The notes below the pieces were generated by a model. That model searched no databases. It was not told where the DNA came from and saw only the letters and a program-made list of their open reading frames with translations. Source: Acidobacteriota bacterium (lineage in GTDB: Bacteria; Acidobacteriota; Terriglobia; Terriglobales; Acidobacteriaceae). Taken from it: a DNA stretch of 36,160 bases. Positions 1 through 36,160 of this stretch are shown in pieces. Positions within the stretch are counted from its first letter, which is position 1; every line of letters starts with the position of its first letter. The translations under genes were made by a program, and so were the position numbers. Where the stretch lies: the NCBI GenBank assembly GCA_003225465.1, contig QIAH01000303.1, positions 16,346 through 52,505 on the forward strand, read 5' to 3'.

Positions 1-255
1 TCACGCATCCCTCCGACCGCTGCTTCATATGATAATGATGGGCGAAAGTCAAACCGAGACGCCGAGCTACCTCCGTACACGTAGCCCTTGGCCGTTCGAT
101 GTGCTCAAGGGCGTCCTCGGGTTGATGCCCGATCTTCTCATTATTGTGCGCCCTTAGGCCAACGGGATGATACGTCGCCTCGACAAGCGCTGCCGAATCG
201 CCAACCGTGGTGTGAATCTAAATCCGTGCGCGACAGCAGTGTTTCGTAGATGCCA
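1..255. other. No recognisable gene at window start
   Basis: No ORF of the track starts in this stretch. A minus-strand reading gives a short open segment ending in KQRSEGCV, with a vaguely helix-turn-helix-like run (EVARRLGLTF), but it has no start and no family I can name. It lies downstream of a kinase remnant and may itself be decayed sequence. Confidence 0.4.
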
Positions 256-610
256 TCAAGCGACCAAAGACGATGACTCGGTCACCTGGGTCGGCAAAGT
301 GAAATGAAATGTTGCTCCTCGTCCATTGTTAGCGCTCACCCTCAAGCGGTCGCCATGCGACTCCACAATGGAACGGCTGATGGCCAACCCCATGGTTTGA
401 GCAATATTGGTAGGGGGAGATGGCGCTATCCTGGACGCGCCACACAGTGTGACCATACTGGGAGATCCGCCGGTCCGGATCAAGCGCGAGCGCACGGGGA
501 AGCGCTACCAACGACAAGTTCGCCAACACGGCACCCAGCACGAAGACGTGTCGTGCCCGTATTCGGACGACCACCGCCTTCTGCCACGTTGTTTGTAGAA
601 CGGTCACCAT
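256..610 (-). pseudogene. Collapsed remnant of a Reg_prop sensor histidine kinase
   Basis: The two ends of a large kinase lie almost directly joined. The 5' part (from 610) encodes a signal-peptide-like start followed by [18 protein letters not shown], the usual opening of propeller-type (Reg_prop) kinases. After a frame change it reads PPTNIAQT, which continues the same N-terminal region, and then immediately [14 protein letters not shown], the last part of the HATPase domain. The intact kinase at 747-4268 has the same tail ([14 protein letters not shown], then GRGATFYFALP). About a thousand codons of propeller, PAS and catalytic core are therefore missing, and there is also a frameshift. 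It lies directly downstream of the intact paralogue on the same strand, so it was probably a tandem copy. Confidence 0.85.
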
Positions 611-746
611 AGCCGTATGCCCGGATGATTGAACTCACTTGCTCGGTAATCCCGCCAGGCCGTTGGCGTTCCCTTTTCGCAATCGGCGCGACGGCACCAG
701 CGCTTGCCGGTCGTGTCTGGTCTCATGATCAAAGCCGCAAAACACT

Positions 747-3700
747 TTATATGACCAATGCAGACTCCGTCACATGGGTTGGCAAGGCGAAATAAAAAGT
801 TGCCCCCCGTCCGTCATTGGAGGTGGCCCACAACCGGCCGCCGTGCGACTCCACAATGGAACGGCTGATGGCTAGCCCCATCCCGCTGCCTTTCGTCTTG
901 GTGGTGAAGAAGGCAGAAAAGATCTGGTCGACATTCTCAGCGGGTAGTCCCGGGCCTGTATCGCTGACCGAGAACAATAGTTGCCGGTCTTGTTCCAGTT
1001 GTGACTTCACCGTGAGTTCTCCGCCCTCGTCCTGCATGGCTTCGATGGCGTTGAGCATGAGGTTCATGAACACCTGTTGCAGCTGCACATGGTCCGCTAT
1101 GATTTTGGGCAATTCGGGCGCTAGTTCGGTGTGCATGGCAACTGAGCATCGCGTGGCCTCACCTTTCAGCAGTGTGAACATTTCGTGAACAATTCCATTC
1201 ACGTCGACCAGTTCACGTTCTGGAGGAGAGTTCTTGTAGAACGAACGTATCCGATCGATGATCTCAGCCGCACGATTCCCGTACTTATCGATTCTGATGG
1301 CTGACGCACGCGCCCTGTCAAGGTTGGGAGGCTCGTGCGCAAGCCATTCGATGCAGCTGTTGGCGCTGTTGACGGCGGCAGCGATTGGCTGTTTGATTTC
1401 GTGCGCCAGCGAAGCCGCCATTTCTCCCATCATGCTCACACGGTTCATGTGCGCAAGGCCTGCCTCGAGCTGACGCAATTTCTCGCGCTCTTGCTCGGCA
1501 CGTTTGCGATCTTCAAGGTCCGTGAGGGTTCCGTACCAGTTAACGATCTTTCCATGCGGGTCTCGAAGTGGGACACCACGCACCAGAAACCACCGATATT
1601 CCCCGTCAACCGCGCGACGGAACCGCGCCTCGTCTTCGAAAACCTGTCCGGTCGCAACGGAGAGGCGCCACTTCTCGGAATGGCGCACAAGATCCTCGGG
1701 ATGGATCGCACGCTGCCAACCTGCGCCTGAAGTTTCCTCGACAGAAAGCCTGGTGTATTCAGTCCAGCGCTTATTTACAAATGTGCAGGAGCCGTCAGAC
1801 AACGTGGTGAAAGTCATCGCCGGAATTGTTTCCACAACATCCCGCAGACGCTTTTCCTGACTCTTGAGCTGATGAACGCGCCATCGATAAAGTGCCCAGG
1901 TGCCAAACAAGAAAGAGGCTGCAAGAAGGATTCGAAACGCTCTTGTTTGGTACAAAGTGGGCACAATACGGAAGGGTAGCGCCACAGATTGATTCCAGGT
2001 GCCGGCGCCATTGCTAGCCATGACCCGAAACGTATATGAGCCCCAATCAACATGTGTGTATATGGCCGTACGAGTGGAGACTGTTTCACTCCAGTCTCTA
2101 TCAAATCCATCCAGTTTGTATCTAAACTGAATCCGCTCCGGGGTAGATAAGCTCAAGCCGGAATAGCTAAACCGCAGTCGATGCGTGTCAGGAGGAATCT
2201 GAATCGGCGGTTGCAGGTCCAGCGAGTTGCCGTCCGCGGATAAACTCTCGATTTGTACAATAACAGGAGTGGACTCACTCTCAGTTCGGACGGGGTCGAC
2301 TACAGCGAGACCTCGATCGGTGGAAAACCAGATTTTCCCGTGCGCATCGGCAAAAACCGATCGAAATCGCTTCACGCCTTGTCTGCCGATGAGACCATCC
2401 TCGAGTCCGTAGTCTCGAATGTCCGATTCAATCAGTGTGGCTGACAGCAGTCGCGTGCGCTTGACGGATAATATGTGATTCGAGGTTGCAATCCAGAGAT
2501 TTCCGATGTTGTCCTCGGCAATTCCGAGGATCTCTTCCCGCAAGGACGAAGGCATGGAGTCCGACTTCGTGATATGGCCCGATCGCAGCACAGCAAGCCC
2601 CGAGACAGTTCCAATCCACAGAGTGCCCGTCGAATCTGTAAGCAAGCTTGTGATGTTGTCGTTGGGCAACCCATCACGAGACGTAAAAACGCTCCACTTG
2701 TTTCTGTAGTAGCTAACGAGGCCGTTTGGCGTGCCGAGCCACATTGTGCCATCTGGGTTGTCATCGATCGAAGTGATGGTATCCGATGGCCAACCATTCG
2801 CAGTGGAGTATGTTTTGAAATGACCGTCCACAAATTGACTGATACCAGCGTTAACAGTGGCAGCCCATACCGAACCGTCCCGGCCTCGAAAAACGGCGTA
2901 TACGCTGTTTCCCGCGAGCCCATCGGAAACGGTGTAGGTTCTCGCTCTCATTCGACCAGCACCGTAGCGCAAGCGCGTCAGTCCACCATGCTGTCTTCCC
3001 ACCCATAGCTCGTTCTCGTCTCCTGTGATGGAATAGACCACGTCGTGGTTCAAACCTTCGTTTAAAACTATTTCCCCTTGTCCGTGTCTTAGCGACTGCA
3101 GACCACCCTTGAACGACGCGAACCACACGCGCCCAGTAGCGTCGACAAAAACGGGTCCACCGCTCTCCCCTTGCGACGTTTTAGACGGATACGTGATGAA
3201 CACGGTTTCGCGCAGTTTCTCTATGCCTCGCGAACGGCCTACCCACAGCTGTCCTTCTCGATCTTCAAAAAGAGCCGACACTGGTTTCGCGCGGCCCGAA
3301 CCAACGTCATCAAACGAGGCTCCGTCATTGTTGACCCTGGCGAGTCCGGCAGTGGTTCCTGCCCAAATGTTCGCGTCGCGGTCGCGAATCATGGTGTTAA
3401 CTTCGGCTTCACGAAAGGCAGGGTCAATGCCAACTTGAGTAGCTTCTTTTCCGTTCCAACGAAAAATACCTCTTTCCGTTCCGATCCAGAGCTCTCCATT
3501 TTCCAGTGGAAGGAGGGACCGAACGTTGCGGCTCTCACCCGGCAGACGTACGGGCGAAATCCGACCGCGGTCCAGATAAAACAGACCTTTGTCGCTTGTG
3601 CCGAGCCACACGCGACCGTCACTGGTCTCCGCGATCGAAGTTACAGCCGAGTCAGGTTGGGCTAGATGATGAGCAGCAACACTCGTGGCCCAACTCAGTC

Positions 3701-4268
3701 GGGTTGAGAGATCGTCGGAAGATGGGGCAGTCGGCGTGGAGTTGGGGTCCGATGGAGGGGAAATCTTCAAGAACTTCCCATCTTGATAGGTGAGTACGCC
3801 ATACGCCAGCGATGCGAATAGAGGAGCGCCGTTCGCGCGCTTTCCGATCGCTGTCACTCCTACTTCTGCTTCTTCGTGGCCGAGTTCGAATTTTCCGTCA
3901 TGAAACCGCAGCAGCTTAGTATTGGCAAGGAGAACCCAGAGATTGCCACGATTGTCGGTGATCAATTGCTGGACGGGGCCGATGGGCAAAGACTCAGGGC
4001 TCGCCTGCTGAAAAACGCGGAAGGTCTGCCCGTCAAAGCGGAACAGACCTTTTTCCGTACCAATCCAAAGATATCCGTCCGGCGTTTGCGCGATCGCCGA
4101 TGTCGTCCCTCCTGGAAACTCGTTCTCGATTGTCCAACGATCGTGCGCATATTGCGAAATCATCCGATGTGCATCGATAGCCTTTGAGGTGATAGCGCAA
4201 AAAATCAGCATCGCGGCGGCGGTGGCAGCCGCGCCAACTCGCAACCGGAATTCGGAGAGAATAGTCAA
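747..4268 (-). CDS. Propeller-type sensor histidine kinase (Reg_prop, Y_Y_Y, PAS, HisKA, HATPase)
   Basis: A 1173-aa membrane sensor kinase. After an N-terminal signal/anchor come many repeats of the two-component propeller type (DGYLWIGTEKGL, DGRVWLGTSDKGL, NIWAGTTAGL) over roughly residues 40-690. A Y_Y_Y-like beta domain (QFRYKLDGFDRDW) and a membrane helix follow near residue 780. The cytoplasmic part has a PAS fold (about 815-930, ending WYGTLTDLEDRKRAE), a HisKA box with the phospho-acceptor in LAHEIKQP (about 955), and an HATPase domain with N box NLMLNAIEAM and G boxes DTGPGLP and GSGMGLA. It should sense an extracytoplasmic cue and phosphorylate a receiver; the lone receiver and the FixJ-type regulator upstream are candidates. 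Its ATG overlaps the stop of the upstream lipoprotein gene by 4 nt (ATGA), so the two are translationally coupled. The ligand is unknown. Confidence 0.95.
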   Translation of the reverse strand: MTILSEFRLRVGAAATAAAMLIFCAITSKAIDAHRMISQYAHDRWTIENEFPGGTTSAIAQTPDGYLWIGTEKGLFRFDGQTFRVFQQASPESLPIGPVQQLITDNRGNLWVLLANTKLLRFHDGKFELGHEEAEVGVTAIGKRANGAPLFASLAYGVLTYQDGKFLKISPPSDPNSTPTAPSSDDLSTRLSWATSVAAHHLAQPDSAVTSIAETSDGRVWLGTSDKGLFYLDRGRISPVRLPGESRNVRSLLPLENGELWIGTERGIFRWNGKEATQVGIDPAFREAEVNTMIRDRDANIWAGTTAGLARVNNDGASFDDVGSGRAKPVSALFEDREGQLWVGRSRGIEKLRETVFITYPSKTSQGESGGPVFVDATGRVWFASFKGGLQSLRHGQGEIVLNEGLNHDVVYSITGDENELWVGRQHGGLTRLRYGAGRMRARTYTVSDGLAGNSVYAVFRGRDGSVWAATVNAGISQFVDGHFKTYSTANGWPSDTITSIDDNPDGTMWLGTPNGLVSYYRNKWSVFTSRDGLPNDNITSLLTDSTGTLWIGTVSGLAVLRSGHITKSDSMPSSLREEILGIAEDNIGNLWIATSNHILSVKRTRLLSATLIESDIRDYGLEDGLIGRQGVKRFRSVFADAHGKIWFSTDRGLAVVDPVRTESESTPVIVQIESLSADGNSLDLQPPIQIPPDTHRLRFSYSGLSLSTPERIQFRYKLDGFDRDWSETVSTRTAIYTHVDWGSYTFRVMASNGAGTWNQSVALPFRIVPTLYQTRAFRILLAASFLFGTWALYRWRVHQLKSQEKRLRDVVETIPAMTFTTLSDGSCTFVNKRWTEYTRLSVEETSGAGWQRAIHPEDLVRHSEKWRLSVATGQVFEDEARFRRAVDGEYRWFLVRGVPLRDPHGKIVNWYGTLTDLEDRKRAEQEREKLRQLEAGLAHMNRVSMMGEMAASLAHEIKQPIAAAVNSANSCIEWLAHEPPNLDRARASAIRIDKYGNRAAEIIDRIRSFYKNSPPERELVDVNGIVHEMFTLLKGEATRCSVAMHTELAPELPKIIADHVQLQQVFMNLMLNAIEAMQDEGGELTVKSQLEQDRQLLFSVSDTGPGLPAENVDQIFSAFFTTKTKGSGMGLAISRSIVESHGGRLWATSNDGRGATFYFALPTHVTESALVI

Positions 4269-5395
4269 GGAAGATACTCGAACTCGTCGATGATGACTTC
4301 CGTGTTCTTCTGGCGGAGGCCCTTTTCGCTCGCAACGATGTAAAACATGAATTCCAGGTGCTCTTGGCCAGGTGATGGAACTCCTGCAGTGAAGGTGTGC
4401 TCATAGAATGGATGCGCACCCGACTGAATCGAGCTTCCCCGGTATGCCTTGAACTCTGCACGCCCGGGCTCCCAAAGAATCGAGTAGGTGAGCGTGCCGG
4501 GCGGCTCAGTGAAACGAGCGAGGTTGCCAGGAACATAGAAAGGCTGAATGCCGAATTGTGCGTTTTCTCTGCTTGTGGCGCGGCCCCAGCGCCCAATCTC
4601 GATATCCCATTCTCGGAAATGTTGATCGCCCGCCGCCTGATCATGAGTGTGCAAGCTGAGAACCACGCCAGGATCTAAACGAGCAGTGTCACTGACGACA
4701 AAATTGTAAATGCCATAGCCAAGACTTCGCGCAAGAATCAGTTGCGCGCAAGTCCAGCCTTTTGGCTTATTACTAATCCTGAGATGCAACACGCCACTCT
4801 TGTCGGTCCAGACGTTATCCGCATCGTACAGATTGTTTAGTCCGCCTCGAGCCGAGTCGGTAGTGCGAACCTTCCAGTCATATCCGCTGAAGCGTAGTGG
4901 TACGGTGGGGAGGTCCGGCAGAGATCCAACTCCATTCACTATTCTCAATGCCACTACAGAACCACCCATCGAAGGAGCTACATCGATCGTGGGCGCTGGA
5001 TGATAGTCAGGATCGACAAGGAGCGCAGCGTATTCGTAACCCAAGTGGGTCTGAGTGCTCCATGTCGAATCCGACTGGATGGGGATAAACGGATGGTCGG
5101 GCCACGGCTGTACCCACCAGGGGCCACTCTTTGCATACACTACAATTCGCTGTCCTGGGCGAGCCCCAGAGACCCGGCCGGAGATCGTGTCCAGTCGTTC
5201 TCGGCCACCCTGGGCTGCGGGAGGAATCTTGGTGAAAGCGATGGATAGCGTTTCGTGAGATTTGTCTGCCTGGCAGGCCACCATGGCGACCGCGCTAAAG
5301 AACACGACAGCGCTCAGGATTCGCCAGACAAGACACGGTGCAAAACCTGTTTCAGCGCGACTCGCCGCCGCGATTTCAGAGTGCTTCACTGACAT
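4265..5395 (-). CDS. Putative lipoprotein with lectin/glycosidase-like beta fold, coupled to the kinase
   Basis: A 376-aa exported protein. A long N-terminal region ends in a hydrophobic stretch and lipobox-like MVACQA (Cys about residue 41), suggesting a lipoprotein. The C-terminal half has features seen in concanavalin A/GH16-like sheets (LHLRISNKPKGWTCAQ, EWDIEIGRWG, TYSILWEPGRAEFKAYRG, IIDEFEYLP), but I do not see a clear GH16 catalytic signature, so enzymatic activity is not claimed. The stop overlaps the kinase start by 4 nt. Such tight coupling to a periplasmic sensor suggests it binds a ligand or presents it to the propeller domain; that is inference. The family assignment is moderate, the ORF itself certain. 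Confidence 0.8.
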   Translation of the reverse strand: MSVKHSEIAAASRAETGFAPCLVWRILSAVVFFSAVAMVACQADKSHETLSIAFTKIPPAAQGGRERLDTISGRVSGARPGQRIVVYAKSGPWWVQPWPDHPFIPIQSDSTWSTQTHLGYEYAALLVDPDYHPAPTIDVAPSMGGSVVALRIVNGVGSLPDLPTVPLRFSGYDWKVRTTDSARGGLNNLYDADNVWTDKSGVLHLRISNKPKGWTCAQLILARSLGYGIYNFVVSDTARLDPGVVLSLHTHDQAAGDQHFREWDIEIGRWGRATSRENAQFGIQPFYVPGNLARFTEPPGTLTYSILWEPGRAEFKAYRGSSIQSGAHPFYEHTFTAGVPSPGQEHLEFMFYIVASEKGLRQKNTEVIIDEFEYLP

Positions 5396-5521
5396 AAGGG
5401 AACGCTGTCACTCTCGTTCGAAGTCGAGGGTTCCTCTTTTCTTTCTCGGACGACTAGAGGCCGGCGATGGTGATGCGATCTTCGACTGCTGCTTCACTTT
5501 TTGGCGGGTCGAATTTCACGC

Positions 5522-6574
5522 TTAAGCATCTTCTCGAGCGACGCCGAGAAGGTCTGCCCCGTCCTGAGGAATAGGTCGCGAAATCCCCAATCTTCTCATC
5601 TTCGCCAGCAGCGTGGTTCGTTTCAGTCCCAGTTTGGCCGCTGCGCCGCGCGGTCCACCGACGATCCAGCTGGCCTGCTCCAACGTTTCCACAATCAGAG
5701 CGCGATCGGAGTCTTCCAAGGTCATCGATGAATGGAAGGTTCGGTTGTGATGCTGACCGGGAGCCGTGAGCTCAGTTTGCTTTTTGTGAAGTGGGTTTGG
5801 AAGCACGCCGTCCCGCGTGACGATCACTGCGCGTTCCACCAAGTTCTGCAACTCGCGAATGTTGCCAGGCCAGGAGTACCACTGGAAGGCAGCCATGGTT
5901 TCCGGAGAAATGCTGTCGACTTGCTTCCCCATGCGGCGGCTAAACAGCCTCACGAAATGCGTGACAAGAGCCGGAATGTCCTCCCGGCGCTCTCGGAGTG
6001 CGGGCAACAAGATGGGGAAGACATTCAGACGGTAATACAGATCACTACGAAATTGCCCACGAGCGACCATCTTCACCAGATCCCTGTTCGTAGCCGCTAC
6101 CAGCCTGACATCCACCTTGTGCGTGCGACCGCTCCCTAGACGCTCGAACTCCTGCTCCTGCAAGATGCGCAGCAACTTCGGCTGCAGCGCCGCGGGGATG
6201 TCGCCTACTTCGTCCAAGAACAAGGTCCCTTTGTCAGCCATTTCGAAGCGCCCGATCTTCTGCGCAATCGCACCGGTGAAGGCACCCTTCTCATGACCGA
6301 ACAACTCACTTTCCAGAAGATCCAGGGGAATGGCAGCGCAGTTCAACTTGATAAAGGCGCGCCCGCAGCGCTGACTGGCATTGTGAATGGCATGTGCGAT
6401 GAGCTCTTTTCCTGTGCCGGTCTCCCCCTCGATGAGGACAGTCGAGTCTGTGGGCGCAACCTGCTCCACCTGCTCAAGAACAGATTCCAGGGCAGCACTA
6501 TTGCCGATGATCCGCTCGAACGTACGCTCGGCGTGATCGGGCCCAGGGTTCATGACTGTTGCATAATCTTCCAC
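5522..6574 (-). CDS. Receiver-less sigma-54-dependent transcriptional activator (FhlA/NtrC type)
   Basis: A 350-aa AAA+ activator of sigma-54 RNA polymerase. Only about 20 residues precede the AAA+ domain, so no receiver, GAF or PAS domain is present. Motifs in order: Walker A GETGTGKE, the sigma-54-contacting loop in GHEKGAFTGA, Walker B LFLDEVGDI, sensor segment LVAATNRDL, then PGNIRELQNLVERAVI. The C-terminal Fis-type HTH (GAAAKLGLKRTTLLAKMRRLGI) resembles the FhlA branch. The start is GTG with AGAGG about 6 nt upstream. With no sensory domain, activity may be controlled in trans, for example by the separate receiver encoded just upstream (gap 51 nt). Two sigma-54-like promoters lie at 12227-12242 and 12460-12475. 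That it acts there is inference. Confidence 0.95.
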   Translation of the reverse strand: MEDYATVMNPGPDHAERTFERIIGNSAALESVLEQVEQVAPTDSTVLIEGETGTGKELIAHAIHNASQRCGRAFIKLNCAAIPLDLLESELFGHEKGAFTGAIAQKIGRFEMADKGTLFLDEVGDIPAALQPKLLRILQEQEFERLGSGRTHKVDVRLVAATNRDLVKMVARGQFRSDLYYRLNVFPILLPALRERREDIPALVTHFVRLFSRRMGKQVDSISPETMAAFQWYSWPGNIRELQNLVERAVIVTRDGVLPNPLHKKQTELTAPGQHHNRTFHSSMTLEDSDRALIVETLEQASWIVGGPRGAAAKLGLKRTTLLAKMRRLGISRPIPQDGADLLGVAREDA

Positions 6575-6625
6575 AGAAACCTCTACACTTAAGGCTCCCC
6601 ACGCGACTTCAATAGCCTAGGCTGC

Positions 6626-7003
6626 TCACATATCAAGTGCAGCACGGACCCTTTTGAGCAACAAGTGATGATCGAACGGTTTTGCGAGGAACTCGACTGC
6701 ACCCTCTCTCATCGCTCGAATTCTCATCCTCGCATCCCCATGAGCCGTGATAAAGATGATCGGAACATTGCATCCCTCTTGCTTCAACCTGGCCTGCAAC
6801 TGCAGGCCCGACATCTTCGGCATACGGATATCAAGAACTAGGCACGCAGCCCGAGTATGCAAATCGGATTCGAGGAATTCTTCCGCGGATCCAAAGCACT
6901 GCGCGACCAGCCCAGCCGCTTCCATTAGGTCGCGCAGTGAATCTTGCATGGCCTCGTCGTCATCAATGATTGCTATTAGTTTGGCCATCCGGTTCACCGA
7001 CAT
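6626..7003 (-). CDS. Single-domain response regulator (CheY/FixJ-receiver type)
   Basis: A 125-aa stand-alone receiver. It has the acidic pocket IIDDDEAMQ, the phospho-acceptor Asp in LVLDIRMP, the switch Thr in FITAHG and the conserved Lys in LAKPFDHH. It ends just after the receiver fold with no output domain. The spacing of the pocket and the sequence resemble FixJ/NodW receivers. An alternative start at 6988 (MAKLIAIIDDD) is equally plausible, since neither has a good ribosome binding site. Encoded 51 nt before the receiver-less sigma-54 activator, it may be that protein's detached receiver or a phosphate relay between kinase and regulators. A partial second copy of this gene lies in inverted orientation at the right edge of the window (35978-36160). 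Confidence 0.93.
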   Translation of the reverse strand: MSVNRMAKLIAIIDDDEAMQDSLRDLMEAAGLVAQCFGSAEEFLESDLHTRAACLVLDIRMPKMSGLQLQARLKQEGCNVPIIFITAHGDARMRIRAMREGAVEFLAKPFDHHLLLKRVRAALDM

Positions 7004-7130
7004 GTTTGCAGCTTAACGGCATTACTTCAGGTGAAGCAATCAATCTTTAGGCTGACTGACCCAGACTTTAGAGAGTAGATTCTTACTATCGATAATCGGG
7101 CGGGGGCAACATCGATTCTGGCAAAGCTCG

Positions 7131-7751
7131 CTACGTTGTCGACTTGACCTTGTCCGCCATTCTGACGAGTTCAGGCAAGGATTTAGCCAGCATCTTTTTC
7201 ATCACCTGGCTCCGATGCATTTTGACGGTGGCTTCACTGGCACCGAGTTCCGCCGCAATCTGCTTATTAAGCATCCCGGAAACGACGAGGCTCATCACCT
7301 CGCGCTCCCGGACGCTTAATATGTTGTATCGCTGTCGCAGCTCAGCAGTGTCTCGCTGGTTTTCGCGGACCGTGCGATCTCGAGTGAGCGATCGCTGAAC
7401 CGCATCGAGCAAATCCTGTTGCCTGAATGGCTTGGTGAGAAACTCAACTGCGCCAGACTTCATAGCCTTCACCGACATCGGAACGTCCGCATGCGCGGTG
7501 AGAAAGATAATTGGAATACTTACTTTCCCTCTTTTCAGCTCGTGCTGAAGGTCCAAGCCGCTAATGCCGGGGAGTCTCACGTCAAGAATCAAGCAACTGG
7601 GACCATCACTGCGCGGACTCGACAAGAACTCCTGCGCAGTTCCGAAAGACTTAGAATGCAAGCCGACAGACTCCAGCAGCTCCTGGAGAGACTCACGCAC
7701 ATCTCTATCATCATCGACAATGAATACGGTTGGCACATCCTGCGTGCTCAT
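7131..7751 (-). CDS. FixJ/LuxR-family response regulator
   Basis: A 206-aa DNA-binding response regulator. The receiver domain (residues about 5-120) has IVDDDRDV, phospho-acceptor CLILDVRLPG, FLTAHAD and the Lys in LTKPF. A linker leads to a GerE/LuxR-type HTH (about 140-200: LSVREREVMSLVVSG, then LNKQIAAELGASEATVKMHR). The ATG at 7751 (MSTQDVPTVFIVDDD) is preferred over the upstream non-ATG start at 7766 because the receiver core begins directly after it. It is the first gene of the minus-strand signalling series; a 127-nt gap separates it from the lone receiver. FixJ-type regulators often control respiratory genes, which suits the neighbouring oxidase operons, but the target is not shown here. 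Confidence 0.93.
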   Translation of the reverse strand: MSTQDVPTVFIVDDDRDVRESLQELLESVGLHSKSFGTAQEFLSSPRSDGPSCLILDVRLPGISGLDLQHELKRGKVSIPIIFLTAHADVPMSVKAMKSGAVEFLTKPFRQQDLLDAVQRSLTRDRTVRENQRDTAELRQRYNILSVREREVMSLVVSGMLNKQIAAELGASEATVKMHRSQVMKKMLAKSLPELVRMADKVKSTT

Positions 7752-7993
7752 AACGACGCGCCCCAATCAGAAGGGAGATCAAGCGAAAATCTCCCAAGTT
7801 TCGCTCTGTCGCTGCCGATCAAGCGTCGGTCGACAACGCCGGATAGATTGTATCGGATGATGCAGAGGGGACGCCGTGCAGAGCCTCGGCATCGAGGGTA
7901 ACGTGAGGATGATCACCGACTGCTGACCTCACCAGACCTGCGCGCTTGCTGGCTAGAGACATCTATGTCGACACAAAAGGGGAGCCCAGAAGA

Positions 7994-9334
7994 TCAACGG
8001 GGGACATTTACCGGTGCACGCTTGATTTCAGAGAGTTCCCTCGAAAAATTGAAATCTGTGGGAGCGGCACCGGTGATTAACCGCGCACCGCGATTGAATG
8101 TCAGGTCCTGTATCGCCCATTGAATGAAAACGAGGATGCGACTCTGGAACGAAACCAGATAGGTTACATGGATAAAAGCCCACACCAGCCACGCTAACAA
8201 CCCCGAAATGTGAAGACCGAATACGTCTGCCACTGCGGCTGCGCGTCCAATTACTGCCAGAGACCCTTTGTCGAAGTAACGAAAAGGTGGAAGCTCTGAA
8301 TGCCCCTTTACTTTTCGCAAGATCGCCTTGGCTGCATAGGCCCCTCCCTGCATGGCGACCTGGGCCACTCCAGGCAAAGGTTTTCCTTTTTCATCCGTCG
8401 CTGAAGCCAGATCGCCTACTACGTAAATGTCCGGATAGCTCGGAATCGTCAGGTCAGGTTTTACTTTGACTCTTCCTCCTTTGTCGGTTTCGGCCTTTGC
8501 GTGGCTAGCCACGATCTTGCCCAGCGGCGATGCGGTGATACCGCCAGCCCAGACCACAGTTTTCGCGGCGATTGAATCAGTTCGCCCGCCGGAATCAATC
8601 GTCAGGCCATCTTTGTCAACGTTTTTGACCATTGCACCACACCTCACCTCGACTCCTAGCTTGGCAAGCGAACGGGTTGCCTTTTCTGCCAGGTCCTGAG
8701 GGAAAGGCATCAGTGCTCGAGGCGCACCATCCAGCAGGATGATCTGCGCTTCCTCAGGCTTGATAGAGCGGAAGTCATTCTTCAGGGTTTGGCGCGCGAT
8801 CTCAGCGATGGCTCCAGAGAGTTCAACGCCAGTAGGGCCTGCTCCAACGATGACGAATGTGAGCCAGGCGCGACGCTGCACGGGATCCGAAAGGCGCTCG
8901 GCCACTTCGAATGCATAAAGAATTTTGTGGCGGATGGCCGTAGCTTCTTCGACACTCTTCATGCCGGGCGCCCACTCTTGCCACTCGTTGCGCCCGAAGT
9001 AGGATGTCTGCGAGCCGGCGGCAACGATCAATGAGTCGTAAGGAACGATGGCCCCATCGGCCAGAAAGACGCGTTTTGAATCCGGATCGATGTCCACGAC
9101 GGTCCCCAACCAAACGCGAGTATTCTTCTGCCGGCTTAGGACGCTCCGAAGGGGCGAGGCGACCTCTCCCGCCGAAAGAGAGCCAGTCGCGACTTGATAG
9201 AGCAGTGGTTGGAAAAGGTGGTAGTTCCGCCGGTCGATAACTGTCACGTCCACTAAATTTGAGTTCAAGCGCTGGGCCGCAGACAGCCCACCAAATCCCC
9301 CGCCTATGATCACTACCTTCCAGCGTTCGCTCAT
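7994..9334 (-). CDS. ndh: Type II NADH:quinone oxidoreductase (NDH-2)
   Basis: A 446-aa single-subunit, non-proton-pumping NADH dehydrogenase that passes electrons from NADH through FAD to membrane quinone. The N-terminal FAD-binding Rossmann motif is VVIIGGGFGGLSAAQ, the second nucleotide-binding motif is FVIVGAGPTGVELSG (about 165), and the flavin-site segment is DIYVVGDLAS (about 305). Quinone-side residues typical of NDH-2 appear in VAQVAMQGG. The C-terminal part (LLAWLVWAFIHVTYLVSF) is hydrophobic and likely membrane-attaching. It is the last gene of the poxB-hydroxyacid dehydrogenase-ndh operon, 17 nt after its neighbour, and its ATG is preceded by the strong site AGGAGGAAAG. Length and motifs are normal. 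Confidence 0.96.
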   Translation of the reverse strand: MSERWKVVIIGGGFGGLSAAQRLNSNLVDVTVIDRRNYHLFQPLLYQVATGSLSAGEVASPLRSVLSRQKNTRVWLGTVVDIDPDSKRVFLADGAIVPYDSLIVAAGSQTSYFGRNEWQEWAPGMKSVEEATAIRHKILYAFEVAERLSDPVQRRAWLTFVIVGAGPTGVELSGAIAEIARQTLKNDFRSIKPEEAQIILLDGAPRALMPFPQDLAEKATRSLAKLGVEVRCGAMVKNVDKDGLTIDSGGRTDSIAAKTVVWAGGITASPLGKIVASHAKAETDKGGRVKVKPDLTIPSYPDIYVVGDLASATDEKGKPLPGVAQVAMQGGAYAAKAILRKVKGHSELPPFRYFDKGSLAVIGRAAAVADVFGLHISGLLAWLVWAFIHVTYLVSFQSRILVFIQWAIQDLTFNRGARLITGAAPTDFNFSRELSEIKRAPVNVPR

Positions 9335-9351
9335 TCTTTCCTCCTGGTGGC

Positions 9352-10335
9352 TCAGACAATTTCCCGACTGCGACCGGGGACGAGGGTCGGCGCAGCCCTA
9401 CCGTTCAGTACCGCCTCCACATTGTCCAGGGCCAGCATGCCCATGGCTGTACGGGTTTCGATCGTGGCGCTGCCGATATGTGGCAATAGAAATGTATTTT
9501 TCAGCGAAACATATTCCGGATGAAGTCTTGGCTCGTTTTCAAATACGTCGAGTCCAGCAGCCGCGACCCGCCCGCTCTTGAGAGCGGCGATGAGGTCGTC
9601 GTCGACCACCAGTCCGCCGCGAGCCGTGTTCACTACGATGGCTCCGGGGGGCAGAAGGCTTATGGCTCTGGAGTTCAAGAAATGGTGCGTCTGAGGAGTC
9701 TCCGGGGCGTGCAGGCTCAAGAACTGGCTAGCGCGAAGCAGATCCGACGGATCCTTGTGGTAGACGGCATCGCCTGCGATTTCCGCAGATAACTCTGAAG
9801 CGTTGGCATAGTGAATCTTCATTCCGAATCCTCGCGCTCGACGCGCCACGGCCTGTCCCACGCGTCCCATTCCAAAAATGCCGAGGATTTTGCCACCGAC
9901 TTGCCATCCCAAGAGCATGTCGGGGTTCAGGGGCTTCCATGCTCCCGTTCGAACCAGCCCCTGAGCTTCGTAAGCCCGACGCGAAGCACCCAACAGAAGC
10001 AACATTGCGATGTCGGCCGTTGCTTCATTGTTGACACCAGGGGTGTAAGCGACCGGAATGTTCCTGCGAGCGGCGGCTTCCAGATCGATATGCTCAAAAC
10101 CCACCGAGTACGTGGCGACGATTCTTACGCTGGGCGAAACCTTCTGGAAAAACCCAGAGTCCAACCGGTCTGCTGGCGTGATAAACATGGCGTCGGCTCC
10201 TTCGGCCGCGGAGAGCAGCTTCTCGGGACAGAGCGGAAGCTGATCCTGTTTTCGTCGGGCGCTATAATCGCGGTCGATACGGTCTTCAACTTCCTTCGGA
10301 TAACTGCTGGTTACCACCAGAATGGGTTTAGTCAT
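9352..10335 (-). CDS. NAD(P)-dependent D-2-hydroxyacid dehydrogenase (glyoxylate/hydroxypyruvate reductase-like)
   Basis: About 327 aa. The D-isomer 2-hydroxyacid dehydrogenase fold shows a Rossmann motif GIFGMGRVGQAVARRARGFG near residue 155 and the catalytic Arg in NTARGGLV, Glu in FENEP and His in LLPHIGSAT. The substrate could be glycerate/hydroxypyruvate, glyoxylate or another 2-ketoacid; closest in appearance to the GyaR/GhrB group. ATG 10335 is chosen because AAAGGA lies about 10 nt upstream, whereas ATG 10344 would leave only 1 nt. The gene sits 24 nt after the pyruvate oxidase-like gene and 17 nt before ndh. In context it could exchange NADH with 2-ketoacids while NDH-2 reoxidises it; that role is inferred. 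Confidence 0.92.
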   Translation of the reverse strand: MTKPILVVTSSYPKEVEDRIDRDYSARRKQDQLPLCPEKLLSAAEGADAMFITPADRLDSGFFQKVSPSVRIVATYSVGFEHIDLEAAARRNIPVAYTPGVNNEATADIAMLLLLGASRRAYEAQGLVRTGAWKPLNPDMLLGWQVGGKILGIFGMGRVGQAVARRARGFGMKIHYANASELSAEIAGDAVYHKDPSDLLRASQFLSLHAPETPQTHHFLNSRAISLLPPGAIVVNTARGGLVVDDDLIAALKSGRVAAAGLDVFENEPRLHPEYVSLKNTFLLPHIGSATIETRTAMGMLALDNVEAVLNGRAAPTLVPGRSREIV

Positions 10336-10359
10336 GCCCGACATATCCTTTACTCGTGC

Positions 10360-12093
10360 TCAGACGATTCCCACATTTCGCTGGATCTCCTTGATCACCG
10401 TATCGACCCTTCCGCTCAGCACTTGCTTGGCGAAACTGAGAGTGAAGCCCTTGACCGTGTGAAATGGTGAATGGGACGGCATGGCAAGCGCAAAGGGATT
10501 TACAACGGCGTCGACGACGACGGGACCATCTTTGTAAGCGAGAGCTTCAGCCAGACCTTCTCGAACGTCCTCGGGTTCCTCGATGCGAATCCCTTTCGCC
10601 CCCATCGCCTCAGCAACCTTGGCGAAATTTGGATTCTTGAACTCCACGCCAGAAGGAATGAAGCCGGCCTCCTGTTGTTCGATATGGACGAAGTCGTACT
10701 TTTCGTTGTTGAGAATGACTTGAACGATAGGAATTCGGCGTTCTATCTGCGTGAGCAGATCGCCCATTCCCAGCATCGTGAAGCCTCCATCGCCGCACAA
10801 CGCGATGCACTGTCTGCCGGGATATGCGATAGCGCATCCGAATGCGTTCGGTGCGGCATTGGCCATAGACGCCCACGAGAATGAGCCAAAGAGCCTGCGG
10901 TTTTTTCCACCGAAGATATGTCTCGCAAGCCAGATACAAGCCGTACCTGTGTCGGCAAAAAACATTGCGTCCTCCGCGGCAAGCTCGCTGAGCGTCGCGG
11001 CGAGGAATTCAGGACGTATGGGTTTTATCCCCGGTCCCTTTTCGACATAGTGCTGCAGTTGTTTGTGGAAGGATTCCGTGTGTGCAATCTGCCTCGCTAG
11101 AAACTCGCCATCCGTCTTTGCACACACGGCGGGAAGCAATGCACGGACCGTCGACTTGATATCGCCGACAAGACCGAGATCTAGCGCTGTACGGCGGCCG
11201 ATGTGCTTCGGGTTCTTGTCAATCTGAACCTTTTTCACACTGGCGCCGGGAAGAAATTCTGAGAACGGAAAATCCGTGCCCAGCATGAGCAAGAGGTCGG
11301 CCTCATGGAGTGCGTTGTACGCTCCCCCATAACCGATCAGCCCGGTCATGCCAACGGCATTAGGATTGTCATGCTCCAGCCATTGCTTCCCCCGGAAGGC
11401 ATAGCCGACGGGAGCCTTCAGCTTGCACGCGAGTTCAACCACTTCATCGCGACCTTCTCTGCAACCGTCTCCACCAAAGATCGCCACCGTCTTCGCTTCA
11501 TCGATCATCCTCACCAATTTGTCGAAGTCTGTATCGGAAGGTCTCAGGATAGCTGGGGATGCAATGGTGAAGTCGGTAGGGTGGTCCGGAGCATCGGCGG
11601 CCGCGACATCGCCAGGTATGGAAAGAACGGTGGGACCCTTCTCCAGAACAGCCGTGAGTATGGCGGTGTTGATGACCGCGCGGGCCTGCTCCGGATTAAC
11701 CAGCCGAGCGGTATAAAGAGACGCCGCCTCAAAAAACTTGTACGGATTTAGTTCCTCGAGCGTGGATGTGTCAATGAGGCTCGACTCGACATCCCCGGCG
11801 ATGGCGATAATGGGAGCTGCTTCTTTCCGCGCGTCCATCAATCCGTTGAACAAATGGACAACTCCGGGCCCCGCAGTTCCGCACACCACCACCGGGTTAC
11901 CCGTGAAATAGGCCTCCGCGACCGCGGCAAACACTCCATATTCCTCATGACGAACGGGAACAAACTCGATTGCGCCATTTCGGCGCAGTGCGTCCACCAC
12001 GGGATTCAGTGCGTCTCCGACGATTCCATAACAGCGCTTGACCCCAGCCTTCGCCAGCATCTCCCACAATACGTCTGCAACTGTTTTCGCCAT
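10360..12093 (-). CDS. poxB: Thiamine diphosphate-dependent pyruvate:quinone oxidoreductase/pyruvate oxidase-like
   Basis: A 577-aa ThDP enzyme of the pyruvate oxidase/acetolactate synthase superfamily. The N-terminal PYR domain carries the catalytic Glu in PVRHEEYGVFAAVAEA, the central FAD-type domain follows, and the C-terminal PP domain has the Mg-ThDP motif GDGGFTMLGMGDLL, ending in LNNEKYDF. Length matches E. coli PoxB (572 aa). The C-terminal extension LSGRVDTVIKEIQRN resembles the PoxB amphipathic helix that binds the membrane when the enzyme reduces ubiquinone to make acetate and CO2. The start is ATG 12093 with GGAGG 7 nt upstream; the 17-aa upstream extension of the track is rejected. 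It heads an operon with the hydroxyacid dehydrogenase and NDH-2 and has a perfect sigma-54-like promoter about 135-150 nt upstream. A phosphate-dependent oxidase is the alternative. Confidence 0.88.
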   Translation of the reverse strand: MAKTVADVLWEMLAKAGVKRCYGIVGDALNPVVDALRRNGAIEFVPVRHEEYGVFAAVAEAYFTGNPVVVCGTAGPGVVHLFNGLMDARKEAAPIIAIAGDVESSLIDTSTLEELNPYKFFEAASLYTARLVNPEQARAVINTAILTAVLEKGPTVLSIPGDVAAADAPDHPTDFTIASPAILRPSDTDFDKLVRMIDEAKTVAIFGGDGCREGRDEVVELACKLKAPVGYAFRGKQWLEHDNPNAVGMTGLIGYGGAYNALHEADLLLMLGTDFPFSEFLPGASVKKVQIDKNPKHIGRRTALDLGLVGDIKSTVRALLPAVCAKTDGEFLARQIAHTESFHKQLQHYVEKGPGIKPIRPEFLAATLSELAAEDAMFFADTGTACIWLARHIFGGKNRRLFGSFSWASMANAAPNAFGCAIAYPGRQCIALCGDGGFTMLGMGDLLTQIERRIPIVQVILNNEKYDFVHIEQQEAGFIPSGVEFKNPNFAKVAEAMGAKGIRIEEPEDVREGLAEALAYKDGPVVVDAVVNPFALAMPSHSPFHTVKGFTLSFAKQVLSGRVDTVIKEIQRNVGIV

Positions 12094-12226
12094 TAAAACC
12101 TCCGGAATTCTTTGTGGACCCGGTATCGGTGTCGCGCGATTCACTCTCAGCGTTTAGGTCGTCGCTATGCCTACCCAGCAACTCTCGAGCAATTCTGTAT
12201 TTCGGTGTTCACGTCACTTGAGTCCA

Positions 12227-12242
12227 TGCAATTGCCGTGCCA
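12227..12242 (-). promoter_or_regulatory. Sigma-54 (-24/-12) promoter for the poxB operon
   Basis: Read on the minus strand, TGGCACGGCAATTGCA matches the sigma-54 consensus TGGCACG-N4-TTGCW at every fixed position, with the invariant GG and GC at the correct distance. Transcription would begin about 12 nt downstream, leaving a leader of about 120 nt before poxB. Confidence 0.82.
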
Positions 12243-12459
12243 TGAAATTCAGGGCCGAAAACCGCGCTTCGTCCACATCGGGCCGGGATTCGTTTCTGCG
12301 ATTGCGTGACAACGCAGATGACACTTGACGCAAGAGGCACGCGGATGACACTGACCGGCCCGGCATGTGTTAGTCGCCTCGCGAAAATAATGATCGGGAT
12401 TTCATGAATGTTGGGATTCAACGCGGTTGCGACGCAGGAAATACGAGGGCATGTCGCTT

Positions 12460-12475
12460 TGGTAGCACGCTTGCT
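12460..12475 (+). promoter_or_regulatory. Sigma-54-like promoter for the caa3/bc operon
   Basis: TGGTAGCACGCTTGCT has the invariant GG and GC in correct spacing, the full TTGCT -12 element, and deviates from consensus only at two weaker positions of the -24 block. It faces the oxidase operon, with an expected leader of roughly 110 nt before coxB. Confidence 0.68.
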
Positions 12476-12598
12476 CTCCACTCAATGGGATTAGGCGGTA
12501 AGAAATTGTGGCGCGCGCTCTGCGATAGGAATTAAGGAGAGATTGCGAAGTCTGGTGATAGCGCGCGCAGTTCGGAAGTGGAGAACGGAAAAAGAGAG

Positions 12599-13660
12599 AT
12601 GGCGATGTTGAAAATGAAATCTTGGACGTTGCGGTTCGTTGCGCAGACCATGCTTCTTCTGTTTTGGTCTGCTATGGCGGTGTGGGCAATCGGGCCAAAA
12701 GACTCGTCTCCTCACGGCACAAATATCTTCGCTCCCGCCTCAACTCCAGCCAAGGCAATCTCTGACTTGTCCGTCTTTGTGCTTGTCATTACCGGAATCA
12801 TCTTTGTCGTCGTGTTTGCTTTACTGGCCTATTCCGTCATTAAGTTCCGCGGGCGAGCTGTTGATGCCGGCCGCGAACCGGCCCAGGTATACGGAAGCAC
12901 CCAGATTGAGCTGGCCTGGACGATCATTCCCATTCTCATCGTTATCGTCTTGTTCTTGGCAACGGCGAGAGTACTCCATGCGGTTCAGGATGCTCCCCAA
13001 CCACCGGGCGCCATCGAGGTCACTGCCATCGGGCACCAATACTGGTGGGAGTTTCGCTACCCGAAGCTGGGGGTCGTTACAGCGAATGAGCTGCACATCC
13101 CGGTGAGCAATCCCGCGAATCCGACTCCTACGTTCTTGACCTTGCTTTCTGCTGACACTGACCACAGCTTCTGGATCCCGGAACTCGCGGGTAAGACCGA
13201 CCTGATTCCCAACCATCCGAACAGAATGTGGATGGACCCACTGCGCACCGGAATCTTTCTTGGTCAGTGCGCGCAATACTGCGGGGTTCAGCATGCAAAG
13301 ATGCTGTTACGCGTCTCGGTGGACAGTCCAGCCGATTTTGCTGCCTGGGTCCGTGGGCAGCAGCAGCCCGCCGTTCAGGACGCAAGCGTAGCGACCGGCA
13401 GGCGAGTTTTCGAAAGCAATGCCTGCATGAATTGTCATGCGGTGGCAGGAACGAATGCCAACGGACGCTTCGGCCCGGATCTCACACACTTGATGATCCG
13501 GGCCACGATCGCCTCCGGTGCAGCTAGCAACACACCAGAAAACCTCCGTCTCTGGATTCAGGACCCAAACGCGATCAAGCCCGGCTCGCTGATGCCGGCC
13601 ATGAAACTAAACGATTCCGACCTAGATGCGGTCGTGAGTTATATGGAGACACTTCGCTAG
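12599..13660 (+). CDS. coxB: caa3-type cytochrome c oxidase subunit II with fused cytochrome c domain
   Basis: About 353 aa. A signal-like N-terminus is followed by two membrane helices (LSVFVLVITGIIFVVVFALL and TIIPILIVIVLFLATARV) and the periplasmic cupredoxin domain. The CuA site is seen in WEFRYP, the loop CAQYCGVQHAKM, and the upstream DHSFWIPEL His. The C-terminal domain is a class I cytochrome c with CMNCH and distal Met in GSLMPAMKL, the mark of caa3 oxidases that take electrons through a tethered heme c. The start could be ATG 12599 or 12605 (GAGAG is better spaced for the latter); the track's GTG at 12578 has no support. First gene of the oxidase operon. Confidence 0.95.
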   Translation: MAMLKMKSWTLRFVAQTMLLLFWSAMAVWAIGPKDSSPHGTNIFAPASTPAKAISDLSVFVLVITGIIFVVVFALLAYSVIKFRGRAVDAGREPAQVYGSTQIELAWTIIPILIVIVLFLATARVLHAVQDAPQPPGAIEVTAIGHQYWWEFRYPKLGVVTANELHIPVSNPANPTPTFLTLLSADTDHSFWIPELAGKTDLIPNHPNRMWMDPLRTGIFLGQCAQYCGVQHAKMLLRVSVDSPADFAAWVRGQQQPAVQDASVATGRRVFESNACMNCHAVAGTNANGRFGPDLTHLMIRATIASGAASNTPENLRLWIQDPNAIKPGSLMPAMKLNDSDLDAVVSYMETLR

Positions 13661-13678
13661 AGGAAGTTGAAGGCTAAT

Positions 13679-15337
13679 ATGTCATCGAATGCGATCACAA
13701 TTCCCGGCGTGCAGATTGACGAGAAGCCTTGGGTTGACACTCTCCATGAGTGGGTGACCACGGTTGACCACAAGCGCTTGGGCGTTCTCTATATTCTCTA
13801 CGCCCTGCTATTTCTGGTTGTCGCCGGTGTCGAAGCGCTCATCATTCGCATTCAGCTCATGTTCCCGCACAATCATTTTGTTTCGCCGCAGGTCTTCAAC
13901 CGCCTGTTCACCATGCATGGCACAACCATGGTGTTCTTCATGGGCATGCCAATCCTGTTTGGCTTTGCAAACTATCTCGTGCCATTAATGATTGGCGCCC
14001 GCGACATGGCGTTCCCCCGGCTGAATGCCTTCAGCTTCTGGCTTTCCGCAATGGGCGGATTTCTTCTCTACTTCAGCCTGGTGGGCGCAAATGGGCTCTA
14101 TGGCGCGGGCAATGCACCTGACGCGGGATGGTGGGCATACGCGCCTCTTACCGCACGGGCCTTTTCGCCAGGCCACAGCACGGATTATTGGACGCTGGCG
14201 CTGTTGGTTTCGGGATTTGGAAGCATTGGAACCGCAATCAATATTATTGCGACTATTCTCTGCATGCGCTGCCCGGGCATGAAGCTCAATCGCATGCCTT
14301 TGCTGGCATGGCTCAACCTGGTGATGGCCGGAATGGTTCTACTCGCGGTTTCGCCGCTGACCGCGGCACAGTTCATGCTGCTTATCGATCGATATTTAGG
14401 CGGCCATTTCTTCGACACGCAGGCCGGCGGCTCGGCCATGTTGTGGATGCACTTCTTTTGGATATTTGGACATCCGGAAGTGTACGTCCTGATTATTCCC
14501 TGCTTCGCTTTCATGTCGGAAATCATTCCGGTGTTTTCACGGAAACCGATTTTCGGATATCCGGTCATGGTCGCGGCCACTGTCTGCATCGGCTTTGTGA
14601 GCATGAGCGTGTGGGCGCACCACATGTTCTCGGTCGGAATGAACTCTTACGCGAACAGTTTTTTCACGATTACCACGATGGCGGTCGGTGTTCCTACGGG
14701 AATTAAGATCTTCAATTGGCTCGGCACCATGTGGGGGGGGAAGATTCAGTTTAAGGTGCCGATGCTGTTCTGCATCGCATTTCTCTTCCAATTCCTGACT
14801 GCCGGCCTAACCGGCATCATGCTGGGAAGTGCCGCCTTCGATTCGCAGCTTACCTTGTCGTATTTCGTCGTTGCTCACTTCCACTACACACTGGTAGGCG
14901 GCGTTGTGTTCGGCGTCTTCGCCGCCCTCTATTACTGGTACCCAAAAATTACGGGAAGAATATTGAACGAGACACTCGGGAAACTGCATTTCTGGCTGTT
15001 CCTGATCGGGTTCCATCTGACATTCGACCTCATGCACATTCCCGGCCTATTGGGTATGCCGCGCCGAATCTACACTTACGAGCCTGGCCGCGGCTGGGAC
15101 ACTGTAAACCTGCTCATCAGTGTCGGCGGATTTATTCAGGCAATCGCTGTTGTGATTTTTGCGGCGAATCTCGTTGTCTCTTATTTCAAGGGAAAGAAGG
15201 CGGGCAACGACCCCTGGGACGCCTGGACACTTGAATGGGCCACAAGTTCGCCCCCGCCTGCGTACAACTTCGCTTCCATTCCCCTGGTCGCGAGCCGGCG
15301 GCCGTTGTGGGACTTGAAGCATCCCGAAGACCAATAA
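13679..15337 (+). CDS. coxA: Cytochrome c oxidase subunit I
   Basis: The catalytic heme-copper subunit (about 552 aa, 12 predicted helices) reducing O2 to water and pumping protons. Ligand motifs are complete: low-spin heme His in FTMHGTTMVF, CuB His with the cross-linked Tyr in FGHPEVYVL, the His pair in WAHHMFS, and the heme a/a3 His pair in VVAHFHYTLVGG. The Glu of HPEVY and the Asp of IGARDMAFPRLN fit the D-channel of A-type oxidases. ATG 13679 is chosen over the TTG at 13667 because a GAAGG site lies upstream at normal spacing. It follows coxB by 18 nt and precedes coxC by 12 nt, clearly one operon. Confidence 0.97.
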   Translation: MSSNAITIPGVQIDEKPWVDTLHEWVTTVDHKRLGVLYILYALLFLVVAGVEALIIRIQLMFPHNHFVSPQVFNRLFTMHGTTMVFFMGMPILFGFANYLVPLMIGARDMAFPRLNAFSFWLSAMGGFLLYFSLVGANGLYGAGNAPDAGWWAYAPLTARAFSPGHSTDYWTLALLVSGFGSIGTAINIIATILCMRCPGMKLNRMPLLAWLNLVMAGMVLLAVSPLTAAQFMLLIDRYLGGHFFDTQAGGSAMLWMHFFWIFGHPEVYVLIIPCFAFMSEIIPVFSRKPIFGYPVMVAATVCIGFVSMSVWAHHMFSVGMNSYANSFFTITTMAVGVPTGIKIFNWLGTMWGGKIQFKVPMLFCIAFLFQFLTAGLTGIMLGSAAFDSQLTLSYFVVAHFHYTLVGGVVFGVFAALYYWYPKITGRILNETLGKLHFWLFLIGFHLTFDLMHIPGLLGMPRRIYTYEPGRGWDTVNLLISVGGFIQAIAVVIFAANLVVSYFKGKKAGNDPWDAWTLEWATSSPPPAYNFASIPLVASRRPLWDLKHPEDQ

Positions 15338-15349
15338 AGGACAACAGCA

Positions 15350-15946
15350 ATGAGCGCAATGGCGAATCCATTCCCACAGGCACCGGCAACCTGGAGGCTA
15401 CCCGATCGCGGCAAGGTCGCAATGGCCGGCCTCATTATTGCCGAGTCGGCGATCTTCACCATCTTTGTGGTTGCTTATTTGTTCTACGTGGGCAAGAGCC
15501 TCACCGGACCGACTCCGCGCGAGGTGCTCGAGACACCGATCTTTTACACCATCTGTCTGTTGTCGAGCAGCCTGACCATTCATTTTGCCGCGAAGTCGCT
15601 GGCACGCGAAAGAGTCGGAGCGTTTCTCGGCTTATGGGTGCTCACCATCGTTTTGGGCGGCACGTTTATGTACGGCACCGGGCAGGAGTGGCACCGGCTG
15701 ATCTACGAACACGGGCTCACGATCTCGACGAATTTATTCGGAACGACCTATTACTCGCTGGTCGGACTGCACGCCTTTCACGTTACTGCAGGCCTGGTCA
15801 TGCTCTCGATTGTCGCGATCTTTGCTGTGGTCGGACGCGTGCAGGGGGAGCAATCGCGTCGTGTGGAAGTGCTCTCCATGTACTGGCATTTTGTGGATGC
15901 TGTGTGGGTAGTAGTTTTCACCGTCGTTTATGTTCTGGGGCGCTGA
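15350..15946 (+). CDS. coxC: Cytochrome c oxidase subunit III
   Basis: A 198-aa five-helix subunit III. Typical segments are ESAIFTIFVVAYLFYVG in the first helix, GTGQEWHRL in the middle and YSLVGLHAFHVTAGL plus YWHFVDAVWVVVF at the end, the last two being hallmarks of the family. Length is that of the short bacterial form lacking the first two helices of mitochondrial COX3. A good ribosome binding site (AAAGGA) precedes the ATG. It stabilises subunit I and the proton-uptake path. It sits between coxA and the membrane-protein gene at 15955. Confidence 0.95.
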   Translation: MSAMANPFPQAPATWRLPDRGKVAMAGLIIAESAIFTIFVVAYLFYVGKSLTGPTPREVLETPIFYTICLLSSSLTIHFAAKSLARERVGAFLGLWVLTIVLGGTFMYGTGQEWHRLIYEHGLTISTNLFGTTYYSLVGLHAFHVTAGLVMLSIVAIFAVVGRVQGEQSRRVEVLSMYWHFVDAVWVVVFTVVYVLGR

Positions 15947-15954
15947 GGGAAGAA

Positions 15955-16824
15955 ATGGCAACCTTGCTGACAACCGAACCAATGAGTGAAAGCCCTGGCG
16001 CGCCGCGCGAGATTGAAGTGCCCGCGCCAACAGCGTGGCCCTTTGTCTTGGCTTTTGGATTCACATTGTTAGCTGCAGGCTTAGTTACGACCATAACGGT
16101 CAGCGTCTTCGGCGCTGTGCTTGCTCTGGCAGGCTGCATCGGCTGGTTCCGCGAAGTCTTTCCTCACGAGCACGAAGAGGTTGTGCCAGTGCTTCCTGAA
16201 GATATCCGCATAACCACCGAACGGAGCATCGTTGAGCGGCTTCCAATTCCGGCTTATCGGCGCGCATGGCTTCCCGTCCACACGTATCCGATTTCGGCGG
16301 GTGTGAAGGGTGGATGGGCGGGTGCCGTAGCCATGGCCATTTTGGCCTGTGCCTACGGCGTGCTGAAAGCAGGCAGCGTTTGGTATCCCATCAATCTTCT
16401 TGCTGCAGTGGTGTATGCCGAATCGCTTAAGCTCGGGCCCGCACAGTTGTATTCATTTCATGCGGACACCTTCGCGATTGCTTTGGTTCTGCATGGCCTG
16501 GTGTCAACCCTTGTTGGGGTGCTCTATGGCGCGATGCTTCCCATGTTCGCGCGCCGGCCGATTGTACTGGGAGGACTCATAGGCCCGGTGTTGTGGTCGG
16601 GACTGCTCTACACAATATTGGGCTTTCTCAATCCATTGCTCGCGAGCCACATTGACTGGCCCTGGTTTATTGCTTCGCAGGTGGCCTTCGGAATTGTGGC
16701 GGGCATTGTGGTCACGAAACAGTCGCGCAAGCCGACTCGGGAGAACCTGCCCTTCCTCATGCGCGCTGGAATTGAAGCTCCGGGGATTATTCCACCGAGA
16801 GAAAACGGAGAGGACGGACAGTGA
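15955..16824 (+). CDS. Oxidase-operon integral membrane protein (possible subunit IV-like N-terminus)
   Basis: A 289-aa protein with about seven membrane helices. The first 70 residues (two helices: WPFVLAFGFTLLAAGLV and TVSVFGAVLALAGCIGWF, then a charged FPHEHEE segment) look like the small subunit IV encoded in many cox operons. The remainder (GGWAGAVAMAILACAYG, IALVLHGLVSTLVGVLYG, VLGGLIGPVLWSGLLY) is a further membrane domain I do not recognise. The ORF track extends it far upstream in frame; the real start is ATG 15955, 8 nt after coxC, with GAGGGAAG before it. Its position between coxC and the cytochrome c gene, with a 4-nt overlap to the latter, suggests a subunit or assembly factor of the bc-caa3 chain. 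Confidence 0.85.
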   Translation: MATLLTTEPMSESPGAPREIEVPAPTAWPFVLAFGFTLLAAGLVTTITVSVFGAVLALAGCIGWFREVFPHEHEEVVPVLPEDIRITTERSIVERLPIPAYRRAWLPVHTYPISAGVKGGWAGAVAMAILACAYGVLKAGSVWYPINLLAAVVYAESLKLGPAQLYSFHADTFAIALVLHGLVSTLVGVLYGAMLPMFARRPIVLGGLIGPVLWSGLLYTILGFLNPLLASHIDWPWFIASQVAFGIVAGIVVTKQSRKPTRENLPFLMRAGIEAPGIIPPRENGEDGQ

Positions 16825-17546
16825 AGCGATTTCAATATCTGTGTGCGTCCGCGGTGCTGAGCCTGCTGCTCTCGGGCTGTAGCTCTCCGCATGGTCAGCC
16901 CCAAGGGGACCCGGAAGCTGTAGCGCCGAGCCAGGTTTCGGACTTTGCCACTCTCTACTCACAAAATTGCGCAGGTTGCCACGGCGCGCAAGGACGAGGA
17001 GGAGCAGCGATTGCGCTGGCAAATCCCGTTTATCTCGACATCGTGGATGAAGCGTCCATGCGAAAAGTCATCGCCAACGGCATACATGGAACCTCCATGT
17101 CAGCTTTTGATCAAAGTGCGGGAGGAATGCTGACGGACAAACAGATCCATGTGATCACGAGTGGAATACTCTCGAACTGGTCACGAAAAGGGATCCTCGA
17201 CGGAAGCAATCCACCTTCGTACGCCGCAAACACTGCAGGCAATGCCGGACATGGTGAACTCGTTTACCGGACGTATTGCGCATTCTGTCACGGCCAAGGA
17301 GGTCAGGGCGGCCCCAAGGGCAGCGCTATCACCAACGACTCATTTCTGGCTCTCGTCAGCGATCAGGAACTGCGCACTATCGTCATCGCTGGACGGCCTG
17401 AACTGGGTGCGCCGGACTGGCGCGGCAACGTTCCGGGAAAGCCGATGACGAACCTGGAGATCACGGATGTGGTTGCGTGGCTCGCGTCACGCCGCGTTCA
17501 GAACCCAGGGCAACCATATTCCGCGTCGAATTACGCGCAGCACTAG
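16821..17546 (+). CDS. Diheme cytochrome c lipoprotein
   Basis: A 241-aa exported protein with a short signal ending in the lipobox LLLSGCSS (Cys about residue 20), so it is membrane-anchored by lipid. Two class I heme c domains follow: CAGCHG (about residue 50) and CAFCHG (about residue 150), each with a candidate distal Met, for example TSMSAF and GKPMTNLE. The start is a GTG that overlaps the previous stop (GTGA), preceded by GGAGAGGAC. It probably carries electrons between the Rieske/cytochrome b complex and the caa3 oxidase; a full-length cytochrome c1 replacement in the bc complex is the likely role. Assignment of the partner is from operon position. Confidence 0.92.
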   Translation: MKRFQYLCASAVLSLLLSGCSSPHGQPQGDPEAVAPSQVSDFATLYSQNCAGCHGAQGRGGAAIALANPVYLDIVDEASMRKVIANGIHGTSMSAFDQSAGGMLTDKQIHVITSGILSNWSRKGILDGSNPPSYAANTAGNAGHGELVYRTYCAFCHGQGGQGGPKGSAITNDSFLALVSDQELRTIVIAGRPELGAPDWRGNVPGKPMTNLEITDVVAWLASRRVQNPGQPYSASNYAQH

Positions 17547-17556
17547 GAGATGAGAT

Positions 17557-18126
17557 ATGTCGAGTAACCCTGTGATGGCCCCACCGACTGACACAACAGT
17601 CTCGCGCCGCGGGTTTTTCATGAAGCTAGGTATCCTGTTCAACGGATTCGCGGCCATGGTACTAGCCGTGCCCGTTGTGGGGTTTCTTTTTTCGTCGGTT
17701 ACGCGCGGTCGTGCGAGCGGCTATCTCTCGTGGGTGCCACTCGGTAGCATTGACAAGTTTCCTGAAGGCGAAACGCGCCTGGCTACGTTTCAAAATCCAT
17801 ACGTGATGCCCACAGATGGCAAGACGGTGGACACTGCCTGCTGGGTGCGGCGTATTGGTGGCGATCAGTTTCAGGTTTTTGCCATCAACTGCGCACATCT
17901 CGGCTGCCCGGTCCGCTGGTTTCAACAATCCGGTCTGTTTATGTGCCCCTGTCACGGTGGAGCATACTATCGCGACGGTTCGCGCGCCTCGGGACCACCA
18001 GAGCGCGGACTGTTCGAGTATCCGTATGAGGTTAAGAATGGCGTGCTGACGATTCAAGCCGGGGAATTGCCGACGCCGGGTGCAGCGATGGCAAGTCTAT
18101 GCACGGAGAAGCCGCCATGCGCATGA
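17557..18126 (+). CDS. Rieske iron-sulfur protein of the bc complex
   Basis: A 189-aa Rieske protein. The N-terminus has a twin-arginine-type signal/anchor (SRRGFFMKLG then a hydrophobic helix). The cluster-binding motifs are CAHLGCPV and CPCHGGAYY, supplying two Cys and two His ligands to the 2Fe-2S centre, and the two Cys that form the stabilising disulfide also appear to be present. It takes the first electron from quinol and passes it to the heme c partner. The ribosome binding site AGGAGATGAG precedes ATG 17557, and the 3' end overlaps the cytochrome b gene. Confidence 0.96.
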   Translation: MSSNPVMAPPTDTTVSRRGFFMKLGILFNGFAAMVLAVPVVGFLFSSVTRGRASGYLSWVPLGSIDKFPEGETRLATFQNPYVMPTDGKTVDTACWVRRIGGDQFQVFAINCAHLGCPVRWFQQSGLFMCPCHGGAYYRDGSRASGPPERGLFEYPYEVKNGVLTIQAGELPTPGAAMASLCTEKPPCA

Positions 18127-19604
18127 TTGCGAAAGTAGGAGAATGGTTCGACCATCGCTTGCAGCTTGCGGCACCGATTCGTGAAGCCGCAGATCATCCC
18201 GTGCCACGGAACACAGCAAGCTGGTTCTACGTGTTCGGCAGCGCAGCGCTCACCGTCTTCATTCTCCAACTTGTCACCGGCATTCTGCTGGCCCTGATTT
18301 ACGTGCCCTCAGCTGGCGAAGCTTGGAGCAGTCTTCAGGCTCTGAATCATCAGGTGGCGCTCGGCTGGTTCATTCGCGCCATGCATGGATGGGGCTCCAA
18401 CTTCATGGTGGCGATTGTTCTCATTCATATGGTGCAGGTGTTCCTGTTCGGGGCCCACAAGTTCCCGCGTGAACTCACTTGGGTCATCGGGGTCTTCCTC
18501 CTGCTGATGACTCTGGGTATGGCCTTCAGCGGACAAGTGCTTCGCTTCGATCAGGACGCCTACTGGGGCTTGGGAATCGGAGCTTCCATCGCAAGCCGAG
18601 TACCCGTTGCCGGCCCCGCGATCGTGAAATTGATGCTGGGTGGACCCATCATTGCCGGCGCAACCCTCTCCCGATTTTTTGCGCTGCATGTGTTTGTGAT
18701 TCCCGGAATGCTGATTGCTTTCGTAGGACTTCACGTATTGATGGTGCTGAGGCTGGGGATCAACGAGTGGCCGATGCCGGGGCGCATTGTTAAGCGCGCT
18801 ACCTATGAACGCGACTATCACGCTCTTACGAAGAGCGAAGGGGCACCGTTCGTTCCGTATGCGGTTTGGAAGGATTTGTTCTTCGCGGGGTTCATCATTC
18901 TGGCCGTCGCCGCCTGCGCCTTCTACTTCGGTCCATTTGGACCGACCGGACAGCCGGATCCCACGATCATCCAGACCGCCCCGAAACCAGATTACTTTTT
19001 CCTGTGGCTTTACGCTTTGCTGTCGCTGCTTCCTCCGTCGATGGAGACGCCATTTCTTCTCATCGTCCCACCTGTGGCGATCATCGCATTGATCCTCTTG
19101 CCCTTTCTTTCCGGCGAAGGAGAAAAAAGCTGGAAGCGGCGGCCGATCGCGGTTCTCACCGTGCTGCTGATTGCCATCACACTCGGGACCTTTACGCGCA
19201 TGGCTCAATTTGCGCCGTGGAGCCCGCACATGAATGCGTGGAGCGGTGATCCGGTGCCGGACCGATTCGTGCATGGCACAACCGCACTGGAGCGTCAGGG
19301 CGCGTTGGTATTTCAGGTAAAGCAGTGCCGTAACTGCCATTCGCTCGGCAATACCGGCGGAAAGAGGGGCCCAGCACTGGATAGTGTCGCGGTGCGACTC
19401 ACCAACGACCAGTTGATCCGCCAAGTGATTCAAGGTGGCGGCAACATGCCCGCCTATGGAAACAACTTAAGTCCGGCGGAGACCACCGCACTCGTGGCGT
19501 TTCTGGAATCGTTGCATCCTGAAGGGCAAGCTCCCGCCCGCGATGCATCACGCGAGGTTGTGCTTGGGGATAGCGACCATAAAGAAGCCGTTGCTCAGCG
19601 ATAG
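18117..19604 (+). CDS. Cytochrome b with C-terminal fused cytochrome c domain
   Basis: About 495 aa. The N-terminal cytochrome b/b6 part has the four heme-ligating His in two helices: MHGWGSNFMVAIVLIH and ALHVFVIPGMLIAFVGLH. The b6/subunit IV-like region with a PP-containing quinol-site loop (LPPSMETP) follows, then more helices. The last ~100 residues form a class I cytochrome c: CRNCHS with distal Met in GGGNMPAYG. Fusion of b, subunit IV-like and heme c parts in one chain is known from Acidobacteriota and some other phyla. ATG 18117 has GGAG 8 nt upstream; the track's start at 18099 and ATG 18123 are alternatives. The start overlaps the Rieske stop, so the two are coupled. Confidence 0.94.
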   Translation: MRMIAKVGEWFDHRLQLAAPIREAADHPVPRNTASWFYVFGSAALTVFILQLVTGILLALIYVPSAGEAWSSLQALNHQVALGWFIRAMHGWGSNFMVAIVLIHMVQVFLFGAHKFPRELTWVIGVFLLLMTLGMAFSGQVLRFDQDAYWGLGIGASIASRVPVAGPAIVKLMLGGPIIAGATLSRFFALHVFVIPGMLIAFVGLHVLMVLRLGINEWPMPGRIVKRATYERDYHALTKSEGAPFVPYAVWKDLFFAGFIILAVAACAFYFGPFGPTGQPDPTIIQTAPKPDYFFLWLYALLSLLPPSMETPFLLIVPPVAIIALILLPFLSGEGEKSWKRRPIAVLTVLLIAITLGTFTRMAQFAPWSPHMNAWSGDPVPDRFVHGTTALERQGALVFQVKQCRNCHSLGNTGGKRGPALDSVAVRLTNDQLIRQVIQGGGNMPAYGNNLSPAETTALVAFLESLHPEGQAPARDASREVVLGDSDHKEAVAQR

Positions 19605-19612
19605 GACAATCC

Positions 19613-20494
19613 ATGCAGCATGCTCACCACGCCGCGTTCGAATCACTCTGGGTTTCCGTGCCTTTGATTCTCGTCGCGTTAGTCTACGTGCGTGGATGGG
19701 TTCGTATTCGCAGAATTAATCTAGAAACGATTGAAAACTGGCGCGTGGGCAGTCTTCTGCTCGGCCTGTTCTTGATCTGGCTTGCGATGGCTTCACCGAT
19801 CGCTGCACTCGACCACGAACTGCTAACGATCCACATGGTTCAACATTTGCTGCTCATGACGCTGGCCCCTCCGTTGATCTGGTTGGGTGCGCCGCTGAAG
19901 CCGCTACTGCATGGTCTAACGCAGGGACTCGGGAACGTTATGAGCTATTTGTTTCGATCGCTGCCGGTCCAGCGACTGGGCAGGGCAATTTCACATCCGG
20001 CAGTCTGCTGGCTTGCAGCCGCTGCCACACTAGTCGGATGGCACGTTCCTTCTTTGTTTGCGCTCGGGATGCGATCAGGACTATGGCATACGATAGAGCA
20101 AGTCTCGTTCCTAGCAAGCGGCTTTCTTTTCTGGTGGCCTGTCATTAAGGCTGGGCAAGGGGCGTCGAACGGCTCAGAATGGCCGATTCTTTTATATCTT
20201 TTTGTGGCTACGCTGCCGTGCGACATTCTTTCCGGATTCCTTGTCTTTTGCGACCGCGTGGTTTACCCAGTGTTCTCGTCTTCACCACAATCGTTTGGGC
20301 TGTCTGCGCTAGAAGATCAGCAATGTGCGGGCGCGTTGATGTGGACTTGCGTTACCGTCGTTTACTTGATTGCCGCGGCAATTGTTGCTGCACGTTTACT
20401 CTCCCCACATCGGTCGGAAGAGCCATCGATTTTGCAATTCGAGTCGAAAGGCAGTGCGGTACGGACGGACCGGCAAGAGATGGAGGCTGTCTAA
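19613..20494 (+). CDS. ctaG: Cytochrome c oxidase assembly protein, CtaG (caa3) family
   Basis: A 293-aa integral membrane protein of the caa3_CtaG family, distinct from the Cox11-type CtaG. It shows seven or so helices with conserved metal-type His in IHMVQHLLLMTLAPPL and HPAVCWLAAA, plus WHVPSLF and ALMWTCVTVVYL. It helps maturation of the oxidase copper/heme centres. It lies 8 nt after the cytochrome b gene and directly abuts ctaB (stop at 20494, next start 20495), as expected for an oxidase assembly module. Confidence 0.93.
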   Translation: MQHAHHAAFESLWVSVPLILVALVYVRGWVRIRRINLETIENWRVGSLLLGLFLIWLAMASPIAALDHELLTIHMVQHLLLMTLAPPLIWLGAPLKPLLHGLTQGLGNVMSYLFRSLPVQRLGRAISHPAVCWLAAAATLVGWHVPSLFALGMRSGLWHTIEQVSFLASGFLFWWPVIKAGQGASNGSEWPILLYLFVATLPCDILSGFLVFCDRVVYPVFSSSPQSFGLSALEDQQCAGALMWTCVTVVYLIAAAIVAARLLSPHRSEEPSILQFESKGSAVRTDRQEMEAV

Positions 20495-21403
20495 ATGCCA
20501 GGCCAGCCCATAGTTACCGAGGAATTCGGGTCTTTCGAGTCGCAACACGGACGTTTTGCGGGATCCACACTCTCCGATTATTGGGCACTCACGAAGCCGG
20601 AGGTCAATTTTCTCATTTTGATCACCACTGGTGTCGGCTTTTATTTGGGCTCCAGAGACGCAGCACGACCGTTGTCATTCCTGGCGTTGTTCAACACTTT
20701 GCTTGGAACGTTGTTGGTCGCAAGTGGGACAGGTACATTAAACCAATACATCGAACGAAAGTTCGATGCGCAAATGCGCCGTACGGCGCGGCGCCCCGCC
20801 GCAGCCGGCCGTCTCAAACCGGCTGCTGTTTTGGCCTTCGGAATTGTGCTGGCAGGGACAGGAAGCGTGTATCTTGCCGCCGCTGTCAATCCGCTTACGA
20901 GTGTGCTTGTCTACACACCGCTGAAACGAAAAACACCGCTCTGCGTTCTCGTAGGCGCCTTTCCCGGTGCCATGCCACCGCTGATCGGTTGGGCCGGCGC
21001 CTCTGGTCGATTGAGTATCGAAGCGGGGATACTTTTCGCCATTCTTTTCCTTTGGCAGTTCCCACATTTCATGGCAATCGCATGGATGTACCGCGAAGAC
21101 TACGACCGAGCAGGCTATCTGGTCTTGCCCAAAGGCAATATGAGAATTCCTTTCGTGACGCTGGAAACTCTGTTGCCCCTGCTGGCTCTGATCGCAATCA
21201 GCATCGTGCAATTTCCGACACGGCACGCTGCCATTGTTGGCTGCGCCGGAGCACTGCTGAGTGTCGGCTACCTGTACTTTGGGTTGGAATTTGTCTTTCA
21301 GCGTTCGCGGGCGGCCGCACGCCGACTGCTCGCCGCATCGATAGTTTATCTACCGTTGTTGTTCGCACTAACCACGACACTATGCAATCGAGCCAGAAGG
21401 TAA
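20495..21403 (+). CDS. ctaB: Protoheme IX farnesyltransferase (heme O synthase), possible internal deletion
   Basis: A 302-aa UbiA-family enzyme that attaches a farnesyl chain to heme b for heme O/A synthesis. The first substrate-binding motif is NQYIERKFDAQMRRTARRP; the second aspartate-rich loop is MYREDYDRAG. Helices SDYWALTKPEVNFLILITT and FLWQFPHFMAIAWM are typical. One oddity: VNPLTSVL runs directly into VYTPLKRKTPL. Family members usually have about 10-13 more hydrophobic residues between these blocks, so part of a membrane helix seems missing, in frame. The rest looks intact. Whether the enzyme still works is uncertain; heme A is needed for the caa3 oxidase encoded here, so another copy may exist elsewhere. 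Confidence 0.9.
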   Translation: MPGQPIVTEEFGSFESQHGRFAGSTLSDYWALTKPEVNFLILITTGVGFYLGSRDAARPLSFLALFNTLLGTLLVASGTGTLNQYIERKFDAQMRRTARRPAAAGRLKPAAVLAFGIVLAGTGSVYLAAAVNPLTSVLVYTPLKRKTPLCVLVGAFPGAMPPLIGWAGASGRLSIEAGILFAILFLWQFPHFMAIAWMYREDYDRAGYLVLPKGNMRIPFVTLETLLPLLALIAISIVQFPTRHAAIVGCAGALLSVGYLYFGLEFVFQRSRAAARRLLAASIVYLPLLFALTTTLCNRARR

Positions 21404-21406
21404 TCC

Positions 21407-21481
21407 ATGTCCAAACTCCTGGACAGGCTATTTCGCTGGAAACGCAGTCGCACACGGAGAAGTTCTGTAAATGAGAGATGA
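21407..21481 (+). CDS. Possible 24-residue basic leader peptide between ctaB and the peroxiredoxin gene
   Basis: A tiny ORF, MSKLLDRLFRWKRSRTRRSS plus four residues, fills the gap after ctaB and overlaps the start of the next gene by 11 nt in another frame. It is strongly basic with an amphipathic start. It may be a coupling leader or chance; there is no clear ribosome binding site beyond the ctaB stop region. Confidence 0.25.
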   Translation: MSKLLDRLFRWKRSRTRRSSVNER

Positions 21482-22103
21482 TATTGTTCCAGGCGCTGTC
21501 CTCCCCGATTATGAGCTTTCCGACCACGGCGGCAAGCGCCGGAAGCTCTCGGAACTCCAAGGGCCAGATCCGATGGTTCTTGTCCTCAGTCGCGGCGGTT
21601 TCTGCCCAAAAGAGCGGAGACAGCATGAGGGTCTCGTTCAACTCCACCGTGAGCTCGAGGTTGCGTATTGCAGACTAGTCACAATCACCACAGTCAACAT
21701 CATTGAGACCAATGAATTTCGAAGTGGAGTTGGCGCCCACTGGCCTTTCCTATCCGACCCCCGGCGTGTAGTTCAAAAAGATCTCGATATTGCCGAATAC
21801 ACGGATCCTTTGCACAATCCGATGATCCCACATACGATCGTGCTTGAACCGCGTCTCGTCGTTTACAAGGTCTACAACGGCTACTGGTTCTTTGGCCGAC
21901 CCACAATCGAGGATCTCCGCCAGGATTTGCGTGCGATTCTCAGAAAATGTCGACCCGATTGGGATATCACAACTTCTGATCTGACAGGAGCGTGGCAGCT
22001 AGGTGATAAGAAACTCTTTTACCCCTACGACAGAACGTACGAGCACACTGATACAGCAGTGTCGTTGCGGAATGTCCTGAATCAACAAGACGAAGGCGAG
22101 TAA
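21471..22103 (+). CDS. Peroxiredoxin-like (AhpC/TSA-fold) protein
   Basis: A 210-aa cytoplasmic thioredoxin-fold protein. The opening (PGAVLPDYELSDHGGKRRKLSEL) is the usual start of the AhpC/TSA family, followed by the strand PMVLVLSRGGFCPKERRQHEG with a single candidate active Cys. The canonical PxxxTxxC peroxidatic motif is altered (SRGGFC), so it belongs to the peroxiredoxin-like side group rather than classical AhpC. The C-terminal 60 residues (ending TDTAVSLRNVLNQQ) lie beyond the usual fold. It is the last gene of the oxidase operon and converges on the bd-oxidase operon with only 32 nt between. Likely defence against peroxide or a redox chaperone role; the substrate is unknown. Confidence 0.8.
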   Translation: MRDDIVPGAVLPDYELSDHGGKRRKLSELQGPDPMVLVLSRGGFCPKERRQHEGLVQLHRELEVAYCRLVTITTVNIIETNEFRSGVGAHWPFLSDPRRVVQKDLDIAEYTDPLHNPMIPHTIVLEPRLVVYKVYNGYWFFGRPTIEDLRQDLRAILRKCRPDWDITTSDLTGAWQLGDKKLFYPYDRTYEHTDTAVSLRNVLNQQDEGE

Positions 22104-22135
22104 TCCGCGGTAGCAGGGTGGGAAACCACAACAAT

Positions 22136-22258
22136 TCAACTTGTCCATCTCAATACAATTCGGACGAGCATCGCGAAAAGAGCGAAAGTCCCTAGGGACA
22201 ATCCATAGATTGCACAGAACCACAGAATTTGGCGCCGCTGAGTCCTCAAGCTTCCCAT
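22136..22258 (-). CDS. Small bd-oxidase-associated membrane protein (DUF2474/CioZ-like, 40 aa)
   Basis: Missing from the ORF track. Starting 13 nt before the cydB stop in another frame, it encodes MGSLRTQRRQ, then ILWFCAIYGLSLGTFALFAM, then LVRIVLRWTS. It has a basic RR start, a single hydrophobic helix with an early Trp, and a basic end. This layout, with the position directly after cydB, fits DUF2474 small proteins that accompany cyanide-insensitive bd oxidases, comparable to CydX. Overlap with cydB suggests translational coupling. It probably sits beside subunit I and stabilises the heme region. Assignment rests on pattern and location only. Confidence 0.72.
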   Translation of the reverse strand: MGSLRTQRRQILWFCAIYGLSLGTFALFAMLVRIVLRWTS

Positions 22259-23238
22259 CCGTTCTCAGGTGTCTTGCCCCGGAAAATCCAATAAGCAAAT
22301 GCGGAATACGCGAGCACTACCGGAGTGACGCAGGCGGCGCCGATCATCACCAATCGTTGGCTGGTGGAGGATGATGCCGCATCCCAAAGTGACACACTGA
22401 AAGGCACGATCTGTGGAAATACAATAAGAGCTGTTCCCGAGATGCCTACAACAAAGAGCAATAGCCCGAGCACAAATGGCAGTGCGGGTCTACTCTTTCC
22501 GGACAGTGCCGTTAACGTTCCTGCCGCAATAGCAAATAAGCTAACAAGGCAAGCAAGAGCGATTCCATGTGAGGCCCACTGCGCACGAATGCCTGGTTGG
22601 ATTCTGACCGCATATATGCAAGCTATGCCGAAGAAGGCAGCAAAGGCAGGTGCAAAAACACGAAGGGAGCGACTCGCAAAGTATTGCAGCGATACATTCG
22701 ATTTCAGTTTCAGCCATCCCGCTCCAAGTACGGCATAGCCGAACAGAAGGGTGATGCCACTGATTATGGGTAGGGGACGAAAGATATCTAGAACACTTCC
22801 TGCGAAATGCCGGTTCTGGACGGTCACCCCCTGCATGAGGCCACCCAAGATGAATCCCTGCGTCAATGCAGCCACGAGCGAGCCAACTCCGAATGCAACG
22901 TCCCACGCACGACGATGCCCTTTTGACTGCACGCGGAATTCGAATGTGACGCCTCGAAATCCCAACGCAAGCAGCATGAGTATCACTGGAAGATAGAAGG
23001 CTGGTAACAAAATCGAATATGCAATCGGAAATGCAGCAAGCAGTGTTACGCCGGCCATAATGATCCAAGTCTCGTTGCCATCCCAGGTTGGTGTAATCGA
23101 GTCCACCATATGGTCACGAGCCACCTTCGCTGGCTGGAATAGGAGCAAGATCCCTACTCCCAAATCAAAGCCGTCCAGGATCACGTAAAGCGTGAGTGTG
23201 AACGCCAGGAAGGAAGCCGACAGCAGTGGGAGATCCAT
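22246..23238 (-). CDS. cydB: Cytochrome bd/CIO-type quinol oxidase subunit II
   Basis: A 330-aa subunit II with about nine membrane helices. Conserved features include YVILDGFDLGVGILL at the start, the WDGNETWIIMAGV block and FRGVTFEFRVQ, all normal for the family. With CydA it oxidises quinol and reduces O2 without proton pumping. ATG 23238 is chosen because AAAGGAG lies 9 nt upstream; the track's TTG at 23247 sits directly on that site. It follows cydA by 14 nt and overlaps the small DUF2474-like gene at its end. It appears intact although its partner gene is frameshifted. Confidence 0.95.
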   Translation of the reverse strand: MDLPLLSASFLAFTLTLYVILDGFDLGVGILLLFQPAKVARDHMVDSITPTWDGNETWIIMAGVTLLAAFPIAYSILLPAFYLPVILMLLALGFRGVTFEFRVQSKGHRRAWDVAFGVGSLVAALTQGFILGGLMQGVTVQNRHFAGSVLDIFRPLPIISGITLLFGYAVLGAGWLKLKSNVSLQYFASRSLRVFAPAFAAFFGIACIYAVRIQPGIRAQWASHGIALACLVSLFAIAAGTLTALSGKSRPALPFVLGLLLFVVGISGTALIVFPQIVPFSVSLWDAASSSTSQRLVMIGAACVTPVVLAYSAFAYWIFRGKTPENGWEA

Positions 23239-23252
23239 TTCTTTCAACTCCT

Positions 23253-24619
23253 TTACGAGAACTGGCTATCCGCCAATCGTTTCGGACTGTCTAGCACGTG
23301 CGGCCGGAATGCGTTCTTTATAGAACCAGACGCTTCTGCGTATGGAGGAGCTTCCACAGGCCCACGGCGAATAATACGGAATGTAAAGATCAGGAAGGCA
23401 GTTAGGAAGACGGCGTAAACGCAGACGAACGCGATCAGAGTCGACAGGAGAGCTTGCGAAGGAACAGGAGATACTGCGTCTACAGTCCTCAGGATGCCAT
23501 AGATGACCCATGGTTGTCGTCCAGTCTCTGCAACATACCACCCCGCCAATGTCGCAATAATCCCTGACGGGGTCATGAAAACAAGCAGCCAAAGGAACCA
23601 TCGAGAATTGAAGAGCGTCCCGCGGAATCGCAACCAAAGTGAAGCAACTCCCATGGCGAACATGAGCATCGCCAAACAGTACATGAGGGTGTATTTTTCA
23701 GACCTTCGACACGGCCGTTGAGGCTGTGGGTCAGCCAAATACTTCCGAGATAAGGTGTTCCCACCGCGAATCGATTTCGCTGATTCTTTTGGTCCGGGAT
23801 TATGAACCAGTAATACGGTGCCGGCGACTGCGATTGTTTTTCCCAGAAGCCCTCGGCCGCCTGCATTTTTGACGGTTGGTACTTGAGCATCGTGCCATAG
23901 ACAAGGTCTCCGATAAAAACCTGTCCGGCTATCAACACGGTCGCGAAGGCGGTTCCCAGAGCGACAGTCCTCCGCGCAAAATCCTGGTGCTTGCCGCGCA
24001 ACAAATACCAAGCACCTACTCCCGCGACCATAAATGATGCCGTTAGGTAGGCCGCTGTCAACATGTGAGGTAGTCGGTAGAGCCAGGACGGGTTCATCAA
24101 CACGTGGAGCCAGTTCACAACGGTCAATTGGCCATCTTGAATTGCGACTCCAGCCGGTGTCTGCATCCAACTGTTGGCGGAAAGAATCCACGAAGCCGAT
24201 AGAAGCGTACCGCCCGCCACCATGCAAGTTGCGAAAAAGTGCAGCTTTGGGCCGACGCGATGAAGACCAAAGAGCATGATTCCCAAAAAGCCTGCCTCGA
24301 GGAAAAAGGCGGTCAATACCTCGAGTGCGATTAAGGGGCCAATAGCTGGCCCAGCCATCTGTGAGAAGCGCGCGAATCCGAGACCAAACTCGAACGAAAG
24401 CACAATGCCGGTGACAACCCCAATTCCGAAGCCCATAGCGAAAATGTTGAGCCAGAACCGATAGATCTGGAGGAATACGGGATCCTTGGTCTTCAGCCAG
24501 AGCGCTTCGATCACAGCTAAGAAGGAAGCAAGGCCGATCGACATTGTCGGGAAAATGATGTGAAAGCTCACCGTAAAGGCAAATTGAATTCTGGCGAGAA
24601 TGGAAGGATCGAGTTTCAT
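23253..24619 (-). pseudogene. cydA: Cytochrome bd/CIO-type quinol oxidase subunit I, frameshifted with small deletion
   Basis: The 5' two thirds read as normal CydA: RIQFAFTVSFHIIFPTMSIG with the high-spin heme His, FGIGVVTGIVLSFEFG, and the quinol-loop start GTPYLGSIWLTHSLNGRVEGL. Near 23694-23698 (AAAAA on the coding strand) the frame changes. In the next frame the protein resumes as YTLMYCLAMLMFAMG, then the conserved ETGRQPW and GILRTVDAVSPVP, to a stop at 23253. Relatives usually have some 15-20 more residues between these blocks, ending FRIM at the heme b558 Met ligand, so there is both a deletion and a frame change. It is probably non-functional; sequencing error alone would not explain the missing residues. 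The short Q loop points to the cyanide-insensitive (CioA) type. Confidence 0.82.
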
Positions 24620-24798
24620 AGTTCCGCTCTCTCGTGTGGAAACGCCCGGCAGACAACAACAGCACCGAGTACGAATACGGCCAGCCCGCCAATCGCGAAT
24701 TGTAAGCCGAATACTCCAACAATGATGAAGAAGAATAGCACCCCTATGAGTGCTGCTGTGACACCGAAGACTCGACGCAACACGTTACTTGTCTTCAT
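24616..24798 (-). CDS. 60-aa two-helix membrane protein coupled to cydA
   Basis: A short protein, MKTSNVLRRVFGVTAALIGV, then VLFFFIIVGVFGLQ and a second hydrophobic stretch FAIGGLAVFVLGAVVV, ending RAFPHERAEL. Its TGA overlaps the cydA ATG by 4 nt (ATGA), and GGGGGAAC stands before its ATG. It is therefore the first gene of the bd-oxidase operon. I do not recognise the family. Position and coupling suggest an accessory or assembly protein for the oxidase, but small membrane proteins of this kind are hard to assign. Confidence 0.72.
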   Translation of the reverse strand: MKTSNVLRRVFGVTAALIGVLFFFIIVGVFGLQFAIGGLAVFVLGAVVVCRAFPHERAEL

Positions 24799-25077
24799 CA
24801 GTTCCCCCGATCTTCGAAGTACGGTTCGATTGCGAACCGTTATTGGCTTGCATTGATGAGGAGGTCATGTCTCACTCTGCCATCCACGGCATTTTCCGTA
24901 CGAACCTCGCTCTGGCGGTTCACTGTTGTTCATTGGCTCGTCGCCGTCTAACGAAGCAATTCATCTGCCATCACGTTCGATTGAAATGGAAATCAGATTT
25001 ACTCGCCACAGCTGCGGTGCACCTGAACGTATTGTTGCTTCCTTTTCGTGAAACCGACTCAAGGTGTCTGGTGTCAG

Positions 25078-25095
25078 GCGTCATTTTCATGACGC
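25078..25095. repeat. Perfect 7-bp inverted repeat, operator-like
   Basis: GCGTCAT, 4-nt spacer TTTC, ATGACGC. It lies between the divergent cyd and isochorismatase genes. There is no T-run after it and no gene end nearby, so a protein-binding site is likelier than a terminator. Confidence 0.45.
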
Positions 25096-25198
25096 GACTC
25101 ATGCCGTGACACTTCTTCACGCTTGACTCCAGGCCCATCTGTGGCTTCACACCCTAGAATCTCCGGAGGTTTGCGCGCTGAGAGCGACCGTTCCATGT

Positions 25199-25214
25199 TG
25201 GCCCTTGTCGTGCA
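25199..25214 (+). promoter_or_regulatory. Weak sigma-54-like promoter candidate upstream of the isochorismatase gene
   Basis: TGGCCCTTGTCGTGCA keeps GG and GC at correct spacing and TGC-A at -12, but lacks the A of the -24 block and one T of TTGC. It lies about 190 nt before ATG 25401. It could be chance. Confidence 0.3.
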
Positions 25215-25400
25215 ATCGCAATGTTCGTGAGCGAAGGTGCTGAGTTAAGTTTCGGCACATTGGATCCGCAAGCTATCGCGCAACCCCAGCTGCAAAGAAA
25301 CGTTGCCGGGGCCAACCACTCTGCACACTCTCGCTTTCGGTCGCGATCCTCGCGATCAACTTAGGATTGCTGGTATCGCCAGTACAAAAAGGAGAAATGC

Positions 25401-26114
25401 ATGAGTTATTCATCAAACGGAAATCGTCCAAAACTGAGTGAGAAGGGACTCTTGACTCCGGACAATTGCGTCGTGGCGCTGATCGACCATCAGGGCCAAA
25501 TGCTGTTTGGAACAAGCAATTTCGATCGCCAAGGAATCATCAACAACACCGTAGCACTCGGAAAAGCCGCAAGGGTGTTCGATGTACCGGTAATTTTGAC
25601 CACGGTCGAGACGAAGTCCTTCAGCGGGAACATGTGGCCACAGCTGCGAGCGGTATTCCCGGGGCAGGAACCCATCGAGCGTTCCTCGATGAATTCGTGG
25701 GACGACAAGAACTTTGTAGCGGCCATTGAAAAGACCGGACGCAAGAAGATCGTGCTTGCCGGGCTGTGGACGGAAACTTGCGTGGCGCTTCCCACGGTGC
25801 AGGCGACCCACGACGGCTACGAAGTCTACGTGGTGGAAGATTGCTGCGGGGACGTGAGCCAACTCGCTCATGACAACGCGATGAAGAGAGTGATCCAAGC
25901 GGGAGCAAAACCTGTGACGTCACTTTCAACCATGCTGGAATGGCAGCGCGACTGGGCTCACAAGGAAACTTACGATGCCGTGATGGACATTGTGAAGAAC
26001 CATTACGGAGCTTACGGGATTGGAGTCGAGTACGTGTACACGATGGTGCACGGTGCTCCGCCCACGAAATTTCCCGAGTACGCAGTTCCTGAGCTGGCTG
26101 GAACTCACAAGTAA
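25401..26114 (+). CDS. Isochorismatase-family cysteine hydrolase (YcaC-like)
   Basis: A 237-aa hydrolase of the isochorismatase fold. The catalytic Asp is in VVALIDHQGQML and the nucleophile Cys in LAGLWTETCVALPTV; VYVVEDCCGDVS follows in the position seen in YcaC-like members. Substrate is unknown; such enzymes hydrolyse small amides or esters, and true isochorismate cleavage is not implied. The start ATG has AAAGGAGA 6-7 nt upstream. The extra C-terminal stretch (IKNHYG-like VKNHYGAYGIGVEYVY) is outside the core. A strong terminator-like hairpin follows at 26121, just before the amidohydrolase gene, with which it may form a pathway for an amide-containing compound. Confidence 0.92.
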   Translation: MSYSSNGNRPKLSEKGLLTPDNCVVALIDHQGQMLFGTSNFDRQGIINNTVALGKAARVFDVPVILTTVETKSFSGNMWPQLRAVFPGQEPIERSSMNSWDDKNFVAAIEKTGRKKIVLAGLWTETCVALPTVQATHDGYEVYVVEDCCGDVSQLAHDNAMKRVIQAGAKPVTSLSTMLEWQRDWAHKETYDAVMDIVKNHYGAYGIGVEYVYTMVHGAPPTKFPEYAVPELAGTHK

Positions 26115-26120
26115 AAACTC

Positions 26121-26147
26121 AAAGGGCGGAGTCTCCTCCGCCCTTTT
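26121..26147 (+). terminator. Hairpin with T-run after the isochorismatase gene
   Basis: AAAGGGCGGAG, loop TCTC, CTCCGCCCTTTT: a G+C-rich stem followed by T residues, 7 nt after the stop codon. It looks like a Rho-independent terminator. Because the amidohydrolase starts 37 nt later without an obvious separate promoter, it may only reduce downstream transcription. Confidence 0.75.
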
Positions 26148-26183
26148 CAATCCGTTTTGGAAAGACCTGAAAGGGAGATTACC

Positions 26184-28016
26184 GTGCCTGCTGAAGTCAT
26201 CCTGCACAACGCCAAGATCGCCACGAACAAGGTGCCCTCGTTTGTCGAGGCGATCGCGATTTCTGATGGAAAAGTGACTGCCACCGGTGGAAATGAAGAG
26301 ATTCTGCGTCTACGCGGGCAGGCGACCCGCGTCATCGACGGCCGGGGGCGCACCGTCATTCCTGGACTAAATGATTCGCATATGCATCCGATCCGCGGCG
26401 GGCTCAACTACAACCTTGAGTTGCGCTGGGATGGTGTACCTTCGCTCGCCGACGCTCTGCGCATGCTGAAAGACCAGGCGGCGCGGACACCTGCTCCGCA
26501 GTGGGTCCGAGTTATCGGAGGGTGGACAGAGTTTCAGTTCGCTGAGCGCCGGATGCCAACGCTGGATGAGATCAACGCGGTGGCTCCGGATACGCCTGTC
26601 TTCGTGATGCATTTGTACGACAGAGTGCTGTTGAACCGAGCGGCGCTTCGTGCTGTGGGTTATGACAAGAACGCCCCCGACTTTCCAGCCGGTGAAGTCC
26701 AGCGCGACCGTCACGGGAACCCCACCGGCCTTCTCATTGCAAAGCCGAACGCAAACATTCTGTACTCGACCCTGGCCAAGGGTCCGAAACTTTCGCGCGA
26801 GGATCAGCTAAATTCCTCACGGCTGTTCTTCCGCGAACTGAACCGTTTTGGAATCACCAGTGTCATTGATGCCGGCGGCGGGTTTCAAAACTATCCTGAC
26901 GATTACGGCGTTGTGAACGAACTCCACCACAACGGAGAGCTGTCTCTTCGGCTTGCGTACAACCTCTTTACGCAGAAACCGAAACAGGAACTGAGCGACT
27001 TCCAGAGCTGGACCAAAATGACAAAGCACGGGGACGGCGACGATTTCTATCGCATGAACGGCGCAGGGGAAATGCTGGTTTTTTCCGCTGCGGATTTCGA
27101 GGACTTTCTTGTACCACGGCCGGACATGCTCCCCGTCATGGAAAGCGAGCTGAAAGCTGTGATCCGGCATCTCGTAGAGAATCGCTGGCCATTTCGCATA
27201 CATACGACTTACAACGAGACGATCGAGCGAGCATTGAACGTTTACGAAGAAGTCAATCGAGAGATTCCGTTTGACGGCCTGCACTGGTTCTTCGATCACT
27301 GCGAAACCATCAGCGATCGCAATATCGAGCGTGTAAAGGCGCTGGGGGGAGGTATCGCGGTGCAGAACCGCATGGCCTTCCAAGGGGAGTATTTTGTCGA
27401 GCGATACGGGGCGCAGCAAGCCAAACGTACACCACCAATTCGAAGAATGCTCGAGATCGGTGTTCCGGTTGGGGCTGGCACAGACGCAACGCGCGTCTCA
27501 AGCTACAACCCGTACCTTTCCCTCTATTGGCTTACTACCGGCAAGACCATAGGCGGTCTTGGTCTGTATCCGGAAGAAAATCGGCTCGATCGGGCGGAAG
27601 CACTCAAGCTCTACACGATGGGCAGCAGTTGGTTTTCAACAGAAGATGGAAAGAAGGGAGCGTTTGCTCCCGGACAGCTGGCGGACTTGGCCGTTCTTTC
27701 CGCGGACTATTTCTCGATTCCGGATGACGAGATCAAGCAGCTCGAATCCGTGCTCACGATTGTCGGTGGGAAGGTCGTTTATGCCACCGAAGAATTCTCA
27801 AAACTCGCGCCGCCGGCATTACCGGTGAGTCCAAGCTGGTCTCCTGTCAAAGAGTTTGGTGGTTATACAAAGGGGCAGGACCAGGTAGTTGGCGCGTCCC
27901 ACTCCGCTTCCTGTTCGCATATCGAGAACTCCGCACCTGGCCGGGCAAAATCCCACTTGCAAGTGCTGGGCGACCTCGGCCTTTGGGGGTTGGGTTGCGA
28001 CTGCTTTGCATTCTAA
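26184..28016 (+). CDS. YtcJ-like metal-dependent amidohydrolase (amidohydrolase family 3)
   Basis: A 610-aa member of the amidohydrolase superfamily related to YtcJ and N-substituted formamide deformylase. Metal-site motifs are visible in order: PGLNDSHMHP (about residue 65), HTTYNETIERALNVYE (about 345), FDHCETIS, and GAGTDATRVSSYNP near 440. The N-terminal VILHNAKIAT and C-terminal FAPGQLADLAVLSADYF form the small beta domain of the fold. The start is taken as GTG 26184 (MPAEVILHNAKI) with AAGGGAG upstream; the track's 26157 start lies on the terminator side and gives a non-homologous extension. It likely hydrolyses an amide or formamide bond; the substrate is unknown. The last 40 residues are low in conservation but end in DCFAF. 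Confidence 0.92.
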   Translation: MPAEVILHNAKIATNKVPSFVEAIAISDGKVTATGGNEEILRLRGQATRVIDGRGRTVIPGLNDSHMHPIRGGLNYNLELRWDGVPSLADALRMLKDQAARTPAPQWVRVIGGWTEFQFAERRMPTLDEINAVAPDTPVFVMHLYDRVLLNRAALRAVGYDKNAPDFPAGEVQRDRHGNPTGLLIAKPNANILYSTLAKGPKLSREDQLNSSRLFFRELNRFGITSVIDAGGGFQNYPDDYGVVNELHHNGELSLRLAYNLFTQKPKQELSDFQSWTKMTKHGDGDDFYRMNGAGEMLVFSAADFEDFLVPRPDMLPVMESELKAVIRHLVENRWPFRIHTTYNETIERALNVYEEVNREIPFDGLHWFFDHCETISDRNIERVKALGGGIAVQNRMAFQGEYFVERYGAQQAKRTPPIRRMLEIGVPVGAGTDATRVSSYNPYLSLYWLTTGKTIGGLGLYPEENRLDRAEALKLYTMGSSWFSTEDGKKGAFAPGQLADLAVLSADYFSIPDDEIKQLESVLTIVGGKVVYATEEFSKLAPPALPVSPSWSPVKEFGGYTKGQDQVVGASHSASCSHIENSAPGRAKSHLQVLGDLGLWGLGCDCFAF

Positions 28017-28035
28017 TTCGGGCGATGGAGGAGGG

Positions 28036-28317
28036 ATGGAGATGAAGGTGTTGTTCTTATCTTTTGTAGTTGGTCTCGGTGTGGGTGTTCTTTACGGGCT
28101 CATCCGAGTCAAGAGTCCAGCGCCGCCGATCGTAGCGTTGCTCGGCCTGTTAGGAATGGTGCTTGGTGAACAGTTGGGGATATGGATGCAAACCAAGAAG
28201 CTCGACGTTCCGCGTGCTGCGGCCGTCTGCCTCGTCGGCGAGTCCTACGATTCGGCGGCATCCGCCCGAAATGCTTTAGCAGTGTCAGGGCCCGAGCTTG
28301 TCGAGCGAATTAAGTGA
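28036..28317 (+). CDS. XapX-domain small membrane protein
   Basis: A 93-aa protein. The first 55 residues match the XapX domain layout: a helix KVLFLSFVVGLGVGVLYGLIRVKSPAPP, then IVALLGLLGMVLGEQLG, two membrane helices around a short proline-rich turn. A 35-residue polar tail follows. The function of this family is not established; the genes often accompany hydrolases or transporters, as here after the amidohydrolase. GGAGGAG precedes ATG 28036; ATG 28042 is an alternative two codons later. Confidence 0.85.
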   Translation: MEMKVLFLSFVVGLGVGVLYGLIRVKSPAPPIVALLGLLGMVLGEQLGIWMQTKKLDVPRAAAVCLVGESYDSAASARNALAVSGPELVERIK

Positions 28318-28340
28318 TTGTCAATTTAGGAGAAGACGAA

Positions 28341-29270
28341 ATGCGCTTCAACAAAATTATCTTTGGAAGGTGCGTTGCGCTAGTTCTGACGCTCGGTCTC
28401 GCGGTTGGATCTCTACACGTCAGTGCTTTTGCCCAAAGTGCGCAGACAGCCGAAACCGTAAGCGTGGCTGTAGGGCCACAATACGACACGACACATGTGT
28501 ACGTTCCATCGGCGGATTTCGATCACTTCGTTGCCAGCATACTTCAGACATTCGGTGGCAAGACCGCGCAGGCTGGTGTGCTCACTGTAACTCCAACACC
28601 CAGCAGCACCAGGATTCAGTTGGTATTAACGCCCGTAGGAACATAATCGGTTTTTGGGTTCAAGACGCCGATCCCGTATCCCTTCGGCTTGGAGCGCACA
28701 GGCTATCTGGTCACGGACATGGACGAAGCGGTCCGCGCCGCCAAAGCAACTGGTGCAGACGTCCTGGTCGCAGCCTTCAACGATCCGATCGGTCAAGAAG
28801 CAATCATTCAGTGGCCGGGTGGCGTGAACACGCAACTGTACTGGCACACTACTGCGCCGTCCTACACCCCGCTCCAGACAGTCCCGGAGAATCGGGTGTA
28901 TGTCTCTCCGGACAGAGTGGACGCCTTCGTGCGCAGCTTTCTTGCTTTCTCCCACGGAAGCGTTGTCTCGGATGAAGCTCGAGCCCCGGGCGTTGAAATC
29001 GGAAGACCTGCGGAAACCTACCGGCGAGTGAGGATCGAATCAAAGTTCGGGAAGTTGACCGCTTTCGTTACTGACGGTCACCTTTCATATCCCTACGGGC
29101 GGGAGATGATGGGATATGAAGTGACGAATCTCGCGGAGACGCTTACCAAGGCCAAGGCGGCTGGTGCCGATGTGCTCGTTCCTCCATACAAGACCGAGGA
29201 GCGAGACGCCGTAGTTGTCAGTTTTCCGGGAGGATACATCGCTGAGATCCACTCAGTCACGAAGAAATAG
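28341..29270 (+). pseudogene. Secreted glyoxalase-like protein interrupted by an in-frame TAA
   Basis: The reading frame from ATG 28341 (AGGAGA upstream) encodes a signal peptide (ALVLTLGLAVGSLHVSAFAQ) and a two-half glyoxalase/bleomycin-resistance fold: YDTTHVYVPSADFDHFVASI, GYLVTDMDEAVRAAKATGAD, QWPGGVNTQLYWHTTAP, NRVYVSPDRVDAFVRSF and GYEVTNLAETLTKAKAAGAD. At 28644-28646 (codon 102) a TAA stands between QLVLTPVGT and SVFGFKTPIPYPFG. The frame is identical on both sides, so this is one nonsense change, for example from TTA, and not a frameshift. The track reports two ORFs because of it. It is either a recent pseudogene, a readthrough case or a base error. Confidence 0.85.
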
Positions 29271-29334
29271 GACACACAACGGATGATGCGATGGAACAAG
29301 CAGGGCCGCACGCGGCATGACGAGGAAGACACAG

Positions 29335-30753
29335 ATGCGAATTGTTGTGATGTTGATCGTCCTGTCTTCCGTGAGTTCGCTGCTCTCTCAAGGACAATCG
29401 ATTCCGATTAACGAATCCCCGTCCCCGGCCCGAACATATCACTTGCTTCGCGAGGACGACGACTGGAGTTTCCTTGCCGATCCGGCGGAACGACAGGATT
29501 TTTGGGATCCCATCAAATACATTCCTCTGCGATCAGGCCGGAATGACTGGTTTCTATCCATGGGCGGCGAAGCTCGTGAGATTTGGGAACAGATTGGAAA
29601 CGACAATTGGGGCCAACAGCCGTTCATGAACGGCTATTTCAACCAACGTTACATGTTTTACTTTGACGTTCACTACGGCAAGCACGTGCGCTCGTTCGTG
29701 GAGCTAAAAAGCGGTTCGAATTCCTACCGTATCGGCGGCCCAAGGCCGATCGACGAAAAGAAACTGGATTTCCAGGCCGCATTTTTCGAAGTCGGAACGG
29801 GTGGTGATCGGAACTGGATCAAGTTTAGAGCCGGCAGACAGGAGATGGAATACGGCTCTGGTCGCCTGATCGATGTGCGAGAGGGCCCAAATGTCCGCTT
29901 GAGTTTTGACGGATTCAAGGTAAAGACCGGCATCGGCTCTTGGCAGATTGACGGCTTCGCCATGCGGCCGGACCTGGACAAGCCGGGCTTCTTCAATAAC
30001 GTTCCGAATCATTCTGTCGGATTCTGGGGTGTGTACGGCGTCCGATCTCTCAAAAAGAGCCTCACGCTGGATACTTACTACCTGGGCCTCGATCGAAAAG
30101 CAGCCGCATTCAACCGAGGCGTCGGCCAAGAGGTACGGCACAGTATAGGTGCGCGTCTCTCTCGTGCCGTCGCTCAAACGAAACCCGGTTGGGATTTCGA
30201 TTATGAAGCACTTGGGCAATTTGGCAGCTTCGGTTCCGCAAATATCCGGGCATGGACTGTGGCATCGGAAACCGGTTACCGGTTTCCGACCGTTCCGCTG
30301 AAACCACGATTCAGCGCCAAGGTAGACATCTCCAGTGGCGACGATCCTAGGACGAATACTCTTGGTACGTTCAATCCCTTGTTTCCGAAGGGCAATTATT
30401 TTGGCGTCCTCGCCACGGCAGGTCCTGGTCCCATCAACTTTATCGACGTACACCCTCATGTGGAAACGGTGTTGCCGCACAGTGTCACTGCCTCCGTGGA
30501 TTGGATATTTCAGTGGCGGGAAAGTTTGCGCGACGGTGTATATTCCGTCCCGGGATTTCTGATTATTCCGGCAGGGAAGAGCGACGCGCGTTTCGTCGGG
30601 CATCGTCCAGGCACGGAGGTACGCTGGCAAGCGAATCGTCACCTCTGGTTTCAAGCCGACTACGGAATTTTTTACGCGGGGAAATTTGTTAAGGATAGCC
30701 AGCCAGGCCGCAACCTCAATTACTGGGCATTGTGGGCCGGCTACAAGTTCTAG
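29335..30753 (+). CDS. Alginate-export-type outer-membrane porin
   Basis: A 472-aa exported beta-barrel of the alginate_exp type. A signal peptide (RIVVMLIVLSSVSSLLSQG) is followed by the characteristic opening REDDDWSFLADPAERQDFWDPIKYIPL and WFLSMGGEAREIWEQ. Then come alternating amphipathic strands, with IKFRAGRQEMEYGSGRLIDVREGPNVRLSFDG in the middle and the C-terminal WALWAGYKF, ending in Phe as outer-membrane proteins do. ATG 29335 is preferred over 29317 because GAGGA lies 8 nt upstream. The transported solute is unknown; in this cluster it may take up the substrate of the amidohydrolase. A second copy of its last codons lies at 31801, after the next gene. Confidence 0.92.
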   Translation: MRIVVMLIVLSSVSSLLSQGQSIPINESPSPARTYHLLREDDDWSFLADPAERQDFWDPIKYIPLRSGRNDWFLSMGGEAREIWEQIGNDNWGQQPFMNGYFNQRYMFYFDVHYGKHVRSFVELKSGSNSYRIGGPRPIDEKKLDFQAAFFEVGTGGDRNWIKFRAGRQEMEYGSGRLIDVREGPNVRLSFDGFKVKTGIGSWQIDGFAMRPDLDKPGFFNNVPNHSVGFWGVYGVRSLKKSLTLDTYYLGLDRKAAAFNRGVGQEVRHSIGARLSRAVAQTKPGWDFDYEALGQFGSFGSANIRAWTVASETGYRFPTVPLKPRFSAKVDISSGDDPRTNTLGTFNPLFPKGNYFGVLATAGPGPINFIDVHPHVETVLPHSVTASVDWIFQWRESLRDGVYSVPGFLIIPAGKSDARFVGHRPGTEVRWQANRHLWFQADYGIFYAGKFVKDSQPGRNLNYWALWAGYKF

Positions 30754-30817
30754 GGGACGATCGTGGAACGGTACAACCGTTTTGAGAGAGAAGGCCGACA
30801 ATAAGTAATCGCAATGT
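30723..30817 (+). repeat. Direct repeat, copy 1: 3' end of porin gene plus trailer
   Basis: This stretch contains the codons for WALWAGYKF, the stop and about 65 nt of trailer (GGGGACGATCGTGG, then CGTTTTGAGAG, then AATCGCAATGT). It matches 31801-31890 with roughly 85-90 percent identity by eye and a small length difference. Confidence 0.9.
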
Positions 30818-30951
30818 AGTTTATAACCACAAAGTTCAGTCGACGTAGTGTGCTCATCGGCGGAATGGTGGTGCTTGCGACGGCGCGCCTCGGTTCGCCA
30901 AGTTTGAAGATCTCGATTCGAAGTCATAAATCGAACAAGGGAGGAGTATCC

Positions 30952-31794
30952 ATGGGTAACATCACAACGAAAGACGGAACTCAGATTTTCTACAAAGATT
31001 GGGGAAAAGGACAGCCTTTCGTTTTTTCACACGGCTGGCCGCTAACGGCGGACGACTGGGACGCGCAGATGCTGTTCTTCGGTCAGAACGGTTATCGCGT
31101 CATCGCACACGACCGGCGAGGTCACGGTCGCTCCACGCAGACTTGGGACGGCAATGACATGGACACCTATGCTGACGATCTCGCGCAGTTGACTGAGAAA
31201 CTCGATCTTAAGAATGCGATTCACGTCGGCCATTCAACGGGAGGGGGCGAAGTCGCGCGCTACATCGGTCGCCATGGCACGAAACGTGTCGCCGCCGCTG
31301 TCCTGATCGGCGCCGTACCGCCCCTGATGTTAAAGACGGCCGCGAATCCCGGAGGCACACCGATTGAAGCGTTTGACGCTATTCGAGCCGGAGTTGCGAC
31401 CAACAGGGCGCAGTTCTACAAGGACCTCACGCTTCCGTTCTATGGTTATAACCGCCCTGGCGCGAAGGTCTCGGAGGGCGTCCGGGAGCACTGGTGGCTG
31501 CAGGGCATGATGGGAGGCATCAAGGCCCATTATGACTGCGTCAAGGCGTTTTCAGAAACCGATTTCACAGAAGACCTGAAGAAGATCGACGTCCCGACGT
31601 TGATCCTGCACGGTGACGACGATCAGATCGTACCCTTTGCAGACGCAGCCGTTCTCTCGGCCAAACTGGTGAAGAAGTCAACGTTGAAGATTTATCCGGG
31701 ACTCCCGCACGGCATGTGTACCACGAATCCCGAACAGATCAACGCAGATTTGTTTGCCTTCTGCAAAACAGCAGCAAATGCAAAAGCCGCCTGA
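30952..31794 (+). CDS. Alpha/beta hydrolase, non-heme chloroperoxidase/esterase type
   Basis: A 280-aa alpha/beta hydrolase. The oxyanion-hole region is [15 protein letters not shown], the nucleophile elbow [12 protein letters not shown], the acid in [13 protein letters not shown] and the catalytic His in YPGLPHGMC. This is the arrangement of cofactor-free haloperoxidases/arylesterases, which are esterases with incidental perhydrolase activity. ATG 30952 has GGGAGGAG 6-9 nt upstream; the GTG at 30850 used by the track adds a non-conserved 34 residues. The gene is enclosed by two copies of the porin-gene end, which suggests it was placed there by duplication or insertion. Confidence 0.93.
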
Positions 31795-31800
31795 TTGAGA

Positions 31801-31890
31801 CTGGGCAGTGTGGGCCGGCTATAAGTTCTAGGGGACGATCGTGGTACAGCCGTTTTGAGAGGGAGGGCCGGCAATGAGCAATCGCAATGT
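31801..31890 (+). repeat. Direct repeat, copy 2: relic of a porin-gene 3' end after the hydrolase
   Basis: Seven nucleotides after the hydrolase stop, codons for WAVWAGYKF and a stop appear, followed by the same trailer as after the porin (GGGGACGATCGTGG, then GCCGTTTTGAGAGGGAGGGC). No porin body precedes it, so only the tail of the gene was copied or survives. Confidence 0.9.
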
Positions 31891-31910
31891 GCTCGGTCGG
31901 CTAATTGTTT

Positions 31911-32603
31911 ATGGCGAACAGTCCAACCACTGAAAAGGTTATACCTTACGCCCTGCTCGGAATGACGGCGGTCACTGGCCTAGTGGACGCCGTCAGTTTT
32001 CTGTCGCTCGGGCGCGTCTTCACTGCGAACATGACCGGGAATATCGTGCTTCTCGCGTTTGCAACAGCGCGCGTATCCGGACTGTCCATCGCACGTTCGT
32101 TAACGGCACTCTTGGCTTTTCTTGTAGGGGCGATACTAGGCGGACGGGTAATGGCTCGGGCGAATGCCGATTCACAGATTCGATTCGCGGTACAAGCATT
32201 CCTGCTGGAGGTGGCCTTTCTGTTTGCTGCGTCGTTTTGCAGCATTGGATACCGAGGCGATTTGCGGGAACATTCTTTTCAGCCATTCGCCCTGATCGCC
32301 TTGACGGCGCTCGCGATGGGCACACGGAATGCCGCTGTCCGGAAACTCGCAATCCCGGATCTGACGACAACGGTCCTGACACTAACGATCACGGGCATCG
32401 GCGCGGACTCTTCGCTCGCGAACGGCAACAACCCGAGATTGGCGAGAAGGGTTGCGTCGATCGCCGCAATGTTTTTGGGTGCGGCGTTAGGGGCAGTTGT
32501 TATACATTATTCGATCTCAGCGGCCCTGTGGCTTGCGACCGCAATCTCCGCCGTGTGCTCTGCAGCGTTGTTCCGATCTGCGCTCACGTCCGATAAGCGG
32601 TGA
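31911..32603 (+). CDS. DUF1275 (YoaK-type) membrane protein
   Basis: A 230-aa protein with about six membrane helices. The opening YALLGMTAVTGLVDAVSFLSLGRVFTANMTGNIVLL is the hallmark of the YoaK/DUF1275 family, and RNAAVRKLAIPDLTTTVLTLTITG is its second conserved block. Function is not established; members are often found beside stress or regulator genes. ATG 31911 (MANSPTTEK) is chosen over the track's TTG at 31905; the ribosome binding site is weak. It begins 20 nt after the second porin-tail repeat. Confidence 0.9.
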   Translation: MANSPTTEKVIPYALLGMTAVTGLVDAVSFLSLGRVFTANMTGNIVLLAFATARVSGLSIARSLTALLAFLVGAILGGRVMARANADSQIRFAVQAFLLEVAFLFAASFCSIGYRGDLREHSFQPFALIALTALAMGTRNAAVRKLAIPDLTTTVLTLTITGIGADSSLANGNNPRLARRVASIAAMFLGAALGAVVIHYSISAALWLATAISAVCSAALFRSALTSDKR

Positions 32604-32986
32604 CCGCGACACTGGGTCCTCATTCCGCGGGGATTTTTCTCGTTGCCCATTGTTCAGCATGTTTGATCATTGATCGCGGAGATAAACTCGAGCAGAGCCG
32701 CGCGAGTCCGATTCGCCGTCCCTCGAGAACATGGACAAATCAAGGACAAAAGCAAAAAGCGCCAGATGGCCGGCCTGTAAGTTCTTGATGAGGTTGGTTG
32801 CGGGGCCCCGATACGTACCAAATAGGCAATTCTTGAGTATTCCGTTCCGCAGCGAATTGGTTCACTACACCGTGTGAGCTTCCCACTGCGATGAGGATTC
32901 GGGATAGTTTCCGTATGGCCGACAATCAGCGAACTGGCGGAGTTTCCGGAAACAAGGGCGCGTTTCTCGGTATCGGTCGGACCGAA
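32604..32986. other. Convergent intergenic stretch, nothing recognised
   Basis: About 380 bp between the DUF1275 gene and the end of the tetR gene. Short ORFs here have no family features. No tRNA, repeat or clear hairpin terminator was found. Confidence 0.5.
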
Positions 32987-33589
32987 TCACTGTGTCTGAA
33001 ACGCGTGAATCACGTTGTCGAAAAGCCTTTTAGCAAAGCCTTTATCAAGCGGAGCGTGACCCTGCAACCATCGGAAGAACAGGGGACCACTAAGCATATC
33101 GATCAACAATTCCGGATCGGTCGTCGGCTTCAGTTCGCCTAAGGCGATAGAGTCTTCAATGATGGCACGTAGGATCTGACGCCTTTGGTTGACATATCTC
33201 TCTAAAAACATCCGTCGGAGTCGCTGGTCCTCATGAATGCCGGTGAGGACGCGTGCCATAACCGTACCCTCTTCAGAGGCCAGAAACTCACTCGCACGCA
33301 GGATGTAGCGGCGAAGCCGCGTCAAACCAGAACCAGTCTCAGGAATCGCGAGAATAGGTTTCATGTGTTCAAAGCAGGCGTCGAACAGGATTTCTTCCTT
33401 CGACTTCCACCAGCGGTATAACGTGGCACTGCTCACGCCGGCTGCCTTCGCTATTTCGTGTGAACCGACAGCGTTGAAACCTTTGTCTCTCAGCAGCTTG
33501 TAAGCGGTTTCCAAGATTTCCTGCTGGGCCTGCTCACTCCGTGGCCGACCACGGGGTCTTGGTGCGATCTTGGTTTTAGGTCCTTTCAT
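32987..33589 (-). CDS. TetR-family transcriptional regulator
   Basis: A 200-aa repressor. The N-terminal TetR HTH spans about residues 18-64 (ILETAYKLLRDKGFNAVGSH, then EIAKAAGVSSATLYRWWKSKEEIL), preceded by the basic PRPRGRPRSEQ common in the family. The C-terminal ligand/dimer domain (RMFLERYVNQRRQILRAIIEDS, LLIDMLSGPLFFRWLQG) resembles TetR_C_6-type regulators. ATG 33589 (MKGPKTK) is preferred over the track's start because it places the HTH at usual distance. It is divergent from the SDR gene, and two matching 17-bp palindromes in the gap are its probable operators, so it likely represses both itself and the SDR unit. Confidence 0.93.
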   Translation of the reverse strand: MKGPKTKIAPRPRGRPRSEQAQQEILETAYKLLRDKGFNAVGSHEIAKAAGVSSATLYRWWKSKEEILFDACFEHMKPILAIPETGSGLTRLRRYILRASEFLASEEGTVMARVLTGIHEDQRLRRMFLERYVNQRRQILRAIIEDSIALGELKPTTDPELLIDMLSGPLFFRWLQGHAPLDKGFAKRLFDNVIHAFQTQ

Positions 33590-33606
33590 CACCACGATTC
33601 CAATTA

Positions 33607-33623
33607 CGAAAATACTTGTTTCG
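33607..33623. promoter_or_regulatory. TetR operator candidate, site 1
   Basis: CGAAAATACTTGTTTCG: CGAAA and TTTCG arms around a 7-nt centre. It shares 12 of 17 bases or more with the site at 33660 and lies 17 nt before the tetR start. Confidence 0.65.
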
Positions 33624-33659
33624 TTTTGCTTTGGCAAGCATCTAATTCGAATGTAGAAA

Positions 33660-33676
33660 TGAAACTATTGGTTTCG
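33660..33676. promoter_or_regulatory. TetR operator candidate, site 2
   Basis: TGAAACTATTGGTTTCG contains the perfect palindrome GAAAC-TATTG-GTTTC. It is 53 nt from site 1 (about five helical turns) and 53 nt before the SDR start, fitting two repressor dimers on one face of DNA. Confidence 0.65.
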
Positions 33677-33729
33677 TATTTATGGGAACTTACGAGCGCA
33701 TAAAACGGTAAGCGTACAGAGGTGGAAAA

Positions 33730-34743
33730 ATGACAAGCACAACGACGAACATATTTGGAGCAACCTCAACAACAGAAGAAGTTTTGTCCGGGACCGATCT
33801 GCGAGGCAAGCGGATTCTTGGGCTTACCACACCATTCGGGTTTCATTCGACAGCGACCGAAGTCGCCGCCGGCGTCGATCTTACGGGCAAGCGCGTCATC
33901 GTGACGGGTGGCGCGGCCGGGATCGGCATCGAGACCGTCCGGACACTGGCGCTTGCGGGCGCCGAGATCACGCTTGCCGTCCGCCGCCCCGACGCCGCGC
34001 GACCGGTTGCCGAAAAGTTGCGCCAGGCCACCGGGAACGCCGCCCTGGAGGTGAGGCCGCTCGACCTTTCGGACCTGCGCTCCGTCCAATCCTTCGTCGA
34101 TGACTGGACAGGACCGCTCCACATCCTGGTCAACAACGCCGGCATCATGGCGGTGCCCGAGCTGGAAAAGACGCCGCAAGGCTTCGAGCTGCAATTCGGG
34201 ACCAACTATCTCGGCCACTTCGCGCTGACGCTGGGGCTGCACCGTGCTCTTGCGGCAGCTCATGGCGCGCGCGTCGTCTCGGTGAGTTCAATCGCGCATC
34301 TCTTCTCCCCGGTGATCTTCGACGACCTGGGTTTCGACTTCGTGCCCTATACGCCCTTCGGCGCCTATGGACAGTCCAAGTCGGCTGCGATGCTGCTGTC
34401 GGTCGGCATAACCCGGAAATGGGCAGAGGACGGGATCCTGTCGAACTCGCTCAACCCCGGAGCCATCGCGACCGGGCTGCAGAAGCACACCGGTGGCCTG
34501 AAAACGCCTGTTGAGCGCCGCAAGACGCCCGAACAGGGCGCGGCGACCAGCGTCCTGCTCGCCGCGTCGCCGCTGCTCGAAGGCATCAGCGGACGGTATT
34601 TCGAGGACTGCAACGAGGCGGAACTGCTCACGAAGCGGCCGGCCGACCTGACGGGCGGCTATGCCGCCTATGCCCTTGATACCGAAAACGCCGACAGGCT
34701 TTGGGATGTGTCGCAGCAGCTTGTCCGGGGGATTGGCGAATGA
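33730..34743 (+). CDS. Short-chain dehydrogenase/reductase, apparent chimera of two SDRs
   Basis: A 337-aa classical/extended SDR. The NAD(P) motif is VIVTGGAAGIGIET, NNAGIMA follows, and the active-site Ser and Tyr-x-x-x-Lys are in VVSVSSIAHL and YGQSKSAAM. The N-terminus is unusual: it begins with one SDR opening (FGATSTTEEVLSGTDLRGKRI) and immediately repeats the theme with a second (FGFHSTATEVAAGVDLTGKRV). The first ~95 bases resemble the local base composition; from about 33830 onward G+C and codon use rise sharply, as in Sphingomonas-like Alphaproteobacteria. I read this as a foreign SDR joined in frame to the start of a resident SDR whose tail remains at 35600-35966. AGAGGTGG precedes the ATG. 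Confidence 0.9.
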   Translation: MTSTTTNIFGATSTTEEVLSGTDLRGKRILGLTTPFGFHSTATEVAAGVDLTGKRVIVTGGAAGIGIETVRTLALAGAEITLAVRRPDAARPVAEKLRQATGNAALEVRPLDLSDLRSVQSFVDDWTGPLHILVNNAGIMAVPELEKTPQGFELQFGTNYLGHFALTLGLHRALAAAHGARVVSVSSIAHLFSPVIFDDLGFDFVPYTPFGAYGQSKSAAMLLSVGITRKWAEDGILSNSLNPGAIATGLQKHTGGLKTPVERRKTPEQGAATSVLLAASPLLEGISGRYFEDCNEAELLTKRPADLTGGYAAYALDTENADRLWDVSQQLVRGIGE

Positions 34744-35597
34744 CCGACGTCAGCAATCAGCGGGTCGGGTTCGTCGGGCTCGGCGACCAAGGCGGCCCGA
34801 TGGCCCTGGCGATCGTGGAGGCGGGCTTCCTTCTTCACGCCTGGGCCAGGCGGGCACAATCCTATGACGCCCTGGGCGGCGCCGCCTTCGAGCGGCACGA
34901 CGATCTGGCGTCGCTTGCCCGCGCGGTAGACGTGCTGGCGCTCTGCCTGCGCGACGATCAGGACATTCGCGATCTCATCGAGCAGCATGGCTTGCTCGAT
35001 GCCCTTCGGCCCGGTGCGACGGTGGTGAACCACGGGACGGGCGACCCCAAGGAGAACGAGCGTATCGGCGCGGCGTTCGCCGCTCGGGACGTGCGCTATC
35101 TCGACGCGCCCGTGAGCGGCGGACGGCCCGGCGCGGTTGCGCGCACACTGACCACGATGGTGGGTGGCGAACAGAGCGCGTTCGATCGCTGCCAGCCGAT
35201 ATTTGACAGCTTCTCGCGCAAGGTCGCTCACATGGGACCGGTCGGGACCGGCCAACTCGCGAAGCTGCTCAACAACGCGCTTACGATGACCAACCTAAAG
35301 AACGCGGCCGACGTGTTCGGGCTCGCGCACCAGCTCGACATCGACCTTCCCCAATTCCAGGACCTGATTGCTGTCAGCAGCGGATCGAGCGCCATTCTAG
35401 AGGCGATCGGTACGCAGATCGACGCGACTGCCGCCGCACACCTCCAATCCCTCATGCGGAAAGACATAGAGCACTTTGCCGATGCGATCCGCGACCGGGG
35501 GTTCGACCCCTCCGAAGTTCGCGCCAGGGGGCTTGGCGGCGCCGACGCCGTTGTTGACCTCGCCAACAAGCTTGCCCAGCGTGCGGACGCCTTATGA
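34740..35597 (+). CDS. NAD(P)-dependent beta-hydroxyacid dehydrogenase-like protein (3-hydroxyisobutyrate/6PGDH family)
   Basis: A 285-aa dehydrogenase. The N-terminal Rossmann motif is VGFVGLGDQGGPMALAI, the substrate-binding signature is LDAPVSGGRPGA, and the catalytic Lys lies in GTGQLAKLLNNALT, with a normal helical C-terminal domain. The substrate may be a beta-hydroxyacid or a related aldehyde/imine; it cannot be told here. ATG 34740 overlaps the SDR stop by 4 nt (ATGA), so both are translationally coupled. Base composition matches the G+C-rich part of the SDR, and together they look like one transferred block. Confidence 0.92.
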   Translation: MTDVSNQRVGFVGLGDQGGPMALAIVEAGFLLHAWARRAQSYDALGGAAFERHDDLASLARAVDVLALCLRDDQDIRDLIEQHGLLDALRPGATVVNHGTGDPKENERIGAAFAARDVRYLDAPVSGGRPGAVARTLTTMVGGEQSAFDRCQPIFDSFSRKVAHMGPVGTGQLAKLLNNALTMTNLKNAADVFGLAHQLDIDLPQFQDLIAVSSGSSAILEAIGTQIDATAAAHLQSLMRKDIEHFADAIRDRGFDPSEVRARGLGGADAVVDLANKLAQRADAL

Positions 35598-35598
35598 T

Positions 35599-35966
35599 CC
35601 ATTCTTTGCCGCAAGGGGCGGCAACTTCAGTATGGGCCGCGGTGGTTGCACCGGCCTACGAGGTCGGCGGACAGTATTGCAGAACTGCCACGTAGGCAAA
35701 ATAGTTCCAGATGATTCAATTCAAGACCATTCCGCAAGACGCGGCAACTTCAGTATGGGCCGCGGTGGTTGCGCCGGCGGACGAGGTCAACGGACAGTTA
35801 TTGCGAGAACTGCCACATGGGAAAAATAGTTCCAGGTGATGTGACTATTGCCGCGGTCAGCGAAGGTGTGCGCAGTTATGCTCTTGACCCGAAAAACGCC
35901 GAGGCACTCTGGAAGAAAGGCGAAGAAATGGTCGCAGAATCGTTCCAACTCTCTCGACAGAAGTGA
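35599..35966 (+). pseudogene. Broken 3' end of a resident SDR gene with internal tandem duplication
   Basis: Pieces of an SDR C-terminus can be read across frames: AATSVWAAVVAPA-EV-GQ, then YCENCHMGKIVPGDVTIAAV, then GVRSYALDPKNAEALWKKGE, ending at a stop at 35966. The first part occurs twice, 123 nt apart. In copy 1 one base is missing in the TGCGAGAAC segment (TGCAGAAC); in copy 2 an extra T is present (CAGTTATTGC). Both are thus frameshifted. There is no SDR start or catalytic core in front, only the end of the foreign dehydrogenase. Composition is like the rest of the window, so this is probably the severed tail of the gene whose first 30 codons now open the chimeric SDR at 33730. Confidence 0.8.
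35611..35845 (+). repeat. Two tandem copies of a 123-bp unit
   Basis: The unit beginning GCAAG, then GCGGCAACTTCAGTATGGGC, recurs at 35734 after exactly 123 nt (41 codons). The first ~100 nt match closely; the last 20 diverge. Confidence 0.88.
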
Positions 35967-35977
35967 TGAGGAGGGAG

Positions 35978-36160
35978 TGCAGTTGCGGCTCAGGCTGAAA
36001 GAACAGGAATGCAATATTCCGATCATCTTCATCACGGCTCTTGGGGATGCGAGGATGAGAATTCGAGCGATGAGAGAAGGTGCGGTCGAGTTCCTTGCAA
36101 AACCGTTCGATCATCACCTGTTGCTCAAAAGGGTCCGTGCTGCACTTGAGATGTGAGCAA
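35978..36160 (+). pseudogene. 3' fragment of the single-domain response regulator gene (inverted copy)
   Basis: It encodes QLRLRLKEQECNIPIIFITA, then LGDARMRIRAMREGAVEFLA, then KPFDHHLLLKRVRAALEM and a stop, matching the last ~58 residues of the receiver at 6626-7003. The DNA matches 6622-6804 in opposite orientation at about 90 percent by eye. The N-terminal half with the Asp pocket and phospho-acceptor is absent, and the SDR relic abuts it, so it cannot act as a receiver. The window ends at its stop codon. Confidence 0.88.

Follow-up and report, generated by a model that had tools for sequence, protein, structure and literature searches.

Gene content of the locus

The window, by which is meant the whole stretch of 36,160 nucleotides analysed here (G000:C95:16346-52505), belongs to an acidobacterial assembly of 590 contigs and 6.15 Mb that is 95% complete and 2% contaminated. 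Two respiratory gene sets diverge within it (Table 1): genes for pyruvate:quinone oxidoreductase, a hydroxyacid dehydrogenase and NADH dehydrogenase, with a group of regulators downstream, and a caa3/bc operon. The gene identities given in the original prediction, which was made from the sequence alone, are correct for the PoxB-type TPP enzyme, the D-2-hydroxyacid dehydrogenase and NDH-2 as well as for the genes of the caa3/bc operon; the best NCBIfam models for the poxB product describe PoxB-type pyruvate dehydrogenases, with scores under the model cut-offs. The assembly is coherent at the locus, as the gene order from the sensor kinase to an alginate-export gene is also found in G299:C171, minus poxB, the hydroxyacid dehydrogenase gene and cydAB. 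Relatives of the PoxB protein (window 10360-12093) at 60-64% identity occur in Nocardia and Streptomyces (L075-L077, L079), which suggests that the poxB gene may have been transferred laterally. Elsewhere in the window, Pfam and NCBIfam models match the C-terminal part only of CydA (23253-24722).

Table 1. Features of the window discussed in the text (positions are those of the window).
Feature	Position	Strand	Remarks
Sensor histidine kinase	747..4268	-	Reg_prop/Y_Y_Y propeller, PAS, HisKA, HATPase; homologue in G299
376-aa protein, function unassigned	4265..5395	-	Pfam: no match; homologue in the same place in G299
Sigma-54 activator (bEBP), receiver-less	5522..6574	-	AAA+ with GAFTGA, C-terminal HTH; 87% in G299
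Receiver-only response regulator, 125 aa	6626..7003	-	92% identity with G299
Receiver + LuxR-type response regulator	7131..7766	-	93% identity with G299
ndh, type II NADH dehydrogenase (NDH-2)	7994..9334	-	Immediately follows the promoter in G299
D-2-hydroxyacid dehydrogenase, glyoxylate-reductase-like	9352..10344	-	Profile match
poxB-type pyruvate:quinone oxidoreductase	10360..12093	-	Pfam TPP domains; ATG at 12093, GGAGG upstream
-24/-12 element TGGCACGGCAATTGCA	12227..12242	-	Faces poxB; perfect consensus, score 18.4
Putative enhancer (UAS) between promoters	12307..12352	.	Direct repeats; best conserved block of the gap
-24/-12 element TGGTAGCACGCTTGCT	12460..12475	+	Faces coxB; 2 mismatches, GG and GC intact, score 11.5
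coxB, caa3 subunit II + cytochrome c domain	12578..13660	+	Alternative ATG at 12599
coxA, subunit I	13667..15337	+	Profile matches
ORF at position of further oxidase subunits	15235..16824	+	No Pfam/NCBIfam match
c-type cytochrome	16821..17546	+	
Rieske protein	17557..18126	+	
Cytochrome b + C-terminal cytochrome c domain	18099..19604	+	
CtaG assembly factor	19613..20494	+	
UbiA-type prenyltransferase	20495..21403	+	Haem O synthase-like by context
AhpC/TSA-type redoxin	21471..22103	+	Sco-like by context

Two outward-facing -24/-12 elements between poxB and coxB

The central observation of the original prediction, that two outward-facing -24/-12 elements lie in the gap between poxB and the caa3/bc operon, is confirmed: both 16-mers are present where it had placed them and on the same strands, and the minus-strand element, which it had called perfect, is so by pattern match. 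The GC of this leftward element sits 136 nt upstream of the poxB ATG. In both elements, and in all aligned related gaps, the GG and GC doublets stand at the right spacing for a sigma-54 promoter; past the doublets, the leftward element matches TGGCAC-N5-TTGCW throughout and the rightward element departs from it twice. Besides the leftward element the window has no perfect TGGCACNNNNNTTGCW, and the 6.15-Mb assembly has 8, this one included, against 2 for a reversed-pattern control, in a genome-wide count that covers the perfect pattern only; several of the other 7 sites, read by eye, precede a start codon. Scores come from a position matrix built on approximate base frequencies and are thus relative only, with a maximum of 20.4. 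On this scale background sequence yields ~0.08 sites per kb per strand that equal or better the rightward element (at least 11.5), and this weak match, taken alone, would prove little. When outward pairs were sought in 618 kb of related sequence, requiring both sites to score at least 11.5 and to lie 150-300 bp apart, three were found, two of which are the paralogous caa3 gaps described below.

The assembly encodes the cognate sigma factor, RpoN (PF04552, 205 bits), with an RpoN-box-like TRRTVAKYRE. A scan of the gap found no sigma-70-like promoter, though it may cover the promoters of this phylum poorly, and searches of the gap gave no terminator, no IHF-like site at up to 1 mismatch, and no NtrC- or NifA-like site within the mismatch limits used.

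Conservation of the gap and its central block

When the gap was sought in 398 genomes of the family and 45 of the genus of G299, it proved common to three genomes only, from three genera: that of the window, G038 and G299. In G038 the order poxB, hydroxyacid dehydrogenase, coxB is the same, with no ndh there, while in G299 poxB is absent. The leftward element was originally described as facing poxB-hydroxyacid dehydrogenase-ndh; this holds in the window, but in G299 the first gene after the element is ndh, so that the predicted promoter would not be that of poxB alone.

Across the three-way alignment (12205-12575) 60% of columns are identical; both elements and the central block are preserved in G038 and G299, and the rest of the gap diverges. 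The coxB-facing 16-mer is identical at 15 of 16 positions, and a longer stretch around this rightward element, TTTGGTAGCA.GCTTGCTCT, at 20 of 22; the leftward 16-mer is identical at 14 of 16, with the changes outside GG and GC (it is unchanged in G299 and reads TGGCAGGGTAATTGCA in G038). The central block reaches 16/16, and together with the coxB-facing element it makes up the top two 16-bp blocks by conservation. Loss of the GG and GC positions in relatives that keep the divergent arrangement would have spoken against the original prediction, and there is no such loss: the doublets are kept in both elements of G038 and G299, and the paralogous gap of G200 and G299:C19 likewise retains them in each of its two elements. 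Preservation in related species suggests that the predicted shared switch is real. In other contexts such elements were not found, neither at the homologous place before poxB orthologues (~28 loci) or coxB orthologues (G027 and G024), nor at the caa3 locus of G048.

The central block, which was absent from the original prediction, contains a direct repeat, ACGC[A/G]GATGACACT, at 12312-12325 and 12339-12352, with a 27-bp period, and its core is identical at 21 of 22 positions in the three-way alignment. The distance from the repeats is ~70-110 bp to the leftward promoter and ~110-150 bp to the rightward one; set against the ~80-200 bp expected of an enhancer, the conserved repeats at 12312 and 12339 are a putative UAS. 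The AAGTGTC core is found again in the paralogous gap, inside its conserved block, and the central blocks of both gap sets share CAAGTGTC, a string picked after both blocks had been viewed. Near-matches to the central block in 3 other genomes were set aside, having no -24/-12 element nearby and a coding appearance.

Recurrence at other caa3/bc loci

A second caa3/bc operon with an outward pair close to coxB is found in G200:C1 and G299:C19 (scores 16.5/16.1 and 14.9/13.2, respectively). Alignment of these two gaps reveals GG and GC kept in both elements, together with an invariant central block, GACGACAAGTGTCGGAC.GCGGACA, and at each locus a bEBP of the window's type (71-72%) lies 6-8 kb away. 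In G299:C19 this bEBP is accompanied by a receiver partner, and a formate-dehydrogenase-like gene stands between it and coxB. The divergent gene at these paralogous loci encodes a YceI-like protein (a weak match). Additionally, G041:C6 carries an outward pair (15.0/16.8), ~450 bp apart, between divergent ndh and coxB; no bEBP of the window's type lies within ~20 kb there.

In a survey of 28 caa3 loci, the outward pair was present at all four with a window-type bEBP nearby and at 2 of the 24 without one (Fisher P ~7e-4, a value that overstates independence, as the loci are related and some are near contig ends, where a nearby bEBP may have been missed). G024, whose bEBP stands at 58% and for which a receiver partner was not detected, entered the count as a negative.

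Three further arrangements were seen. Firstly, the window's own genome has a divergent -24/-12 pair ahead of a gene related to the YceI-like one (L223, G000:C498, ~3300-3560), with no caa3 gene found beside the pair. Secondly, a strong -24/-12 site (L173, 8482, plus strand, score 17.3) beside a paralogous caa3/bc operon has the bEBP on one side and a formate-dehydrogenase-like molybdopterin enzyme (9428-12391) on the other. Thirdly, in G232, G257 and G418 (L129, L128, L200) ndh immediately precedes coxB and is read in the same direction, so NDH-2 and caa3/bc stay linked there by another arrangement.

The regulator cluster and the candidate activator

A sigma-54 activator had been predicted 6 kb from the gap, and one is indeed encoded 5.7 kb away. 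This bEBP (350 aa) has GAFTGA, Walker motifs and an HTH, and no receiver domain. The 125-aa receiver protein is encoded ~50 bp ahead of it, and the two are separate proteins in G299 too; from their repeated adjacency at other loci, the receiver protein probably controls the bEBP. Along with this receiver-only regulator, the LuxR-type regulator and the sensor kinase of the cluster were missed in the original prediction. The cluster is syntenic in G299, where kinase, a 374-aa protein, bEBP, receiver and LuxR-type regulator follow one another, the bEBP and receivers being 87-93% identical. Gaps of 128-228 bp separate some of the cluster genes, which may or may not be cotranscribed with ndh. As evidence that this bEBP is the activator, proximity alone is weak, because the genome holds ~41 bEBP candidates. 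The HTH is nearly identical to that of its paralogue (RTTLLAKM / RTTLIHKM). Close relatives of the bEBP in G418 and G103 (L166, L168) have an in-frame stop, reflecting either decay or assembly error.

A probable shared sigma-54 switch and its alternatives

Taken together, these data support the original interpretation that both operons are under sigma-54 control, and make it probable that quinone-reducing input and caa3/bc output are activated in coordination by sigma-54 and a bEBP, with the neighbouring cluster the likely source of the activator. The gap would then be a bidirectional control region at which sigma-54 RNA polymerase waits at both outward promoters, and a bEBP bound to the shared central block would loop to either of them and open it by ATP hydrolysis. 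PoxB and NDH-2 (in G299, NDH-2 alone) would thereby be produced together with the bc complex and the caa3 oxidase. The role of activator would most likely fall to the receiver-less bEBP (5522-6574), which the adjacent sensor kinase and receiver protein(s) would control; as ndh and the regulators share a strand, with ndh upstream, read-through would create positive feedback.

An unlikely alternative keeps both elements as true sigma-54 promoters and assigns their activation to another bEBP, or to several, while the neighbouring cluster serves other targets. The large set of bEBP candidates would allow for this, as would a close paralogue in the same genome (G000:C488, 84-85%), and in G038 both elements are kept with no bEBP on the available side of the contig, in a genome 53% complete; nonetheless, the same bEBP type accompanies the outward pair at both paralogous sets of caa3 loci, without exception in the survey. 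It is less probable again that only the leftward element is sigma-54 dependent, the rightward TGGTAG...TTGCT being a chance match and caa3/bc having a housekeeping promoter that went unrecognised. caa3 oxidases are commonly constitutive, and both the background frequency of sites like the rightward one and the possible blind spot of the sigma-70 scan favour such a view, but the near-identity of this element across three genera and the better matches at the corresponding place in the paralogous gap and in G041 argue against it. That both motifs are accidental, with conservation owed to other elements such as a redox regulator on the central block, is very improbable: this block is the most conserved part of the gap and weak RegR-like matches (2 mismatches) occur in the gap, yet the 618 kb of background hold a single outward pair outside caa3-upstream gaps, the arrangement recurs independently at paralogous loci, and a search of the gap at up to 2 mismatches gave no FNR-, CRP- or Rex-like site.

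The favoured reading, joint sigma-54 activation of input and output, can be extended, tentatively and with rather less confidence, to part of the Acidobacteriota: full aerobic branches, each a quinone-reducing dehydrogenase together with bc/caa3 oxidase, may there be organised as divergent sigma-54 units that have one enhancer in common and a kinase/receiver/bEBP module of their own, and that have been duplicated and combined with varying input enzymes (PoxB, NDH-2, formate-dehydrogenase-like). Basal activity is essentially absent from sigma-54 promoters, so a proton-pumping chain that depended on them would have its electron input and output tightly controlled as one.

Oxygen and comparison with known systems

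The signal is a matter of speculation; low oxygen may be one, or a quinone pool that is over-reduced. At 0.1 uM O2, poxB of A. capsulatum rises 45-fold and one NDH-II 21-fold, with cydAB also up (PMC11636273), and in strain KBS 83 a bc1-A1 caa3 operon is up at 1 nM O2 (PMC8407424); the portions of these two reports available name no regulator for the low-oxygen rises of caa3, PoxB and NDH-II in acidobacteria. Low oxygen is a plausible guess because the gene types raised are those clustered here, A. capsulatum being of another genus. If divergent sigma-54 units do exist, they would explain how 'low-affinity' caa3 oxidases come to be switched on at nanomolar oxygen, and the locus offers a concrete, testable candidate for the low-oxygen response, with defined promoters, a putative enhancer and a candidate activator.

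Sigma-54 control of a whole aerobic chain, input and output, was originally held to be unusual. For a terminal oxidase there is precedent, and bEBP control of one is not new as a principle, because NmpR, a sigma-54 activator of Myxococcus xanthus, acts in hypoxia on an operon that includes a cbb3 oxidase (PMC11841059). The literature searched gave no case of a caa3 chain with both its input and its output governed from one gap, and the main text of a 2025 comparative sigma-54 study makes no mention of cytochrome, oxidase or Acidobacteria. The NmpRSTU system resembles the one proposed here in that a kinase-controlled sigma-54 activator raises oxygen-use genes in low oxygen. It differs in several respects: NmpR has its receiver in the same chain, whereas here the receiver and the bEBP are separate proteins; NmpR binds GCGCA-N5-TGCGC, and the gap holds no paired sites of this kind but a single one with 2 mismatches at 12511, near the coxB leader and outside the conserved central block; and the accessible part of the report describes no caa3/bc, NDH-2/PoxB input or enhancer shared between respiratory operons in the NmpR regulon (PMC11841059).

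The orp1/orp2 operons of Desulfovibrio vulgaris likewise are divergent sigma-54 operons served by one locally encoded bEBP (DVU2106), but they carry cell-division genes and have palindromic activator sites, and their promoters need IHF to be active in an E. coli host (PMC3897727). Within the same phylum, the bc1-A1 caa3 superoperons share the arrangement of caa3 genes upstream of bc genes in one operon and are expressed at nanomolar oxygen, with no regulator or sigma-54 promoter given in the accessible portion of that source (PMC8407424). Lastly, the best NCBIfam match of the bEBP is FhlA, of E. coli formate hydrogenlyase, at 435 bits against a cut-off of 830, so that it is not a member; the formate-dehydrogenase-like gene between bEBP and coxB at paralogous loci recalls FhlA, whereas the short N-terminus without a formate-sensing domain, the aerobic chain and the separate receiver partner set the window's bEBP apart.

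Possible further regulon members

Two other places in the window were noted. A -24/-12-like site, ATGGCAGATGAATTGCT (24955-24971, minus strand, score 12.5), lies ahead of the cydAB operon and a small membrane ORF; the site at 24971 is not conserved in G299, from which cydAB is absent, and control of cydAB by the same system is not supported. Before an isochorismatase/amidohydrolase operon (25108-25215, plus strand), GTGACACTT.TTCACGCTTGACT and TTGGCCCT..TCGTGCA are both kept in G299, and the regulon may extend to this operon.

Follow-up and report, generated by a model that had tools for sequence, protein, structure and literature searches.

A foreign module of two genes, encoding an SDR and an HIBADH-type oxidoreductase, has very probably replaced part of a resident SDR gene in the genome of a soil-type acidobacterium, by illegitimate joins that fused the foreign SDR in frame, at its 5′ end, to the opening of the resident gene. 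The window analysed here (36,160 bases) is the 3′ end of a 52,505-base contig, C95. The partial 16S rRNA gene of the host has 90.2% identity to that of Edaphobacter aggregans over 623 bases compared, and several other loci have 70–74% DNA identity to the same species; on these sequences we take the host to be a relative of Edaphobacter, an acidobacterium of the class Terriglobia. The locus is no new system but a clean, well-preserved case of a type of event already known. Both edges of a cross-phylum capture are preserved: the join at the foreign start is in frame, the module is whole, and the half of the resident gene that was cut off can still be read beside it. Most transferred genes come without a promoter that is functional in the new host, and the locus offers a natural test case for how foreign operons gain expression and for whether regulated promoters serve repeatedly as landing places. 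Its features, in window coordinates, are:

32987–33589, minus strand: TetR-family regulator, divergent from the hybrid gene (ATG at 33589; PF00440, E 2e-14; PF16859, E 2e-24)
33606–33624, no strand: putative TetR operator 1, ACGAAAATACTTGTTTCGT, a 19-bp palindrome kept in genome G391 and in E. aggregans
33659–33677, no strand: putative TetR operator 2, ATGAAACTATTGGTTTCGT, a 19-bp palindrome kept in the same two genomes
33719–33725, plus strand: ribosome binding site (RBS) GAGGTGG, 4 nt before the ATG, read from the sequence
33730–33819, plus strand: resident SDR leader, start codon and codons 1–30, from profile scores and DNA identity
33819–33823, no strand: 5′ junction, last resident-like and first foreign-like codon; the resident profile stops at residue 30 and the foreign profile (position 4) starts at residue 32
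33820–34743, plus strand: foreign SDR, whole except for its first 2–3 codons, in-frame fusion to the leader, from profile scores and amino acid identity
34740–35597, plus strand: HIBADH-type oxidoreductase (3-hydroxyisobutyrate dehydrogenase), complete (PF03446, E 9e-39), with an ATGA overlap with the SDR stop
35598–35608, no strand: 3′ junction, at most 11 nt past the HIBADH stop; DNA is resident-like again from 35608–35609
35609–35714, plus strand: C-terminal end of the resident SDR, copy 1, frameshifted by the loss of one base; 76% DNA identity to the intact paralogue on contig C156
35715–35966, plus strand: C-terminal end of the resident SDR, copy 2, running to the stop, frameshifted by the gain of one base; 72–73% DNA identity to intact genes

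The hybrid ORF (33730–34743, 337 aa) has two SDR openings in succession. A profile of the resident family, built from 22 SDRs of the host's class, matches it twice, at residues 7–30 (profile 3–26) and at residues 34–332 (profile 3–321), as the preliminary description had proposed. By profile scoring, residues 1–30 belong with the resident family (29.2 bits versus 17.9 for the foreign family) and residues 31–337 with the foreign family (527.3 bits versus 207.9 for the resident one). The DNA of the leader is 74–77% identical to intact genes of E. aggregans and of the same genome, and the alignment stops at ATTCT (33814–33818). The earlier observation that the first opening is of local composition and that the second leads into G+C-rich sequence covering the next gene was borne out by windowed G+C and GC3 comparison: GC3 is 0.47 in the leader, 0.80 in both block genes and 0.44–0.66 in their neighbours, and the SDR–HIBADH pair has 66% G+C in a window of 55%. 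Other 1,780-bp windows have a mean G+C of 0.551 (sd 0.014, maximum 0.582) compared with 0.66 for the block, and the two best change points, 33847 (range 33782–33883) and 35670 (range 35550–35699), bracket the block in agreement with the profile borders. The mosaic, the family assignments, the intact ORFs and the conservation of the operators are thus established at the level of sequence.

The foreign family does not natively have residues 1–32; its members open with M-x-R-L-TTPFGF or alike. The nearest upstream start codon lies 4–6 codons before TTPFGF in 63 of 80 members, and an in-frame stop is found within 30 codons upstream in 39 of the 80. The foreign start codon would correspond to codon 29 of the hybrid, so that the 5′ join cost little beyond that start codon.

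The foreign SDR carries an adh_short domain (residues 54–253; 100.1 bits against a Pfam cut-off of 26.6), with the TGxxxGxG cofactor motif and the catalytic Ser, Tyr and Lys in place; T59, G60, G64, G66, S187, Y213 and K217 are invariant among 43 aligned sequences. PRK06196-like SDRs (NF004845) are the top NCBIfam model for both the hybrid (314.8 bits) and the resident paralogue (328 bits), but both fall under the curated cut-off of 414 bits and the hybrid has in addition its 30-residue leader. By its sequence the second gene of the block is a member of the 3-hydroxyisobutyrate dehydrogenase superfamily, with NAD_binding_2 (133.5 bits, cut-off 21) and NAD_binding_11 (38.8 bits, cut-off 30) domains and the motifs DAPVSGG and GQLAKLLNN. 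It shares these domains with the 3-hydroxyisobutyrate dehydrogenase/tartronate semialdehyde reductase family, of which relatives have been solved (e.g. 3w6u, 3obb), but it scores far under every equivalog cut-off (TIGR01692, 114.8 versus 291.6 bits; TIGR01505, 123.3 versus 340.75 bits). The pair is a recurring two-gene unit elsewhere: the order SDR then HIBADH occurs at 13 of 80 relatives' loci and was seen in Tistlia, Microvirga, Polaromonas, Pseudomonas, Hymenobacter, Ktedonobacter and actinobacteria, in one case (Micromonospora) with an identical 4-base overlap.

In a tree, the block SDR is nested within Pseudomonadota as sister to Lichenifustis and Glacieibacterium (support 100/91), with 81% amino acid identity to the Lichenifustis protein, and the sole acidobacterial member, from E. 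aggregans, is placed elsewhere, apart from it. At E ≤ 1e-90 no close homologue turned up in 298 further genomes sampled from the host's class, nor the block itself in sampled relatives of the host. As part of the whole explanation preferred here, a lineage related to Alphaproteobacteria is the very probable source of the module. The nearest SDR relatives, in Lichenifustis and Glacieibacterium, have no HIBADH neighbour, and searches of about 600 genomes from the orders of these two genera, run without a positive control, gave no closer HIBADH at E ≤ 1e-80. No near-identical donor was found. A phage origin was rejected, since comparison with 50,697 phage records gave a single short match of 75%, and so was a plasmid donor: the best plasmid match covers the SDR alone (74% DNA identity, Polymorphobacter megaplasmids), and the best HIBADH in that search, from Microvirga terrae, is 58% identical.

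How the block came to lie within SDR remains was considered from its edges. The preliminary description had invoked a homology-assisted insertion, in which recombination between two SDR genes positioned the block. The openings of the leader and of the foreign SDR are indeed alike, the tail likewise derives from an SDR and the two proteins are 41% identical; however, at the 5′ join the two sequences are out of register by about 27 residues, the block has no exact match of more than 12 nt with resident SDR genes, and the 3′ join comes after the second gene, which is not an SDR. Since two SDR openings are left rather than one, guidance by SDR similarity is very unlikely in our estimate, and this part of the earlier account is not supported; joins without long homology fit best.

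The hexamer ATTCTT occurs at both edges of the block (33814–33819 and 35601–35606), and two further explanations draw on it. In homology-facilitated illegitimate recombination, described for transformable bacteria, foreign linear DNA of about 1–2 kb replaces a resident stretch with the help of short shared words, the pattern being a gain and a loss of about 1 kb each, helped by 3–10 bp of microhomology (PMC3240628). One end would then have been a long-homology anchor, now host-like, and the other a microhomology, with a deletion of similar size. The 1.8 kb foreign insert, the resident deletion of about 0.7 kb and the short shared words fit this pattern (PMC3240628), but the block shows no homologous anchor, so that membership cannot be claimed, and a 6-mer is shared between random 20-mers of this window in 5% of draws. 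We consider it a possible special route inside the preferred explanation, with which it is not mutually exclusive. The same hexamer could instead be a 6-bp target duplication left by transposition of a cassette into an already deleted pseudogene. Neither a transposase nor terminal inverted repeats were found, the hexamer is within chance and a prior deletion would be required, which makes transposition extremely improbable.

A broken SDR tail directly after the block had also been described, as the end of a different SDR. The tail is there, but it consists of two frameshifted direct copies and comes from the leader's own family, not from a third or unrelated SDR: copy 1 scores 64.8 bits with the resident and 19.4 with the foreign profile, and copy 2 scores 126.5 and 43.9. 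An intact resident-family gene lies elsewhere in the host genome (C156), and an intact gene of E. aggregans (C11) holds both pieces, matching the leader at 74% and the tail at 73% DNA identity; this equal divergence suggests that leader and tail once formed a single gene. About 226 resident codons are missing between them (profile positions 26 to 253). The claim of a foreign block within a resident SDR therefore stands, but as a replacement and not as a plain insertion.

The two tail copies are 89–90% alike and lie 123 nt (41 codons) apart, and their frameshifts nearly coincide in position. Copy 2 keeps about 17 bases that are missing from the 5′ edge of copy 1, which suggests that the tail duplication is older than the capture. 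These copies, and the additional 5′ resident sequence of the second, would also be expected had the module entered between or within tandem resident SDR genes, with later deletions fusing the first leader and leaving two tails. A spacing of exactly 41 codons also fits a simple in-frame duplication within one gene before the capture, and two tandem SDR genes were seen in no relative at this locus; such a stepwise origin, a route compatible with the preferred explanation, seems to us rather unlikely. That the block genes are intact next to a decaying tail fits selection on the block, but is only suggestive, as the frameshifts may predate the capture. In another genome of the family (G033, L012:1501–1659) we came across an isolated broken C-terminal end, 64% identical, of the resident-type SDR; no SDR reading frame of at least 80 aa precedes it.

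The host genome is a 6.15-Mb draft of 590 contigs (95% complete, 2% contamination), and the contig ends 194 bp beyond the resident SDR tail, so that the block lies close to a contig end. Such a setting could give rise to an assembly or binning chimera. This would need two wrong joins 1.8 kb apart, both within the remains of one gene family, and one of these joins would have to hit the foreign start in frame, with at most 12 nt of shared sequence to confuse the assembler; we judge it very unlikely.

Under the preferred explanation, that is replacement through illegitimate joins, a complete SDR and HIBADH module from a lineage related to Alphaproteobacteria would have entered the acidobacterium and taken the place of resident SDR codons 30 to about 253, with a non-homologous (illegitimate) join at either end. 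The 5′ join would have hit the foreign SDR's own start, by chance in frame. Translation of the foreign SDR would then start at the resident ATG, served by the resident RBS, so that the protein carries a disordered leader of 30 residues; ATGA coupling would take translation on into the HIBADH gene. The divergent TetR probably controls transcription through the two palindromes, the putative operators, and the severed resident tail, duplicated beforehand, would be decaying as untranslated DNA. The route of entry, expression, control by TetR and any benefit to the host are what we infer from this arrangement.

Translation from GAGGTGG-AAAA-ATG would add the 30-residue leader. No other start codon with a good RBS lies 5′ of the foreign part, the alternatives being only TTG at codon 19 and GTG at codon 58, the latter already within the cofactor-binding strand. 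In a structure model of the hybrid (mean pLDDT 92.3, pTM 0.90), residues 31–337 form a confident SDR fold (pLDDT above 90 on average) and residues 1–28 are disordered (pLDDT below 50, a low value partly expected, as nearly all aligned rows are without the leader). The model thus suggests that the leader need not harm the enzyme. The module has likely captured a regulated promoter, an RBS and a start codon, to judge from the two putative TetR operators upstream, which are kept in relatives. Promoter capture is an established route to activity for transferred genes (PMC11111574, a review citing Li and Bock 2019 and Anderson and Roth 1978), in which a gene without a usable promoter is put under a resident one by illegitimate recombination or deletion. 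The present locus resembles that situation, but is a natural case, involves a translational and not merely a transcriptional fusion, and has a divergent TetR regulator.

That the block took over a TetR-controlled promoter and its RBS, as had been proposed, is plausible, with two matching palindromes kept in relatives. Each of the two recurs at its corresponding place next to the orthologous TetR genes of G391 and E. aggregans, which have 85% and 70% DNA identity, respectively. An operator consensus has two matches in the window, both of them these palindromes, where 0.07 are expected; as the consensus was derived from the same two sites, this speaks to their uniqueness and not to their function. 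A divergent TetR gene together with conserved palindromes in the shared intergenic region argues for a TetR-controlled divergent promoter.

Intact genes of the resident family exist in the same genome and in E. aggregans, as noted above, but an uninterrupted SDR or empty site at the same locus was not found; the TetR regions of G391, G513 and E. aggregans precede other DNA. With neither an empty site nor a near-identical donor, the event cannot be rebuilt base by base. In G391 (L158:3194–4002) the TetR gene and both palindromes are 85% identical to window 32976–33715; the match stops at 33715, before the RBS, and is followed by a classical SDR of another sort (MKRLDNKVAIVT...), with which that contig finishes. 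One presumably regulated promoter stands before different SDRs, the MKRLDNKVAIVT SDR in G391 and the leader with the foreign module here. On this comparison, TetR and its operators might be a docking platform where illegitimate joins time and again exchange the oxidoreductase and leave the control region in place, a reading that we hold to be rather unlikely.

Several further matches concern this end of the window. Positions 32799–33289, covering the 3′ half of TetR and what follows it, are 96.5% identical to G513 (L159:5607–6095), a genome of another genus; the match breaks inside TetR and looks like a recent transfer or a remnant. A DUF1275 gene (31859–32613) is 89% identical in G513 (L168:6516–7271) in a different neighbourhood, and with this difference in placement the window end resembles a patchwork. 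The response-regulator-like fragment at the contig end (35978–36160) is a 91% inverted copy of 6623–6804, a stretch that G513 has at 93%. In E. aggregans the operator region next to the TetR orthologue has a second, inverted copy on another contig (L043:7014–7121 and L152:5593–5700, 91% identical); this additional copy lies about 900 bases before a hydratase-like gene, and a distant relative of the foreign SDR is found on its contig.
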